From NCBI GenBank assembly GCA_028277405.1, contig JANQGH010000083.1:1-64000 (forward strand): 64,000 bases of DNA, read 5' to 3'. Below, piece by piece: positions 1 through 64,000 of the stretch. Both the position numbers and the translations under genes were made by a program. Source of the DNA: Alphaproteobacteria bacterium. Its GTDB lineage: Bacteria; Pseudomonadota; Alphaproteobacteria; DSM-16000; Inquilinaceae. The notes under the pieces are model-generated. The model was not told the origin of the DNA and made no database searches. It worked only from the letters and a program-made list of their open reading frames with translations. Every line of letters begins with the position of its first letter. Position 1 is the stretch's first letter.

Positions 1-3000
1 TTCGAGCTGGACGATCTCGCCGCCGACCAAGGCGCCATCCTCGTCGGCGGCGACCCGGACGTTCAGGCGGGCTCGAGCCTGGCCTCCGGGCGATCGGGCC
101 TCCAGCCCTTCGTCGCGGTCGGCGGCCCGGGGGATGCCGACACGGCCGGCCGCGTCTATGTGGTCGTACCGCAAAACGTCGCGGGCTCCGGTACCAAGCC
201 CAACGAGATCATTCTCGACGACGATAATGCCTTGGTATTGAGCATCGACGGGACGGAAACCGGCATCGGCGATGCCTTCGGCCGTGCCGTGACCGTTGCC
301 AATCTGAATGAGAAAACCGATAGCGGGAACCTGGACGATCTGATCGTGACCTCGGGAGAGGCGATTTACGTCATTTACGACGTTCTGTCGCAAGGCCTGA
401 CGGGGGACATCATCGTTGATCCGGACAACAGCCCGTTCGAAGTCACGAAGATCGTCAATGGCGAGGGCACCGGCTTCGGCGACGGCCTCGCGGTGCTCGA
501 TTTAGACGGCGACAAATATAACGATCTCGTGGTCGGGTCCGCCGCGGGCAATCCGCTGGTCAATCAATACGGCCTGGAGCAAGGCGTGGGCGGCTCCGCC
601 GCCGTGATCTGGGGCAGCGATACGGGTCTCGACACCGACGAAGACATCGACGTCGACAATCTGGGTGACCAAGGCTTCAGACTTCTCGGTCAGGCGGCTT
701 TCGCCCCCACGGAAGGCACTTTGGATGGGGACCCCAACAGTCCGGGTGGATCTGTCGACAATAACGGCCCGCTCGCGGGCACACCGCTCGTCGACGGGAT
801 TGGCGATGCCATCGCGGCGGTGGACCTCGATGGCGATGGCCTACAAGACCTGGTCATCGGTGCGCCGCTGGCCTCCATCGCCGATCCGGACGGACAGCAG
901 AGCTTCAAGGGCGCCAACGCGGGCCGCGTCTATGTGCTGTTCGCCGGCGACAGCGACTGGCGCACGGACAATGTCGACTACCAATTGCTCGATCTCTACG
1001 GCAGCCAATTCGAGGATGGCCTCGTTCTGGAAGGGACCGAGGCAGGCGGCTTCGCGGGCACATCGCTCGCCAATGTGGGCTTCTTCCGCGGCGTCACCGA
1101 CCAGGAAACCGAGATCGAGGATCTCGGCATCGGTGCGCCGGCGGCTAACGGCACGGCCGGTCAGGCCTACATCGTTTTCGGCAGCCAGATCAACTACTCG
1201 AACATCACCAAGGCCGGCGACAACGTCTTCAAGATCGCACCGGTCTCGGAGAGCCGCGACATCAAAGCCCTGCCGATCTTCACCTATCAGGGACCGGCGG
1301 AGTTGCTCAATGAGAGCAATCTGCCCGTCCAAGCGGCGGTCGGGTTCGATGTCGCGGGCCTCGGCGACATCGATGCGGCCGTGTTTGGCACCACCGGCGG
1401 GACCGAATTCGCCATCGGCGCCCCGTTCTCCGACGTGGACGGTAACAGCCAGACCTATATCGCCACCGGGCATTCCTGGATCGTGCCGGGCCAATCGCTG
1501 GAAGTCGAAGATCTGCGCGCCGATAACGGTTTCATCATTCCGCAACGCTCGGGCACAACGATCCCCGTCGGCGACTTCAACGGCGACGGCTACGACGATT
1601 ACCTCTTGGCGGAGGTGACGCAGCAGACCACCAATGGGAGCTTGTCCAGCCTGACGCTGGTGCTCGGGGCTTCGACGTTCGACATCGAGGCCTCGACGAA
1701 CCGCGAAATCGTTCTGGATACCGCCGAGGGCGCCTGGGGACGGTACTTCACCGCCGGAGACTTCGACGGAGACGGCAGGGCCGAGATCGTCGCGTTGATC
1801 GACACGGGCGAGCCCGAGCTGAGGTTTCAAACAGTCGTGTACACGGCCGACGCCTTGGCGGACCCGGATACGGCCGCGTTGTCGCCCGTCCAAGTGACTG
1901 CGCCCGACAGCCTCGCCGATTTCATCGCCCTGCCCATTTCTGTCCTGGGCTTTCACAGTCCCGATCTAAACGGGGATGGCTTCGACGACCTTTTCGTAAG
2001 CGGGCTCAACGAAGGATCGGGAAGCGCGCTGAACTCGTTTGCCCTTGGCACCCCGACCCTGGGGGTCTTCGGCGACCAGTTCCAGCGCCTCGGCGATGAG
2101 TACCTGGCGGGTGTTCCCCTGGCCTTCGCCGATTTCAACGGCGACGGAACCGACGAGGTTGTCCTGGCGAACAACCTTGAAAACCCGGCGGCCGGCGATG
2201 CGCGGATCCTGTCGTGGAACGATGCGACGCAGAGCCTGGAGGTCGTGGTCGCGAATTTCGACTGGGCCGCGCTCGGCGGCACGTCGCGCGCCGACAACCC
2301 ATTCGCCTTCGACAGACAGAACATCTACCAGGCGTCGTCGGCCGGCGACGTCAACGGCGACGGTTACGAAGACGTGGTGATCTCGTTCCGCGGGGCACGC
2401 GACGTGACCCCTCAGATCAAGCCCAGCAGCATTCTCGTCTACGGGGCAGCGGAGTTTGAGGACATCACAGGGGCGGCGCTGCGGCCGTTTGTCGGCTCGA
2501 GCGAGGGCGCGATATCCGACCCGATCATCCCACGGCAGTTCGCCGATATCGTGAGCGATACCAACGGGGACGGCTTTGATGACATCCTGGTCAGTCAGGT
2601 CAAACCGGAAGATTTCGCCTTCATGATCTACGGTGGCGAGGACCTTCCGCAGTCCATCGTCCTGCCGGATCCCGGCTTCGACCTACAGGTAGCGGGATTC
2701 GAGATCCAAGGCTTCAGCCAGCGCGAAGGTGGCCTGCCCTATCTCGTGAGCGCGGCCGGCGACGTCAACGGCGACGGGCTCGGCGACTTCATATTGTCGG
2801 ACGATACGATCTTCGACCTGACCTTCACCGTCTACGGCGAAAGAGACGAGACCGAGGCTCAAAGTGCGGCGGCCGCCAATCAGGCGGACGCGGCCGGGGG
2901 CGTCGAGGCGATGCAGACCGAGATCCTCGACGGTACCCGGCAGAACGACTACATCGTGCAATCGCAAGACGCCGGCATTGTCAGCATTCTGGCGAAGGAA

Positions 3001-4038
3001 GGCGACGACGTCGTCCTCACCAGGGCCAATACCAAGGTGCTCGCCTATCTCGGCGAAGGCGACGATAGGATTGGCATCGGTGATGTTGACGGTTCGGCAT
3101 TCCTAAGAATCGACGGCGGCAAAGGGTTCGACACGCTGTTCTTCAACGAAGCCCTGGGCGAGCCCAAGACGCTGGACCTGACCAGCGCCGACTTAAAAGG
3201 CAAGGTGACCGGGTTCGAAATGGTCGATCTCGGGGTGCAGAACGGCCTGACCCTTGATGTGGTGTCCCTTAAGGAGCTGACCGGATCGGGCAACACCCTT
3301 CTGGTTCGCGGCGAGGACGCCAAGCTCAACCTGAAACGCGAACCCGACGGCAGTTGGGAAAAGGTCGGGACGAACGCCCATGACGGCGTCGTCTACGATG
3401 TCTATCAGTTCGCGTTTGACGATCAGTTTCAGTTTGGCGACGGGCCGACCTCGAACTTCTCCGTCTGGGTCGAACAGGACGGTGTCTCGTTCAGTGATCT
3501 TCAGGCCGGAACCGACGGTCGCGACAAGCTGTGGGGCACGCGGGACGATGACAACATTTTCGGCGACGGTGGTCGGGACTTCATCTTCGGCCGGCGCGGT
3601 GACGACACGCTCGACGGCGGCGAAGGCAGGGACTTCTTGATGGGTGGTAGCGGCGATGACACGCTGAGAGGCGGGCCCGATGGCGACACCCTAAAGGGAG
3701 GGCCCGGCGCCGACACCTATATCGGCCCCGCGGAGGACTTTTTCGGCGACCGGATCATCGGTTTCGGCAAGCACGACCAGATCATCGTCGAGGGCTTCGA
3801 CTTCAATGACGTTTCGGTCGAAAGGGGCTGGTTCGGCCGGACCGAAATCCTGTTCGATATCGACGCCGATGGCGAGTTCGACGGTTCCCTGCTCGTCAAA
3901 GGCCTCTTTGGACGACGGTCCTTCGAGATCGAACAGGTCGACGGCGACGTCGTCATCTCGTTGGATAACCAGGACCGGTTCGGCGGCTTCCTGTCCACCA
4001 TCTTCGAGCGGCTGTTCGACGGCTGGGACTACGCCTGA
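1..4038 (+). CDS. FG-GAP repeat / RTX calcium-binding secreted protein (5' end outside window)
   Basis: The reading frame is open from base 1, so the N-terminus lies outside the window; 1345 residues are visible. At least nine FG-GAP/integrin-alpha-like calcium loops are seen, for example DLDGDGLQDLVIGAP near residue 275, DFNGDGYDDYLLAE near 524, DLNGDGFDDLFVSG near 655 and DVNGDGYEDVVISF near 783. Such loops build a beta-propeller. Residues about 1167-1242 hold RTX nonapeptides of the GGxGxDxLx type (GDGGRDFIFG, GGEGRDFLMGG, GGSGDDTLRGG). RTX proteins are normally exported by type I secretion with an uncleaved C-terminal signal and fold outside in calcium. The C-terminal 100 residues after the repeats would carry that signal. 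No enzymatic domain is visible. A surface or secreted adhesin-like role is inference. No type I secretion genes are in the window. Confidence 0.85.
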   Translation, partial: FELDDLAADQGAILVGGDPDVQAGSSLASGRSGLQPFVAVGGPGDADTAGRVYVVVPQNVAGSGTKPNEIILDDDNALVLSIDGTETGIGDAFGRAVTVANLNEKTDSGNLDDLIVTSGEAIYVIYDVLSQGLTGDIIVDPDNSPFEVTKIVNGEGTGFGDGLAVLDLDGDKYNDLVVGSAAGNPLVNQYGLEQGVGGSAAVIWGSDTGLDTDEDIDVDNLGDQGFRLLGQAAFAPTEGTLDGDPNSPGGSVDNNGPLAGTPLVDGIGDAIAAVDLDGDGLQDLVIGAPLASIADPDGQQSFKGANAGRVYVLFAGDSDWRTDNVDYQLLDLYGSQFEDGLVLEGTEAGGFAGTSLANVGFFRGVTDQETEIEDLGIGAPAANGTAGQAYIVFGSQINYSNITKAGDNVFKIAPVSESRDIKALPIFTYQGPAELLNESNLPVQAAVGFDVAGLGDIDAAVFGTTGGTEFAIGAPFSDVDGNSQTYIATGHSWIVPGQSLEVEDLRADNGFIIPQRSGTTIPVGDFNGDGYDDYLLAEVTQQTTNGSLSSLTLVLGASTFDIEASTNREIVLDTAEGAWGRYFTAGDFDGDGRAEIVALIDTGEPELRFQTVVYTADALADPDTAALSPVQVTAPDSLADFIALPISVLGFHSPDLNGDGFDDLFVSGLNEGSGSALNSFALGTPTLGVFGDQFQRLGDEYLAGVPLAFADFNGDGTDEVVLANNLENPAAGDARILSWNDATQSLEVVVANFDWAALGGTSRADNPFAFDRQNIYQASSAGDVNGDGYEDVVISFRGARDVTPQIKPSSILVYGAAEFEDITGAALRPFVGSSEGAISDPIIPRQFADIVSDTNGDGFDDILVSQVKPEDFAFMIYGGEDLPQSIVLPDPGFDLQVAGFEIQGFSQREGGLPYLVSAAGDVNGDGLGDFILSDDTIFDLTFTVYGERDETEAQSAAAANQADAAGGVEAMQTEILDGTRQNDYIVQSQDAGIVSILAKEGDDVVLTRANTKVLAYLGEGDDRIGIGDVDGSAFLRIDGGKGFDTLFFNEALGEPKTLDLTSADLKGKVTGFEMVDLGVQNGLTLDVVSLKELTGSGNTLLVRGEDAKLNLKREPDGSWEKVGTNAHDGVVYDVYQFAFDDQFQFGDGPTSNFSVWVEQDGVSFSDLQAGTDGRDKLWGTRDDDNIFGDGGRDFIFGRRGDDTLDGGEGRDFLMGGSGDDTLRGGPDGDTLKGGPGADTYIGPAEDFFGDRIIGFGKHDQIIVEGFDFNDVSVERGWFGRTEILFDIDADGEFDGSLLVKGLFGRRSFEIEQVDGDVVISLDNQDRFGGFLSTIFERLFDGWDYA

Positions 4039-4359
4039 TCGCGCCGCCCGCACGCCAACGAATCCGAACCTCCAAACGCGCCGACAGAGAAAACCGGCCC
4101 GAATCCACAGTCGGCGTCCCTTGCGGTGATTTTATGGAGACGGACGTCGCAGCCGCAGCCACGAGACAGGCCCAGCGCCAACCTTGCGCGTATGGGTAGC
4201 GGCGCTACTCTCGCGGGTCCTAAAATGAGAATCCTCTACCCGGACCTTGACAAAGGTCTTGCCCGGCGCGACGGTCAACCAATGCTGAATTGGCTGCCGA
4301 GGTGGTCGTTTGCGTGATGGAAGCGATAACAGCGTGATACCTATTGAGATTATGGTCTG
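4039..4359. other. intergenic region upstream of the peptide transporter operon
   Basis: These 321 bases separate the RTX gene from the dpp-type operon. A 63-codon frame at 4126-4317 has no recognisable protein features. A TTGACA hexamer at 4247-4252 matches a -35 box, but no acceptable -10 lies 16-18 bases further on. No hairpin followed by a T-run was found behind the RTX gene. The operon promoter is presumably here but is not resolved. Confidence 0.4.
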
Positions 4360-5349
4360 TTGATAAGCGATCCACTGCTGGCCGTCGAAGGCTTCAGCCT
4401 TCGATTTGCAGGTTCCCCCACGGACGTCGTACAGGAAGTCGACTTTTTGGTGGATCGGGGGAAGACGTTGTGCATCGTCGGCGAGTCCGGCTGTGGCAAG
4501 AGCGTGACCGCCCTGGCGCTGATGGGACTTTTGCCGCCCAATGTGACCCGGATCGGCGGCGGGACGATGCATTTCGAGGGCAAGAGCTACGATCTGTCCC
4601 GGTTTGACAAGATCGCGGCCCTGCGCGGTGACCGCATCGCGATGATCTTTCAGGAACCGATGACCTCGCTGAACCCCGCGTTCCGCATCGGTAACCAGAT
4701 TGCCGAGGCGGTGCGCCGCCACCGCGCCGCAAGCTGGTCCGAGGCGGAAGAGGCCGCGCTCAACATCCTGCGCCGTGTCGGCATTCCCGCGGCCGAGCAG
4801 CGCCTGCGCGAATACCCCCATCAGCTCTCCGGCGGCATGCGCCAGCGGGTGATGATCGCCATGGCACTGGTCAACCATCCTTCGTTGCTGATCGCAGACG
4901 AACCGACCACGGCGCTTGATGTCACGATCCAGGCGCAGATCCTGGATCTCATCCGCGAATTGCAAGACGAGATGGGCATGGGCACGATCATGATCACCCA
5001 CGATTTGGGCGTCGTGGCCGAGATCGCGACCGATGTCGCCGTCATGTATGCCGGCCAAATCATCGAAATGGGGCCCGTGTCGGAAGTCTTCGCCAACCCC
5101 CAGCACCCCTACACGATCGGTCTGATGAGTTCCGTGCCGCGCCTCACCGGCCCGCGCGAACGGCTCGCGACCGTGCCCGGCACGGTGCCCACGCTGGCCC
5201 TGATGCCGCCGGGTTGCCGGTTTTCCAGCCGGTGCCCCTTCACCGCGCCGATCTGCGCCGAGCGACCGAAATTGCGAAAACTGGCAACCGGACACTCAGC
5301 CGCGTGCCATTTCGCCCCGCTGGAAGACATGCTGGAGCAGAGCGCGTGA
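4360..5349 (+). CDS. dppD: dipeptide/oligopeptide ABC transporter ATP-binding protein (DppD-like)
   Basis: This 329-residue ATPase would energise peptide import across the inner membrane. It has Walker A GESGCGKS at residues 41-48, the signature LSGGMRQRV near 156, and Walker [13 protein letters not shown] near 175. The C-terminal oligo_HPY region has the HPYTIGL motif and a cysteine-rich tail (CRFSSRCPF...C). The start is TTG at 4360 with no clear Shine-Dalgarno sequence. The ATG-less start is the only reasonable one because the next residues already match the family N-terminus. It is the first gene of a five-gene transporter operon and overlaps the next gene by four bases. The substrate could also be another oligopeptide-like solute such as a nickel chelate or a glycoside. 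Confidence 0.9.
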
Positions 5350-6455
5350 GCGAGCCCATCCTGCAGGCAAGCGACCTCGTCCGGCATTTCCGCGTCGGGG
5401 GTGGGTTGTTGTCGAAAGGGGTCACGGTGCGCGCCGTGGACGGCGTCAGCCTGGACATACGGCGCGGCGAGACATTCGCGATCGTCGGTGAATCCGGCTG
5501 CGGCAAGTCCACCCTGGCACGGTTGTTGATGCGGCTGTTGTCGCCGACAAGCGGCTCGATTCGCTTCGAGGGGAAGGAGATCTCCGAACTGGGCGGACGG
5601 CCCTTAAGGGATCTGCGCCGCGATATGCAGTTCATCTTCCAGGACCCCTTTTCGTCCCTGAACCCGCGCATGAGCGTCGGCCGTATCGTCGGCGAACCGC
5701 TGGAAACCCATGAACCGGACCTGGATGCGGCAGGTCGGCGCGCCCGCGTTGCCGAGCTTTTGAGGCTGGTCGGGCTCCGCGCGGAACACACCGTGCGTTA
5801 CCCGCATGAGTTTTCAGGCGGCCAGCGCCAGCGCATCGGCATCGCACGGGCGCTGGCGTCCGGTCCGAAGCTGCTGATCGGTGACGAGCCGGTCTCGGCG
5901 CTCGACATGTCGGTGCAGGCGCAAGTGGTCAATCTCTTGGAGGATCTTAAGCGGGATCTGGACCTGACCCTTGTGGTCATCGCCCATGATCTGGCGGTTA
6001 TCCGCCATATGAGCGACAGGGTGGCGGTGATGTATCTGGGCCAGATCGTTGAAAGCGGTCCGACCGATACGGTTTTTTCCCAAGCGCGCCATCCCTACAC
6101 GCTGGCCCTTCTGTCGGCCATTCCCGAACCGGAGCATGGCCGCACCCGGACCCGCATCGCCCTTAGCGGCGAGCCGCCGAGCCCGTCCGACCCGCCGCCC
6201 GGCTGTCGGTTTCATACAAGATGCGCCTTCGCCCGCGACGAATGCCGGGTCCGTTCGCCCGAGCTGCGCGCCGCCCGCGACGGCCATTTGGTGGCTTGCC
6301 ATTTTTGGCAGGACATCGCCGCCGCCGGTGAGGGCTTCACGCCCGATCCCGTGGCCCCGCATCGACCCAACGTGGAGCGACGTTTCGACCTCTACCGCGC
6401 CGCTTCCCTTAACAGAAAGACGACCCCAAAGGCCGCACAGAACACGTCACCATGA
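5346..6455 (+). CDS. dppF: dipeptide/oligopeptide ABC transporter ATP-binding protein (DppF-like)
   Basis: This is the second ATPase of the peptide importer, 369 residues. Walker [10 protein letters not shown] spans residues 48-56, the signature is FSGGQRQRIGIARAL, and Walker B is LLIGDEPVSALD. The C-terminus has the HPYTLALL motif and the family cysteines (GCRFHTRCAFARDEC). I chose GTG at 5346 because it overlaps the dppD stop as GTGA, the usual coupling, and gives a normal N-terminus ([14 protein letters not shown]). The frame extends 5' to 5214, but that part lies inside dppD. DppD and DppF normally work as a heterodimer on the two permeases. Confidence 0.9.
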   Translation: MSEPILQASDLVRHFRVGGGLLSKGVTVRAVDGVSLDIRRGETFAIVGESGCGKSTLARLLMRLLSPTSGSIRFEGKEISELGGRPLRDLRRDMQFIFQDPFSSLNPRMSVGRIVGEPLETHEPDLDAAGRRARVAELLRLVGLRAEHTVRYPHEFSGGQRQRIGIARALASGPKLLIGDEPVSALDMSVQAQVVNLLEDLKRDLDLTLVVIAHDLAVIRHMSDRVAVMYLGQIVESGPTDTVFSQARHPYTLALLSAIPEPEHGRTRTRIALSGEPPSPSDPPPGCRFHTRCAFARDECRVRSPELRAARDGHLVACHFWQDIAAAGEGFTPDPVAPHRPNVERRFDLYRAASLNRKTTPKAAQNTSP

Positions 6456-6490
6456 GACCACGAGAACACCTCCATAAGAAAGGAACGACC

Positions 6491-8002
6491 ATGAATTTCA
6501 AGACAACGACCTTGGCCGCCGCGCTGCTGGGCATGACCGCGTTGGGCGCGCAGGCGCAGGATCTGCGTATTGCCCTGCAATCGGATGCCGACGTTCTGGA
6601 CCCGGATCAGTCGCGCACCTTCGTGGGTCGTATCGTCTATGCCTCGCTGTGCGACAAGCTGGTGGACATCACGCCTGATCTTGAGATCATTCCCCAACTT
6701 GCCACCGATTGGGCGTGGTCGGACGACGGCACTGCGTTGACGATGCAGTTGCGCGAAGGCGTGGTGTTTCATGATGGCACACCGTTCAACGCCGACGCCG
6801 TCGTACGCAACATCGCGCGCAGCCAGAACCTCGAGGAATCCCGCCGCAAGTCGGAGTTGAGCTCGATCATCAACACAGAGGTCCTTGGCGAGTATGAGGT
6901 CCGGTTCGATCTCAGCGCTCCGGATGCGACCCTGCTTGCCCAGCTCGCCGACCGTTCCGGTATGATGATGTCGCCGGACGCGGCCGAGGCGGCGGGGGCC
7001 GAATTCGGCCTCAATCCGGTCTGTTCCGGCCCGTTCTCGTTCGCCGAGCGGGTGGCGCAGGACCGGATCGTTCTGGAACGGTTCGACGATTACTGGAACG
7101 CCGACGAGATCCATTTCGACAGCGTCACCTTTCTGCCGATCCCGGATACGACAGTGCGCTTGGCCAATTTGCAGTCGGGCGATATCGATATCCTGGAACG
7201 GCTGGCCGCGACCGATCTGGCGCAGGCCGAAGGCGATGACGGCATCAATGTGGAAAGCGCCGTTTCGCTCGGTTACCAAGGCATAACGTTCAACGTGAAC
7301 AATGGCGACCGTGGCGACAACCCGTTCGGCAACGACGCGCGCCTTCGCCAGGCGCTTAGCTACGCGGTCGATCGCGACGCGATCAATCAGGTCGTCTTCA
7401 ACGGTGCGTTCGCGCCCGGCAATCAGCCATTTGCGCCGACCTCGCCCTGGTATGACGACAACCACCCGATTCCGGAGCGCGATGTGGAGCGGGCGCGCGA
7501 ATTGCTGGCCGAGGCCGGCTATCCCGACGGGATCGAGCTTGAAGTGCAGGTGCCCAACACGACCGTGCCGTTGCAACTGATGCAGGTCGTGCAGTCGATG
7601 GCCGCGGAGGCGGGGATCGATATCTCGCTGACCTCCAAGGAATTCGCGACGTTGCTGGCCGACCAGTCTGCGGGCGACTATCAGGCAAGCCAGATCGGCT
7701 GGTCCGGCCGGGTCGACCCGGACGGCAACATCCACCAGTTCGTGACATCGGGTGGCGGCATCAACGACAGCCATTTTGCCGACCCGGAGATCGATCGCCT
7801 GTTGGACGAGGCGCGTGCCTCCACGGATTCGGAGGTCCGGGCCGAGAGCTATGATGCGGCCCGCGCGATCCTCAACGAGGAACTGCCGATCGTCTATCTG
7901 TATCATCAGACTTGGATCTGGGCCTTGGACGATTCAATCCAGGGCTTCACGCCCTATCCCGACGGCATGATCCGGCTCGAAGGTGTCACCATGGCGGAAT
8001 GA
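6491..8002 (+). CDS. dppA: periplasmic peptide-type substrate-binding protein (SBP family 5)
   Basis: This 503-residue protein is the extracytoplasmic solute receptor of the dpp-type transporter. It begins with a clear Sec signal peptide ending ALGAQAQ near residue 19. It then shows SBP_bac_5 features: LAQSWEWSDDGTALTMQLREGV-like text, VFHDGTPFNADAVV, and a C-terminal LPIVYLYHQ motif. ATG 6491 was chosen because the frame's earlier start (6452) would put 13 charged residues before the signal peptide, and AAAGGA lies just upstream of 6491. Its position between the ATPases and the permeases is less common than the dppABCDF order. The ligand cannot be told from sequence. Confidence 0.9.
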   Translation: MNFKTTTLAAALLGMTALGAQAQDLRIALQSDADVLDPDQSRTFVGRIVYASLCDKLVDITPDLEIIPQLATDWAWSDDGTALTMQLREGVVFHDGTPFNADAVVRNIARSQNLEESRRKSELSSIINTEVLGEYEVRFDLSAPDATLLAQLADRSGMMMSPDAAEAAGAEFGLNPVCSGPFSFAERVAQDRIVLERFDDYWNADEIHFDSVTFLPIPDTTVRLANLQSGDIDILERLAATDLAQAEGDDGINVESAVSLGYQGITFNVNNGDRGDNPFGNDARLRQALSYAVDRDAINQVVFNGAFAPGNQPFAPTSPWYDDNHPIPERDVERARELLAEAGYPDGIELEVQVPNTTVPLQLMQVVQSMAAEAGIDISLTSKEFATLLADQSAGDYQASQIGWSGRVDPDGNIHQFVTSGGGINDSHFADPEIDRLLDEARASTDSEVRAESYDAARAILNEELPIVYLYHQTWIWALDDSIQGFTPYPDGMIRLEGVTMAE

Positions 8003-8015
8003 TCCGTCCTCCTGT

Positions 8016-8041
8016 CCCCCGTGAGTTGCCGCTCACGGGGG
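8016..8041 (+). other. intercistronic hairpin after the binding-protein gene
   Basis: CCCCCGTGAG at 8016-8025 and CTCACGGGGG at 8032-8041 form a perfect 10-bp stem with a 6-base loop. It sits between the binding-protein stop and the dppB start. There is no T-run after it, so it is more likely an mRNA-stabilising or attenuating element than a full terminator. Such structures often keep the binding-protein transcript more abundant than the permease part. Confidence 0.6.
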
Positions 8042-8066
8042 GCAAGGCCACCGGAAGAACCCTGTC

Positions 8067-9011
8067 ATGCTGACCTTCATCCTGCGCCGACTGCTGATCG
8101 CGATCCCGACGATCATCCTGATCACGATCTTCGTCTTCGCCCTGCAACATCTGTTGCCCGGCGATCCGATCCTCACGATGGCGGGCGAGGAGCGGGACCC
8201 GGACGTGATCGCGTTCTTGAGGGAGAAGTACCGCCTGAACGATCCGATCCCGATCCAGTATCTCGCCTGGATTGGCAATGTTCTGCAGGGCGATCTCGGC
8301 ATATCGTGGCGCACCAACCAGCCGGTGCTCGAACTGATCGGCGAGAAGCTGCCGGTCACGCTTCAACTGGCGCTGATGGCGATCCTGTTCGCGATCGTGA
8401 TCGGCGTGCCGACCGGCGTCCTGTCGGCGGTCAAGAAGGGCACGCCGATCGACTACGCGGCCAACGTCGTGGCCCTGTCGGGTCTGTCGATTCCCAACTT
8501 CTGGCTCGGCATCATGCTGATCCTGCTGGTGTCGGTGCAGTGGCAACTATTGCCGGCGTCCGGCTACGTGCCCTTGTCGGAGGATCCGGTGCGGTCTTTG
8601 ACGACCATGATCATGCCGGCGTTCGTGCTGGGCACGGCGCTGGCGGCCACATTAATGCGCCATACGCGGTCGGCCATGCTGGGCGTGTTGAAATCCGACT
8701 ATGTGCGCACGGCCCGCGCCAAGGGGCTGCTTGAGCGTTCGGTCATCCTGAAGCACGCCTTGCGCAACGCGCTGACGCCGATCGTCACGCTGACGGCCCT
8801 GCTGTTCGGCGAGCTGATCGCCGGCGCCGTCCTGACCGAGCAGATCTTCACCATTCCGGGCTTCGGCAAGCTGATCGTCGACGCGGTGTTCAATCGCGAC
8901 TACGCCGTGGTTCAGGGCGTCGTGCTGGTCACCGCGGTCGGCTTCATCGTCATGAACCTGCTGGCCGACGTGCTTTACTTCCTGCTCAATCCGCGGCTGA
9001 GGCAACAGTGA
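8067..9011 (+). CDS. dppB: dipeptide-type ABC transporter permease (DppB-like)
   Basis: This inner-membrane permease has 314 residues. The N-terminus (MLTFILRRLLIAIPTIILITIFVF) is one hydrophobic segment typical of DppB/OppB, followed by the LPGDPI motif. The EAA loop that contacts the ATPases is seen as YVRTARAKGLLERSVILKHALRNAL near residues 211-235. About six membrane segments are apparent. It ends with TGA overlapping the start of the next permease gene, so the two are translationally coupled. Confidence 0.92.
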   Translation: MLTFILRRLLIAIPTIILITIFVFALQHLLPGDPILTMAGEERDPDVIAFLREKYRLNDPIPIQYLAWIGNVLQGDLGISWRTNQPVLELIGEKLPVTLQLALMAILFAIVIGVPTGVLSAVKKGTPIDYAANVVALSGLSIPNFWLGIMLILLVSVQWQLLPASGYVPLSEDPVRSLTTMIMPAFVLGTALAATLMRHTRSAMLGVLKSDYVRTARAKGLLERSVILKHALRNALTPIVTLTALLFGELIAGAVLTEQIFTIPGFGKLIVDAVFNRDYAVVQGVVLVTAVGFIVMNLLADVLYFLLNPRLRQQ

Positions 9012-9946
9012 TGGCGGACGCCAGCGATCGGGCAAACAGCCTGTCAATCGACGCACCGGCCGATGCCACCATCGACCCGTTCTTCGATCAGGACGATCCC
9101 GTCCTGTCCACAGCGCCGGAGAACCGGGTCTGGAAGAAATTCCGATCCCATGGCAGCGCGGTCTTCGGCGGCATCCTGGTGGCGTTCTTTGTCGTCATCG
9201 CGCTGCTGGCGCCCATTCTGCCGATCGCCGATCCGATCGCCACCGATTGGGGCGCCGTCAGGCAGGCGCCGTCATGGGGGCATCCGCTTGGCACCGACGA
9301 GATCGGGCGCGATGTGCTGTCGCGCATGGTCTGGGGTGCGCAAGCCTCGCTGCTGGCTGGCGTCGTCTCGGTGGCGATCGCGGTCACGCTGGGCGTGCCG
9401 CTGGGCATCGTCGCCGGCTATTTCGGCGGCTGGACCGATGCCGTCATCTCGCGCTGCACCGAGGCGCTGCTGGCCGCGCCGTTCCTGATCCTGGCCATTG
9501 CGTTGGCGGCGTTTCTGGGGCCGTCATTGACCAATGCGATGATCGCCATCGGCATTTCCGCGACGCCGATCTTCATCCGGCTCACCCGGGGACAGGTCCT
9601 GTCCGTCAAGGCGGAAGACTATGTCGAGGGCGCGCAGGCCATCGGTCTGTCGACGCCGCGCATTCTGACCCGGTACATCTTTCCCAATGTCTTCCCGCCG
9701 GTGCTGGTGCAGGCGACGTTGACCATCGCGACCGCCATCATCGCCGAGGCATCGTTGAGCTTTCTCGGCCTCGGTCAGCAGCCGCCGGCGCCGAGCTGGG
9801 GGTCGATGCTCAACACCGCCAAGAACTTCCTTACCCAAGCGCCCTGGATGGCGCTGTGGCCAGGCATCGCGATCTTTCTGGTCGTGCTGGGCTTCAACCT
9901 GTTGGGCGACGGACTGCGTGATGCGCTCGACCCGCGCGAGAATTAG
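9011..9946 (+). CDS. dppC: dipeptide-type ABC transporter permease (DppC-like)
   Basis: This is the second permease, about 311 residues. A long polar N-terminal tail is followed by the OppC_N motif (WKKFRSHGSAVFGG) and the HPLGTDEIGRDVLSRMVWG signature of DppC/OppC. The EAA loop is YVEGAQAIGLSTPRILTRYIFPN. ATG 9011 overlaps the dppB stop (TGATG); a GTG at 9008 would add one residue. The C-terminus LGDGLRDALDPRE is diagnostic for the family. With DppB it forms the translocation channel. Confidence 0.92.
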   Translation: MADASDRANSLSIDAPADATIDPFFDQDDPVLSTAPENRVWKKFRSHGSAVFGGILVAFFVVIALLAPILPIADPIATDWGAVRQAPSWGHPLGTDEIGRDVLSRMVWGAQASLLAGVVSVAIAVTLGVPLGIVAGYFGGWTDAVISRCTEALLAAPFLILAIALAAFLGPSLTNAMIAIGISATPIFIRLTRGQVLSVKAEDYVEGAQAIGLSTPRILTRYIFPNVFPPVLVQATLTIATAIIAEASLSFLGLGQQPPAPSWGSMLNTAKNFLTQAPWMALWPGIAIFLVVLGFNLLGDGLRDALDPREN

Positions 9947-9964
9947 ACCGTCACTGGAGGCTGA

Positions 9965-10711
9965 GTGTCCAACATTGCCACCTGGCCGCAGACACCCGGC
10001 ACGTTAGCGATGGAGGCGATCGAAACAGATGATGATCTGGTCAATGCGCTGCGCAGCGGGATCGTCGACGAACGGTTCGTAACCAACGGCCGGGTCCTGC
10101 CGGAACGGATTCTCGCCAGCAAACTGATGGTCAGTCGTTTCCGCCTGCGCCGTGCCCTGGATGTTCTGGAAGATGATGGGGCGATTTTTCGCAGGCGCGG
10201 ACAGGGTACGTTCGCCGCACCGCCACCCGCCGTGGAAAGCGGCAATTTCCGCATCCTTGCCCGCCGCGTGACGCCCCAGGACGTTATGGAGGCCCGGCTT
10301 GAAGTCGAACCGGCTCTCGCCGCCCTGGCCGCCCAGCGGGCCTCACGGGACGAGATAAAGATGCTCGACCGCCTGACCCGGGCGACCTTCGAGGCCAGCG
10401 ACACCGCAGGTTACGATATTGCCGACGATGTCTTTCACTACAAGATCGCGGAGTTGGCCCACAACCCTCTCTTCCTGACGATTTACCAATCCATCAGCAC
10501 GGTACGAAAGCACGCGGATTGGACCAGCCGCCGGCACGAGACCTACTCCAAAAAAATGATCGAACAGCTGGTTCGGCAACATGAGGATCTGTTTCGGTCC
10601 ATCGCGGCGCGGGACCCGCGCGCAGCCGCCGAAACCATGGAAAAGCACCTTATCACGGTCTCGAATGCAATGCTGCGCGGTCGTACCTACGGTCAGGCGG
10701 CTGGAGGTTAA
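9965..10711 (+). CDS. GntR-family transcriptional regulator with FCD domain
   Basis: This is a 248-residue regulator. The N-terminal part, about residues 20-85, is a winged helix with RFVTNGRVLPERILASKLM and ending RRRGQGTF, the standard GntR wing. The C-terminal all-alpha FCD domain includes DDVFHYKIAELAHNPLF and the late HEDLFRSIAARDPRAAAE segment. Its Asp/His residues commonly bind a metal and an organic acid ligand. GTG 9965 lies 18 bases after dppC, so it is probably cotranscribed with the transporter and may regulate it. The spacing in the HTH (LASKLMVSRFRLRRALD) fits the FadR/VanR group. The effector is unknown. Confidence 0.85.
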   Translation: MSNIATWPQTPGTLAMEAIETDDDLVNALRSGIVDERFVTNGRVLPERILASKLMVSRFRLRRALDVLEDDGAIFRRRGQGTFAAPPPAVESGNFRILARRVTPQDVMEARLEVEPALAALAAQRASRDEIKMLDRLTRATFEASDTAGYDIADDVFHYKIAELAHNPLFLTIYQSISTVRKHADWTSRRHETYSKKMIEQLVRQHEDLFRSIAARDPRAAAETMEKHLITVSNAMLRGRTYGQAAGG

Positions 10712-10916
10712 GGCGAGCTGCGGAGACAGTCAGAGAAACTCGAGGACTCTGTGAGTTTCATTACGGAGAGATGGTCGATTCCGGCAGACATCGATCAGTT
10801 GATCTGGAAGAGCAACCATCTCGAGGGCACCGAAGATGGTGATGACGTAGAGGATCTTTCGCACATTTGAGAGGGTTGGTGGCCCCGGCTCTGGCGGCGT
10901 ACGGGGGATGTGCGGC

Positions 10917-11081
10917 ATGGCCGACACAATCACCGATCCGATAGCGGCGCAAGCCATGGAAGCCAGCAGATCCATCGCCCTCCAGCCCGACGCCGTCGCC
11001 CGCGCCGTCGCATACGCCATCGAGCAGCCCAGCGACGTTGACGTCAACGAGATCGTCGTTCGACCGACGGCTTCAGCCTGA
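10917..11081 (+). pseudogene. C-terminal remnant of a short-chain dehydrogenase
   Basis: The 54-codon frame reads MADTITDPIAAQAMEASR, then SIALQPDAVARAVAYAIEQP, and ends with VDVNEIVVRPTASA before TGA. This matches the C-terminal end of NADP-dependent SDR enzymes of the YdfG type, where a long upstream Rossmann domain with TGxxxGxG and YxxxK is always present. None of that precedes it: the frame is closed by TAG at 10848-10850 and the upstream codons are not SDR-like. It is therefore a truncated remnant rather than a small gene. Confidence 0.65.
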
Positions 11082-11309
11082 CCGGGCGCCCTACAGAGCG
11101 CGAGAAACGTGGAGCGGCGCAATAGCCGCGTCGCACATCTGCTCACAAAACAGCGTGTCTTGGGTCACCAGAACGGCGGCTGCTTTGCCAAGCCGCCCCC
11201 CAGCATTGTGAACTGTCTGCCGATGTCGGCAACGGGGCAGACCGCAGGATCCGGCCCGATAAGCCCGAAACCGTCCGGCAACCGAAATTCGGCAACGACA
11301 TAATCAGCA

Positions 11310-11337
11310 TTGTCAATATCGGAAATATCGATATAAA
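11310..11337 (+). promoter_or_regulatory. sigma-70-like promoter with internal palindrome, for the ArsR-type regulator
   Basis: TTGTCA (11310-11315) and TATAAA (11332-11337) are separated by 16 bases. The spacer contains two AATATCG copies (11315-11321 and 11324-11330). The perfect palindrome ATATCGATAT spans 11325-11334 and overlaps the -10 box. This is a plausible autoregulatory operator, since a bound dimer there would block RNA polymerase. Confidence 0.5.
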
Positions 11338-11340
11338 GGC

Positions 11341-11362
11341 TGGCTCCATTGTCGTGGAGCCA
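11341..11362 (+). promoter_or_regulatory. 5'-UTR hairpin covering the ribosome binding site
   Basis: TGGCTCC (11341-11347) pairs with GGAGCCA (11356-11362) around an 8-base loop. The GGAG of the 3' arm (11356-11359) is the Shine-Dalgarno sequence, five bases before the ATG at 11365. The stem would hide the ribosome binding site. The predicted transcript start is at about 11342-11346, so the hairpin would form the very 5' end of the mRNA, and part of the left arm may be lost depending on the exact start. Confidence 0.5.
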
Positions 11363-11364
11363 CC

Positions 11365-12294
11365 ATGAGCCATAACTTCCTGGTCATCGACCCCGAGAAA
11401 GACGGTGCCGCGCTTAAAGGCATCTCCTCGGCCCCGCGTGTGAGCATCCTTAGGCTGTTGCTGCGCGAGGGCGGCATGAATGTGAACGACATCGCCAAAC
11501 GGCTTGGGCTTCCGCAGTCCTCGGTCTCGTCCAACGTACAGGTCCTTGAGGAGGCGGGCCTGTTGCGCACGGAAGCACAGAGGGCAAGAAAGGGCAGTCA
11601 GAAGATCTGCCACGCGATCTATGACGAGCTGATCATAACGTTTCGCGAATCCGAGGCGGTCATCGATCCGCACCAGATTGAAGTGGCCATGCCGCTTGGC
11701 CTTTACACCAACAGCGACGTGACCGGTCCGTGCGGCATCTGCTCACCCGATGGCGTGATCGGCCTGCTGGACGTGCCGGAGACCTTTCTGGATCCGGAGC
11801 GGATGAAAGCCTCCCTTCTCTGGTTTACCAGCGGCTTCGTCGAATACCAGTTTCCCAACAATGCCAAGCTGATCGGAGCCGAAATCGAGCAGATCGAGTT
11901 TGCCATGGAGATCAGTTCGGTGGTGCCGGGCACGCTCGCCGACTGGCCGTCAGACATCGTCATGTCGATCAACGGCGTGGAGCTTGGCGCCTGGACCTCG
12001 CCGGGTGATTTCGGGGACAAGCGTGGCGCCTATACACCCGCCTGGTGGACCATGAGCGGTTCGCAATACGGCATGCTCAAAAGCTGGACCGTAAATGGCA
12101 CCGGCGCCTATATCGATGGCCGGAGACTGTCCGCCGTCACCGTCGACAGGCTGGACTTGAACGCTCATCGCTCTATTCGACTGAAGATCGAAGTGAAGCC
12201 CGACGCCAGCCATCCCGGGGGCGTCAACGTCTTTGGCCGGCGCTTTGGCAATTACGACCAGGACATCGTGATGCGCCTGCATACCAGACGCTGA
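11365..12294 (+). CDS. ArsR-type winged-helix regulator with C-terminal sensor-like domain
   Basis: This is a 309-residue protein. Residues about 15-95 form an ArsR/MarR-like winged helix (ISSAPRVSILRLLLREGGMN, IAKRLGLPQSSVSSNVQVLE). Residues about 100-309 are a beta-rich region with many aromatic residues and motifs DWPSDIVMSINGVELGAWTSPGDFG and GGVNVFGRRFGNYDQDIVMRL. It resembles predicted regulators (COG4189 type) found next to arabinofuranosidase genes. The classical ArsR metal-binding cysteines are absent. A CGIC pair near residue 127 is the only cysteine cluster. The immediate downstream neighbour is the GH51 gene, so sensing of a pentose or arabinoside by the C-terminal domain is a reasonable inference. 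It is not proven. Confidence 0.75.
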   Translation: MSHNFLVIDPEKDGAALKGISSAPRVSILRLLLREGGMNVNDIAKRLGLPQSSVSSNVQVLEEAGLLRTEAQRARKGSQKICHAIYDELIITFRESEAVIDPHQIEVAMPLGLYTNSDVTGPCGICSPDGVIGLLDVPETFLDPERMKASLLWFTSGFVEYQFPNNAKLIGAEIEQIEFAMEISSVVPGTLADWPSDIVMSINGVELGAWTSPGDFGDKRGAYTPAWWTMSGSQYGMLKSWTVNGTGAYIDGRRLSAVTVDRLDLNAHRSIRLKIEVKPDASHPGGVNVFGRRFGNYDQDIVMRLHTRR

Positions 12295-12387
12295 TCGACC
12301 GCGCATCCCGACTCGTCTTACGCCTCTCAACCGCCGATCAAATCCGGCTTGACAACGTCGGACGACGGCGCGATTGTACTCAAAAAT

Positions 12388-12416
12388 CCGGTCTATACCG
12401 GAATAATTGATATAAT
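12388..12416 (+). promoter_or_regulatory. arabinofuranosidase promoter with CCGGT/ACCGG inverted repeat
   Basis: A perfect -10 box TATAAT lies at 12411-12416. The -35 position is occupied by the inverted repeat CCGGT-CTAT-ACCGG (12388-12401) rather than a TTGACA. This suggests activator dependence or an operator. The predicted start of transcription (about 12422-12425) falls within the Shine-Dalgarno sequence GGGAGG (12421-12426) before ATG 12432, so the leader would be only about 8-10 bases long. Confidence 0.45.
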
Positions 12417-12431
12417 GCTTGGGAGGTACGC

Positions 12432-13943
12432 ATGAAGGCCAGAGTAGCCGTGCACCGAGAGTTTCGCGTTGGGACGATCGATGAGCGGCTTTACTCGGCG
12501 TTCATCGAGCATATGGGCCGAGCGATCAACGGAGGCATCTATGATCCTGGCCACCCGGAAGCAGATGAACGGGGCTTCCGTCGCGATGTGCTTGCCCTGG
12601 TGCGCGATCTGAAGATCCCGGCGATCCGCTATCCCGGCGGTAATTTCGTTTCCGCCTACAACTGGGAAGACGGTATCGGGCCGAAGGATCGTCGACCCGT
12701 CCGTCTCGATTTGGCCTGGCGCTGCAAGGAGACCAACCAGGTCGGCATCAACGACTTTGCCCACTGGGCCAGCATGGCCGGCATCGAGATGATGCTGGCG
12801 GTCAATCTCGGCTCCCGCGGTCTGGAGGAGGCGCGCAACTTTCTCGAATACGTCAACTTCCCCGGCGGCACGGCGTGGAGCGACCTGCGCCGGAGCCACG
12901 GCGTCAGCGAGCCTTACGGCGTGAAGATGTGGTGCCTGGGCAACGAGATGGATGGCCCCTGGCAGATCGGCCACAAGGTCGCGACCGAATATGGGCGCCT
13001 TGCCGACGAGACGGCCAAGGCGTTCAAGGCCTTCGACCGCAACATCGAGACGGTGGTGTGCGGCAGTTCCAATGACAAGATGGCGACCTATCCGGAGTGG
13101 GAGCGCGAGGTTCTCGAGGAGTGCTATGAGAATGTCGACTATATATCCATGCACAAATACTTCGGCAACAACAGCAAGGATACGCTGAATTATTTTGCCA
13201 AGGTCGAAGAGACCGGCCGCTATATTCAGACGGTTGGCGCGATCATCGACTACGTCAAAGCCAAAAAGCGCGCCAAAAACGACGTTCGCATCAGCTTTGA
13301 CGAGTGGAACGTCTGGTATCACGACCGGGATGTGGATTCCCGGCGTATCAAGGAGTGGGATTGGCCGGAGGCCCCACCGCTGCTGGAGGAATCCTATAAT
13401 TTCGAGGACGCGCTTTTTGTCGCCTGCCTGCTGAACGAGTTCATCCGCCGCAGCGATCGTGTCCGCATCGCCTGCATCGCCCAACTCGTCAACGTGATCG
13501 CGCCGATCCGGGCGGAAAAGGATGGTCCAGCCTGGCGCCAGACGATCTATTACCCCTATCAGATGGCATCGCTGTACGGACGCGGAGACGCGCTTCAGGT
13601 CAGCGTCGACGCCCCGCGATATGACTGCCGCGTCGCAGCCGATGTGCCCTATCTCGATGCCGCCGCCGTCCATGACCAGCAGGGCGGTATGGTGACACTG
13701 TTCTTGGTCAACCGACACCTGACCGAAAGCGCCGCGCTCGACGTGTCGCTGACCGGCTTTTTGCAGCCGCAACTGGACCGGCACATTGCGATGGGGGGCC
13801 ACGCGCTGACCGACACCAACGGCGCCGATCATCAGGACAAGGTTGCCCCGTCGCCGGGTAGCGGCGTGGGGATCGAGGACGGGCGTCTGCGCGGCAGCTT
13901 GCCACCTTTGTCCTATCACGTCTTGCGGGTCAAAGTGAGCTGA
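12432..13943 (+). CDS. abfA: alpha-L-arabinofuranosidase, GH51
   Basis: This 503-residue enzyme of glycoside hydrolase family 51 releases terminal arabinofuranosyl residues from arabinan, arabinoxylan or oligosaccharides. The acid/base glutamate is E172 in WCLGNEMDGPWQ and the nucleophile is E291 in SFDEWNVWY, both present and correctly spaced. The N-terminal RYPGGNFVSAYNWEDGIGP segment is also typical of the family. No signal peptide is visible, so it acts in the cytoplasm on imported oligosaccharides. A strong GGGAGG precedes the ATG. Its neighbours, a regulator and a sugar ABC transporter 10 bases downstream, form one catabolic module. Confidence 0.93.
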   Translation: MKARVAVHREFRVGTIDERLYSAFIEHMGRAINGGIYDPGHPEADERGFRRDVLALVRDLKIPAIRYPGGNFVSAYNWEDGIGPKDRRPVRLDLAWRCKETNQVGINDFAHWASMAGIEMMLAVNLGSRGLEEARNFLEYVNFPGGTAWSDLRRSHGVSEPYGVKMWCLGNEMDGPWQIGHKVATEYGRLADETAKAFKAFDRNIETVVCGSSNDKMATYPEWEREVLEECYENVDYISMHKYFGNNSKDTLNYFAKVEETGRYIQTVGAIIDYVKAKKRAKNDVRISFDEWNVWYHDRDVDSRRIKEWDWPEAPPLLEESYNFEDALFVACLLNEFIRRSDRVRIACIAQLVNVIAPIRAEKDGPAWRQTIYYPYQMASLYGRGDALQVSVDAPRYDCRVAADVPYLDAAAVHDQQGGMVTLFLVNRHLTESAALDVSLTGFLQPQLDRHIAMGGHALTDTNGADHQDKVAPSPGSGVGIEDGRLRGSLPPLSYHVLRVKVS

Positions 13944-13953
13944 GGCCGAGCGC

Positions 13954-15030
13954 ATGGGTGTCCGGCTGAACAACGTCAACAAGAGCTTTGGCGCCGTTCA
14001 GGTGATCCATGACGTTTCGCTCGACATTCAGACTGGCGAGTTCGCCGTGTTTGTCGGGCCGTCCGGGTGCGGCAAGTCAACCTTGCTGCGCGTGATTGCG
14101 GGGCTTGAGGACACCGACAGCGGCACGATCGAGATCGAAGGCCGCGACGTCAGCGATGTCGAGCCCGCCCAGCGCGGCGTGGCGATGGTCTTCCAATCCT
14201 ACGCGCTCTATCCGCATCTGACGGTGTTCGAGAACCTGGCGTTCAGCTTGCGTCTTGCCCGCACGCCCAAGGCGGCGATGCGCCAGATGGTCGGCGAGGC
14301 GGCGCGCATCCTCCGGCTTGAGGATCAGCTCGACAAGAAGCCGGCTCAGCTGTCCGGCGGCCAGCGGCAGCGGGTCGCGATCGGACGCGCCATCGTGCGC
14401 AAGCCCAAGGTTTTTTTGTTCGATGAGCCCTTGTCGAACCTGGATGCCGAACTGCGCGTTCAGATGCGCCTCGAACTGACCCGCCTGCATCGGCAGATCG
14501 GCGCCACGATGATCTATGTGACCCACGATCAGGTCGAGGCGATGACGCTGGCCAGTCGGATTTTCGTCCTGCGCGACGGCATGCTTCAGCAATCCGGCCC
14601 GCCGCTGGACCTTTACGATGACCCCGACAACCGCTTTGTCGGTGGCTTCATCGGCTCGCCGGCAATGAATTTCCTGCCGGCAACGGTCATGGAACACGAA
14701 AGCGGCGTGTTGCAGCTGGCCCCCGATGACGCCGACGATGGGCGATTTGCCGCCCGGCTACAGGGACGGCAGCTTGCGAAGGGCAGCCGCGTGACGGCCG
14801 GCATTCGCCCGGAGCATTTCGTCATCAATGATGCGGGCCTGCGCGTCAGCGTCGAGGTCGCCGAGCAGCTTGGCGATGTTTCCTATCTCTTCACCCGGAC
14901 GGGCGATGACCGCGAACTGATCGTCAAGCAAGACAAATCGCGCGCGTCCCTCACCGGTCAGACGATCGGCCTTTCGGCCGATCCAAACGATGTCCTGGTC
15001 TTTGACGAGGCAGGCCAGCGACTGCGCTAG
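13954..15030 (+). CDS. ugpC: sugar ABC transporter ATPase (MalK/UgpC/MsmK type)
   Basis: This 358-residue ATPase has Walker A GPSGCGKST (about residues 37-45), the signature LSGGQRQRVAIGRAI, and Walker B VFLFDEPLSNLDAELR. The C-terminal TOBE/regulatory domain begins near residue 240 (VGGFIGSPAMNFLPA). The NLDAELR D-loop is typical of the carbohydrate uptake transporter 1 (CUT1) family. It lies 10 bases behind abfA and about 70 bases before the binding-protein gene. It energises the MalFG-like permeases downstream. The symbol denotes the family, not a proven glycerol-phosphate substrate; arabino-oligosaccharides are more likely here. Confidence 0.88.
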   Translation: MGVRLNNVNKSFGAVQVIHDVSLDIQTGEFAVFVGPSGCGKSTLLRVIAGLEDTDSGTIEIEGRDVSDVEPAQRGVAMVFQSYALYPHLTVFENLAFSLRLARTPKAAMRQMVGEAARILRLEDQLDKKPAQLSGGQRQRVAIGRAIVRKPKVFLFDEPLSNLDAELRVQMRLELTRLHRQIGATMIYVTHDQVEAMTLASRIFVLRDGMLQQSGPPLDLYDDPDNRFVGGFIGSPAMNFLPATVMEHESGVLQLAPDDADDGRFAARLQGRQLAKGSRVTAGIRPEHFVINDAGLRVSVEVAEQLGDVSYLFTRTGDDRELIVKQDKSRASLTGQTIGLSADPNDVLVFDEAGQRLR

Positions 15031-15098
15031 GCGCGGCAATCGCGCCGATACTTGTGAACCAGACCGTCCTCAAAGGCGGAAAAGAAGGGAGGAATGAG

Positions 15099-16373
15099 AT
15101 GAGCGTTTTTCGATCCATCGTAACAGCGGCCGCCCTCGCGACCGTCGCGACACCGGCGCTGGCCCAGCAGGAAGTCGTCTGGTGGGATTTCCTTTCCGGC
15201 GGAGACGGGGTGCGCATGGCGGCGCTCATTGACCGCTTCAACGAGGAGCATCCCGACATCAACATCGACGCCACCACCCTGGAATGGGGCGTGCCGTTCT
15301 ATACCAGGATACGCACCTCCACCGCCGTCGGCGAAGGCCCCGACATCATGACCTACCACCTGTCGCGCGTGCCGCTGGCCCTGGATGAAGGCGTGCTGAG
15401 CGAAATCACAGCCGAAGATCTGGCGAATGCCGGTCTGACGACCAACGATTTTTACGAGCGCAGCATCGCCGCCGCCAGCAGCGACGACGGCACGCTTCAC
15501 GCCGTCCCTTTCGACGTTCATTCCGTGGTGCTCTACTACAATAGGGACATGCTTGAAGGCACGAATTACCTCGATGCCGACGGCAACCTGACCGGCATGG
15601 ACAGTCTTGAGAGTTTCGAAGCGGCCATGGCAGCGCTCGTCGAGAACGGCGTCACGGAGCCGCTGTCCTACGCCACCGCCGATGCCGGCACCACGTATCG
15701 GGTGTTTTATACGCTGTTCAGCCAGATGGGTGGCGAGTTGATCACCGATGGCGAGGTGCTGGCTGGCGACAATGCCGACAAGGCTGTGCAGGCCATCGAG
15801 ATCATGGCCAGGTGGCGCGAAAACGGCTGGGTTCCGGAGCAGACCGAATATCCCGCCTCGGTCGCGCTGTTCACCTCGGGCCGGTCCCCCTTTCATTGGA
15901 ACGGTGTCTGGGAAGTGCCGACCATGACCGACCTGGCGGCAAGCGGCGAGCTGAGCTTCGACTGGGGTGCGGTGCAGATCCCAGCCCTGATGGGTCAGCT
16001 TGGGACCTGGGCCGATTCCCACGCTTTTGCCATCCCGCAAGAAGACCAACCCATGGACCCGGAAAAGCGCGCCGCAGTGATGACGGTCATCGGCTGGATG
16101 TCGCAAAACTCGCTTTCGTGGGCCGAGGCGGGGCACGTCCCCGCGTTCCGATCGGTTGCCGAGAGCGATGACTTTCGCGCCATGGAGCCAAACGCCACCT
16201 ATGCCGCGCTCGTGGAGACCGTCGCCTATGACCCCCGGTCGCAGATCGCAGGCGTGGCGTCACCGCTTTACGATGCGGTGCAGAACCTGATCGTGCCTGC
16301 GGTCGACGGTTTCGTGACGCCGCAGCAGGCGATCGACCAGATGAAGACGGACTTGCAAAGGCTCATTCGCTGA
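15099..16373 (+). CDS. extracellular sugar-binding protein, SBP family 1
   Basis: This 424-residue periplasmic receptor starts with a Sec signal peptide (MSVFRSIVTAAALATVATPALAQ). It continues with EVVWWDFLSGGDGVRMAALIDRFNEEHP, typical of family 1 sugar-binding proteins. Start 15099 was chosen over 15054 because AAGGGAGGA lies just before it and the signal peptide then begins correctly. Residues HWNGVWEVPTM and GTWADSHAFAIPQ belong to the ligand-cleft region seen in CUT1 receptors. The ligand is inferred from the neighbouring abfA to be an arabinose-containing oligosaccharide. Confidence 0.88.
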   Translation: MSVFRSIVTAAALATVATPALAQQEVVWWDFLSGGDGVRMAALIDRFNEEHPDINIDATTLEWGVPFYTRIRTSTAVGEGPDIMTYHLSRVPLALDEGVLSEITAEDLANAGLTTNDFYERSIAAASSDDGTLHAVPFDVHSVVLYYNRDMLEGTNYLDADGNLTGMDSLESFEAAMAALVENGVTEPLSYATADAGTTYRVFYTLFSQMGGELITDGEVLAGDNADKAVQAIEIMARWRENGWVPEQTEYPASVALFTSGRSPFHWNGVWEVPTMTDLAASGELSFDWGAVQIPALMGQLGTWADSHAFAIPQEDQPMDPEKRAAVMTVIGWMSQNSLSWAEAGHVPAFRSVAESDDFRAMEPNATYAALVETVAYDPRSQIAGVASPLYDAVQNLIVPAVDGFVTPQQAIDQMKTDLQRLIR

Positions 16374-16379
16374 TCGACG

Positions 16380-16419
16380 GAGACCGCCGCGGCTTCCACG
16401 AGGAGGCCGCGGCGGTCTC
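16380..16419 (+). other. very stable intercistronic hairpin between binding-protein and permease genes
   Basis: GAGACCGCCGCGGC (16380-16393) pairs perfectly with GCCGCGGCGGTCTC (16406-16419), a 14-bp GC-rich stem with a 12-base loop. It begins seven bases after the binding-protein stop codon. No T-run follows. The placement is like the malE-malF intergenic element, which protects the binding-protein mRNA from 3' exonucleases and lowers permease expression. Confidence 0.7.
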
Positions 16420-16445
16420 ATGCCAACGCCGCGACGGAGCCGGTC

Positions 16446-17330
16446 ATGGCCGTGATCCGCAATCCCCGCAAGAACGCGCTCATCGCCGCCAGTTTGGTGG
16501 CGCCGTTCGTGCTGACATTCGCGCTGGTCTTCGCCTATCCGACGTTCCAGGTGATCCGGCTCAGCTTTACCGACAGCCCGCTCATCGGCGACGGTGAGTG
16601 GATCGGACTGGACAATTATTGGCGGCTGCTGTCGGACCGGCTGTTTTATACCTCGCTTTGGAACAACGGCTATTTCCTGTTGTTGACCGTGGTGCCGACG
16701 ACCGCCCTGGCGCTCGGCATGGCACTTTTGGTCAACAAGTTAAAAGGACGCTGGCAGGCGCTCGTGCTCGCGCTGTTCTTCCTGCCCTACATCTTGCCGG
16801 TCTCGGTGGTGACCGAGATCTGGACCTGGATGCTCGATTTTCAGTTCGGCATCCTGCAGCCGGTCATCACGCTGTTCAACGGCGATCCGGTCGCCGTCTT
16901 TCGCAATCCGTATTGGGTGATGCCGATGATCGCGCTGGTCACGGTATGGTGGGTCAACGGCTTCAACGTGCTGCTGTTCATCGCGGGCTTGCGCAACATT
17001 CCCCGGGACCTTTATGAGGCGGCCGCGCTGGACGGCGCGACGGCCCGGCAGCGCTTCCTGCGGGTTACCTGGCCGCTGTTATGGCCGATCACGGTGTTGG
17101 TCTTGACGCTGCAACTCATCCTGCAGCTGAAGATCTTCGACCAGGTCTACCTGTTGAGCCAGGGCGGCCCCTTCAACACGTCCTACGTGCCGCTTCTACT
17201 GGTCTACCGGGAAGCGTTCCAGTTGAACGAGGGCGGCTACGCATCGGCGATCGCCCTGGTGATCTTCGTCATCATCCTTGTGGTCTCTGTGTTGCAGTTC
17301 CAGCTTTTGCGCATCGTGGGGCGACGGTGA
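16446..17330 (+). CDS. sugar ABC transporter permease (MalF type)
   Basis: This 294-residue inner-membrane permease has about six membrane segments. The first is LIAASLVAPFVLTFALVFAY. The EAA loop is DLYEAAALDGATARQRFLRVTWPLL, the standard CUT1 ATPase-contact motif. ATG 16446 follows the strong hairpin at 16380. The end overlaps the next permease gene by four bases (GTGA). It forms the channel with the downstream permease and is driven by the ATPase at 13954. Confidence 0.9.
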   Translation: MAVIRNPRKNALIAASLVAPFVLTFALVFAYPTFQVIRLSFTDSPLIGDGEWIGLDNYWRLLSDRLFYTSLWNNGYFLLLTVVPTTALALGMALLVNKLKGRWQALVLALFFLPYILPVSVVTEIWTWMLDFQFGILQPVITLFNGDPVAVFRNPYWVMPMIALVTVWWVNGFNVLLFIAGLRNIPRDLYEAAALDGATARQRFLRVTWPLLWPITVLVLTLQLILQLKIFDQVYLLSQGGPFNTSYVPLLLVYREAFQLNEGGYASAIALVIFVIILVVSVLQFQLLRIVGRR

Positions 17331-18157
17331 GAGGCGCACGCAAGGTCGAGAACCTGGTTCTGACCGTGTGCGGCCTGACGGCGGCACTTGTCTGGATATT
17401 CCCGATCTACTGGGCCGTGGTGACCTCCTTGCGTTCGGAAAGCCATGTGGTGAGCGACGATGCGGGGCTTCTTCCGGACGGGTTCAATCTGACGGCGTTT
17501 ACCGACGCGCTCTTCAACACGCAGATCGTACGCTGGTACTTCAACTCGATCGGCACGGCGCTGATCATCACGATCGGCGTCATCGTATCGTGCATGATGT
17601 GCGCCTACGCGATCTCTCAGATGCGGTTTCCCGGTCGGCGGCTGTTGTATGGCATCGTGCTTGCCAGTTTCATGATCCCCGCCCAGGCGCTGGTCGTCAG
17701 CCAATTCATCCTGATGAGCGATCTGGGGCTGGTGAACAGCTGGGCGGGCATCATTCTGCCGCAGCTGATCGTGCCGATCGTCATCATCGTCTACAAGCAG
17801 TTCTTCGATGCGGTGCCCAAGGAGATGCGCGAGGCCGTGATACTCGATGGCGGCGGCGAATATGTGCTGCTCTTCAAGCTCTATCTGCCGCTCAATTGGG
17901 GGATCACGACGGCCCTTGCCATCATCACCTTCATCGGTGCGTGGAACGCCTTTTTCTGGCCCTTCCTGGTCACGACAACCGAGGACATGATGACGATACC
18001 AGTTGGCATCACCCAGGTTAACGACGTCTTTGGCGTCGCTTATGCCCGCTTAATGGCCGTAGCGCTTTTGGCCGCCATGCCCGTTGCACTGGCCTATCTG
18101 ATCTTTCAGCGGCGCGTGACAGAAGCGGTAATGATCTCATCGGGGGTCAAGGGCTGA
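17327..18157 (+). CDS. sugar ABC transporter permease (MalG type)
   Basis: This 276-residue permease starts at GTG 17327, overlapping the upstream stop; the frame is open further 5' but only inside the neighbouring gene. It has a MalG-like order: a first membrane segment (VLTVCGLTAALVWIFPIYWAVVT), the SLR..E segment, and the EAA loop EMREAVILDGGGEYVLLFKLYLPL. The C-terminus is QRRVTEAVMISSGVKG, typical of MalG proteins. It is the last gene of the arabinoside operon and is followed only by pseudogene remains and a tRNA. Confidence 0.9.
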   Translation: MRGARKVENLVLTVCGLTAALVWIFPIYWAVVTSLRSESHVVSDDAGLLPDGFNLTAFTDALFNTQIVRWYFNSIGTALIITIGVIVSCMMCAYAISQMRFPGRRLLYGIVLASFMIPAQALVVSQFILMSDLGLVNSWAGIILPQLIVPIVIIVYKQFFDAVPKEMREAVILDGGGEYVLLFKLYLPLNWGITTALAIITFIGAWNAFFWPFLVTTTEDMMTIPVGITQVNDVFGVAYARLMAVALLAAMPVALAYLIFQRRVTEAVMISSGVKG

Positions 18158-18251
18158 TCGGACCTGCTTCAGCGGAAGCCGCGGTCCAGCTGATCCGCGC
18201 GGGAATGCAGCAAATGTCGGATCAGGCGATGTCTCATCAAGAAACGCGCCC

Positions 18252-18677
18252 GTGCCAAACATCGAAAACCTCAAAAAGCAGGCCAAGCTTTATCTGCGAT
18301 GGCACCCGTGAAGGATGTTTTCCTGTCGCGATGCAGATCAGCCGGTTCGTGGTCCGATACCAAGGCTTGTCCGACAAAGAAGTATTAAGCGCGGATTTCA
18401 AGCTCAGCGATGCGCAGGAGCTTGTGGCCAGAAAGCTCGGTTTCGAGAGTTGGCCGACGCTCAGGAAAGGTATCGAAACAATAACGGCATCAGCACCGTC
18501 CAGCGGCCCCACAGCAACTATCATGGCGGCCGAACCACAGCTCCTCGTCGCCGATATAGAGCTTGCTTGTCGGTCTTATGTTGAGAAGCTCGGCTTCAAG
18601 AGCAGGGTCTCTTATGGCGAACCGCCGTTTTACGCTGAGGTCTGTCGTGATGACGGGCGCTTGAATTTGCGCAAACT
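18252..18677 (+). pseudogene. frameshifted and 3'-truncated VOC/glyoxalase-family gene
   Basis: GTG 18252 starts PNIENLKKQAKLYLRWH, which then meets TGA because of a frameshift near 18297-18306. The next frame continues with REGCFPVAMQISRFVVRYQG, KLSDAQELVARKLGFESW and then a VOC half-domain (EPQLLVADIELACRSYVEKL, YGEPPFYAEVCRDDGRLN). The protein should run on for about 60 more residues, but coding similarity stops at the CCA end of the adjacent tRNA-Ser. Two lesions, a frameshift and a terminal deletion, mark it as a pseudogene. The family is that of dioxygenase-like resistance or glyoxalase proteins. Confidence 0.7.
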
Positions 18678-18769
18678 TGGCGGAGGGACCGGGATTCGAA
18701 CCCGGGCACCGGGTTTCCCCGATGGACGGTTTAGCAAACCGCTGGTTTCAGCCACTCACCCACCCCTCC
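18678..18769 (-). tRNA. serX: tRNA-Ser (anticodon GCU)
   Basis: On the minus strand the sequence starts GGAGGGGTGGGTGAGTGGCT and ends with TCCCTCC, discriminator G and an encoded CCA (18678-18680). The anticodon loop TTTGCTAAA lies in stem GGT/ACC and gives anticodon GCU, reading AGC/AGU. A long variable arm (CCATCGGGGAAACCCGGTG region) and a T-arm with GGTTCGAATCC are present, as in all bacterial serine tRNAs. The symbol is generic. Its 3' end abuts the truncated VOC gene, a common integrase target arrangement. Confidence 0.95.
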
Positions 18770-18836
18770 GCAGGAGTGGCGCGCGGGAATGTGCGCCTTG
18801 GCCGACCGGCGTTCTAATGGGGCGGCCGGGCGCTTG

Positions 18837-19511
18837 TCAATCGCCCACTGCAGCGGCCTGTGCTCGGACTTGGCTATACGGTTCTGCATCCCCCGGCACC
18901 TTCATGCCCCGCTGGACCGCCGGCCGGGCGCCCACATCGGCAAGCCACCGTTCGACATTCGGATAATCCGCCCAATCGAGATCGCCGGCCCTGAGCTTGC
19001 GCACGCCATTCACCCAACCATAGGTGGCGATGTCGGCGATCGAATAGGCGCCGCCAAGATAGGGCGCCTCGGCCAGCCGTGTGTCCATGACCGCGAGCAG
19101 GCGCCGCATCTCGGTGTCGTAACGGTCGATCGCGTAAGGCACATGCTCGTCAGCCGCACGGGCGAAATGGAAGTACTGGCCGAACATCGGCCCTACGCTG
19201 GCCTTCTGCCACATCAGCCATTGCAGGACGTCGGTCCGCGCGGCGCCCGTAGCCGGCAGCAGCTTGCCGGTCTTTTCCGCCAGATAGATCAGAATGGCGC
19301 CGGATTCGAAGACCGATCGCGGGCCGTCCTCGGCGTCGTGATCGACGATGGCGGGGATCTTGTTGTTCGGGCTGATCTTTAAGAACGCCGGGTCGAACTG
19401 TTCCTTGGCCCCGATATTCACCGGATGCACCCTGTAGGGCAGCCCCACCTCCTCCAGCATGATCGAGACCTTGCGGCCGTTCGGGGTGGTCCAGGTGTAG
19501 AGGTCGATCAT
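18837..19511 (-). CDS. glutathione S-transferase, YfcG/YghU-like
   Basis: This 224-residue GST starts MIDLYTWTTPNGRKVSIMLEE. The TTPNGRKVSI motif is the glutathione-site signature of Nu-class (YfcG/YghU) enzymes, which use Thr/Asn rather than Tyr and often act as disulfide-bond reductases. ISPNNKIPAIVD (cis-Pro motif) and FESGAILIYLAEK complete the thioredoxin-like domain. The C-terminal helical domain has the PYLGGAYSIADIATYGWV motif. ATG 19511 was chosen over 19565 because the longer form adds 18 proline-rich residues not expected in the family. It stands alone. Confidence 0.9.
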   Translation of the reverse strand: MIDLYTWTTPNGRKVSIMLEEVGLPYRVHPVNIGAKEQFDPAFLKISPNNKIPAIVDHDAEDGPRSVFESGAILIYLAEKTGKLLPATGAARTDVLQWLMWQKASVGPMFGQYFHFARAADEHVPYAIDRYDTEMRRLLAVMDTRLAEAPYLGGAYSIADIATYGWVNGVRKLRAGDLDWADYPNVERWLADVGARPAVQRGMKVPGDAEPYSQVRAQAAAVGD

Positions 19512-19666
19512 TGGGGGCCTCGGCCGCATGGGTGGGGCGCTCGGCTGAAGCATCGCTGAACGCAACGCCGCATCATGTGGGCAGCATCCCGCCTCTATTC
19601 AGGCCCGTTCAGGCACAAGACCGTAAACCAGACGGCAACGATCCGGCGGCAGACGCCGGAAACCTG

Positions 19667-21478
19667 CTATTCGGCGACCTGCTTCACGGCCTTGGGCAGG
19701 TTCAACTTGATGTGAAGCTCGCGCAGCCGGTCCTCCTCCACCGAGGCCGGCGCCTGCATCATCAGATCCTCCGCCCGCTGGTTCATCGGGAAGGTGATGA
19801 CCTCGCGCAGGTTGGGTTCGTCGGCCAGCAGCATCACGATCCGGTCGATGCCCGGGGCCGAACCGCCATGGGGCGGCGCGCCATAGCGCATGGCCGACAG
19901 CATGCCGCCGAACTTCTCCTCCAGCACGGACGGGTCATAGCCGGCGATGCCGAAGGCCTTGATCATGATCTCCGGCTTATGGTTCCGGATGGCGCCGGAG
20001 GACAGCTCAACGCCGTTGCAGACGATGTCGTACTGATAAGCCAGGACGGACAGCGGGTCTTGGGTTTCCAGCGCCTCCAGCCCGCCTTGGGGCATGGAGA
20101 ACGGGTTGTGCGAGAAGTCGATCTGGCCGGTCTCTTCATCCATGTCGTACATCGGATAGTCGACGATCCAGCAGAATTCGAACCGGTCCTCGTCGATGAC
20201 GCCCATGTCTTCGGCGATGCGCGTGCGGGCAAGGCCGGCCATCTTCTCCGCCGCCGGCCGCTGGTCGCAGACGAAGAAGACCGCGTCGCCATCGTCCAAC
20301 CCGGCGGCCTCGCGCAGGGCGGCCTGGGCGGCCTCCGGCACGAACTTGGCGATCGGCCCCTTGCCGCCGCCGTCCTCGAAAAGGATGTAGCCCAAGCCCG
20401 GCGCACCTTCGCCCTGCGCCCAGGCGTTCAGCTTGTCGAAAAAGCTGCGCGGCCGGTCGCCGACGGCGGGCGCCTTGATCGCCCGGACGACACCGCCCCG
20501 GTCGATCACGCCCTTAAAGGCGCGGAAGGCGACATCCTCGCGGGCGAAGACGTCCGTGACGTCAACGATCGTCAGCGGGTTGCGCAGGTCCGGCTTGTCC
20601 GTGCCGTATTTCAGCATCGATTCCGCATACGGTATGCGCGGGAAGGGCGGCTTGGTCACCGGCCTGTCCGTGCCCGTGAAATCGGCGAACTCGTCGAACA
20701 CCCCGTGCAGCACCGGCTCGATGGCCGCGAACACGTCCTCCTGGGTGACGAAGCTCATCTCGAAGTCGAGCTGATAGAATTCGCCCGGGCTGCGGTCGGC
20801 CCGGCTGTCCTCATCGCGGAAGCAGGGCGCGATCTGAAAGTACCGGTCGAAGCCGGACATCATCAACAGCTGCTTGAACTGCTGCGGCGCCTGCGGCAGG
20901 GCGTAGAACTGGCCCGGATGCAGCCGCGATGGCACCAGGAAGTCGCGCGCGCCTTCAGGGCTGGTCGCGGTCAGGATCGGCGTTTGATACTCGCGAAAGC
21001 CCTGCTCGATCATGCGCCGGCGGATCGACGAAATCACGTCGGAGCGCAGCGCGATGTTGCGCTGCATCTTGGGCCGGCGCAGATCGAGATAGCGGTGGCG
21101 CAGGCGCACCTCTTCGCCCGCATCCTCATCGGAGTTGACCTGCAACGGCAGCAGCGCCGCGGCCGACTGAACCTCGATCTCCTCGATCTTCAGCTCCACC
21201 TGGCCGGTCGGCAGCTTGTCGTTGATGGTCTCTTCGCTGCGCCTGACGACGCTGCCTGTCAGGGTCAGGACGGACTCGACACGGGCCGCCTCGGCGGTCT
21301 CGAAGCACGGGCTGTCGACATCGACAACGCATTGGGTCAGGCCGTAATGGTCGCGCAGATCGATAAACAGCAGGTTGCCGTGATCGCGCTTGCGATGGAT
21401 CCAGCCCGAAAGGCGCGCCGTGCCGCCGGCATGGGTCTCGCGCAGTTCGCCGCAGGTATGGGTGCGAAAGGGGTGCAT
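19667..21478 (-). CDS. aspS: aspartyl-tRNA synthetase, bacterial type
   Basis: This class II synthetase has 603 residues. The N-terminal OB fold binds the anticodon ([20 protein letters not shown]), followed by motif 2 ([19 protein letters not shown]), the GAD insertion and motif 3 ([13 protein letters not shown]). Position 33 is His in the KRDHG motif. In characterised enzymes a histidine here goes with a non-discriminating enzyme that also makes Asp-tRNA-Asn, whereas E. coli has Leu. That would require GatCAB for asparaginylation, which is not in this window. ATG 21478 was used; the extra 21 residues upstream are unlike the family. Confidence 0.96.
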
Positions 21479-21658
21479 GGACGGGGTTTCTGTCTGGTTT
21501 GTCTGGTGATTTCGTCTGGTGGTCCAGACACGGCGCGACAAGGCATCCTGGCCCGTGTTTTGTCAAGCGCCCTGATCTGCGAAGAACATGTGGCGTGCAA
21601 AACCCGATCTCAATTCGACTCCCCACGGCCGCCCCGTTTCGGCTACAACCCCCGGGTC

Positions 21659-22822
21659 ATGAACCTGATCCAAGAATCGGCCGCCGCCGCCGAGTTGTGC
21701 GGAAGGCTGCGCCAGTCCGACGCCGTTACCATCGATACCGAGTTCCTGCGCGAGAACACCTACTGGCCGAAGCTGTGCCTGATCCAGCTCGGCGGACCAG
21801 GGGAGGCGGCGGCCATCGACCCGCTGGCCGATGGCATGGACCTCGGGCCGGTGTTCGATCTCTTGGACGATCGCTCGGTGACCAAGATCTTCCATTCCGG
21901 CCGCCAGGACATCGAGATCTTTCATCACCTGTCCGGCCGCATCCCGGCGCCGATCTTCGATACCCAAATCGCGGCGATGGTCTGCGGCTTCGGCGATGCG
22001 GTATCGTACGAAAAGCTGATCGCCAGGCTGACCGGCGCGTCGATCGACAAGACCAGCCGCTTCACCGACTGGTCGCACCGGCCCCTGACCAATCGCCAAC
22101 TGGCCTACGCGCTGGACGATGTGATCCATCTGCGCGACGCCTACGCCGCCTTGGTCAAGCATCTGGAGGAAAGCGGCCGCACAAGCTGGCTGGACGACGA
22201 GATGGCGGTGCTGACCGATCCGGCCACCTACCACACCGAACCGCGCGAGGCTTGGCGGCGGCTGAAGACCCGGTCGGCGTCGCCGAAGTTCCTGGCGGTG
22301 CTGCGCGAGGTGGCGGCCTGGCGCGAGCAGGAGGCACAGAACCGCGACATTCCGCGCAACCGCATCCTGCGCGACGAGGCCTTGCAGGAAATCGCCGCCC
22401 ATACGCCGAAGACGGTCGACGAGCTGACCCGGACCAGGGGTTTGACCCGCAACATGGCCGAGGGCTGGCAGGGCGAGGCGCTGTTGGCCGCGGTGAAGCG
22501 CGGCCTGAACGTCGCCAACGACCAGCGGCCGCGGCTGGCGAAATCCCGGCCGTTGCCGGACGGGATCGGCCCGACCGTCGAGTTGCTGAAGGTCCTGCTG
22601 AAGCTGAAATGCGAACAGCACGGGGTGGCCCAGAAACTGCTCGGCTCGACGGCGGATCTGGAGCGGATCGCCGCCGACGACGATGCCGAGGTGCCGGCGC
22701 TAAAGGGCTGGCGGCGCGAGCTTTTCGGGAATGACGCCTTGGCGCTCAAACATGGTGAGATCGCGCTCAGGATCGACCGCGGATCGGTCCAACTCGTCGA
22801 CCTGAAGCAGAGCGTCGCTTAA
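21659..22822 (+). CDS. rnd: ribonuclease D
   Basis: This 387-residue 3'-5' exoribonuclease trims tRNA and other small RNA 3' ends. DEDD exonuclease residues are visible: DTEFLRENTYWPKL (first DxE, about residues 23-36), IFHSGRQDIEIF, and the last motif YALDDVIHLRDAY (YxxxD). The HRDC region follows from about residue 215 (REQEAQNRDIPRNRILRD). The frame is open far 5', antisense to aspS, but homology starts at MNLIQES. It is transcribed divergently from aspS and overlaps ppx convergently by four bases. Confidence 0.94.
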   Translation: MNLIQESAAAAELCGRLRQSDAVTIDTEFLRENTYWPKLCLIQLGGPGEAAAIDPLADGMDLGPVFDLLDDRSVTKIFHSGRQDIEIFHHLSGRIPAPIFDTQIAAMVCGFGDAVSYEKLIARLTGASIDKTSRFTDWSHRPLTNRQLAYALDDVIHLRDAYAALVKHLEESGRTSWLDDEMAVLTDPATYHTEPREAWRRLKTRSASPKFLAVLREVAAWREQEAQNRDIPRNRILRDEALQEIAAHTPKTVDELTRTRGLTRNMAEGWQGEALLAAVKRGLNVANDQRPRLAKSRPLPDGIGPTVELLKVLLKLKCEQHGVAQKLLGSTADLERIAADDDAEVPALKGWRRELFGNDALALKHGEIALRIDRGSVQLVDLKQSVA

Positions 22823-24360
22823 CCGGCCTTGGGCATTACCTGCGGCAAGGTGACGATGCGGCCTTCCAGGTCGAAGGCCCTAGCGACGGCATCCAGGCGC
22901 CGGCGCACGACATCCCCGATCAAGCTTTCCTTGTCCGACGGCAGGACGAGATCGAGGAACTGTTTGCCGGGCACCAGCCGGGTTTGATCCAGCATGCGGC
23001 TGGCGCCGCCAGTCAGCGTGTGGGCCAAGCGCAAGGCCGTGCCGAGCCGTCTTGCCTGGTTTTGCCGCTCGTCGGTTAGCACCCCGATGGCATCCGCGAT
23101 GTCGTCCGTGCCCGACGCGCCGCCATAGCGGATCAGGATCGCAAGCGCGAGAAACGCGCGATCGCGATGCTCGATGCCGCCGACCGGCAGCCGCAGAACA
23201 CGATGGAAACTGTGGATGGCGCGATAGTCCGGATGGTCCGACCAGCCGATGTCGCTGACCAGCCCGGCGGCGATGCGCAGGCGCCTGTCGGCATCGGTTT
23301 CGTCGGCGAACAGAGGCGCCGTCCAGTCGGCGATCTCGTGAGATGAACCGAAGCCATAGCGATCGACCCGCTCCGCCACGTCGGCGCAGGCGGCGATCAG
23401 CGGATCCTGGCTCTTAGTCTTTTGGTCGAGCTGATCGAACAGGTGCCCTTCGCGCAGGCCATTGGCCGAGAACACGACCTTCTTCGGCGCCAAGACCTTC
23501 AAGACACGGGCGAACAGCAACGAGGCCAGAGGCATCGTCTCAAGGCGCCGCTTGGACACGCCCTGCAGGCTGGACAGCGAGCCCTTGCTTTGGCGGGCGA
23601 TCAGCGAAACCGTGTCGAACAGGTCCGCCGCCGGCACCGTGTATTCCTGGATCACGTGGATCGGGTGGCCGGTCAGCGCGAGATGCAGCTTGGCGATCGA
23701 CCGCCACGCGCCGCCCACGGGGTAAAAGACGCGTTTGCGATAGGCCGCCAGCCAGTCTTGCCCGGCGAGTTCCGCGTCGATCAGGTCGCCAGGCACCGTG
23801 CCGGCCGTCTCCGCCGACATCAGGCGGAACGGGCCGAGCGGCAAGGTCGCTTGATCAGCCACCCGCCCCTTGTTAAGGCCGACCAGCTCCAGCGATCCGC
23901 CACCGAGATCGCCCATGACGCCATCGGCCTGGGGCATCGCGGACAAAACACCCATGGCGGACAGCCGCGCCTCTTCCACGCCGCTGATGATGTTCATGGT
24001 CAGGCCGCAGGTCCGCTCGACCTCCGCGGCGAACTTCATGCCGTCATCGGCATCACGCACCGCCGCCGTTGCCAGAACGTCGACACGACCCACACCCATG
24101 CCGTCGATCAGGCTGCGAAAGCGGCGCAGGTTCGTCAGCGCCATGGTCACGCCCTCGGGGCTCAACCGGCCGGTCAGCGCCAGGTCGCGGCCCAGGCCGC
24201 ACAGAACCTTCTCGTTGAAGATGGGCAGCGGCGACCGACCCAGCTTGTCATAGACGACCAGACGGATGGAGTTGGAGCCGATATCGACGACGGCGATCGG
24301 GGCGTAAATCGAGGCGACTGCCGGATCGGCGACCCTAGGATCTGCCGCCGCAGGTGCCAT
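22819..24360 (-). CDS. ppx: exopolyphosphatase / pppGpp phosphatase family (Ppx/GppA)
   Basis: This 513-residue ASKHA-fold phosphatase hydrolyses terminal phosphate of polyphosphate or pppGpp. Phosphate motif 1 is VVDIGSNSIRLVVYD (about residues 24-38) and motif 2 is GDLGGGSLELV near 151. A C-terminal HD-like helical domain with LVSDIGWSDHPDYRA follows. The ATG at 24360 overlaps the last base of ppk, so the two are cotranscribed ppk-ppx as in many proteobacteria and together control polyphosphate level. The N-terminal 20 residues are Ala/Pro-rich. Confidence 0.94.
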   Translation of the reverse strand: MAPAAADPRVADPAVASIYAPIAVVDIGSNSIRLVVYDKLGRSPLPIFNEKVLCGLGRDLALTGRLSPEGVTMALTNLRRFRSLIDGMGVGRVDVLATAAVRDADDGMKFAAEVERTCGLTMNIISGVEEARLSAMGVLSAMPQADGVMGDLGGGSLELVGLNKGRVADQATLPLGPFRLMSAETAGTVPGDLIDAELAGQDWLAAYRKRVFYPVGGAWRSIAKLHLALTGHPIHVIQEYTVPAADLFDTVSLIARQSKGSLSSLQGVSKRRLETMPLASLLFARVLKVLAPKKVVFSANGLREGHLFDQLDQKTKSQDPLIAACADVAERVDRYGFGSSHEIADWTAPLFADETDADRRLRIAAGLVSDIGWSDHPDYRAIHSFHRVLRLPVGGIEHRDRAFLALAILIRYGGASGTDDIADAIGVLTDERQNQARRLGTALRLAHTLTGGASRMLDQTRLVPGKQFLDLVLPSDKESLIGDVVRRRLDAVARAFDLEGRIVTLPQVMPKAG

Positions 24361-26648
24361 CAGCGCGCGCTCTTGGCTTTAGAACCCGTGGGCTTTCGCG
24401 TCCGCCGGCCGGGCTTTGGAATGTTCGCATGGTCGCGCAAAGCGCTGCCCCGCCCGGACAGGCTGGGATTGTCGATGAAGTAGGAATGCGCGCTGAACGC
24501 GCCCTCCCCCGCCTCCAGCCGTTCGAAGGTCCCGTCGGCGTTCAACGACCAACTGTTCGTCCGGTCCTTCATGTTCGCGACCATGATCTGGTCCATGACC
24601 TGCGCCTTGACGGTCGGGTTTTCCAGCGGCACCAGCGACTCGATGCGGCTGTAGAGGTTGCGCGGCATCCAGTCGGCCGACGAGATGTAGACCTTCGCCT
24701 GCTTCGACGGCAGCTCGTGCCCGTTGGCGAAGCAGACGATGCGGCTGTGTTCCAGGAACCGGCCGACGATCGACTTCACGCGGATGTTTTCCGACAGACC
24801 AGGCACGCCCGGGCGCAGGCAGCAAATGCCGCGGATGACGAGATCGATCTCGACCCCGGCGGCGGAGGCCTCGTAAAGCTTGTCGATGATGACCGGATCG
24901 ACCAGCGAGTTCATCTTCGCCCAAATCTCCGCCGGCTTGCCGGCCCGCGCATTGGCGATTTCCTGGTCGATCGCGTCGAGCAGCGTCTGGTGGAGATAAA
25001 GCGGCGCGATCGACAGCTTTTCCAACCGGTTCGGCGTGGCATATCCGGTCATGTAGTTGAAGACGGAGGCCGCGTCCCGGCACAGGGCCGGATCACAGGT
25101 GAAGAAGCTGAGATCGGTGTAGATCTTCGCCGTGATCGGGTGATAGTTGCCGGTGCCATAGTGGACGTAGGGTCTCAACCCCCCCTGCTCGCGCCGGACC
25201 ACCAGCGAGATCTTGGCGTGGATCTTCAGGTTCATGAAGCCGAAGACGACCTGGGCGCCGGCGCGTTCCAGGTCGCGCGCCCAGCGGATGTTCGCCTCCT
25301 CGTCGAAGCGGGCCTTCAGCTCGACCATCGCGGTGACCGACTTGCCGGCCTCCGCCGCCTCGATCAAGGCCGCGACGATCGGCGAGTCCTTCGAGGTCCG
25401 GTACAGCGTCTGCTTGATCGCCACCACATCCGGGTCGCGCGCGGCCTGGCGGATGAACTGCACGACGACGTCGAAGCTTTCATACGGATGGTGAACGACG
25501 ATGTCCTTGGCCCGAATGGCGGCGAGGCAGTCGCCACCGAAATCCCGAATCCGCTCGGGGAAGCGGGCGTTGAACGGCTTGAACAGCAGGTCCGGCCGGT
25601 CGTCGACGATCATTTCGCTGGTATTGCCGAGGCCGATGAGCCCATCGAGCGAGAACACATCCTGTTCCGCAACGCCCAACTGGCCGCGCACGAATTCGCG
25701 CAACTCGTCCGGCATGTCGGAATTGACCGTGATGCGGATGACATTGCCCCGGCGGCGCCGCTTCAAGGCGCTTTCGAAGGTCTTGACCAGGTCCTCGGCC
25801 TCTTCGTCGATTTCCAGCTCGCTGTCCCGGATGACCCGAAAGACGCCCGCGTCGCGCGCCTGAAAGCCGGGAAACAGCAAGGGCAGGAACATCGACACCA
25901 GGTCTTCCAGCAAGACGAAGCGAACCGGGTCGCCCGGCAAACGCTGGAAGCGATCGAGCAGCGACGGCAGCGGCACCAACGCGTTCAACTCCACCCCTTC
26001 CTTGGGGTTGAACATGCGCAGCGCCTTCGCCAGCCCCAGATTGGGGATGAACGGAAACGGATGCGCCGGGTCGATCGCCAGCGGCGTCAGGATCGGGAAG
26101 ATATCGGCCGTGAACTTCTGCTCCAGCCAGGCGCGCTGGTCGTCGTCAAGCTCCGACGGGGTCAAGAGCACGATGTCCTCCGCCCGCAGCCGGTCGCGCA
26201 GGTCGTGCCAACAGGTCTGCTGATCCTCCAGCAACTGTTTGGCGCGGACCGTGATGGCGGCCACCTGCTGGCTGGGGGTCATGCCGTCCTGGCTGGCGGT
26301 CATGACGCCCAAGGCGATCTGCGCCTTCAGGCCGGCGACGCGGACCATGTAGAACTCGTCCAGATTGCTGGCAGAGATCGACAGGAAGCGCAGCCGTTCC
26401 AACAGCGGGTGGTTCGGATTGCGCGCCTCGTCCAGAACCCGCTGATTGAAATCGATCCAGGACAGCTCCCGGTTGATGAACCGCTCCGGCGCGCGCGGAT
26501 CGACCTGCGGCGGATCAGCCATCGGCGACGTCGCGGTTGCGGGATGGGCGATCGAAAGCGCAGTATCGCTGTCGGCAGAGGTCATGACATCCAGTCGGCC
26601 AGCTTCGGAAACACCCGGTTTATACTGGGTTTCCGCGACGCTCGCCAT
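24360..26648 (-). CDS. ppk: polyphosphate kinase 1
   Basis: This 762-residue enzyme reversibly polymerises the ATP gamma phosphate into polyphosphate. The family start is [20 protein letters not shown] (about residue 55). Catalytic segments are [23 protein letters not shown] (the phospho-histidine region) and [17 protein letters not shown]. The first 50 residues are a low-complexity extension, so translation may begin at an inner ATG; ATGACATCTGCCGAC near 26585 is one option. It is followed directly by ppx and starts 74 bases from the divergent sixA-like gene. Confidence 0.95.
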
Positions 26649-26722
26649 GGCTGCAGTGTTAAGATCTCGCCGACTCGCGAGGAATCACGCTTTTTCAAGA
26701 CCATTGGCTGGGGTTGCCGCTC

Positions 26723-27238
26723 TTGAAGCATCTGATCATCTTGAGACACGCCAAGTCCGCCTGGGACGACACGTCGGTCAGCGATCACAACCGCCCGCTG
26801 GCGCCGCGGGGCGAGCGGGCGGCCCTGGTGATCGGCCGGTATCTGCGCCAACTCAACCTGCCGATCGACCTGGCGTTGAGCTCGACCGCTCGGCGCGCGC
26901 GCGACACCTGGGCCTTGGTCTCCACCCAGCTCGATGCCCTGATCACGACCGAAACGGACGCCGTTCTGTATCTCAAGGGACCGGCCGCCATCCGGCAGAG
27001 GCTGGCGCAGGTGGGGGACGCAGCCAACACCGTCGTCATCGTCGGTCACAATCCGGACTTCGAGCGGCTGGCCAAACAGTTGTCGAGCGACGGCCCGGCC
27101 GACGATTTGAAGGCGATGGCGCAAAAGTTCCCCACCGGCGGCCTGGCCCGCATCGACGTCGCCATCGACCGGTGGGCGGAGATGCCGGACGCCGCCGGAA
27201 CCCTGGTGGAGTTCACCGCACCGAGATTTCTGGTCTGA
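26723..27238 (+). CDS. sixA: SixA-like histidine phosphatase
   Basis: This 171-residue member of the histidine phosphatase superfamily has the RHAKS motif right after the N-terminus (KHLIILRHAKSAWDD). A second catalytic His lies in VIVGHNPDFERL. SixA proteins dephosphorylate phospho-histidine domains. The short form lacks a signal peptide, which fits a cytoplasmic protein. TTG 26723 gives the family N-terminus; TTG 26714 would add three residues. It is divergent from ppk. Confidence 0.88.
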   Translation: MKHLIILRHAKSAWDDTSVSDHNRPLAPRGERAALVIGRYLRQLNLPIDLALSSTARRARDTWALVSTQLDALITTETDAVLYLKGPAAIRQRLAQVGDAANTVVIVGHNPDFERLAKQLSSDGPADDLKAMAQKFPTGGLARIDVAIDRWAEMPDAAGTLVEFTAPRFLV

Positions 27239-27260
27239 GTTCCGACGCGCGGCCCGGCCG

Positions 27261-28040
27261 CTAGAACGTGCCGGGATACAAGCCGCCGTCCAAGAGCAGG
27301 TTTTGGCCGTTGATGTAGCCGGCTTGCCGGCTGCACAGAAAGGCGCAGGTGGCGCCGAACTCGGCCGGGTCGCCGAACCGGCGCGTCGGGTTGGCCTGCT
27401 GCCTTGATTGGCGAACCTCTTCCGCCGACGTGCCGGCAGCCTTTGCCGTAGCCTCGAAATTCGCGACCAGTCGATCGGTTTCGAACTGGCCCGGCAGCAG
27501 GTTGTTGATCGTGACGCCATGTTGCGCCACCTCGCGCGCCACGCCGGCGACAAAGCCGGTCAGGCCGCTGCGCGCGCCGTTGGACAGACCCAGGATCGCG
27601 ATCGGCGCCTTCACCGCACCTGAGGTGATGTTGACGATGCGGCCAAAACCCCGATCGATCATGCCGTCGACGACCGATCGGATCAGCAGGATGGGCGTGA
27701 TCATGTTCGCGTCCACGGCGCCGACCCAATCGTCGCGGTCCCAGTCGCGGAAATTGCCGGGCGGCGGGCCGCCGGCATTGTTGATGAGGATGTCGGGCGA
27801 CGGGCAGGCGCTCAGGGCCACCTCGCGCCCCTCTGCCGTGGTGATGTCGCCGGCCACGGCCGTGACCGCCGCGCCGGTCGCCTGGCGGATCGCCTCCGCC
27901 GTCACATCCAAGGCCTCTTGGCCGCGCGCGGTGATGGTGACGTCGACGCCTTCCTCCGCCAGGGCGAGGGCGCAGGCGCGGCCCAACCCCTTGCTGGCCG
28001 CGCAAACCAGGGCACGCTTGCCCGCTAACCCGAAATCCAT
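27261..28040 (-). CDS. short-chain dehydrogenase-like protein with altered catalytic residues
   Basis: This 259-residue Rossmann protein has a cofactor motif CAASKGLGRACA in place of TGxxxGxG, then NNAGGPPP, and the catalytic-region Ser in NITSGAVK. Where YxxxK is expected the sequence is LSNGARSGLTGF: Tyr is replaced (Ser if Lys corresponds to Arg), so the usual proton relay is missing. This matches the BKR-like subgroup known to lack a perfect catalytic tetrad (cd05344-type). The end GYINGQNLLLDGGLYPGTF is normal. Reductase activity is uncertain. It is transcribed toward sixA. Confidence 0.88.
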   Translation of the reverse strand: MDFGLAGKRALVCAASKGLGRACALALAEEGVDVTITARGQEALDVTAEAIRQATGAAVTAVAGDITTAEGREVALSACPSPDILINNAGGPPPGNFRDWDRDDWVGAVDANMITPILLIRSVVDGMIDRGFGRIVNITSGAVKAPIAILGLSNGARSGLTGFVAGVAREVAQHGVTINNLLPGQFETDRLVANFEATAKAAGTSAEEVRQSRQQANPTRRFGDPAEFGATCAFLCSRQAGYINGQNLLLDGGLYPGTF

Positions 28041-28077
28041 GTTCTAGCGCCTCTTTGTGCTGAGAGGTGCCTGGGTA

Positions 28078-28761
28078 TCATCCCGCCGCCGGTTCCGCCA
28101 GTGCCTGGCGTGCCAGCGCGATCGTCACGGGACGGCCGGCGGCGAGGCTGGCCCGGTCAAGCCTGTCGACCATCGCGCGCGCCGCGGCGAAACTGCGCTC
28201 CATGCGCGGCAGCAGATAGTCGATGACGGCGGTTGCCGGCGTTAGCTGGCGGTCTGAGAACTGCTTGACCAGCACGGCCGCGAGCACCGCGTCGTCCGGC
28301 GGCTCGATGCCCGCCCCGGCCAGGCTGCGCACGCGCGAGGCCAGGTCGGGAAGTTGCACCCGCCATTGCAGCGCGGGCGCACGGGCCGTCAACAACAGGT
28401 GGCCGCCATCGCCCGCGACGCCGTTGTAGAGATGCAGCAGCGCCTGTTCGAGCACCGGATCGCCGGCGACGCCATCCGCATCGTCGATGACGACGGCGCG
28501 GGGGCTTAATCCGTCCATCTGATCGTCGCATAACCGGCTTGCCGCCACCGTGTGGGCACCGGCGCGTGCCGCCCAGACCTGCGCCAGATGGCTCTTGCCG
28601 CTGCCGGCCGGGCCATGAACGATCACGCCGGGCCCTGGCCATTCGGGCCAGCGATCGGTCCAGGCGACCGCGGTTTGATTGCACGGCGCGACCAGGAAGT
28701 CAGCCGCGCCCAGCGCGGGCCGAAACCCCAATGCCAGGGGAAGCTGAGCGGATGGCTTCAT
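28078..28761 (-). CDS. hdaA: DnaA-related regulatory inactivator (HdaA)
   Basis: This 227-residue protein resembles the AAA+ core of DnaA without the DNA-binding domain IV. A Walker A-like GPAGSGKSHLAQVW lies at about residues 50-63 and Walker B is AVVIDDADG. The N-terminus (QLPLALGFRPALGAADFLVAPCN) is the clamp-binding QLPL-type motif of Hda. In Caulobacter and relatives HdaA stimulates DnaA-ATP hydrolysis together with the beta clamp after replication starts. The start overlaps the upstream perM-like gene by four bases (ATGA), so the two are coupled. Confidence 0.9.
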   Translation of the reverse strand: MKPSAQLPLALGFRPALGAADFLVAPCNQTAVAWTDRWPEWPGPGVIVHGPAGSGKSHLAQVWAARAGAHTVAASRLCDDQMDGLSPRAVVIDDADGVAGDPVLEQALLHLYNGVAGDGGHLLLTARAPALQWRVQLPDLASRVRSLAGAGIEPPDDAVLAAVLVKQFSDRQLTPATAVIDYLLPRMERSFAAARAMVDRLDRASLAAGRPVTIALARQALAEPAAG

Positions 28762-29858
28762 TCCGGCTTGCCGGCACCGTCTGCCGGCTCATCATCGAGA
28801 TAGAGGCTGCTTTGGCGGTAACGCTCGAACGAAAAGCGGATCAGAACGCCGATCACAGCTGCCACGGGCACGGCGAGCAGAACACCGGTGAAGCCGAACA
28901 ACGCGCCCCCCGCCATCAAGGCGAAAATGACCCAGACAGCGTGCAGACCGACGGACGAGCCCACCAGCTTCGGCGTCAGGAAGTTGCCTTCGATGGCCTG
29001 CCCCGCGAAGAAGATGGCCGCGACCACGACCCACATGACCCAATCGTCGAACTGCAACAACGCAATGCCGACCGACAGGATGAAGCCCACCAGCGACCCG
29101 ACATAGGGGATGAAGGTCAGCGCACCGGCGATCAGGCCAATGACCAGGCCGAAATTCAAGCCGACGATCGTCAGGGCAACCGCATAGGCGACGCCCAGGA
29201 TCAGGCAGACGGTCGCCTGGCCGATCAGGAACCTTTGCAGTGTGGTGTTCACCTCGCTTGCCAGACGCCGGATCGTGTCCCGGTACCGATGGGGCAACTG
29301 GTCGTCGACGGTCGCGACCAGCCGGTCCCAGTCGCGCAGCAAATAGAAGGCCACGACCGGCGTGATGACGAGCAGCGACAACAGGCTCAACAGCGCGACC
29401 CCGCTGCGCAGCACCCCCGTCACCACGCTTCCGGCGACGGCCAGGGCATCGCCGACAAAACTGGTCGCCGATTCGCGCAGCTGCGCGACCTGTTCTTCGC
29501 CAAGCCGTTCCTGCAGCCATTGCATCGCGGGCCGGAAGAACTCGTCCAACAGTTGGGTATAGTTCGGCAGGGCGGAGATCAGCCCGGCGATCTGCGACAC
29601 CAGCAGTGGCACGAACAGCAGGATGGCCAGAAGGCAGACCACCAAGAACAAGACCAAGATCAGGATGGTCGCCGCCCAACGGGGCATGACGCGTTCCAGC
29701 CGGTCGGTGGCCGGATCGAGAAAGAAGGCGAGAATGCCGCCGGCGACGAAGGGCAACAGTACCGATCGCAGCAGCCAGACCAGAAACACGAAGATGGCGA
29801 ACATGGCCAGCCAGAAGACCAGCCGTTGCTGCCGGCTCATGCCGGACGACTCGCTCAT
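28758..29858 (-). CDS. AI-2E family transporter / PerM-like permease
   Basis: This 366-residue inner-membrane protein has about eight hydrophobic segments. The N-terminus MSESSGMSRQQRLVFWLAMFAIF leads into the first segment. The family motifs IAGALTFIPYVGSLVGF and GQAIEGNFLTPKLVG are diagnostic of UPF0118/AI-2E permeases. The substrate of this family is not settled despite the name. It lies upstream of hdaA in the same transcription unit and is divergent from purM, an order common in alphaproteobacteria. Confidence 0.9.
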   Translation of the reverse strand: MSESSGMSRQQRLVFWLAMFAIFVFLVWLLRSVLLPFVAGGILAFFLDPATDRLERVMPRWAATILILVLFLVVCLLAILLFVPLLVSQIAGLISALPNYTQLLDEFFRPAMQWLQERLGEEQVAQLRESATSFVGDALAVAGSVVTGVLRSGVALLSLLSLLVITPVVAFYLLRDWDRLVATVDDQLPHRYRDTIRRLASEVNTTLQRFLIGQATVCLILGVAYAVALTIVGLNFGLVIGLIAGALTFIPYVGSLVGFILSVGIALLQFDDWVMWVVVAAIFFAGQAIEGNFLTPKLVGSSVGLHAVWVIFALMAGGALFGFTGVLLAVPVAAVIGVLIRFSFERYRQSSLYLDDEPADGAGKPE

Positions 29859-30025
29859 CTCCGGCCTCCCGCGCCATCACGCCGATCGACCGTGATCACG
29901 GAATGGCGGCTGGGCACCAGGGCTGAAAGGGGCGGATATTGCAAACGAGGTCGCTTTCTCTATGGTCGGGCCGATAAGCGGGATGGTCCCGCACGCGATC
30001 ATACGTCAGCAGGCGGAGGCTTGCC

Positions 30026-31138
30026 ATCACCTCTCCAGACCCGCTTTCCGGACGCGGGGACCGGCCCGCTGCAGCATCAGACGACGCGTATCGCGCCGCC
30101 GGGGTCGATATCGCCGCCGGTGACGCGCTGGTCGACGCCATCAAGCCGGCCGCTGACGCCACTCGCCGTTCCGGCGTCGTCGGCGGGCTTGGCGGTTTCG
30201 GCGGACTGTTCGACCTGAAGGCGGCAGGGTTTCAAGACCCGATTCTCGTGGCCGCAACAGACGGCGTCGGCACCAAGCTGAAAATCGCCATCGATGCCGG
30301 GCGGCACGACACCGTCGGCATCGATCTGGTCGCCATGTGCGTGAACGACCTGGTCGTGCAGGGCGCCGAACCGCTGTTCTTCCTCGACTATTATGCGACC
30401 GCGAAACTCGCGGTTCCGGTCGCCAGTGCTGTCGTAACCGGCATCGCCAAAGGATGCCGACAAGCCCGATGTGCCTTGATCGGCGGCGAGACGGCCGAGA
30501 TGCCGGGGCTCTACGCCCAGGGGGATTACGACCTCGCCGGCTTCGCGGTTGGCGCCGCGGAACGAGGGCACCTGATCACCGGCGAGATGGTCAAGCCGGG
30601 CGACGCGGTCATCGGCATCGCCTCCGACGGTGTTCATTCCAACGGCTTCTCCCTGGTCCGCAAGATCGTCGCGGATCAAGACCTGGGCTATGACCGCCCC
30701 GCCCCGTTCGATCCGACTGACAGCCTCGGCGCCGCCCTTCTGCAACCGACCCGCATTTATGTGCAGCCATGCTTGAGCCTGGTGCGTTCGGGCTTGGCCA
30801 AGGCCTTCGCCCACATCACGGGCGGCGGGCTGGTGGAGAACATCCCCCGCGCCCTGCCCGCCGGCTTGGGCTGTCGACTGGATGCGCGATCTTGGAAGCT
30901 GCAGCCTGTCTTCGGCTGGCTGCGCCAAGCAGGCGGCCTGTCCGAACGAGACATGGCCCGCACCTTCAATTGCGGCCTTGGCATGATCACGGTCGTCGCC
31001 CCGGACAACGTCGACCGGGCGCTGGGCCTGCTCAGCGACGCCGGCGAGACCGCCTCAGTCGTCGGCGATGTTCGCGCAGCGCCAGCCGACCATCCAAGAG
31101 TCGTCATCGACAATATGGCCGACGCGTGGGCGCGTTGA
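30026..31138 (+). CDS. purM: phosphoribosylformylglycinamidine cyclo-ligase, apparent ATC start
   Basis: About 370 residues; the enzyme closes the imidazole ring (AIR synthesis) in purine biosynthesis. Motifs: [34 protein letters not shown], and later [12 protein letters not shown]-like and [14 protein letters not shown]. No ATG, GTG or TTG occurs in frame between the in-frame TAA at 29975-29977 and GTG 30248. Starting at GTG 30248 would delete the conserved GGFGGLFD region. ATC at 30026 follows a strong AGGCGGAGG (30011-30019) by six bases and gives ITSPDPLSG, so I take it as the start. A sequencing or assembly error is the alternative. It overlaps purN and is divergent from the permease gene. 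Confidence 0.85.
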
Positions 31139-31785
31139 ACCTTGCGGTGCTGATCTCCGGCCGGGGCAGCAACCTCAAGGCCCTGCTGACCGCCTGTGCT
31201 GACCCTGATTTCCCAGCCCGAGTCGCCTTGGTGGTCAGCGACAACCGAGACGCCGCAGGCTTAGGCCATGCCGAGACGTTCGGCGTTCCAGGCACAGTCA
31301 TCGAACGCCGCGATTATGCCGACAGGCCGGCATTCGAAGCCGCGCTCGACACCGCCATTCGGGCCAGCAACGTCGACCTGATTTGCCTGGCCGGCTTCAT
31401 GCGCCTGCTCAGTGCCGACTTCGTTCGGCGCTGGTGGAACCGCATTATCAACATTCACCCCTCTCTGCTGCCCGCCTTCCCGGGCCTGGACACGCACGCG
31501 CGGGCGTTGGCCGCCGGCGTACGCCTATCCGGCTGCACAGTGCATGTTGTGCGGCCGGCGATGGATGACGGGCCCATCCTGGTCCAGGCGGCCGTGCCAG
31601 TGCTGCCCGACGACACGGGTCAGACCCTGGCCGGCCGTGTCTTGATCGCCGAACATGAAGCCTATCCGCTGGCGGTCAGGCTGTTGGCGGAACGGCGCGT
31701 GGAGATCGTTGACGAGCGCGTGCTGTTCGTGGATCCGACGCTCGCGGCCCGATTTGGGCCGGAATCGGTTTTGCGCGTACCCTAG
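31135..31785 (+). CDS. purN: phosphoribosylglycinamide formyltransferase
   Basis: This 216-residue enzyme transfers a formyl group from 10-formyl-THF to GAR, the third purine step. The family start is [16 protein letters not shown]. Catalytic residues lie in [19 protein letters not shown] (Asn/His) and [14 protein letters not shown] (Asp). TTG 31135 overlaps the purM stop (TTGA); GTG 31126 is an alternative adding three residues. The purM-purN order is the usual one. A hairpin (ATTGGCCG at 31791-31798 with CGGCCAAT at 31807-31814) follows the stop and may end the transcript. Confidence 0.93.
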
Positions 31786-31790
31786 GTTGC

Positions 31791-31814
31791 ATTGGCCGTT
31801 CCCAACCGGCCAAT
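31791..31814 (+). terminator. hairpin behind purN
   Basis: ATTGGCCG at 31791-31798 pairs with CGGCCAAT at 31807-31814 with an 8-base loop. The T-run expected of an intrinsic terminator is missing, so this is a weak terminator or a transcript-end stabiliser. Confidence 0.35.
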
Positions 31815-31897
31815 ATCGCCCCAATTTCCCTTGTCAAACCGCGGCCCGGACCGTAAACACGGGACCCAGTCTTGGGGGAGCGTTGCAGGGAATGCTG

Positions 31898-32041
31898 ATG
31901 GCCAGCGATCAGAAGCCGACCGATGACCCGGAGATCCTCGCCGAGCACCAGGCGATGTGGTCCCGTTTCGTCAAATTCAGTACCTACAGTATCGTCGGCG
32001 TCGCCATCGTCCTGATCTTGATGGCGATCTTTCTGCTCTAA
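31898..32041 (+). CDS. small aa3-type cytochrome c oxidase subunit IV-like membrane protein
   Basis: This 47-residue protein has a soluble N-terminus (DDPEILAEHQAMWSRFVKFS) and one C-terminal membrane helix (IVGVAIVLILMAIFLL). This is the pattern of the bacterial aa3 oxidase subunit IV family (Pfam PF07835), small single-helix proteins of alphaproteobacterial oxidases. ATG 31898 has a GGGA upstream; ATG 31892 would add two residues. The other oxidase subunits are not nearby, but unlinked subunit IV genes are common. Confidence 0.75.
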   Translation: MASDQKPTDDPEILAEHQAMWSRFVKFSTYSIVGVAIVLILMAIFLL

Positions 32042-32058
32042 CAGCCTGTCCCGCTACG

Positions 32059-32086
32059 CAAAACGGGCGGCCATTGCAGCCGCCCG
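32059..32086 (-). terminator. intrinsic terminator of ndk
   Basis: Read on the minus strand, CGGGCGGC pairs with GCCGCCCG around a 7-base loop (forward 32064-32086) and is followed by TTTT (forward AAAA at 32060-32063). It is 25 bases behind the ndk stop. Confidence 0.7.
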
Positions 32087-32110
32087 ATAGCTTTCCGCTG
32101 GGTCGTTGAC

Positions 32111-32533
32111 TTAGCCGACCAGTTCGATCCTGCTGAAGAAGTAGGCGATCTCGATCGCCGCGTTTTCCGGGCTGTCGGAACCGTGGACCGAGTTGGCCTC
32201 GATCGACTCCGCGAAATCCTTGCGGATCGTCCCCTCTTCGGCGTTCGCCGGGTTGGTCGCGCCCATGATCTCGCGATTGCGCGACACGGCATTCTCGCCC
32301 TCCAGAACCTGGACGACGACCGGGCCCGAGATCATGAAGTTGCACAGATCGTCGAAGAAGGCCCGTTCGCTGTGCACCTCGTAAAAGCCCTCGGCCTCGG
32401 CCCGCGTCAACAGCAGGCGCTTTTGCGCGATGATGCGCAGCCCGGCCTCTTCGAAGCGCGCATTGATCTTGCCTGTCAGGTTGCGACGGGTGGCATCCGG
32501 TTTGATGATCGAGAGGGTCCGTTCGACGGCCAT
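32111..32533 (-). CDS. ndk: nucleoside-diphosphate kinase
   Basis: This 140-residue enzyme transfers the gamma phosphate between NTPs and NDPs through a phospho-histidine. The catalytic His is in [13 protein letters not shown] near residue 117. The family start [15 protein letters not shown] and the [14 protein letters not shown] segment are present. ATG 32533 is preceded by AGGA; the frame extends upstream, but that part is not homologous. It is a single gene with its own terminator, divergent from the ABC-F gene. Confidence 0.96.
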
Positions 32534-32679
32534 GGTGGGTTCCTGCGAGAAGAAGTTGGATTTGAGGCCGGCCTTATACCCATGGCTTGGGGGCCAGGGC
32601 AACCATCAGGCCAGCGCGCCCGGCATGCGGCGCAGCCCCCTCGCGGAGAGGTTCGGCCCGTGATAAACACCGCGCCATC

Positions 32680-34560
32680 ATGCTGACCTTGTCCGATCTC
32701 GTGGTCCGCGTCGCCGGGCGGACATTGCTGGACGGCGCCTCCGCGACGGTGGCCGCCGGTCAGCGCGTCGGCCTGGTCGGCCCCAACGGGACCGGCAAGA
32801 CGACGCTCTTCCGGCTTATCTTGGGCGATGGCGCTCCGGACAGCGGCCAGATCGAGATGCCGAACCGCTGGCGCGCCGCCACCGTGCCGCAGGAGGCACC
32901 GGCCGGCCCCGAAACGCCGCTGGAGATCGTGCTCGCCAGCGACCCTGAGCGCGCCCAACTGCTGGCCGAGGCGGAAACCGCGACCGACGCCACGCGTATC
33001 GCCGACATTCATGTCCGCCTGGCGGATATCGGGGCGCATGAGGCGCCGGCGCGCGCCGCGTCGATCCTGGCCGGGCTGGGCCTGGGCGAGGCTGATCAGC
33101 ATCGCCCCTGCTCCGACTTCTCCGGTGGCTGGCGCATGCGGGTTGCCCTGGCGGCGACCCTGTTCGCCCAGCCGGACCTGCTGCTGCTCGACGAGCCGAC
33201 CAACCATTTGGATCTGGAATCGACGCTTTGGCTGGAGGGCTTCCTGAAGCGCTATCAGGGCACGGTCCTGATCATCAGCCACGATCGCGACCTTTTGAAC
33301 CGCGCGGTGGAGCGGATCCTGCATCTCGATCGCCAGAAGCTTGTCTCCTACGCCGGCAACTACGACCGGTTCGAGCGCACGCGGGCCGAACGCCAGGCCC
33401 TGATGGCTGCGGAGGCCAAGAAGCAGGAGACGCGCCGCAAGCACATGCAGGCGTTCGTCGACCGCTTCCGCTACAAGGCCAGCAAGGCGCGCCAGGCCCA
33501 AAGCCGCCTGAAGGCGATCGAAAAGCTGGGTCCTGTCGTCGCGATCGACGAGGCCCACGCCCGCCGCTTCGACTTTCCGGCCCCGGACAAGCTGGCACCG
33601 CCGATCATCGCCTTCGATGACGTGGTCGTCGGTTACGGGACCAAACCGGTGCTGCGCGGCCTGACCGAGCGCCTCTCGATGGACGACCGCATCGCCCTGT
33701 TGGGCGCCAACGGCAACGGCAAGTCGACGCTCGCCAAGCTGCTGGCCGGCCGCCTAGAGCCGATGGCGGGCGAGATCAGGCGGTCGACCAAGCTGAAAGT
33801 CGGCTATTTCGCGCAGCATCAGACAGACGAGCTGTCGCCCGCCTCCACGGTGCTGGCCCAGGCCCAAGCGGCCATGCCGGACAACAAGCCGGAACAGGTG
33901 CGTGACTATCTGGGCAAGTTCGGCTTCACCCAGAACGCGGTGTCGACGGTCATCGGCGATCTTTCGGGCGGCGAGAAGGCCAGGCTGCTGCTGGCCATGA
34001 TGTGCCGCGACGCGCCGCACATTCTCCTGCTGGACGAGCCGACCAACCATCTCGACATCGACAGCCGTCAAGCGCTGACCGACGCGCTCAACGACTATGA
34101 GGGCGCGGTGGTTTTGATCTCGCACGACGCGCATCTGATCGAACTGACCGCTGACCGGCTGTGGCTGGTGGCGAATGGCACCGTGCGACCGTTCGACGGC
34201 GACATGGACGATTATCGCCGCGTGCGGAAAGAGGCCAATGGCGGCAAGCCGAAGGAGCCGGGGAACACCGGCAGCGAGCGCGGCAAGGCCAAGCGCAAGC
34301 AGGCCGCCGATGCCAGGGCCGCGACCGCGCCGCTGCGCCGGGCGATCGGCCAGGCCGAAAAGACCGTGGAGCGTCTCACGGCCGAGCAAGGCGCGTTGAG
34401 CAAACGACTGAACGATCCCGCGCTTTACGAGCCGGACGCCGACCCCGCACATATCGTCAAGCTGCAGGGTGACCTGCAGCGGCTCCAGGCCAAGCTGGAA
34501 AAGGCAGAAGCCGAGTGGCTGGAGCTGCAGGCAGAGCTGGAAATGCGGGAGGCCGGCTAG
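32680..34560 (+). CDS. ABC-F family ATPase (Uup/YheS-like)
   Basis: This 626-residue protein has two ABC ATPase domains on one chain and no membrane segments, as in ABC-F translation factors. The first Walker A is GPNGTGKTT (about residues 33-41) and the second is GANGNGKST near 346. Both have FSGGWRMRV / LSGGEKARLLLA signatures and LLLLDEPTNHLD Walker B motifs. The linker between the domains (about residues 240-300) is rich in Arg/Lys. A C-terminal coiled coil (about 540-626) resembles Uup or YheS. ABC-F proteins act on the ribosome E site. No antibiotic-resistance role can be assigned. Confidence 0.88.
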   Translation: MLTLSDLVVRVAGRTLLDGASATVAAGQRVGLVGPNGTGKTTLFRLILGDGAPDSGQIEMPNRWRAATVPQEAPAGPETPLEIVLASDPERAQLLAEAETATDATRIADIHVRLADIGAHEAPARAASILAGLGLGEADQHRPCSDFSGGWRMRVALAATLFAQPDLLLLDEPTNHLDLESTLWLEGFLKRYQGTVLIISHDRDLLNRAVERILHLDRQKLVSYAGNYDRFERTRAERQALMAAEAKKQETRRKHMQAFVDRFRYKASKARQAQSRLKAIEKLGPVVAIDEAHARRFDFPAPDKLAPPIIAFDDVVVGYGTKPVLRGLTERLSMDDRIALLGANGNGKSTLAKLLAGRLEPMAGEIRRSTKLKVGYFAQHQTDELSPASTVLAQAQAAMPDNKPEQVRDYLGKFGFTQNAVSTVIGDLSGGEKARLLLAMMCRDAPHILLLDEPTNHLDIDSRQALTDALNDYEGAVVLISHDAHLIELTADRLWLVANGTVRPFDGDMDDYRRVRKEANGGKPKEPGNTGSERGKAKRKQAADARAATAPLRRAIGQAEKTVERLTAEQGALSKRLNDPALYEPDADPAHIVKLQGDLQRLQAKLEKAEAEWLELQAELEMREAG

Positions 34561-34563
34561 GGC

Positions 34564-35019
34564 CTAGGTCCGTTGGGCCTCCGTCCAACGACCCGCATTG
34601 TCCTGCTGCCAATAGGCCAGCACGTGGCCGGCTTCGCGATAGGACTTCCAGCGCCGTCTCGCCTCGGCCACCGCCTCCTCGTCATTGCCGTCGAACAAGA
34701 GGCAGACCAGTTCGAACGCCTCCGCATTGGCGGTCTCCGCGCCATCGGTCAGAAACAGGACATCGGCCCCGTTCGGGGCTTCGTCCGTCTCGGTCAGCCA
34801 GATTGGCTGGCGCTCGGCATGGCCGTCGGCCGCGCTGCCGTGCGGCAGGAAACCGCGATCGTCGTAGGTCCACAGCAGATTGTTCAGCGCCTCGGTGCGC
34901 TCGGCCGATCCGGTCACGACCACGGCGCGCCACCCCCGCTTCAACGTGCGTTCCAGCAAGGATGGCAGGGCCCGCTCAAGCCCCGTGCGCACAAGGTGGT
35001 AGAAGCGGATCTCGGTCAT
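34564..35019 (-). CDS. holC: DNA polymerase III chi subunit
   Basis: This 151-residue protein starts MTEIRFYHLVRTGLERALPSLLERTL, typical of HolC. Later motifs are KRGWRAVVVTGSAERTEALN, LWTYDDRGFLPHG and DVLFLTDGAETANAEAFE. HolC links the clamp loader to SSB. It is directly downstream of pepA (12 bases), the usual alphaproteobacterial order, so the two are probably cotranscribed. Confidence 0.9.
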   Translation of the reverse strand: MTEIRFYHLVRTGLERALPSLLERTLKRGWRAVVVTGSAERTEALNNLLWTYDDRGFLPHGSAADGHAERQPIWLTETDEAPNGADVLFLTDGAETANAEAFELVCLLFDGNDEEAVAEARRRWKSYREAGHVLAYWQQDNAGRWTEAQRT

Positions 35020-35031
35020 CCGACCGACCCG

Positions 35032-36519
35032 TCAGCTTTCGTGGACCTCGGCGACGTATTGGTTCAGCAGTCGCACACCGAAGCCCGTACCGCCCTTCGG
35101 CGCCAGCGGCCCGCCCTTCGACGACCAGGTGACACCGGCAATGTCGAGATGGGCCCAGGGCACGTCGTTGACGAAGCGCTGAAGGAACTGGGCCGCCACG
35201 ATCGACCCGGCGGACCGGCTGCCGGCGATGTTCTTGATGTCGGCGCCGTCGGCATCGATCATGCGGTCGTACGCGTCGCTCATCGGCAGCCGCCAGACCT
35301 GCTCGTCCACCGCCTTGCCGGCGGCCGAGAGCTGCTCAGCCAGCGCGTCGTCATTGCTGAACAGGCCGGCATTGTACTCGCCCAGCGAGATGATGATGGC
35401 GCCGGTCAGCGTCGCCAGATCGATCATCGCCTTGGGCTTGAAGCGGTCCTGGGTGTACCAGAGCGCGTCCGCCAGCACGAGCCGGCCCTCCGCATCGGTG
35501 TTCAACACTTCGATCGTGGTGCCGGACATGGCCTTGACGATATCGCCCGGCCGCTGGGCATTGCCCGACGGCATGTTTTCAACCAGACCGATGACACCCA
35601 CGGCATTGACCTTGGCCTTGCGCCCGGCCAGCGCGCGCATGACGCCCGCCACCACGCCGGCGCCACCCATGTCCCACTTCATGTCCCACATGCCGGCGGC
35701 GGGCTTCAGCGAGATGCCGCCCGTGTCGAAGGTGACACCCTTGCCGACGAAGGCGACCGGTGCCGCCGACTTCTTACCGCCGCGGTAGTTCATGACCACC
35801 AGCCGGCTGTCGCGTGCCGAGCCCTGGCCGACGCCCAGCAAGGCACCCATGCCCAGCTTGGCCATCTTCTTTTCGTCCAGGATCTCGACCTCGACGCCGA
35901 GATCGGCCAGTTCCAGGCAGCGCTCGGCAAAGGTCTGCGGATAGAGTTCGTTCGCCGGCTCCCATACCAGGTCGCGGGTGGCGAAGACGCCGCTTGCCAC
36001 CTGATCCAAGGCCGCGAACGCCTTCTTGGCCGCCGCGCTTTGCTTGGTCAGAACCTTCAGGCCTTTCAGGCGCGGCTGTTTTTCCGGCTTTTCGCTGGTT
36101 TTGTACTTGTCGAACCGATAGCTGCGCAGGCGCGCGCCATAGGCCAGGTTCGCCGCCAGTTCCGCCCCGTCGAGATCGACACCGTCGATCTGAACGGCCG
36201 CCTGCGCGTCGCGCGCCGCCAACAGTTCGGCCGCCAAGACACCGCCAAGGCGCTGGGCCTTGTGTGCATCAAGCGCGTCCGGTGCGCCCAGGCCCAGGAG
36301 AACGACCCGGTCCACCGGCAGGTCGGCCGGCGCCGGCACCGACAGGATCTGTTCCGCCTTGCCGGTGAAGCGGCCGCTGCCCTTCACCGCCCGGGCGAGC
36401 ATGCCCTGGCTGGCGTCGTCGGCGGCCTCGGCGGCGGGCGTCAGCGTCCCCCCTTCCAAGACGCCAAGGCAAAGCGTGCCCGATTTGGGCAAGGAAGGTG
36501 CGGCAAAACTGATCTTCAT
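35032..36519 (-). CDS. pepA: leucyl aminopeptidase
   Basis: This 495-residue M17 metalloaminopeptidase removes N-terminal residues. Metal-binding motifs are VGKGVTFDTGGISLKP and NTDAEGRLVLADALWY, with Lys and Arg of the catalytic site in these segments. The N-terminal macro-like domain precedes them. ATG 36519 is preceded by GAGGA at a good distance and gives MKISFAAPSLPK. The longer frame to 36627 has no homologous extension. It is divergent from the lptG gene. Confidence 0.95.
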   Translation of the reverse strand: MKISFAAPSLPKSGTLCLGVLEGGTLTPAAEAADDASQGMLARAVKGSGRFTGKAEQILSVPAPADLPVDRVVLLGLGAPDALDAHKAQRLGGVLAAELLAARDAQAAVQIDGVDLDGAELAANLAYGARLRSYRFDKYKTSEKPEKQPRLKGLKVLTKQSAAAKKAFAALDQVASGVFATRDLVWEPANELYPQTFAERCLELADLGVEVEILDEKKMAKLGMGALLGVGQGSARDSRLVVMNYRGGKKSAAPVAFVGKGVTFDTGGISLKPAAGMWDMKWDMGGAGVVAGVMRALAGRKAKVNAVGVIGLVENMPSGNAQRPGDIVKAMSGTTIEVLNTDAEGRLVLADALWYTQDRFKPKAMIDLATLTGAIIISLGEYNAGLFSNDDALAEQLSAAGKAVDEQVWRLPMSDAYDRMIDADGADIKNIAGSRSAGSIVAAQFLQRFVNDVPWAHLDIAGVTWSSKGGPLAPKGGTGFGVRLLNQYVAEVHES

Positions 36520-36701
36520 TCCGGTCCTCGTCATTTGCGGAATAGCGCGAAGCGCGGTAGACGTTAGCTGTCGCGGCTCGAACCCATGGTCGTACGCCCG
36601 GCCACGGGCCAATGGGGCCGCGACCATCAGCGAACCTAGCAGCGCCTCCTTAGGTCGTCACGGTTTGCTTGACCGGCAAGGGATCAACCGACAGGACCAT
36701 A

Positions 36702-37799
36702 ATGCCCATCACCAGCATCTTGTCGCGCTACATCGCCCGGCAGTTCTTGGTCGGGTTCGGTGGCCTGCTGGTCGTGCTGACCGGCCTGATCTGGCTGATC
36801 GAGTTCATCGAGCTGGTTCGGCGGGTGAACAACCAGCCGGAGGGCACCGTCAGCCAGGCGCTGCAACTGAGCCTGCTTAAAGTGCCGGAAACGCTGAACC
36901 TGCTGTTCCATTTCGCGGTTCTGTTCGCGGCCATGTTCACCTTCTGGCGGCTGACCCGCAGCCAGGAATTGATCGTCGCGCGGGCCGCCGGCATCTCGGT
37001 CTGGCAGTTCTTGAAACCCGTGATCCTGGTCGCCGTGGCCTTGGGCGTCTTGAAGGTAACGATCTTCAACCCGATCGGCGCTACGCTTCAGTCGCGCTTC
37101 ATTGAACTGGAGAACCAGTACATCCGCGGCTACTCCAGTGTCTTGGAGGTTTCGCCGTTCGGCATCTGGCTGCGCCAGGAAGACGAGACCGGGGTCCAGG
37201 TCCTGTATGCCGAGCGAACCGCGCCGGACCGCATCCTGCTGCAAAACGTGATCATCTTCCGCTATGGCGCCGACGGCATGTTCGAGGATCGCATCGATGC
37301 CGGCACGGCCGAGCTGACCGGCGGCGAATGGCTTGTCGAAGGCGCCTGGCGAACGGTCGGGGTTGCCCAGCCGGAGTTCGTCGGCGGCTTTACGATGCCG
37401 ACGGAACTGACACGGGAATCAATCGAAAACAGTTTCGCGCCGCCCGACACGCTGTCGTTCTGGGACCTGCCGGAGTTCATCGACACGCTGGAGGAAACCG
37501 GGTTTTCGACGGTCCGGCACCGGCTCTACTTCAACTCGCTGTTGTCCCAACCGCTGTTGATGGCGGTGATGATTCTCTTCGCGGCGGCGTTTTCCTTGCG
37601 TGTGAACACACGGCGAGGCGGGGGGTTGCTGATGGTCTTGGCCGGTTTGACAACCGCCTTTGCGCTCTTCGTCTTCAGCGACGTGGTCTTTGCGCTGGGC
37701 CTGGCCGAAACCATTCCCACGCTCTTGGCCGCCTGGACGCCCGCAGGCGCCAGTTTTCTGATCGCAATCGCCATGCTGCTGCACCTTGAGGATGGCTGA
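36702..37799 (+). CDS. lptG: LPS export ABC transporter permease LptG (YjgP/YjgQ family)
   Basis: This 365-residue inner-membrane protein starts with SRYIARQFLVGFGGLLVVLTGLIW. A periplasmic beta-jellyroll lies in the middle (about residues 140-250). Three helices close the protein at the end (LLMAVMILFAAAFSLR, GGLLMVLAGLTTAFALFVFSDVVF). The LPETLNLLFHFAVLFAAMFTFWRLTRSQELIVARAAGIS region is typical. FIELVRR and the C-terminal part favour LptG over LptF. The usual partner genes lptF (upstream) and lptD (downstream) are not next to it. It is followed directly by surA. Confidence 0.85.
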   Translation: MPITSILSRYIARQFLVGFGGLLVVLTGLIWLIEFIELVRRVNNQPEGTVSQALQLSLLKVPETLNLLFHFAVLFAAMFTFWRLTRSQELIVARAAGISVWQFLKPVILVAVALGVLKVTIFNPIGATLQSRFIELENQYIRGYSSVLEVSPFGIWLRQEDETGVQVLYAERTAPDRILLQNVIIFRYGADGMFEDRIDAGTAELTGGEWLVEGAWRTVGVAQPEFVGGFTMPTELTRESIENSFAPPDTLSFWDLPEFIDTLEETGFSTVRHRLYFNSLLSQPLLMAVMILFAAAFSLRVNTRRGGGLLMVLAGLTTAFALFVFSDVVFALGLAETIPTLLAAWTPAGASFLIAIAMLLHLEDG

Positions 37800-37840
37800 C
37801 CGTCAACGGGTTTGACGCAACCGGCCCGACGCGAGATACA

Positions 37841-39181
37841 ATGACGCAACGATTTCACCGGCTATCGACATCGGGGGCGGCCTCGGCCGCGGAACCAGCT
37901 ATGCACCGACTTTCTTTTGCGCCGATCGCCATCGCAATCCGACCAATGGCAATCATCTTCGGCATTCTTGTCCTGTCCGCGACGATGGCCCAGGCCCAGG
38001 TCGAGCGGATCGCGGCGGTGGTCAATGACGACGTGATCACCACGTCGGACTTGCGCAACCGCCTCGCCCTTTCCCTGTTGGCTTCCGGCCTGCAGCCGAC
38101 GCAGGAAAACCAGCAGCGGCTTGCACCGCAGATCCTGCGTTCGCTGATCGACGAGCGGCTGCAGATGCAAGAGGCACTGCGGCTGGGCGTGACCGTGCAG
38201 CAACAGCAGATCGAACAGGCCATCGTGACAATAGCGCGCCGCAATGGTCTCGCCCCGGCCGAGTTCCTGGGCCGATTGCAGAGAGCAGGGGTCCCGACAA
38301 CGACCTTGGAAGAACAGCTCGAAACCCAGATTGCGTGGCGCAGTGTCGTGCGCAACCAGCTGCTGCCCACCGTCCAGGTCGGCGACGGGGAGGTCGACGA
38401 CATGGCCAGGCGCATGGAGGCGACGACGGGGCTGCGCGAATATCTGGTGTCGGAGATCTTTCTCGGCATCGACAGCCCCGATCGCGAGCCGGAGATCCGG
38501 CAGTTCGCCGACCAGTTGGTCTCGCAGCTGCGTCGTGGCGGCAACTTTCCGGCCGTCGCGGCACAGTTCAGCCAAGGCGCCGGGGCTGCGCAAGGCGGCG
38601 ATATCGGCTGGGTTCTCGAAGGCCAGTTGGCACCCGAGATCGACGCTACGCTGGTGCAGATGAGCCCGGGCCAGGTGTCGGACCCCATCCGCACCTTGGC
38701 CGGCTATCACATCATCGCGCTGCGTGAGGCCCGTACCGCCAGCGGCCCCAGCCCGGAGGATCGTGAGATTACGATTGCCCGGCTTGTGTTGCCCTTCTCC
38801 GGCCCCCCCAGCCAGGCCGAGGCGGAGTTGCTGGTGGTCGAAGCCCGTGAGGCGGCGCAGGGGGTGATCAGCTGCGAGGGCTTGGCCTCGGTTGCCGAAA
38901 CCTACGAGACCGGGAACTTGGCGACGCCCCAGACCGTGGCCCTCCGGCAGTTGCCGGACGGGCTGCGGCCTTTGGTCGAGGAACAGCCCATCGGCGTGCC
39001 GACCGAGCCGGTGGCGAGCCCGGACGGCGTGATCGTGTTCATGGTCTGCGAGCGCGAAGGCATGGAAGGCTTTGCCCGCAACGACATGCGCGAGCAGTTG
39101 ATCAACGAGCGCATCGACATGCTGCAGCGCCGCTATCTGCGGGACCTGCGGGCCGCCGCTTTCGTCGACGTGCGGCTCTGA
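37841..39181 (+). CDS. surA: periplasmic peptidyl-prolyl isomerase / chaperone SurA
   Basis: About 446 residues at most. A signal peptide ends near SATMAQA, and the mature protein begins QVERIAAVVNDDVITTSDL, the SurA N-terminal domain. One parvulin domain follows (REYLVSEIFLGID to GYHIIALREARTA, about residues 195-290). ATG 37841 gives an unusually long N-region; ATG 37901 (MHRLSFAP) gives a more normal signal peptide. It helps fold outer-membrane proteins such as LptD. The stop overlaps the start region of ksgA. Confidence 0.88.
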   Translation: MTQRFHRLSTSGAASAAEPAMHRLSFAPIAIAIRPMAIIFGILVLSATMAQAQVERIAAVVNDDVITTSDLRNRLALSLLASGLQPTQENQQRLAPQILRSLIDERLQMQEALRLGVTVQQQQIEQAIVTIARRNGLAPAEFLGRLQRAGVPTTTLEEQLETQIAWRSVVRNQLLPTVQVGDGEVDDMARRMEATTGLREYLVSEIFLGIDSPDREPEIRQFADQLVSQLRRGGNFPAVAAQFSQGAGAAQGGDIGWVLEGQLAPEIDATLVQMSPGQVSDPIRTLAGYHIIALREARTASGPSPEDREITIARLVLPFSGPPSQAEAELLVVEAREAAQGVISCEGLASVAETYETGNLATPQTVALRQLPDGLRPLVEEQPIGVPTEPVASPDGVIVFMVCEREGMEGFARNDMREQLINERIDMLQRRYLRDLRAAAFVDVRL

Positions 39182-40056
39182 TCGCCGGCACAGACCCAGC
39201 GTCCAGCGCGACGGGCCTGGGCGGCGCCATCGCCGCCCTGCCACCGCTGCGCGAGGTCATCGCGCGCCACGGCCTGGCGGCGCGAAAGGCGCTGGGCCAG
39301 AATTTCCTGCTGGACCTGAACCTGACCGCGCGCATTGCCGGCGCGGCGGGCGATCTGGCCCAGACCCAAGTCGTCGAGGTCGGCCCCGGGCCGGGCGGCC
39401 TGACCCGGGCGCTGCTGTCGGCCGGCGCCAAGCAGGTCACTGCCATCGAACGCGATCCTCGCTGTCTCGAAGCGCTGCAGCCCCTCGTCGCTGCCAGCGT
39501 CGGCCGACTGACACTGGTCGAAGCCGATGCCCTGACCGTGGATCCGGCGACGATGACCGACGCGCCGCGCGCCATTGTCGCCAACCTGCCCTACAACATC
39601 GCCACGCCCCTGCTGATCCGCTGGCTGCAGGACATGCAGCGCTTTTCGGTCCTGGTTCTGATGTTTCAAAAGGAAGTTGCCGACCGGCTGCTGGCCGCGC
39701 CCGGATCGAAGAGCTATGGCCGCCTGTCGGTGATGACGCAATGGCGCGCCGACATCGGCCACGTGATGACCCTGCCCGCCCGCGCCTTCACACCGCCGCC
39801 GAAGGTCGCGTCCAGCGTGGTCCGCCTGACACCGCGCACCAATCCCGAAACCGCGACCTGGCCGGCGATGGAGACGGTCACCAAGGCCGCGTTCGGCCAG
39901 CGCCGAAAGATGCTGCGATCAAGCCTTCGCACGCTCGGTCCAGCCGAGGCGCTGTTGGCATCGGCCGGCCTCGACCCGACCGACCGGGCCGAGGCTATTG
40001 ACGTGGCCGGCTTTGCCGCCTTGGCGCGGGCCCACGAGGCCTACAAGGCGGACTGA
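39178..40056 (+). CDS. rsmA: 16S rRNA dimethyladenosine transferase KsgA, no canonical start codon
   Basis: About 292 residues; dimethylates two adenosines near the 3' end of 16S rRNA. Motifs: LGQNFLLDLNL, VVEVGPGPGGLTRALL (SAM motif I), AIERDPR, ANLPYNIATPLLI and MFQKEVADRL. In frame there is no ATG, GTG or TTG from the surA stop to 39538, which lies deep within the domain. Candidate starts are CTG 39178, overlapping the surA stop as CTGA, ATC 39181, or CTG 39238 just before PPLREVIARHGL. I report 39178. The usual upstream pdxA is absent. The 3' end overlaps gmk convergently by 16 bases. Confidence 0.85.
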   Translation: MIAGTDPASSATGLGGAIAALPPLREVIARHGLAARKALGQNFLLDLNLTARIAGAAGDLAQTQVVEVGPGPGGLTRALLSAGAKQVTAIERDPRCLEALQPLVAASVGRLTLVEADALTVDPATMTDAPRAIVANLPYNIATPLLIRWLQDMQRFSVLVLMFQKEVADRLLAAPGSKSYGRLSVMTQWRADIGHVMTLPARAFTPPPKVASSVVRLTPRTNPETATWPAMETVTKAAFGQRRKMLRSSLRTLGPAEALLASAGLDPTDRAEAIDVAGFAALARAHEAYKAD

Positions 40057-40694
40057 AGCGAGCGCACGAAGTCGGAAAGGCCGAGTTGTCGGTCCCGGCG
40101 CAGGCGTTCGCATTCCAAGATGGCGTGCACCCGATCCGCGCTGTCCGCGATGTCCCGGTTGATGATGACGTAGTCGTATTCCTGCCAGTGGCTCATCTCC
40201 GCACTGGCCTTGGCCATCCGGTCGGCGATCACGGCTTCGCTGTCTTGCGCCCGGCTACGCAGCCGCTTTTCCAACTCGACCGCAGACGGCGGCAGGATGA
40301 ACACGCTGACCAGGTCGCTGCGGGCCGCCTCGCGCAACTGCTGGGTGCCCTGCCAGTCGATGTCGAAGAGGACGTCACGGCCGGCCACCAGCGCTTTTTC
40401 GACGGCGGAACGCGGCGTGCCGTAGTAATTGCCGAATACGTGCGCGTGTTCCAACAGGTCACGCTCGGCCACCATCGCATTGTACGTCGGCTCGTCGATG
40501 AAGTGATAGTCACGGCCATCCTGTTCGCCGGGCCTGGGCGGCCGCGTCGTCACCGACACGGACATGTCGATCATCGGGTCGCGCGCCAGCAGCGCCTTTG
40601 AGATGGTGGTCTTGCCGGCCCCCGAGGGCGACGACAGGACAAGCATCAGTCCGCGCCGCTGCAGGCCTTGGCGGCTGTCGATGGCGTCCGTCAT
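40041..40694 (-). CDS. gmk: guanylate kinase
   Basis: This 217-residue enzyme phosphorylates GMP to GDP. The P-loop is SSPSGAGKTTISK, followed by SVSVTTRPPRPGEQDGRDYHF (GMP binding) and DVLFDIDWQGTQQL. ATG 40694 was chosen because the longer frame (to 40787) is inside the yicC gene and not family-like. It directly follows yicC with a four-base overlap, the standard yicC-gmk order. Confidence 0.96.
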   Translation of the reverse strand: MTDAIDSRQGLQRRGLMLVLSSPSGAGKTTISKALLARDPMIDMSVSVTTRPPRPGEQDGRDYHFIDEPTYNAMVAERDLLEHAHVFGNYYGTPRSAVEKALVAGRDVLFDIDWQGTQQLREAARSDLVSVFILPPSAVELEKRLRSRAQDSEAVIADRMAKASAEMSHWQEYDYVIINRDIADSADRVHAILECERLRRDRQLGLSDFVRSLQSAL

Positions 40695-41557
40695 TCGACG
40701 TTTTGAACCTGTTCGCGCAACTGGTCGACGGACGCCTTCAGGGCCAGACCGATTCGCGTCAGGCCGACGTCGGTGGATTTCGAACAAAGTGTATTGGCCT
40801 CGCGGTTAAACTCCTGGCACAGAAAGTCGAGTCGGCGGCCGACCGGCTCGCCGGCGGCCAGCAGGTCGTGCGCCTGCTCGATATGGGCGTCCAGTCGGTC
40901 GAGCTCCTCCCGCACGTCCGCCTTTACGGCCAGCAGCGCGACCTCTTGGACCAGCCGGTCCTCCGGCAGAGGGGGGCTGGCCGCCAGCACCTCGGCCACC
41001 TGTTTCTCTAGCCTTTCGCGCAGAGCTGCCGGCTGGGTTGCCGCCGATGCCCGCGCCTCGGCGACCTTTGCCGCGATGTCGGACACCTGGCCGGACAAAA
41101 GGGCCGCTACCCGCGCGCCTTCCTCCGCCCGCGCGGTCGCAAGCGCATCCACGGCCCCGTCGAACCCGGCCATCAAGGCATCCTCGATCGTATCGTCGAT
41201 GTCGCCCAACTGGTCGTCGACCGTCTCGACGACCCCGCGCACCGCCAGCAACGCGTCCAGCCGCGGCCGCTCTGCGCCAGCCTGTTCCAGCGTCTTGGCA
41301 AGCTGGAGAACCTGGTCCAACAGCCCTTGATTGATCTCCAGGCGCTGGTCGGACGCGGCGCGGTCGACCTGCAGGTTGATCGTAGCGTTGCCCCTGGCGA
41401 AGCGTGCCTTCATGTGTGCCCGGACGGGCCCGTCCAACCGGTCGAACCCGGTCGGCAGGCGTAGCCGCACATCCAGCCCCTTGCCGTTCACGCTGCGAAT
41501 CTCCCAGACCCAGCGCAGGCCGTCGATGTCGCCCTCCGCGCGGCCGAAACCGGTCAT
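40691..41557 (-). CDS. yicC: YicC-family endoribonuclease-like protein
   Basis: From ATG 41557 the protein has 288 residues and starts MTGFGRAEGD, the family N-terminus (E. coli YicC has 287 residues). Conserved stretches include SVNGKGLDVRLRLP, the central coiled-coil region, and DFLCQEFNREANTLCSKSTD at the C-terminus. YicC proteins are reported RNases that act on small RNAs. The frame could start at 41671, overlapping the divergent SDR start, or at GTG 41590, but those versions lack homologous residues. It is cotranscribed with gmk. Confidence 0.88.
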   Translation of the reverse strand: MTGFGRAEGDIDGLRWVWEIRSVNGKGLDVRLRLPTGFDRLDGPVRAHMKARFARGNATINLQVDRAASDQRLEINQGLLDQVLQLAKTLEQAGAERPRLDALLAVRGVVETVDDQLGDIDDTIEDALMAGFDGAVDALATARAEEGARVAALLSGQVSDIAAKVAEARASAATQPAALRERLEKQVAEVLAASPPLPEDRLVQEVALLAVKADVREELDRLDAHIEQAHDLLAAGEPVGRRLDFLCQEFNREANTLCSKSTDVGLTRIGLALKASVDQLREQVQNVE

Positions 41558-41669
41558 GCTGTTCAGGCGCGGCGAGAGGTTTGGGCTGGACACGGAAGAT
41601 ACCTTGGCGCTGGATGGAGGCTTCTTGTAGCCGGCCAAAGCGTCCTCAACAACCACTGTCCGATCGTCC

Positions 41670-42458
41670 ATGCGTCATCCCAAATCGATCCTGATCACCG
41701 GCGCCTCCAGCGGGATCGGTCGGGCGCTGGCACTCAGCTACGCCGCCCACGATGTGCACCTGACGCTGATCGGTCGCGATCTCGCCCGGCTGGACGCCGT
41801 GGCCAAGGCGTGCGAGCTGAAAGGGGCGGCCGTTCGCAGCGCCACGATCGACGTCACCGACCGGGCCTTCCTGGCCGACTGGCTGGTATCGGTCGACCGC
41901 ATGACGCCGATCGACCTGGTCATCGCCAATGCGGGCATATCGGGCGGCACCGCCGGCCTGGACGGGGCGGAGAGCGAGTCCCAGGTCCAGCGCATCTTCG
42001 CCGTCAATCTCGACGGCGCCATGAACACGATCGGTCCGCTGCTGCCCCGCATGACCAAACGCGGACGCGGTCAACTGGCGCTGATGAGCTCGCTCGCCGC
42101 CTTCAAGGCGTTCCCGGGTGCGCCCGCCTATTGCGCGGCCAAGGCCGCCGTGCGGTTCTATGGCGAGGGGCTGCGCGGCATCGTGAAACCGTCCGGTATC
42201 GAGGTCTCGGTCATCTGCCCCGGCCATGTCCGGTCGCCGATGACCGACATCAACGAGTTCCGCATGCCGTTCCTGATGGACACCGACAAGGCCGCACGAC
42301 TGATCAAGCGGCGCCTGGCCAAGGGCCACGGGCGCATTGCCTTCCCGCTGCCGACCTATCTGGCGGCCCGCTTGCTGGGCTGCCTGCCGAACTGGCTCAC
42401 AGATCCGCTTCTGGCCCGGGCGCCGCGCAAGGCGCCGCTTGGCCGTCGAGGCGGTTGA
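41670..42458 (+). CDS. short-chain dehydrogenase/reductase
   Basis: This 262-residue SDR has ILITGASSGIGRALA (cofactor motif at residues 7-20), NAGISGG, a catalytic Ser in LMSSLAAFKAF, and the YCAAK catalytic pair. The C-terminus is extended and hydrophobic/basic (LPTYLAARLLGCLPNW). The physiological substrate is not evident. It is divergent from yicC and convergent with mltG. Confidence 0.9.
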   Translation: MRHPKSILITGASSGIGRALALSYAAHDVHLTLIGRDLARLDAVAKACELKGAAVRSATIDVTDRAFLADWLVSVDRMTPIDLVIANAGISGGTAGLDGAESESQVQRIFAVNLDGAMNTIGPLLPRMTKRGRGQLALMSSLAAFKAFPGAPAYCAAKAAVRFYGEGLRGIVKPSGIEVSVICPGHVRSPMTDINEFRMPFLMDTDKAARLIKRRLAKGHGRIAFPLPTYLAARLLGCLPNWLTDPLLARAPRKAPLGRRGG

Positions 42459-42463
42459 TCAGG

Positions 42464-43450
42464 CTAATTGTCGCCCTGGGACTGCTGAATGCGCCGCCAT
42501 TCGGCGACGTTGGCATTGTGCTCGTCCAGCGTGCGGGCGAAGGCATGGCCGCCGGTGCCGTCGGCGACGAAGTAGAGATACTCGGTTTCCGTCGGATTCA
42601 AGGCCGCCTCGATCGACGCGCGCCCAGGATTGGCGATCGGCCCCGGCGGCAGGCCGGCCACCTGGTACGTGTTATAGGGCGAATCGACCTCAAGATCAGC
42701 GCGGGTCAGCGCGCGGCCCAGCGGCACGCGACCCAATGTGATCGCATAGATCACGGTCGGGTCGGTCTGCAGCCTCATGCCGCGTTCCAGCCGGTTGACG
42801 AAGACGCCGGCGACTTCGCCCCGCTCTTCCGCTACCCCGGTTTCCTTCTCGATGATCGAGGCCAGAACGATGGCCTCCTCCGGCGTGTCAAACGGCAGGC
42901 CCTCGGCCCGCGCCCGCCACAGCTCCTCGATCGTGGCGTCCATCGCCGCGCTCATCTGGTCGACCAGCGACTGGCGCGTCGCATTACGCACGAAGCTGTA
43001 GGTCTCCGGCAGCAACGTGCCTTCAGCGGGCACCGCGTCCAGTTCGCCCGTCAGCCGCTCGTCCGCGATCAGCAGCGCGAAGATCTGCTGGCTCGTCAAC
43101 CCTTCCGCCACGGTGAACGGATAGGTCACCGATCGACCGGATTGCACGATCTCCATGGCCTCGAAGCCGGTGACCGAGGCGGGAAACGCGTATTCGCCGA
43201 ACCGCAAGCTGCCTTGCGCCCCATTTAGCATGACACCGGCCATGAACAGGTAGGGCTGATCGATGACGCCGGCCTCCGCCAGCCGATCGGCCACGGCAGA
43301 CAGGCCGGCGCCCCGTGGGATCTCAACGATCGTTTCGGACTGCAAGGGGCCGGGCCGATCGAAGTGCCAAAAGACAAAGGCGACGGCGGCGCCGACCAGT
43401 AAGATCAACGCGAACAGGACCCCGAACAGCCGTCCTAGCCAGCGCAGCAT
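42464..43450 (-). CDS. mltG: endolytic murein transglycosylase MltG
   Basis: This 328-residue YceG-like enzyme cleaves nascent glycan strands. The N-terminal membrane anchor is LFGVLFALILLVGAAVAFVFW. The catalytic Glu is in ASIIEKETGVAEERGEVAGV, with the family ending PGRASIEAALNPTETEYLYFV. It is the last gene of the fatty-acid cluster, 12 bases after fabF, the usual alphaproteobacterial and gamma-like association. Confidence 0.95.
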   Translation of the reverse strand: MLRWLGRLFGVLFALILLVGAAVAFVFWHFDRPGPLQSETIVEIPRGAGLSAVADRLAEAGVIDQPYLFMAGVMLNGAQGSLRFGEYAFPASVTGFEAMEIVQSGRSVTYPFTVAEGLTSQQIFALLIADERLTGELDAVPAEGTLLPETYSFVRNATRQSLVDQMSAAMDATIEELWRARAEGLPFDTPEEAIVLASIIEKETGVAEERGEVAGVFVNRLERGMRLQTDPTVIYAITLGRVPLGRALTRADLEVDSPYNTYQVAGLPPGPIANPGRASIEAALNPTETEYLYFVADGTGGHAFARTLDEHNANVAEWRRIQQSQGDN

Positions 43451-43461
43451 TTTCGGGACGT

Positions 43462-44727
43462 CTAGTCCGGTTCCTTGAAGATCAGGCTGGCATTGGTGCC
43501 GCCGAAGCCGAAGCTGTTCGACAGGGCGGCCCGAACGGGCCGCTCCTTGGCCGTCAGGGGCACCAGATCTACGCCGGAGCAGCCCTCCGACGGATCGTTC
43601 AGATTGAGCGTTGGCGGCACGATGTTGTTGCGCACCGAGAGGATCGAATAGATCGACTCCACGGCCCCAGCCGCGCCGAGCAGGTGTCCTATCGCCGATT
43701 TGGTCGACGACATCGACACGTCGTCGATCGCGTCGCCGAACAGCCGCTTGACCGCGCCCAGCTCGATCTCGTCACCAAGCGGTGTCGAGGTGCCGTGGGC
43801 GTTGATGTAGTCGATATCGGCCGGCGTCATGCCCGCGCGGCGGATCGCCGCCTCCATGGCCCGGTAAGCGCCATTGCCGTCCGCCGCCGGGGCCGTGATG
43901 TGATAGGCATCGCCCGACATCCCGTAACCGACGATCTCAGCATAGATCGTGGCGCCGCGACGCTTGGCGTGCTCGTACTCTTCCAAGACGACCATGCCGG
44001 CGCCCTCGCCCATCACGAAGCCGTCCCTGCCCTTGTCGTAGGGCCGTGAGGCTTCGGTCGGACGATCGTTGTAGCCGGTCGATAACGCGCGCGAGGCGGC
44101 GAAGCCTGCCAGCCCCAGCCGACAGACGGGCGCCTCGGCGCCGCCGGCGATCATCACGTCGGCGTCGTCCAGCATGATCAGCCGCGCTGCGTCGCCGATG
44201 GCGTGGGCACCGGTCGAACACGCGGTGACGACCGCATGGTTAGGCCCCTTGAAGCCATAGCGGATCGAGACCTGGCCCGAGGCCAGATTGATCAGCGCCG
44301 CCGGGATAAAGAACGGCGAGATGCGCCTTGGCCCCCGGTCCGTCAAGGTAATCGAACCGTCGGCGATCCATTGCAGGCCGCCGATGCCGGATCCGATCAG
44401 GACGCCGGTTCGATACTGGTCTTCATCCGTTTCAGGCTTCCAGCGGCTGTTCTCGACGGCCTCATCGGCGGCCGCGACCGCGAAGATGATGAACTCGTCG
44501 TTCTTGCGCTGGTCCTTAGGCGGCATCACGGCATCGATGTCGAAGGTGCCGTTGCTGCCGTCGCCGCGCGGCATCTGGCCGGCGATGCGGGCCGGCAGAT
44601 CGTCGACCTTCACACTTGCGATGGCCCGGATGCCGGACTCCGCGGCGATCAACCGCTGCCAATTCAGGTCCACGCCGCAGCCAAGCGGCGTGACCATGCC
44701 CATTCCGGTAACGACGACGCGTCTCAT
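43462..44727 (-). CDS. fabF: beta-ketoacyl-ACP synthase II
   Basis: This 421-residue condensing enzyme elongates acyl-ACP with malonyl-ACP. The Cys nucleophile is in [11 protein letters not shown], and the two histidines are in [11 protein letters not shown] and [13 protein letters not shown]. The N-terminus is [16 protein letters not shown]. The Phe gating residue region ([13 protein letters not shown]) is present. It lies between acpP and mltG. Confidence 0.97.
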
Positions 44728-44817
44728 TGCCCTATTCGCACATCAAGATCGATTGCGAGCCGGCCGATCGGTCACAGAGCCGCCCCACGGCCGGTCCCTT
44801 GCGCGCCGCTGGGCGGG

Positions 44818-45057
44818 TCAGCCCGCGTTGTTCTGATCGATAAAGGTCACGGCATCGCCGACCGTGACGATCTTTTCCGCCGCGTCATCGGGGATCTCAA
44901 TGCCGAATTCTTCTTCGAACGCCATCACCAGTTCGACGGTGTCCAGGCTGTCGGCGCCCAGATCGTCGATAAAGCTGGCCGATTCACTCACCTTGTCTTC
45001 TTCAACACCAAGATGCTCAACCACGATCTTCTTTACGCGCTCGGCGACATCACTCAT
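44818..45057 (-). CDS. acpP: acyl carrier protein
   Basis: This 79-residue acidic protein carries the growing acyl chain on 4'-phosphopantetheine. The modified Ser is in [21 protein letters not shown]. The start [18 protein letters not shown] is typical. It is preceded by 238 bases of non-coding DNA after fabG, so it may have its own promoter, consistent with the high level of ACP needed. Confidence 0.97.
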
Positions 45058-45295
45058 TTCTCAGGCCTTTCCGCAAGCTCATCCTTTTGTGGGGCGAACC
45101 CCTTACGACTGACGGTTCAGTCACAGATACCCCGCAGGGTTTCACCCGCCAAAGGGTGCGACGGAGCCGTCACATAACACACCAACCCACCACTGACCAG
45201 CGCCCAACGGCAGGAAGTGCGGGCGTTTAGCACGGCTGTTTCCCGCCTACAACTGCCATGGTTACAGCGTTGTCCCTGACCGGCACCAGCGCCGG
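45058..45295 (-). promoter_or_regulatory. fabG-acpP intergenic region with a hairpin
   Basis: Right behind fabG on the minus strand, GACCGGC and GCCGGTC (forward 45278-45297) form a 7-bp stem with a 6-base loop. The rest of the region probably holds an acpP promoter that I cannot resolve. No open frame with family features is present. Confidence 0.4.
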
Positions 45296-46033
45296 TCAAA
45301 GCATCGCCATGCCACCGTTTACATGCAGGGTCTGGCCGGTGACGTAGCCGGCCTCTTCGCTGGCCAGATAGGCAACCCCGTTGGCAATGTCGATAGGCAT
45401 GCCCATGCGCGCCATCGGAATGACATCGGTGATGCGGGATTTCTGGTCGTCCGTCAGGGCGTCGGTCATGGCACTGGCGACGAAGCCGGGGGCGATGCAG
45501 TTCACCGTCACGCCCCGGTTTGCCACTTCATTGGCGATCGATTTGGTCATGCCCACCATGCCGGCCTTGCTGGCGGCGTAGTTGGCCTGGCCGGGATTGC
45601 CGGTGAAGCCGACCACCGAGGTGACGCCGACCACGCGGCCCCAGCGCCGGCGCATCATGCCCTTCATGGCGGCGCGGGTCAGGCGAAAGGCGCTGACCAG
45701 GTTCACCTCCAGCACGTCCAGGAAGTCTTCGTCCTTCATCCGCATAGACAGATTGTCGCGGGTCATGCCGGCATTGTTGACCAGGATGTCGACCTGCCCC
45801 AGCGCCGACTCGGCCGCCTTGAACAGGGCCTCGGTAGCCTCGGCATCGGACAGGTTTCCGGGGCAGACATGCGCCCGTTCGCCCAACGCTTGCGCCACCT
45901 CGTCCAGCTTTGCCTCTCGGGTTCCCGACAACGCCACGGTCGCGCCTTGACCGTGCAAGACTTCGGCGATCGCCCGGCCAATATCGCCCGAGGCGCCGGT
46001 GACAAGGGCGCATTTTCCAGTGAGATCCAGCAT
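45296..46033 (-). CDS. fabG: 3-oxoacyl-ACP reductase
   Basis: This 245-residue SDR reduces beta-ketoacyl-ACP with NADPH. It has ALVTGASGDIGRAIA, NNAGMTRDNL, the catalytic Ser in GVTSVVGFTG and the YAASK pair. The C-terminus GYVTGQTLHVNGGMAML is typical of FabG. Residue 19 in the cofactor motif is Asp (ASGDIG) instead of the more usual Arg/Ser-Gly. It lies between fabD and acpP. Confidence 0.96.
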   Translation of the reverse strand: MLDLTGKCALVTGASGDIGRAIAEVLHGQGATVALSGTREAKLDEVAQALGERAHVCPGNLSDAEATEALFKAAESALGQVDILVNNAGMTRDNLSMRMKDEDFLDVLEVNLVSAFRLTRAAMKGMMRRRWGRVVGVTSVVGFTGNPGQANYAASKAGMVGMTKSIANEVANRGVTVNCIAPGFVASAMTDALTDDQKSRITDVIPMARMGMPIDIANGVAYLASEEAGYVTGQTLHVNGGMAML

Positions 46034-46084
46034 GACTCTTTGACCTTTCCAACCGTGGTCCGACGTCGGTTTCCTGCAGACGGC

Positions 46085-47029
46085 CTAGCGCTGTTCGTCG
46101 ACGAAGGCGTCGACATCCGCCGGCCCGTTGATCGCAGACGCCTTAAGGTCGCGATCGATCCGGCGGACCAGGCCGGCGAGAACCTTGCCCGCGCCGACCT
46201 CCACGAAACTGTCGACGCCATGGTCCTTCATGAACAGCACGCTTTCGCGCCAGCGCACGGCGCCCGTGATTTGCTCCACCAGCAGCCGGCGGATGTCCTC
46301 CGGCTCGTCGACGGCGGTCGCCGTGACGTTGCTGATGACCGGGACGGCGGGCCGACTGATGCTGACCGCACCCAGCGCTTCGGCCATCTCGATAGCGGCC
46401 GGCTGCATCAGGGCGCAATGGAACGGGGCGCTGACGGGCAAGAGCACGCTACGCCTGCCGCCGCGTTCCGCGGCCAAGGCAACGGCGCGTTCGACCGCGG
46501 CGCGATTGCCGCTGATCACCACCTGGCCCGGCGCGTTATCGTTGGCGGCGGCACACACCTCAGCCTCGGCCGCCTCGGCCGCGACCGCCTGCACGGCGTC
46601 CAGATCCAGTCCAAGAATGGCCGCCATCGCGCCCTCGCCCACCGGCACCGCCCGCTGCATGGACTGGCCGCGCAGTTTGAGCAGCCGGGCCGTGTCCGAA
46701 AGCTCCAGCGCGCCGGCGGCCGCCAGCGCGGAGTACTCGCCCAAGCTGTGCCCGGCGACGAAGGCGGCCATGTCGCCAAGCGGCGCGCCGATCTTGTCCT
46801 CCAAGACCTTGATCGCGGCGAGCGAGACGGCCATCAGCGCCGGCTGGGCGTTCTCGGTCAAGGTCAGCTCGGCCATGTCGCCCTCGAACATCAAGGCGGA
46901 CAAGGGTTGGCCCAGCGCCTCGTCGACCGTGTCGAAGACCTGGCGGGCGGCGGGCTCGGTCTCGGCCAGTTCCTTGCCCATGCCGATGGCCTGGCTGCCC
47001 TGGCCCGGAAAAATGAACGCGCGTGACAT
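46085..47029 (-). CDS. fabD: malonyl-CoA:ACP transacylase
   Basis: This 314-residue enzyme loads malonate onto ACP. The start is SRAFIFPGQGSQAIGMGKEL. The nucleophile Ser is in VAGHSLGEYSALAAAG, and the His is in VSAPFHCALM. It is the first gene of the fab cluster and is transcribed divergently from rpsF. Confidence 0.96.
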   Translation of the reverse strand: MSRAFIFPGQGSQAIGMGKELAETEPAARQVFDTVDEALGQPLSALMFEGDMAELTLTENAQPALMAVSLAAIKVLEDKIGAPLGDMAAFVAGHSLGEYSALAAAGALELSDTARLLKLRGQSMQRAVPVGEGAMAAILGLDLDAVQAVAAEAAEAEVCAAANDNAPGQVVISGNRAAVERAVALAAERGGRRSVLLPVSAPFHCALMQPAAIEMAEALGAVSISRPAVPVISNVTATAVDEPEDIRRLLVEQITGAVRWRESVLFMKDHGVDSFVEVGAGKVLAGLVRRIDRDLKASAINGPADVDAFVDEQR

Positions 47030-47135
47030 GCCTGCCGATACCCTGTTGTGATGCTGAAATCGCGATGGAAACAGCGGGCCACAGTGATAATCGCTGGCGG
47101 GGCCAAGTCAAGAAAACCGGCGCGGCGCAGGCCGC

Positions 47136-47163
47136 TTGCGCTGCGCTGCAAAATCTGTATAGT
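47136..47163 (+). promoter_or_regulatory. candidate promoter of the rpsF operon
   Basis: TTGCGC (47136-47141) and TATAGT (47158-47163) are separated by 16 bases and lie about 130 bases before rpsF. The long leader is common for ribosomal protein operons. The -35 match is weak. Confidence 0.4.
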
Positions 47164-47290
47164 CCCGCGCCTTCAAAACAGTACCTCCTTGCCGATCGCA
47201 TATGGGCGTGCCCGGACGGTCGGCTAGGCGCGGGCGGCTGATCCCTTGAGGACACAGCGCCGCGCCGTGAAAAGCCATAGGGAGCAAGAC

Positions 47291-47755
47291 ATGGCATTGT
47301 ATGAGTGCGTGTTTATCGCACGCCAGGATGTCGCGTCCGCGCAAGTTGAAGCGCTGACCGCGGCCTTTAGCGAAATCATTACCGAAGCCGGTGGCACGGT
47401 CGCCAAGACCGAATACTGGGGTCTGAAGACCCTGTCCTACCGCATCAAGAAGAACCGCAAGGGCCACTATACCCTGATGAACATCGACGCGCCGTTCGAA
47501 GCGGTGTCGGAGATGGAACGTCAGATGCGCCTGCACGACGACGTGCTGCGCCAGCTGATCCTGCGGGTCGAGGCGCATGAGGAAGGGCCGTCGGCCATGA
47601 TGCAAAGCCGCTCGACCGGCCGCGACGGCAGACGCGGTGATCGGGACCGGGATGGTGGCCGCGATCGGCCGCCGCGCGAAAGCCGCTCGACGGAGAGCCG
47701 TCCGGCCAGCGATGCACCCGCACCCACCACCGCAACCGAAGGAGCCTCGGCATGA
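47291..47755 (+). CDS. rpsF: 30S ribosomal protein S6
   Basis: This 154-residue S6 has the ferredoxin-like fold seen in [34 protein letters not shown] and [12 protein letters not shown]. After residue 100 there is a long charged, Arg/Asp-rich tail (about 50 residues), longer than in E. coli but common in alphaproteobacteria. ATG 47291 follows GGGAG. It overlaps rpsR by four bases (ATGA). Confidence 0.97.
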
Positions 47756-47991
47756 GCGCCGCCGCAACCCGCCGGCCGTTTTTCCGCCGGCGCAAGACCT
47801 GCCCGTTTTCCGGCGCCAACGCACCGGCGATCGACTACAAGGACGTAAAGCTGCTTGGCCGCTTCGTGTCTGAGCGCGGCAAGATCGTGCCCAGCCGGAT
47901 CACCGCGGTGTCGATGAAGAAGCAGCGCGAACTGGCCCGTGCGATCAAGCGCGCGCGGTTCTTGGCGCTGCTGCCCTATTCACAAAGCTGA
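47752..47991 (+). CDS. rpsR: 30S ribosomal protein S18
   Basis: This 79-residue protein has [19 protein letters not shown] at the start, then [19 protein letters not shown] and ending [12 protein letters not shown], the S18 signature. It binds S6 and 16S rRNA in the 30S platform. The start overlaps the rpsF stop; rplI follows 18 bases later. Confidence 0.98.
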
Positions 47992-48009
47992 CCAAGGCGG
48001 GACCCAACC

Positions 48010-48645
48010 ATGGAAGTCATTCTGCTTGAGCGGATCGAGCGGCTGGGCCAAATGGGCGATGTCGTCCAGGTCAAGCCAGGCTTTGCCCGCAACTATCTCT
48101 TGCCCAAACGCAAAGCGTTGCGGGCGACCAAGGACAATCTGGCCCAGTTCGAGACCCAGCGGACTCAGCTCGAGGCCCGCAATCTGGAGCTTCGCAAGGA
48201 GGCCGAACAGGTCGCCGAGAAGGTCGATGGCGTCAAGATCGTAGTCATCCGGCAGGCCGGCGAGAGCGGCCAGCTCTACGGCTCGGTCAGTGCGCGCGAC
48301 GTGGCCGACAGCCTGACCGAAGAGGGTTTCAGCGTCGATAAGGGTCAGGTCGCGATCGACCGGCCGATCAAGACGCTGGGGCTGTTCGGCCTGCGCATCA
48401 GCCTGCACCCGGAGGTCCAGGCCGAGGTTACGGTCAATGTGGCGCGGTCGGCCGAAGAGGCGGAGATGCAGGATCAGCGCGGCGGCATGATCACCGCCGA
48501 TATCCTGGACGCCGAAGAGCGCGAGGCCGAACGGGCTGCCGTCGAGGCGGCTGCGAACGCCGAGCTTCTGGAGCAGCCCGAGGAAGCTGAGACGGGCGAC
48601 GAGGAAGCCAAGGAAGACGAAGAAACCGAGGCGCCTCAAAGCTGA
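48010..48645 (+). CDS. rplI: 50S ribosomal protein L9
   Basis: This 211-residue L9 starts [32 protein letters not shown], the N-terminal RNA-binding domain. A connecting helix and the C-terminal domain ([21 protein letters not shown]) follow. The last 40 residues are a Glu-rich tail ([14 protein letters not shown]) beyond the usual 150-residue length, a known alphaproteobacterial extension. It is followed by a strong terminator. Confidence 0.97.
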
Positions 48646-48688
48646 GGAAATCGAGGCCGCGCTCGGCGCGGGCTATTGACCAAGTAAG

Positions 48689-48724
48689 GGGCCGAGCCGT
48701 TCGCGACTCGGCCCTTTCCTTTTG
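48689..48724 (+). terminator. intrinsic terminator of the rpsF-rpsR-rplI operon
   Basis: GGGCCGAG (48689-48696) pairs with CTCGGCCC (48707-48714), a 10-base loop lies between, and TTTCCTTTT follows. It starts about 44 bases after the rplI stop. Confidence 0.85.
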
Positions 48725-48952
48725 TCCGATGCCGTGACGTTACCAGAGGTCCGATCAGGACCACACGGTTTCAGGCCCGACCAACCCACAACCAATCCTG
48801 AAAAAGTCCACAAGAAAACCGCGATAGCCTATTGATAACAAAACAGATATTATTCCATGCACAGAGTTACCCACAGACCATCCCAGGGTTAAACAATGGC
48901 CCGTGCGGCATTCAATTCGCTTCGCCATCGGATTGGGTTATAGCTGACCGTC
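48725..48952. promoter_or_regulatory. AT-rich upstream region of dnaB
   Basis: Together with the terminator this makes about 307 bases without a gene. The stretch 48795-48900 is clearly richer in A/T than its surroundings and contains TTGATA (48832-48837) and a -10-like TATTAT (48848-48853), though their spacing does not fit a single promoter. TTACCCACA (forward 48867-48875) resembles a DnaA box with one mismatch. A dnaB promoter is the likely content. An origin is not supported. Confidence 0.4.
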
Positions 48953-50449
48953 ATGGACCCGACGCAGCCGACGCCTGATTTGCCCGACAACATCACCGTA
49001 TTGCCGACTGGTGACCAACCGTCGGCCGCGTACCGGACCCAGCCCCAAAACGAGGAAGCAGAGCAGGCCCTGCTGGGCGCAATTCTGGTCAACAACGCGG
49101 TGATCGACCGCGTCGGTGAGTTTCTTCAGGCCGACCATTTCTTCTACCCGGCACATGGCCGCATCTACGCGGCGTGCTTGAAGTTCCACGAGCTGCACCG
49201 GGTGGCCGATCCGGTCTCGCTGAAGGGATTCTTCGAGCGGGACGGCGATCTGCAGGATATCGGCGGCGCGGACTATCTGGCCGATCTGGCCAGCAGCATC
49301 GTGTCGGTGGTCAACGCCGACGACTATGCCCGCACGATCTATGAGCTGCATCTGCGCCGGCGGTTGATCGCGCTGGGCGAGCGCATGGTCAACGACGCCT
49401 ACCAGCAGGATGTCGACAGCAACGCCACCCAGCAGATCCAGGAGGCGGAAGAGCGGCTTTATCAGCTTGCCGAGGCTGGCGACTTCGAAAGCGGGTTTCG
49501 CGGGTTCAGCGACGTTCTGAAGATCGCGCTGGAAAACGCCAGCGCCGCGCTCAATCGCAGCAGCCATTTGACCGGCATCGGCTCTGGCCTGATGGACATC
49601 GACAAGATGCTGGGCGGGCTGCAGCCGTCGGACCTGCTTATTCTGGCCGCACGCCCCTCGATGGGCAAAACGGCGCTGGCGACCAACATGGCGTTCAACG
49701 CGGCCAAGTCGTACCTCAACAGCGGTGGCAAGGAAGGTGCCGTCGTCGGTTTCTTCTCGCTGGAGATGTCGGCCGAACAGCTGGCGACCAGAATTCTGTC
49801 GGAAGAGGCGGAGATCCCTTCGGAAAAGATCCGCAAGGGCGAGATGAGCAAGAAGACCGATTTTCCGCGTCTTGCGGAGGCGGCGGCCCTGATCGACCGT
49901 GTGCCGCTGTTCGTCGACGACACCGCCGGCCTCACCATCACCCAGCTCCGCACGCGCGCATTGCGGCTAAAAAGGCAACATAATCTCGGCATGATCGTCG
50001 TCGATTATCTGCAGTTGATGCGGCCGGGTGGCACGTCGCGGGTCGACAACCGGGTGCAAGAGATCTCCGAGATCACGCGCGGCCTGAAGATGATCGCGAA
50101 GGATCTGAACATGCCGGTGCTGGCCCTGTCGCAGCTCAGTCGCGCGGTGGAGCAGCGCGAGGACAAGCGACCCCAATTGGCGGATCTGCGCGAATCGGGA
50201 TCGATCGAACAGGATGCCGATGTCGTGATGTTTATTTTCCGCGAGGCCTATTACGTTTCCAAGCGGGAACCGACGATGGGCACCGGGGAACATGCCGAGT
50301 GGCAAGTCGATATGGAGAAGGTCCACAATCTTGCCGACGTCATCATCGCCAAGCAGCGACACGGGCCGACCGGCACGGTCAGACTGCATTTCGAGGGCGC
50401 CTACACGCGCTTTTCGAACCTCGACAACCGACTTAACGACGATCTCTAG
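48953..50449 (+). CDS. dnaB: replicative DNA helicase DnaB
   Basis: This 498-residue hexameric helicase starts with the N-terminal collar domain (YRTQPQNEEAEQALLGAILVNN). The RecA-like motor has Walker A ARPSMGKTALATN near residue 236, Walker B MIVVDYLQLM near 347, and the arginine region KRPQLADLRESGSIEQDAD. It unwinds DNA at the replication fork. No intein is present. The stop TAG overlaps the presumed start of alr. Confidence 0.97.
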   Translation: MDPTQPTPDLPDNITVLPTGDQPSAAYRTQPQNEEAEQALLGAILVNNAVIDRVGEFLQADHFFYPAHGRIYAACLKFHELHRVADPVSLKGFFERDGDLQDIGGADYLADLASSIVSVVNADDYARTIYELHLRRRLIALGERMVNDAYQQDVDSNATQQIQEAEERLYQLAEAGDFESGFRGFSDVLKIALENASAALNRSSHLTGIGSGLMDIDKMLGGLQPSDLLILAARPSMGKTALATNMAFNAAKSYLNSGGKEGAVVGFFSLEMSAEQLATRILSEEAEIPSEKIRKGEMSKKTDFPRLAEAAALIDRVPLFVDDTAGLTITQLRTRALRLKRQHNLGMIVVDYLQLMRPGGTSRVDNRVQEISEITRGLKMIAKDLNMPVLALSQLSRAVEQREDKRPQLADLRESGSIEQDADVVMFIFREAYYVSKREPTMGTGEHAEWQVDMEKVHNLADVIIAKQRHGPTGTVRLHFEGAYTRFSNLDNRLNDDL

Positions 50450-51557
50450 CGGCACGCAAGGCGCCCGAACGGGCGCGGTCCTGACCATCGATCTGGACGG
50501 CCTGGCCGCCAATTACCGGATGCTCGCACAGAAGGTGGCGCCGGCGCGCTGCGCAGCCGTGGTCAAGGCCAACGCCTACGGCATTGGCGTGGAAATCGCG
50601 GCGCCGGCGCTTTGGCGTGCCGGCGCGCGGACCTTTTTCGTGGCCCTTTTGGACGAAGCCACCACCCTGCGTCAGGTGCTTCCCGAGGCCGAAATCGGTG
50701 TCCTCAACGGGCTGATGCCCGGTACCGAGGCGGACTATGTCGGCCACCGCCTGGTGCCCGTGCTGAACGATCTGGGCCAGGTCCAGCGCTGGTCGGACGA
50801 GGCCAGCCGCCGAGCCGAGCGCCTGCCCGCCTACATTCACCTGGACACCGGCATGAACCGCCTCGGCCTGGGCCTGGACGAGCAGGAACGGCTGGCAGAC
50901 GCGCCGTCGGTCCTCGACGGGTTGGACATGCGGGCCTGGATCAGCCACCTGGCCTGCGCCGAAGACCGAAGCCACCCGATGACGATGGGCCAGCGCGACA
51001 GTCTGGTGGGCATCGCGCGGCGGCTGCCGATGGCACCGCTCAGCCTCGCCAACTCCGCCGGCATCTTTCACCACGATGGTCTGCATTTCGACCTGGCGCG
51101 GCCCGGCTGCGCGCTCTATGGCGTCAACCCGACACCGGGAGAACCGAACCCGGCGCGTCAAGTCGTCCGGCTTGATGCCCGGATCCTGCAGGTTCGTCGC
51201 GTTGACACAGCCATGACGGTTGGTTACGGTGCCGACCACACCCTGACCAAACCCGGAAAAATAGCCACAATTGCAGTGGGTTACGCGGACGGCCTGCTTC
51301 GCGCTACCGGCGGCAAGGGGGATGTTCGCATCGCCGGACGACCGGCCCCCGTTGTAGGACGTCTGTCGATGGATCTGATGACGCTGGACGTGACCAACAT
51401 TCCCGACGAACACCTGGCACCCGGCCAGATGGCCACCGTGATCGGACCGCATCGGACGGTCGACGATATCGCCCGGGACGCCAACACCATCGGCTATGAA
51501 GTGCTGACCTCGCTCGGCGCGCGGTTCGACCGCCGCTATATCGGCACCGGCGCCTAG
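50442..51557 (+). CDS. alr: alanine racemase, apparent ATC start
   Basis: About 371 residues; makes D-alanine for peptidoglycan. The PLP lysine is in AAVVKANAYGIG and the catalytic Tyr is in TVGYGADHTL, with IAVGYADG and GRLSMDLMTLDV as further family motifs. Homology starts at TGAVLTIDLDGLAANYRML, but no ATG, GTG or TTG is in frame near it. The closest in-frame ATG (50292) and TTG lie well inside dnaB. ATC at 50442, overlapping the dnaB stop, gives ISSGTQGARTGAVL and fits the length. CTG 50481 is an alternative, and a base-call error is possible. Confidence 0.85.
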   Translation: MSSGTQGARTGAVLTIDLDGLAANYRMLAQKVAPARCAAVVKANAYGIGVEIAAPALWRAGARTFFVALLDEATTLRQVLPEAEIGVLNGLMPGTEADYVGHRLVPVLNDLGQVQRWSDEASRRAERLPAYIHLDTGMNRLGLGLDEQERLADAPSVLDGLDMRAWISHLACAEDRSHPMTMGQRDSLVGIARRLPMAPLSLANSAGIFHHDGLHFDLARPGCALYGVNPTPGEPNPARQVVRLDARILQVRRVDTAMTVGYGADHTLTKPGKIATIAVGYADGLLRATGGKGDVRIAGRPAPVVGRLSMDLMTLDVTNIPDEHLAPGQMATVIGPHRTVDDIARDANTIGYEVLTSLGARFDRRYIGTGA

Positions 51558-51569
51558 GGGATCGACCAG

Positions 51570-52343
51570 ATGCGGTTTTTGCGGGCGATCGGCAGGGCAG
51601 CCTTGCGCTTTCTGGCGGCCGCGGGCCGGCTGGCGATCTTCACCTTCGTCAGCCTGTCCTACTGCGTCCGGCCGCCGATCTACGTCAGCCAGATCCTGCG
51701 GCAGTTTGTCGAGATCGGCTACTACTCGCTGCCCGTCGTCGGCCTGACGACCCTGTTCACTGGCATGGTTTTGACGGTGCAGACCGCCGACGGTTTCGGC
51801 GACTTCAGCGACGAAAACGCGGTCGCCACCATCGTCGTGCTTTCGGTGACCCGAGAGCTGGCGCCGGTCCTTGCCGGCCTGATGGTCGCCGGGCGAATCG
51901 GTGCCTCGATGGCGGCCGAGATCGGCACGATGCGCGTGACAGAACAGATCGACGCGCTGACCACGCTGGCCACCAATCCCTACCGCTATCTGATCGTGCC
52001 GCGCCTGATCGCCGGCACGGCGATGCTGCCCCTGCTGGTGGTGGTCGGCAACATCATCGGCATTTTCGGCGGGTTCCTGATCGCGGTTTACGAGCTTGGC
52101 TACAACGGCCACCAGTTCATTGCCCGTTCGTGGGACGCATTGGAAACGATCGGCGTGGTATCGGGATTGGTTAAGGCCGCCGTCTTCGGCTTTCTGATCG
52201 CGCTGATGGGCTGTTACCACGGCTATCACTCCAAGGGCGGCGCTCAAGGCGTGGGCATGGCGACCACGAACTCGGTGGTTTCCGCCTCGATCCTGATCTT
52301 GAGCTTCAACTACATCATCACCGGGCTGTTCTTTGCCGCGTGA
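51570..52343 (+). CDS. mlaE: MlaE-type permease (phospholipid/ABC transport)
   Basis: This 257-residue inner-membrane protein has the MlaE/TTG2B features: QFVEIGYYSLPVVGLTTLFTGMVLTVQT, AAEIGTMRVTEQIDALTTLATNPYRYL and the C-terminal GATNSVVSASILIL-like segment (ATTNSVVSASILILSFNYIITGLFF). In the Mla system it forms the permease of the MlaFEDB complex for phospholipid trafficking. No MlaD lies next to it in this window. It overlaps the mlaF gene by four bases. Confidence 0.9.
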   Translation: MRFLRAIGRAALRFLAAAGRLAIFTFVSLSYCVRPPIYVSQILRQFVEIGYYSLPVVGLTTLFTGMVLTVQTADGFGDFSDENAVATIVVLSVTRELAPVLAGLMVAGRIGASMAAEIGTMRVTEQIDALTTLATNPYRYLIVPRLIAGTAMLPLLVVVGNIIGIFGGFLIAVYELGYNGHQFIARSWDALETIGVVSGLVKAAVFGFLIALMGCYHGYHSKGGAQGVGMATTNSVVSASILILSFNYIITGLFFAA

Positions 52344-53140
52344 GCGCCGCACAATCGGACATCATGACTGAAACGCCGAAAATCAGCCTTCAGAACCTGC
52401 ACAAGCGATTCGGCCCGGTCGAGGTTCTGAAGGGCCTCAGCCTGGACATCGCCAAGGGTGAGTCCGTGGTGGTCATCGGCGGCTCCGGCACGGGCAAGTC
52501 CGTGATGCTGAAATGCCTGCTCGGCCTGATGGAGCCTGACGAGGGCAAGATCTTCGTCGACGGTGAGGAGACGACGCATCTGCGGGGTGCCGCCAGAACC
52601 GACCTGCTGGCCCATTTCGGCATGCTGTTCCAGGGCGGCGCGTTGTTCGACAGCCTGTCGGTCTGGCAAAATGTCGCCTTTCAGGGTCTTCAGCGGCATA
52701 CGTTGACCCGTGCCCAGGCGCGTGACTTGGCGGTCCGCAAGCTGGCCGATGTCGGGCTGAAGCCGGAGGTGGCCGACATGATGCCGGTCGAGCTTTCCGG
52801 CGGCATGGAAAAGCGCGTGGCCCTGGCCAGGGCGATCGCGACCGATCCCGACATCATCCTGTTCGACGAGCCGACCACCGGGCTGGACCCGATCATGGGC
52901 GACGTCATCGACAGGCTGATCGTCAAATGCACCAAGGAGCTGGGTGCGACCACGCTGTCGATCACCCATGACATGGCCTCGGCCCGCACCATCGCCGACC
53001 GGATCGCCATGCTTTACGACGGCAAGCTGATCTGGCAGGGCGAGGCCTCGTCGATCGACGATTGCGGCAACCCCTTCGTCGATCAGTTCGTAAATGGCCG
53101 CGCGGAAGGTCCGATCCAGATGCCGGTACAGGCCGGCTGA
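52340..53140 (+). CDS. mlaF: MlaF-type ABC ATPase
   Basis: This 266-residue ATPase has Walker A GGSGTGKSVMLKCLLG (about residues 51-66), a signature of the type ELSGGMEKRVALARAI, and Walker B IILFDEPTTGLDPIM. The ExxTHLRG... and Mla-typical LFQGGALFDSLSVWQNV segment mark it as MlaF. GTG 52340 overlaps the mlaE stop; ATG 52364 would remove eight residues. Its partner permease is directly upstream. Confidence 0.92.
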   Translation: MSAAQSDIMTETPKISLQNLHKRFGPVEVLKGLSLDIAKGESVVVIGGSGTGKSVMLKCLLGLMEPDEGKIFVDGEETTHLRGAARTDLLAHFGMLFQGGALFDSLSVWQNVAFQGLQRHTLTRAQARDLAVRKLADVGLKPEVADMMPVELSGGMEKRVALARAIATDPDIILFDEPTTGLDPIMGDVIDRLIVKCTKELGATTLSITHDMASARTIADRIAMLYDGKLIWQGEASSIDDCGNPFVDQFVNGRAEGPIQMPVQAG

Positions 53141-53151
53141 GCAAATCGACC

Positions 53152-54537
53152 ATGGCGCGGCGGGCTGCCAACTTCGTCTGTCAGTCCTGCGGGGCGGTTC
53201 ACGCCAAATGGGCCGGCAGGTGCGACGCCTGCGGGGCCTGGAACAGCATCGTCGAGGAACAGGCGGCCGACACCGTGCCGCGCGGGCTGGACGGTCGATC
53301 CGGCCGCAAGATCGCGTTTGCCGATCTGAGCAACGCGGGACCGGACACCCCCCGGTTCGCCACCGGCATCGCCGAGTTCGACCGGGTCTGCGGCGGCGGT
53401 CTGGTACCGGGCTCCGCGATCCTGATCGGCGGCGATCCGGGCATCGGCAAGTCGACCCTGCTGTTGCAAGTGGTCTGCCGCCTGGCCGCAGAACGTCCCG
53501 CGATCTATGTCTCCGGCGAGGAAGCGGTTGAGCAGATAAGGCTGCGCGCCGCTCGGCTTGGCGTCCACCAGGCGCCGGTTTCGCTGGGCGCCGCGACCAA
53601 TGTCCGGGATATCGTGGCCAGCCTGGACGGCCTGGACAATGGCGCCCTGGTCGTCATCGATTCGATCCAGACCATGTATGTGGACACGCTGGAAAGCGCG
53701 CCGGGCACGGTCGGCCAGGTGCGCGCCAGCGCCGCCGAGCTGATCCGGGTCGCCAAGCGACAGGGCCTGTGCCTCTTGCTGGTCGGGCATGTCACCAAGG
53801 ATGGCGCCATTGCCGGGCCCCGGGTGCTGGAGCATATGGTCGATGCGGTGCTCTATTTCGAAGGCGAGCGCGGCCATCAGTTCCGCATCCTGCGCGGAGT
53901 GAAGAACCGATTCGGTGCCACCGACGAGATCGGCGTGTTCGAAATGACGGATGGCGGCCTGATCGAGGTCGAAAACCCGTCGGAGCTGTTTCTGGCCGAA
54001 CGGTCAGGCGAGATTTCCGGTGCTGCCGTCTTTGCCGGCATCGAGGGCACGCGGCCCGTGCTGGTCGAGGTTCAGGCCCTGGTCGCACCATCGCCGCTGG
54101 GCACGCCACGCCGCGCCGTGGTCGGTTGGGACAGCGCGCGCCTGTCCATGGTCCTCGCTGTCTTGGAGGCGCGCTGCGGTGTGACCATCGGCCCGAACGA
54201 CGTCTATCTCAACGTCGCCGGCGGTCTGCGCATCAGCGAGCCGGCCGCCGATCTGGCCGTCGCTGCCGCCCTGGTCTCGTCGTTGAGCGGTACGCCGGTT
54301 CCGGCCGACACCGTCGTCTTCGGCGAGATCGGCCTGTCGGGCGAGGTGCGCGGCGTCAGCCAGACCGAGGCGCGGCTGAAGGAAGCAGCAAAGCTGGGTT
54401 TCGGCCGTGCGATCGTGCCGGCCCGATCGGGCGCTCGCCAGCGCAACAAGGGCTTGTCTCGCGGCCCCGAGATGCGCCAGATTGGCCATCTGGCCGAGCT
54501 ATTGCCGATCCTGGGCGCGACTCACGACAACGGTTAG
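53152..54537 (+). CDS. radA: DNA repair protein RadA
   Basis: This 461-residue RecA paralogue helps branch migration in recombination. The N-terminal zinc finger is FVCQSCGAVHAKWAGRCDACGAW. Walker A is GGDPGIGKSTLLLQ (about residues 96-109), the RadA motif is GVKNRFGATDEIG, and the C-terminal Lon-protease-like domain contains GGLRISEPAADLAVAAAL. ATG 53152 is 12 bases behind mlaF. The gene is followed by cvpA. Confidence 0.96.
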   Translation: MARRAANFVCQSCGAVHAKWAGRCDACGAWNSIVEEQAADTVPRGLDGRSGRKIAFADLSNAGPDTPRFATGIAEFDRVCGGGLVPGSAILIGGDPGIGKSTLLLQVVCRLAAERPAIYVSGEEAVEQIRLRAARLGVHQAPVSLGAATNVRDIVASLDGLDNGALVVIDSIQTMYVDTLESAPGTVGQVRASAAELIRVAKRQGLCLLLVGHVTKDGAIAGPRVLEHMVDAVLYFEGERGHQFRILRGVKNRFGATDEIGVFEMTDGGLIEVENPSELFLAERSGEISGAAVFAGIEGTRPVLVEVQALVAPSPLGTPRRAVVGWDSARLSMVLAVLEARCGVTIGPNDVYLNVAGGLRISEPAADLAVAAALVSSLSGTPVPADTVVFGEIGLSGEVRGVSQTEARLKEAAKLGFGRAIVPARSGARQRNKGLSRGPEMRQIGHLAELLPILGATHDNG

Positions 54538-54556
54538 TCAAAAGGCGGAACGCGAC

Positions 54557-55228
54557 GTGGAAGACTGGCCGATCGGCCCCGGCGACCTGGCTGTTCTGAT
54601 CATCCTGCTCTTGTCGGCGATCGTCGCCTTCGTGCGCGGTTTCGTGCGCGAGTTTCTCGGCGTCTTGGCCTGGATCGGTGCGGCGGTCGTCACGCTCTAC
54701 ACCTTTTCCGCCGCCCAGCCATTCCTGCGCCAATACATCTCCATCGAATGGCTGTCGGACCTGATCACCGGCCTGGTGATCTTTGTCATCAGCCTGGTGG
54801 TGTTCTCCACCCTCGCCCATTTCGCCGCGCGCGGTGTGCGCACCTCGGCGCTGAACGCCGTCGACCGGTCGCTGGGCTTCCTGTTCGGGCTGGTGCGCGG
54901 CGCGGTTCTCGTCTGCCTGGCTTACCTGATCCTGGTCTACGCCAGCGAGGACGGCCAGTTGCCGACCTGGGTCGAGGACGCACGCACGCGGCCCTTCGTT
55001 GAGCAGGGGGCGGCCTGGCTGATCGATCTGGTGCCCGAGGGCTCGTTCGATGGCGGCGGTGATTTCGGCACGTTGCGGCGCGAGCTGAACGATGATTTCG
55101 GGCCATCCCTGCGCGACCTGAGCCAACCGCAACCGGCCGTGCCGAATGGGGATGCAAGTGACGGGCCAAGCGGTTATAACGAGCGCCAGCGCGGCGACTT
55201 GGACCGCGTGATCGAAACCGCCCAATAG
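54557..55228 (+). CDS. cvpA: CvpA family membrane protein
   Basis: This 223-residue inner-membrane protein has four hydrophobic segments in the first 125 residues (LAVLIILLLSAIVAFVRGF, WIGAAVVTLYTFSA, LITGLVIFVISLVVFSTL, GFLFGLVRGAVLVCLAYLILV). The family motif GFVREFLGVLAWIGA is present. GTG 54557 is preceded by GGCGGAA. The acidic C-terminal tail is soluble. CvpA is upstream of purF in many proteobacteria, as here. Its function in colicin V secretion or envelope is not well defined. Confidence 0.88.
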   Translation: MEDWPIGPGDLAVLIILLLSAIVAFVRGFVREFLGVLAWIGAAVVTLYTFSAAQPFLRQYISIEWLSDLITGLVIFVISLVVFSTLAHFAARGVRTSALNAVDRSLGFLFGLVRGAVLVCLAYLILVYASEDGQLPTWVEDARTRPFVEQGAAWLIDLVPEGSFDGGGDFGTLRRELNDDFGPSLRDLSQPQPAVPNGDASDGPSGYNERQRGDLDRVIETAQ

Positions 55229-55230
55229 CG

Positions 55231-56784
55231 ATGGCGGTTCTGCGTGCGTGGAAGGACAGATCGCACAAAGTGACGCCGACAGAACACCCGGCCCCAATGG
55301 GCTCGACGGCCGACCTGGACACATCCGCCTTGGACGACAAGCTGCATGAGGAATGCGGCGTCTTCGGCATTTTCGGCCACAGCGACGCGGCCGCGCTGAC
55401 GGCCCTTGGTCTGCATGCCCTGCAGCATCGCGGGCAAGAGGCCTGCGGCATCGTCAGTTGCGACGGCGACCAGTTCAACGCCCATCGCGCGTTGGGCCAT
55501 GTCGGCGACAATTTCGAACAGCCGGAGGTGGTCGAGGCGCTGAAGGGCAGCCAGGCGATCGGCCACAACCGCTATGCCACCACGGGCGCGACCTTGCTGC
55601 GCAACGTCCAGCCCCTGTTCGCCGATTTCGATTTCGGCGGCTTCGCCATCGGCCATAACGGCAACCTGACCAACGCCTACCAGCTGCGCCGGCAACTGGT
55701 GCGGCGGGGCAGCATCTTCCAGTCGACCACCGATACCGAGGTGATCGTCCACCTGATGGCGACCAGCCGGGGCGGCAACGTGATCGACCGTCTGGTCGAG
55801 GCCCTGCGCCAGATCGAGGGCGCCTATTCGGTGATCGCGATGGCCAAGGACCAGGTGATCGGCGTGCGCGACCCGCTGGGTGTCCGGCCGATGGTGCTGG
55901 GCCGGCTGGACGGCGCCGACGGCTCCGTCAGCCATATCCTGGCGTCGGAGACCTGCGCGCTGGACATCATCGATGCCAGCTTCGTCCGCGAGGTCGAGCC
56001 GGGCGAGTTGGTCGTGCTGGACAAGGACGGCGTCACCAGCCTGAAGCCGTTCATGCCGACCAAGCAGCGCTTCTGCATCTTCGAATACATCTATTTCGCC
56101 CGGCCCGACAGCGTGGTGGAAGGCGAGTCGGTTTACGATGCGCGCCAGCGGATCGGTGCCGAACTGGCGCGGGAGCAAGCCGTCGACGCCGATGCCATCG
56201 TGCCCGTGCCGGACAGCGGCGTGCCTGCCGCACTGGGCTACGCCAAGGCCAGCGGCATACCCTTCGAACTCGGCATCATCCGGAACCACTATGTCGGCCG
56301 CACCTTCATCGAGCCGACGGACCAGATCCGCCATCTGGGCGTGCGCCTGAAGCACAATGCCAACCGGTCGATCCTGGCCGGCAAGCGGGTCGTGCTGGTC
56401 GACGATTCGATCGTGCGCGGCACGACCAGCCGCAAGATCGTGCAGATGGTGCGGTCGGCCGGCGCGACCGAGGTCCATATGCGCATATCCAGCCCGCCGA
56501 CCATGCACCCCTGCTATTACGGCATCGACACGCCGGCGCAGGAAAAGCTGTTCGCTTATCAGCACAGTATCGACGAGATGGCGGCCCTGATCGGCGTCGA
56601 CAGCCTCGCCTATATCTCGATCGACGGCCTGTACCGCGCAATGGGCGAGGCGGCCCGCGACCCGGACGCGCCGCAATTCTGCGACGCCTGTTTTTCCGGC
56701 GACTACCCGACCGCGCTGCCGGATCGGGAAGAAGCCAGTCGCCAGCCGGAACTCTCCTTCCTGTCAGAACGTCGCGCCGGTTGA
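55231..56784 (+). CDS. purF: amidophosphoribosyltransferase, [4Fe-4S] type
   Basis: Up to 517 residues; catalyses the first committed purine step (PRPP + glutamine to phosphoribosylamine). A propeptide ends at LHEE, so the catalytic Cys is in ECGVFGIFGH. PRPP binding is RVVLVDDSIVRGTTSRK. Four cysteines match the iron-sulfur ligands of Bacillus-type enzymes: SETCALDI, HPCYYGID and CDACFSGD. That suggests an oxygen-sensitive [4Fe-4S] cluster. The start may be ATG 55231, two bases behind cvpA, or GTG 55270. The first 13 residues of the long form look unlike the family. Confidence 0.95.
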   Translation: MAVLRAWKDRSHKVTPTEHPAPMGSTADLDTSALDDKLHEECGVFGIFGHSDAAALTALGLHALQHRGQEACGIVSCDGDQFNAHRALGHVGDNFEQPEVVEALKGSQAIGHNRYATTGATLLRNVQPLFADFDFGGFAIGHNGNLTNAYQLRRQLVRRGSIFQSTTDTEVIVHLMATSRGGNVIDRLVEALRQIEGAYSVIAMAKDQVIGVRDPLGVRPMVLGRLDGADGSVSHILASETCALDIIDASFVREVEPGELVVLDKDGVTSLKPFMPTKQRFCIFEYIYFARPDSVVEGESVYDARQRIGAELAREQAVDADAIVPVPDSGVPAALGYAKASGIPFELGIIRNHYVGRTFIEPTDQIRHLGVRLKHNANRSILAGKRVVLVDDSIVRGTTSRKIVQMVRSAGATEVHMRISSPPTMHPCYYGIDTPAQEKLFAYQHSIDEMAALIGVDSLAYISIDGLYRAMGEAARDPDAPQFCDACFSGDYPTALPDREEASRQPELSFLSERRAG

Positions 56785-56787
56785 ACC

Positions 56788-57600
56788 ATGGCTAACAAGC
56801 GTTTGGAGGGCCGGATCGCCCTGATCACGGGCGCCTCGCGCGGCATCGGCGCGGCGGTCGCGAAGCGCTATGCGGAGGAAGGCGCGCAGCTCATCCTGGT
56901 CGCAAGAACGGTCGGCGGCCTGGAAGAGGTCGACGACCAGGTACAGGCGGCGGGCGCCAAGGCGACCCTGGTGCCGATGGATCTGGCAGAACATGATCTG
57001 ATCGACCAGTTGGGCGCCTCGATCTTCGAACGGTTCGGCAAGCTGGACGTGGTGGTCGCCAACGCCGCACATCTGGGCACCTTGAGCCCGATCGCCCACG
57101 GCAATCCGAAAATGTGGCAGCAGGTTCTGAACGTGAATCTCGTAGCCAACCAGCGCCTCATCCGATCGATGGACCCGTTGCTGCGGGCCTCCAGCAACGC
57201 TCGGGCCATCTTCGTCACGGCGGCCCAGGCCCGGGTGCCGAAGCCCTTCTGGTCGGCCTATGCGGTCTCCAAGGCCGGGTTGGAGATGATGGTCCGCATG
57301 TATGCGGCCGAGGTCGCCAAATCGACCATCAAGGTGAACCTGATCGACCCCGGCACGGTCAGTACGGCGCTGCGCGCTCACGCCTTTCCCGGCGAAAGCC
57401 CGGATGCCTATCCGGTCGGCAAACCGCTGCTGGACCGCTTTGTCGAGTTGGCGTCGGTCGGCTGCCCCTACCACGCCGCCCGGATCGCGTTCGAGGACCG
57501 GCCGGAGCTGCGCGCCGAGCACGAGGCCGAGGCGCTGGGCCAGACGGTCTATGGTGCCTCAAGCCCCGTTGAACCGGCAGTGCAGAGCGAGAAGGCGTGA
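56788..57600 (+). CDS. short-chain dehydrogenase/reductase
   Basis: This 270-residue SDR has ALITGASRGIGAAVAKRYA (residues 11-29), NAAHLGTLSPI, a Thr/Ser region FVTAAQARVPKPFW, and YAVSK. The catalytic Ser position reads TAA, i.e. Thr-Ala-Ala, so the usual Ser may be replaced by Thr. The position right after purF is common in alphaproteobacteria. Its substrate is unknown. It overlaps the next gene by four bases. Confidence 0.88.
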   Translation: MANKRLEGRIALITGASRGIGAAVAKRYAEEGAQLILVARTVGGLEEVDDQVQAAGAKATLVPMDLAEHDLIDQLGASIFERFGKLDVVVANAAHLGTLSPIAHGNPKMWQQVLNVNLVANQRLIRSMDPLLRASSNARAIFVTAAQARVPKPFWSAYAVSKAGLEMMVRMYAAEVAKSTIKVNLIDPGTVSTALRAHAFPGESPDAYPVGKPLLDRFVELASVGCPYHAARIAFEDRPELRAEHEAEALGQTVYGASSPVEPAVQSEKA

Positions 57601-58334
57601 GCGACGCGCTGTTGGCGATCGCAAGGGGCTACCCCTACGAGGCGCCGTCCAGATCGTTCCTGTACCGCGACGGCGCCGAGCACCCCTTGCCCGTGTCGGA
57701 CGGCGGCCACCTGCCGGTCGACCAGTGGCGGCGCGAGGGACGCGTGCCGGTTCTGGCCTACGGCGCCAACCGATCAGCAACCGCGCTGGCCCGCAAGTTC
57801 GCCGGCTGGCCCAGTGGAACCAGCATCCCGGTGACGCACGCCCGGCTGGACGACCACGACATCGTCTATTCGGCGCACCTGTCCCGCTACGGCTCCGCGC
57901 CGGCCAAGATCGAACATGTCGAGGGCGTGACCGTTGAGGTCGGGGTGATCTGGCTCGATCCGGCCCAACTGGCGCGCATGCACGAAACCGAGGGTGCCCT
58001 GAACTATCGGTTCGACCGGCTCAATCGGCTGTCCCTGACGTTTCCCGGCCTGGAAACCGTTCTGGAGCAGGCTCATGCCTATGTCGGCCGGCGGCCGACC
58101 TTAAGCCGGTACGGAGCGCCGATCCCACTGGCCGCCATCAGGGCCGAGAGCAGACGGCACAAGGCCCTCAACCAGTCTGAGGTTCTTGAACATATCCGTG
58201 ACCGGCTGGCGCCGGGCGCCACCATGGATGACTTCATCTTGCAGACCATCGGCTGCCCGATCACCCGACTGCACCGCACCGAACGGCTGGGCCAGGTCAG
58301 CGGGCACCGCGGTGCTTATGACTTGTTGGCGTAG
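57597..58334 (+). CDS. uncharacterised protein with gamma-glutamylcyclotransferase-like motifs
   Basis: This 245-residue protein starts at GTG overlapping the SDR stop (GTGA). The segment [17 protein letters not shown] resembles the YGSNLSP motif of the GGCT/AIG2 fold. [20 protein letters not shown] resembles the EG...Y.R region of that fold. The second half (residues about 165-245) has no match I recognise. A cyclotransferase-like activity is only an inference. It is coupled to the SDR gene and convergent with der, overlapping its end by 19 bases. Confidence 0.55.
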
Positions 58335-59674
58335 GGGTTACGGCCCTGGCGCAGTTGCAGGCGGATCGGCACGCCGTCCAAATCGAACGTCTCGCGCAGC
58401 CCGTTGATCAGATACCGAACATAGGCCTCGGGCACTTCCGACGCTCGGGTGGTCCAAAGGGCGAAGGTCGGCGGACGCGCCTTGACCTGCGTGATGTAGC
58501 GTAGCTTCAGGCGCCTGCCCGCAACGGCGGGAGGTGGATGGCTTTCGATCATGCCTTCAAGCCAGCGGTTCAAGGGACCGGTCGGCACGCGCCTGTTCCA
58601 GACCTGATAAAGCGCCAGGACGGCATCCATCAGCTTGTCCAGACTGCGCCCCTTCAAGGCCGAGATCGTGACGGTGGGGATGCCGCGCGCTTGAGGCAGC
58701 GATGTTTCCAGCCGATCGCGCAAGCGTGCCAGGGTTTGTGTACGGTCCTTCACCTCATCCCACTTGTTGATCGCGATCAGGAGCGCGCGCCCCTCATCCA
58801 AGGTCCGTCGCGCGATGGTCAGGTCCTGCTTGTCCAAAACGGCATCGGCATCCAGGACCAACACGACGATCTGGGCCATCTTCACCGCGTTCAAGCCGTC
58901 GGAGACGCTCAAACGCTCGACCTTCTCCGTGACTTTCGACCGGCGGCGCATGCCGGCCGTGTCGACTAGCCGGATTGGCTGGTCGCGCCAATGCCAGTCG
59001 ACGGCGATGGCATCGCGCGTGATGCCGGCCTCTGGTCCGGTCAAGACCCTGTCCTCGCCGACCAAGGCGTTGATCAGCGTCGACTTGCCGACATTGGGCC
59101 GGCCGACGATGGCGAGCTGTATGACGCGCTCGGCCTCGTCCGCCAGCTCTGGCTCGTCATCGGATTTGGGCGCATTGCCGGCGTCATAGATCGGTCCGAT
59201 CAGAGCGGCCAGATCGGCCATGCCGAGACCATGCTCGGCAGAGATCGCGATGGGCTCGCCCAGGCCAAGCTCGAACGCCTCAAGCAGGCCCGCGTTGCTG
59301 GCCCGACCCTCGCACTTGTTGGCCACCAGGAAGACCGGGATCGGGGCCTTGCGCAGCCATTGGGCAAAATGCCGGTCCAGCGGCGTCAGGCCGGCGCGCG
59401 CATCGATCAGCAGCAGGGCGACATCGGCCTCGGCCAAGGCCTGTTCGGTCTGGCGCCGCATGCGCGCCGGCAGGCTGTCGTCGAAGGCTTCCTCCAGGCC
59501 TGCGGTATCGACCACCGTGAAGCGCATGGGGCCGAGACTGGCCTCGCCCGCGCGCCGGTCTCGGGTGACGCCGGGCGTGTCGTCGACCAGCGCCGACCGC
59601 CTGCCGACCAGCCGGTTGAACAGCGTCGACTTGCCGACATTGGGTCGACCGATGATCGCGACCGTGAACCCCAT
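58316..59674 (-). CDS. der: ribosome biogenesis GTPase Der (EngA)
   Basis: This 452-residue protein has two tandem GTPase domains. G1 motifs are [14 protein letters not shown] at the N-terminus and [14 protein letters not shown] near residue 190. The NKCEG and NKWDE G4 motifs are present in each half. The C-terminal KH-like domain contains [25 protein letters not shown] 59674 gives [15 protein letters not shown] 59692 would add six residues. Der helps 50S assembly. It lies in the conserved yfgM-bamB-der order. Confidence 0.96.
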
Positions 59675-59702
59675 GGGGCCGGCACCGCCCAACGCCGGGC
59701 GG

Positions 59703-61052
59703 TTAGCGGAACGCTGTCAGCGTGCCGTTTGCGGACAGCACGTAGAGCGTGCCGTTGGCCACGACCGGCGGGATGGTCGTATCGCCGCCCGGATTGAACT
59801 CGCCGACGATTTCACCGGTTTGGGCGGCAACGATCAGGCCATCGCCCTCGCTGGACACCAGGATCAGATTATTGTTGGCGAGAACGGGGCCAGCCCAGAC
59901 GATCGGGCCGATGCGGTCCTCGGGGTTGCGCCAGCGGGCGAGTTCCCTCACCCAGCGGATGGCGCCGGTGTTGCGCTGCAGGGCCAGCAACTCCGCATCG
60001 CCCGTGACCATGAAGATCGTCTCGCCGGCCACCACCGGTGTCTGCACGCCGCCAAAGCGCTGTTCCCAAACCCGCGCGCCGGAGCGCAGGTCGATCCCGG
60101 CCATGCGGCCGCTATGGCTGACGGCGACGACCAGGTCGTTGTCGATCACGGGCCCGGCCACGATGTCGGCAAGCGACGCCAGCGCCGCCGTCTGACGCAG
60201 CGAAATCAGGCTGTCGGTCCAGACGATACGGCCGTTTTCGGGCCTGAGCGCATAGACCTCGCCCGACGAATAGGGCACCACCACCACGCCGGTGGCGACC
60301 GACGGTGCCGCCCCGCCCAAAAGACCGGCGGTTTCCAGCAGACCCGAATGGGTCCATGCCGGCTCGCCGGTCGCCGCGCTAAAGGCTTCGGCACGGTTCT
60401 CCACCGACACGGCGTAGACCCGATCCCCAACGACCATCGGCGCGGAGCGGATCGGCGCGCCCATCTCCTCAAGCCAGATCAGCCCGCCATTGTCCGGGTC
60501 CAGGGCGGCCACTTCGCCGAAACCCGTCGTGACGAAGAGCAAGCCCGCCCCATAGGCGACGCCACCGCCCAGCGGCGTGCTGTTTTCATCGGGGGTCGCG
60601 GCGCGCACCTGCCACAGCCGCCCGCCGCTCTCGGCATCAAGTGCCGTCACACGGCCGACGGCGTCTGCCACGTACACGCGCCCGTTCGCCACGACCGGTG
60701 GGTTCAAGAGCCGGCGGGTCGCCGTCGAACCGGCGCCGATATTGCTGCTCCAAACCCGCTGAAACGGAACGTTCAACTGCAGATGCCCGGACGACTGGTT
60801 GGGCGTGCGGTTCGAAACCGGCCAGTCCGGGTTGAACTGCGGCGGCGGCAGGCTGATGGGAACGGCCGCCAGATCCGGCGATGCCTCGAGCGTGCCGGCC
60901 TCGGGCAGAACGGGAATCCGCTCGCCCGGCAAGATGACCTCGTCGCCCTGGCCGAACCACAGATCGTTGATTGTCTCGCACGCTGACACAACCAGTGTCA
61001 GAGGAACCATCAGCATCAAGACGCGAAACAGGCGAGGCAGGCGATATCCCAT
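59703..61052 (-). CDS. bamB: outer-membrane assembly lipoprotein BamB
   Basis: This 449-residue lipoprotein has a signal with lipobox LVVSAC (Cys near residue 25). The rest is a PQQ-enzyme-like beta-propeller with repeats such as [40 protein letters not shown] and [15 protein letters not shown]. BamB helps the BAM complex insert outer-membrane proteins. The order yfgM-bamB-der on the same strand supports the call. Confidence 0.92.
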
Positions 61053-61062
61053 GGCTTCTTCC

Positions 61063-61704
61063 CTATTCGGCCAGCAAGGCCGCCATCGCGGTGGCGCGGT
61101 TCCTCAGACCTTCGGGGGCCGTGTCGTCGTCACGCAGCGCTTCGTAGATTCGCAAGGCCTCCGCATCGTCACCTTGGCGCATCGCCAACAGCGCCGTCAA
61201 CTCGCGGGCCGAATGACGCCAGGCATTACTGTCCTGGGTCAATGCCTCGAGCTCCGACAAGATTTCCTCAGGCGGGGCGGTGTCGACGGAATGCTGAGCC
61301 GCCAACAGCAGGGCCAGGTCGCGCCAGACCGGTGACACGCCGCCCTCGCCCGCGATCGTGCGGAACAGAAGGACGGCCCCTTCTACATCGCCGGTGTTGG
61401 CCATCAGCGAGGCCGAGTTGATGCGTGCCAGCGCCGACACGTCGCCCGAGCTTTCCTGCGCAAGGATGGCCAGCGCGTCGATGCCGGCCTGTTCGTCCTG
61501 CTGGGCGAGGGTAAGCGCGACGACCAGATCGGCACCCTGTTGCGCGACTTGGCCACGGCTGTAATTCTGCCACCAGACAAACCCGCCGACCGCGAGCACG
61601 ATGACGATCGCCAAGGTAATCAGCCAGGTGCCGTATTTCTTCCACAGCGCTTTCGCCCGGTCTTCCTTTAGGGCGTCTTCGACCTCGCGGAAAATGTCAC
61701 TCAT
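61063..61704 (-). CDS. yfgM: YfgM-like tetratricopeptide membrane protein
   Basis: This 213-residue protein has a short cytoplasmic N-terminus (SDIFREVEDALKEDRAKALW), one membrane segment (WLITLAIVIVLAVGGFVWW) and a periplasmic TPR-like helical domain. YfgM is an ancillary SecYEG-linked chaperone protein in E. coli. It lies 10 bases upstream of bamB, the conserved arrangement. Confidence 0.9.
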   Translation of the reverse strand: MSDIFREVEDALKEDRAKALWKKYGTWLITLAIVIVLAVGGFVWWQNYSRGQVAQQGADLVVALTLAQQDEQAGIDALAILAQESSGDVSALARINSASLMANTGDVEGAVLLFRTIAGEGGVSPVWRDLALLLAAQHSVDTAPPEEILSELEALTQDSNAWRHSARELTALLAMRQGDDAEALRIYEALRDDDTAPEGLRNRATAMAALLAE

Positions 61705-61943
61705 TCACGTTCCCTCTAGGGGCTTCCTGCTGCGACTTCCTGGGGCGCTCTTGATCTGGCACGGCGCTAAAGCCGGAGGCCCGGACGACGCTGTCAAATG
61801 CAACCGACCGGGCGGCTTAGCAAGGCCCCATCAACGGGTCAAGCTTGGCCCCATGGCCGGACTGGACGCACGGGTTCATTTCGGCGACAGTAGTGACAGA
61901 ACGATGACAATCGGCATCGACAGTTGAACGTTCGAGCGTAACC

Positions 61944-62276
61944 ATGACGTCCATTGTTCGATTGGCGGACTATCGCCACCGCAAGGGCCGGGTCTTCTTC
62001 AACCGGTCAGAGCTGTCCCAGCTTTTGTCCCTTTATTCCACCCGGGTCGCGCGGGGTGAGTGGCGCGACTACGCCATCGACCATTCCGCCGGCGTCGCGG
62101 TTTTTTCGATCTTTCGCCACGCCAATGAGCGACCGATCTATGCAATCGCCAAATCGCTGTCCGGTGGTGAGACCGACTATGCCGTCTTCGACCAGCATCG
62201 GCGCGTCGGACGATCCCGCTCCTTGGGCGATGTCCTGGATGCGTTTGATCGCCGGCCGAGGCTGGTGACGGACTAG
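61944..62276 (+). CDS. DUF2794 family protein
   Basis: This 110-residue protein contains RVFFNRSELSQLLSLYS, RVARGEWRDYAIDH and AVFSIFRHANERPIYAIAK, matching the DUF2794 family, which is largely alphaproteobacterial. Function is unknown. It has no signal peptide or membrane segment. It stands alone, divergent from yfgM across about 240 bases. Confidence 0.8.
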   Translation: MTSIVRLADYRHRKGRVFFNRSELSQLLSLYSTRVARGEWRDYAIDHSAGVAVFSIFRHANERPIYAIAKSLSGGETDYAVFDQHRRVGRSRSLGDVLDAFDRRPRLVTD

Positions 62277-62420
62277 AGGCGCCGCAGCCAAGGGTCACGG
62301 CGATCGCCCCACAGCGCGTGGGTCTGGACACCCCAAATTTGTGATGGCCCACCGGTTTCGTTTTCACGTCCGGCTTCGTATCATCGGCGAGCATACCTTC
62401 AGTTCAAGGGGGACCCCACA

Positions 62421-62735
62421 ATGACTCGCCACATCGAAACCGCCGCGTTTGGCGCCGGCCTGCTCCTGCTGGCTACCTTCGGGAGCGCCACCGCCCAAGA
62501 TACGCCGGAGGAGGTCGCCGCCGCTTGCTCGGCCAACTCAAACGCACCAGAGGATCTTTGCGATTGCGTCGGCGTGTCGTCGGTTGACCTGACGGCGGAC
62601 CAGCGTGCCTTCTACATCGCGGCCTTGAACGGCAACGACGCCGAAACGGCCCGGCTGCGCGGCGTTATGGGCTTCGACGAGATCACCGGCATCGCCGCAT
62701 TCATGCGCGACGCCCCGGCGGACTGCGCTGGATAG
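62421..62735 (+). CDS. small secreted cysteine-containing protein, function unknown
   Basis: This 104-residue protein has a signal peptide (AAFGAGLLLLATFGSATAQ). The mature part has four cysteines: one near residue 36, a CDC pair near 47-49, and one near the C-terminus (ADCAG). This suggests two disulfides in the periplasm. I do not recognise the family. A GGGG precedes ATG 62421. It is convergent with the following minus-strand gene. Confidence 0.65.
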   Translation: MTRHIETAAFGAGLLLLATFGSATAQDTPEEVAAACSANSNAPEDLCDCVGVSSVDLTADQRAFYIAALNGNDAETARLRGVMGFDEITGIAAFMRDAPADCAG

Positions 62736-62748
62736 CGCGCTCGACGGC

Positions 62749-63456
62749 CTACTTCGCCGACGCATCATCCGAGACGCCCGGCGGGCCGATTGACACGTCG
62801 TCGGCCGCCGCCGATGCGCTTGCATCCGCTTCCAGCGCCGTCGTGGCGGTCGCCGCCGCTGCCTCCTCAACCTCGGTCACCGTCGCAGTCGTCTCTTCGT
62901 CAGCACCGCTGGTTGGTTCATCCATCAAAATGATCTCGGGCTGCGTTACCAGCGGGTGGGCGATCGCCACGCGCTGCATCGTCCCATAGGACAGGACGGT
63001 GGTGTCGATCAGCTGCTGCCGCAGAATTGCTGGCGCCCGCGCCAGGTCCGGGTTGGCCTCGATGGTCCAGCGTGGCTCAGCCGTCTCGGCAAGCTCCGCA
63101 ATTCTCGCCATCCATGCGGGGTCGAGCTCGGGAAACACCCGCATGCCCGTATTGCCCCCTTCGGCCGGCGGCAGTTCCGACCAGGCCAGCAAGATCGCAA
63201 GATAGAGCAGGCTGACCTCGTAGGACTGGGCGCAGAGATCGGCGATTGCCGGGTCGTCCGCCCGATCCGGCATGTCGGCGCCGCAGAGAGCCATAATCGC
63301 GGCCCAAGCGGCGCGCGAGTGTTCGTCAAAGCCGGTCGGTATCCAGTCCGCGTCAAACGCGCCGGCGGGCTGTGCCGCGAACAGCGATCCCGCGATGATC
63401 GCCGTGCCCGTTTTTGCCCGCCATGAAGATTTCGTCTTGGTGCCTGACCCCACCAT
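62749..63456 (-). CDS. signal-peptide protein with an ABC-ATPase-like C-terminal segment
   Basis: This is a 235-residue protein. Residues about 1-35 form a Sec signal peptide (TAIIAGSLFAAQPAGAFD). The middle part (about residues 35-150) is helical, with cysteines ALCGADM and DLCAQSY, and matches nothing I recognise. Residues about 155-195 read LSYGTMQRVAIAHPLV and, after TQP, EIILMDEPTSGAD, then EETTATV. This is very close to the signature, Walker B and D-loop of an ABC ATPase (LSGGQ.QRVAIARAL...LLADEPTxALD). Walker A is absent. The last 40 residues are Ala-rich. An ATPase role is not possible from this fragment. A recombination-derived tail is one explanation. Confidence 0.65.
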   Translation of the reverse strand: MVGSGTKTKSSWRAKTGTAIIAGSLFAAQPAGAFDADWIPTGFDEHSRAAWAAIMALCGADMPDRADDPAIADLCAQSYEVSLLYLAILLAWSELPPAEGGNTGMRVFPELDPAWMARIAELAETAEPRWTIEANPDLARAPAILRQQLIDTTVLSYGTMQRVAIAHPLVTQPEIILMDEPTSGADEETTATVTEVEEAAAATATTALEADASASAAADDVSIGPPGVSDDASAK

Positions 63457-63681
63457 GTCGACAGCGTCCTCCCTGTTGGGTCGCCGCGCGCATCGGCGAA
63501 CGCGGTGCGCTGGATACCGGCGATTTGGGTTTTGCTGTCATCATTCTAGCACGCGATCGCGGACGGCGGAAAACGGGCCCCGTATTGGGCAACGCGGGCC
63601 CGGTCCCGCGCCAAGGCCTGCATAGCCGCCATTCCGAACCGATTGGGTTCCGGCAAGGCCAAGATGATAGGGTCCGGCGTC

Positions 63682-64000
63682 ATGTCCGACGCCGCCCATT
63701 CTCAACCCTCCGCCAAAGCCGACGGCCGTGTGATCGCCGTGGTCGGGCTGGCCCATTTCGCCAGCCATTTCTACCAGCTTGCCCTGCCGCCCCTGTTCCT
63801 GTTCATCCGGGCGGAGTTTGGGGTGAGCTACGCCCAGCTTGGCCTGGTGATGGCGGCCTTTTACGTGGCTTCGGGCGTATCCCAGGCGATGGCCGGGGTG
63901 CTGGTCGACCGGATCGGCGGCGACCGGGTCCTGATTGCCGGCACCGCCCTGCTGACGGCGGCGATTGCGGCGGCCGGATTGGCCCCCGGCTATCTGGCGC
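63682..64000 (+). CDS. MFS transporter, N-terminal part (runs off window)
   Basis: The frame from ATG 63682 is open to the window end, giving 106 residues. It has a polar start (SDAAHSQPSAKADG), then VIAVVGLAHFASHFYQLALPPLFLFI, a first membrane segment, and LGLVMAAFYVASGVSQAMAGVLVDRIGGDRVLI, which contains the typical MFS loop between segments 2 and 3 (DRIGGDR). Substrate is unknown. Confidence 0.75.
   Translation, partial: MSDAAHSQPSAKADGRVIAVVGLAHFASHFYQLALPPLFLFIRAEFGVSYAQLGLVMAAFYVASGVSQAMAGVLVDRIGGDRVLIAGTALLTAAIAAAGLAPGYLA

Follow-up and report, generated by a model that had tools for sequence, protein, structure and literature searches.

The locus examined here raises the question of what comes to an end at the 3′ end of a tRNA gene. 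Within the window, i.e., the whole 64,000-nucleotide stretch of DNA that was analysed (bases 1-64000 of contig C52, 117,557 bases long, from the 6.2-Mb, 101-contig assembly of the studied genome, G000), a gene of the VOC (glyoxalase-fold) type runs into the CCA end of a tRNA-Ser(GCU) gene and is cut there (Table 1). The first-pass annotation had read this fusion as the boundary of a genomic island. Sequence comparisons support a boundary at this position, and it is probably here that the stable chromosome meets exchangeable DNA, whereas an island of the tyrosine-integrase type is not supported. The arrangement is fairly ordinary, but it lacks the hallmarks usually left by a mobile element. On balance we lean towards an explanation in which the CCA end is the edge of a slot with variable content, the present junction having formed through recombination or deletion at a short homology.

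Table 1. Features of the window on both sides of the VOC/tRNA-Ser(GCU) fusion.
Feature	Position	Strand	Remarks
Contig end	1..99		Identical to the end of contig C90 over 99 bases
FG-GAP/RTX-repeat gene, 3′ part	160..4038	+	Accessory side; Pfam
Peptide ABC transporter genes and GntR/FCD regulator	5214..10711	+	Accessory side; Pfam
Regulator, alpha-L-arabinofuranosidase and sugar ABC transporter genes	11365..18157	+	Accessory side; Pfam
VOC (glyoxalase-fold) pseudogene	18252..18677	+	Start at 18252; 3′ half missing from 18678 on
Short-homology junction	18677..18684		Bases common to the tRNA 3′ end (plus one flanking T) and the two nearest intact VOC genes
tRNA-Ser(GCU)	18678..18769	-	CCA encoded; 3′ end forms the boundary; single copy in the assembly
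Glutathione S-transferase (GST) gene	18837..19565	-	Backbone side
Aspartyl-tRNA synthetase gene (aspS)	19667..21541	-	Backbone side

The cut is as exact as had been claimed, since base 18677 is the final base before the CCA and the spacer between the VOC remnant and the tRNA gene is zero. The remnant carries a one-base frameshift near position 18306, after which the frame stays open through the tRNA and beyond. The ORF in this frame (18205-18966) had no Pfam match at E<=0.1, and the VOC name was taken from the homologues, the nearest of which contains a Pfam Glyoxalase domain (3.7e-17). The nearest homologues belong to Pelagibius and share 73-74% protein identity with the remnant. The homologue search returned 16 loci, and the 11 that matched nearly the whole query were used. 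The remnant is colinear with all 11 up to the K codon at 18673-18675, which corresponds approximately to residue 141 of a 213-residue Pelagibius protein, and lacks the second half of the domain. A search of the studied genome with the whole protein returned, besides the remnant, only one other match (36%; contig C71, residues 91-210), which may be read as a paralogue, and the detached 3′ half was not found elsewhere in the assembly by this search.

The tRNA gene matches the Rfam tRNA model with 53.2 bits over positions 18681-18769, and its own 92 bases find only themselves in the whole assembly (E<=0.001). Its 5′ half is identical to those of genera g4 and g6 (44/44), and its 3′ half is nearest to that of genus g3 (45/48), in a comparison that leaves out L015 (= locus L090). 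A one-gene aspS tree places the studied genus apart from g4, g6 and g7 (support 97/95) and resolves nothing further. A mosaic tRNA gene produced by integration was considered and not adopted: the D-arm type of this gene is also present in distant members of the class, and shared ancestry or convergence would therefore fit the two halves as well.

In regard to the boundary itself, the tRNA-Ser(GCU) loci of 13 genomes were compared, comprising the studied genome and 12 relatives from the same family and representing 7 genera. The preceding tRNA search covered 96 genomes, in which 9 of the 16 family relatives matched the whole tRNA and one (G006) almost the whole; a GST search then added G004 and G009, and G001, G007, G008 and G010 stand outside the comparison. 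The genomes searched include no second member of the studied genus. As some contigs end early, both flanks were cut to the same length within each genome (478-5000 bases), and genes were compared by blastp of open frames. A gene in common was found on the 5′ flank in 14 of the 62 between-genus pairs and on the 3′ flank in 0/62, while the within-genus pairs gave 11/16 and 3/16, respectively, the pairs not being independent of each other in either set. Matches between opposite sides occurred in 2 between-genus pairs and several times within g3, the latter coming from G013, where the tRNA is inverted.

Beside the conserved tRNA flank, gene content thus differs between relatives at the level of the family, not of the species. 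Among nine relatives scanned, the 3′ side holds a DegT aminotransferase (G006), a histidine kinase (G009), methyltransferases (G004, G016), a type III restriction protein (G011), dxs (G013, the inverted case), an RTX-repeat protein (G014), Cas3 (G003), or an ABC-membrane protein together with an AcrB transporter (G012). In the congeners G005 and G012, a stretch of 5182 bases with 90.5% identity stops on the last base of the CCA in both, and G002 and G014 also part exactly at the CCA, their homology returning 173-460 bases further on. On the other hand, G011, G014 and G016 have about 30 bases in common beyond the CCA, so the break does not fall at the CCA in every comparison.

Some of these loci show rearrangements of their own. 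In G013, about 171 bases comprising tRNA-Ser(GCU) with 75 bases of 5′ flank are inverted (L062:9797-9967 vs L064:10822-10991); the neighbours on either side, dxs and an RTX gene, are those of G014 and G002. In five g3 genomes, tRNA-Ser(GCU) and tRNA-Thr(UGU) are separated by 0.45 to about 14 kb (L061, L062, L064, L065, L066, L157), and the cargo in between varies, with an RTX gene in three genomes and a type III restriction protein in one. The Cas3 gene of G003 starts about 530 bases downstream of its tRNA-Ser(GCU) (L063:10526-13171).

Turning to the studied genome, the modules proposed for the left side were recovered by Pfam as far as the RTX/FG-GAP gene, the peptide ABC transporter and the arabinofuranosidase/sugar ABC cluster are concerned. 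A proposed SDR remnant was not: ORFs 10730-11146 and 11143-11673, the only place where it was looked for, have no Pfam match. Arabinofuranosidase matches at E<=1e-30 occur in 7 of the 17 family genomes (own included), i.e., in 2 of 11 genera, and the VOC family is similarly patchy, with 5/17 genomes (own included) and 2/11 genera. A similar sugar-transport cluster is present in G011 on another contig and in a different gene order, and such modules are therefore common to genera but do not lie at the tRNA-Ser site. The 99 bases shared by the ends of C52 and C90 most simply represent an assembly overlap, and C90 adds 11.7 kb with a GntR/UTRA regulator, an FGGY kinase, a DeoC/LacD-type aldolase, a zinc dehydrogenase and a peptide-binding protein; no tRNA was found on it, and its far end has no match to any other contig of the assembly. 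FG-GAP/RTX frames reach the overlapping end on both contigs (1292 aa on C52, 1906 aa on C90), and a very long FG-GAP/RTX-repeat gene is apparently split across the two contig ends (window 1-4038 and L112:1-5718).

Base composition also differs between the two sides. Mean GC in 1.5-kb windows is 62.4% on the left (12 windows) and 62.0% on C90 (7), compared with 65.4% on the right (65) and 64.5% in 20 kb sampled from contig C84 (13). The difference is modest, with Mann-Whitney P values of 4.6e-5 for left vs right, 1.6e-4 for C90 vs right, and 1.1e-6 for left and C90 together vs right and C84 together.

The right side had been described as containing core genes only, which holds for the two genes checked: AspS and GST both have matches in 17/17 family genomes, those of GST including paralogues. 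GST is found 5′ of tRNA-Ser(GCU) in the studied genome and in three other genera (G004, G006, G009). It is adjoined by aspS in the studied genome, but not in those three, where aspS is on other contigs and where the 5′ sides have in common a Cys/Met-type PLP enzyme, shared also with G003, G005 and G012. Since the next gene after GST differs, the right side is not unchanged either.

As for the way in which the junction formed, the intact VOC genes of the two Pelagibius homologues offer a clue. At the break point, 7 (L044) and 6 (L045) of their bases are identical to the tRNA end, or 8 and 7 when the preceding T is counted, and a match of at least 6 bases to the tRNA end occurs at just 3 and 2 of 642 positions, respectively. 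In the nine remoter homologues, the match is 0 bases if counting starts at the T and 0-5 if it starts at the following codon, and at the base preceding the homologous stretch the studied genome differs from both Pelagibius genes. The parent in this comparison is represented by the homologues' intact genes, an inferred parent in place of the studied genome's own, and 6-7 bases are little, the short homology having been spotted after the fact.

Illegitimate recombination is known to produce deletions between short direct repeats that leave one copy behind. Judged against the inferred parent, the junction would resemble such events, with a repeat of 6-8 bases of which one copy would have been kept and the intervening sequence lost. 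According to the explanation that we favour, backbone would lie on the 5′ side of the tRNA and exchangeable genes on its 3′ side; a VOC gene of the accessory side would have recombined with the tRNA end, or a deletion would have run up to it, in either case presumably through the 6-8-base common sequence. A fusion or deletion across the repeat would leave the tRNA intact, keep a single repeat copy and deprive the VOC gene of its end, which is the structure seen. Selection for the single-copy tRNA would make the cut exact, because a deletion into such a gene would probably be lethal.

The main alternative is an integrase-type island, in which an element with a tyrosine integrase would have entered at the 3′ end of tRNA-Ser, with the integrase and the other attachment site now lying beyond the assembly or lost, and with the VOC fragment as element DNA beside the tRNA-side attachment site. 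We consider this history rather unlikely and, because the assembly is incomplete, place it no lower. Islands of this kind, as the Islander study defines them, have an intact tRNA gene at one end, a displaced fragment of the same tRNA at the other and an integrase inside, tRNA genes being a common target (PMC4383910). The studied locus is like them in its edge, which coincides exactly with the 3′ terminus of an intact tRNA, and in the lower GC and patchy genes (VOC, arabinofuranosidase) on that side, and unlike them in that neither a displaced tRNA fragment nor an integrase was found on C52 or C90, the far end lying outside the assembly. The exact CCA breaks in the two congener pairs also speak for an integrase, and their recurrence in other lineages is what integrase insertion would lead one to expect, so that an integrase might explain all of them.

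The first-pass annotation had further expected a direct copy of the tRNA 3′ segment and an integrase gene upstream of base 1, while noting that the window itself holds no integrase. The last point is borne out: the genome has nine matches to the integrase family PF00589 (eight above the cut-off; serine recombinases fall outside this search), none of which is on C52, and no tRNA was found at any of the nine loci. The expected upstream integrase did not appear as far as C90 reaches, its 11.7 kb being equally free of PF00589 matches, as is the left 18.7 kb, and among the left-side ORFs scanned (small ones only partly covered) no phage or conjugation family was present. Nor did a convincing copy of the tRNA segment emerge. 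A 24-mer from the tRNA 3′ end, allowing up to 3 mismatches, found two other tRNA genes and nothing else in the whole assembly, and a 16-mer with up to 1 mismatch found one near-match, on C84, with the mismatch in its last base. The 251 bases around the latter look coding-like by eye, a reversed-pattern control returned 0, and by a rough estimate the match is due to chance. Exact matches to the tRNA reach at most 11 bases in the left 18.7 kb and stay below 10 in C90. BLASTN with word size 7, the size used by Islander but with different gap costs (PMC4383910), run on C52, C90 and the nine integrase loci, gave a best E of 0.43 apart from the gene itself; this value belongs to two 16-base matches on C52, one of which lies at 3204 in the left part and corresponds to tRNA positions 60-75 in opposite orientation, and to one 13-base match near an integrase.

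The relatives give a similar picture. No fragment reaching the tRNA 3′ end was found around tRNA-Ser in the 12 relatives within the stretches covered, where matches of 13-19 bases at 3/12 loci never extended to that end, nor in 35-220 kb from each of 7 relatives, where the matches were of 13-24 bases with E>=0.014. Of the 13 loci, only that of G002 has a PF00589 integrase no more than 20 kb from tRNA-Ser (or before the contig ends). This genome served as a positive control: seed and BLASTN searches both recovered a 56-base copy of the 3′ part of tRNA-Thr(UGU) at C10:67544-67599, adjoining an integrase (68424-68942) and lying 7.7 kb from tRNA-Thr. The region (C10, ~67,541-75,399; L138, L065) is a textbook integrase island of about 7.7 kb, with an integrase frame of 468 aa. 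It sits at a tRNA-Thr gene about 4 kb from tRNA-Ser, which counts in favour of the integrase history. A fragment of tRNA-Ser in the studied genome may be unassembled, as there are 101 contigs. A literature search returned nothing on Pelagibius genomic islands. Because the displaced fragment was looked for and not found in the assembly, we class the locus as the edge of a variable slot and not as an integrase island.

It is also conceivable, if improbable, that homologous recombination in flanking backbone genes swaps the content of the slot, the VOC truncation being a bystander of repeated swaps. Such exchange has been proposed for hotspots devoid of mobility genes in a study that finds integrases in 45% of hotspots (PMC5635113). 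The studied locus is like the hotspots without mobility genes in its variable content beside a conserved flank and in the lack of an integrase on C52 and C90, and the single integrase near tRNA-Ser among 13 loci points the same way. However, those hotspots lie between core genes within a species (PMC5635113), while here just a single flank is known and it is genera and species of one family that are compared, and swaps alone do not explain a break exactly at the CCA.

A broader version of the short-homology route appears similarly doubtful. According to it, the CCA end would be a break point recurring across the family without need of an integrase, the content beyond it being repeatedly replaced through short homology between the acceptor end and chance matches in incoming genes, and selection on the tRNA would keep the recurrent cut exact. 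Finally, plain pseudogene decay, in which the VOC gene would be an old neighbour of the tRNA that lost its end by drift and without exchange, fits the presence of a frameshift besides the truncation but is highly improbable, considering that no tRNA occurs within the stretch covered at any of the 11 full-length VOC loci (genome_contigs), that the VOC matches of G002, G014, G015 and G016 are in all four on a different contig from tRNA-Ser, and that no 3′-side gene is common to any of the 62 between-genus pairs.

Taken as the edge of a variable slot, the tRNA-Ser(GCU) gene adds one more clean case in which a tRNA gene anchors the turnover of chromosomal DNA. The test for displaced fragments was checked against a genuine integrase island, located at a nearby tRNA gene of a related genome. 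Should the short-homology route prove general, accessory DNA could be bounded by tRNA ends with no integrase involved, and this would matter wherever islands are called from tRNA position alone.
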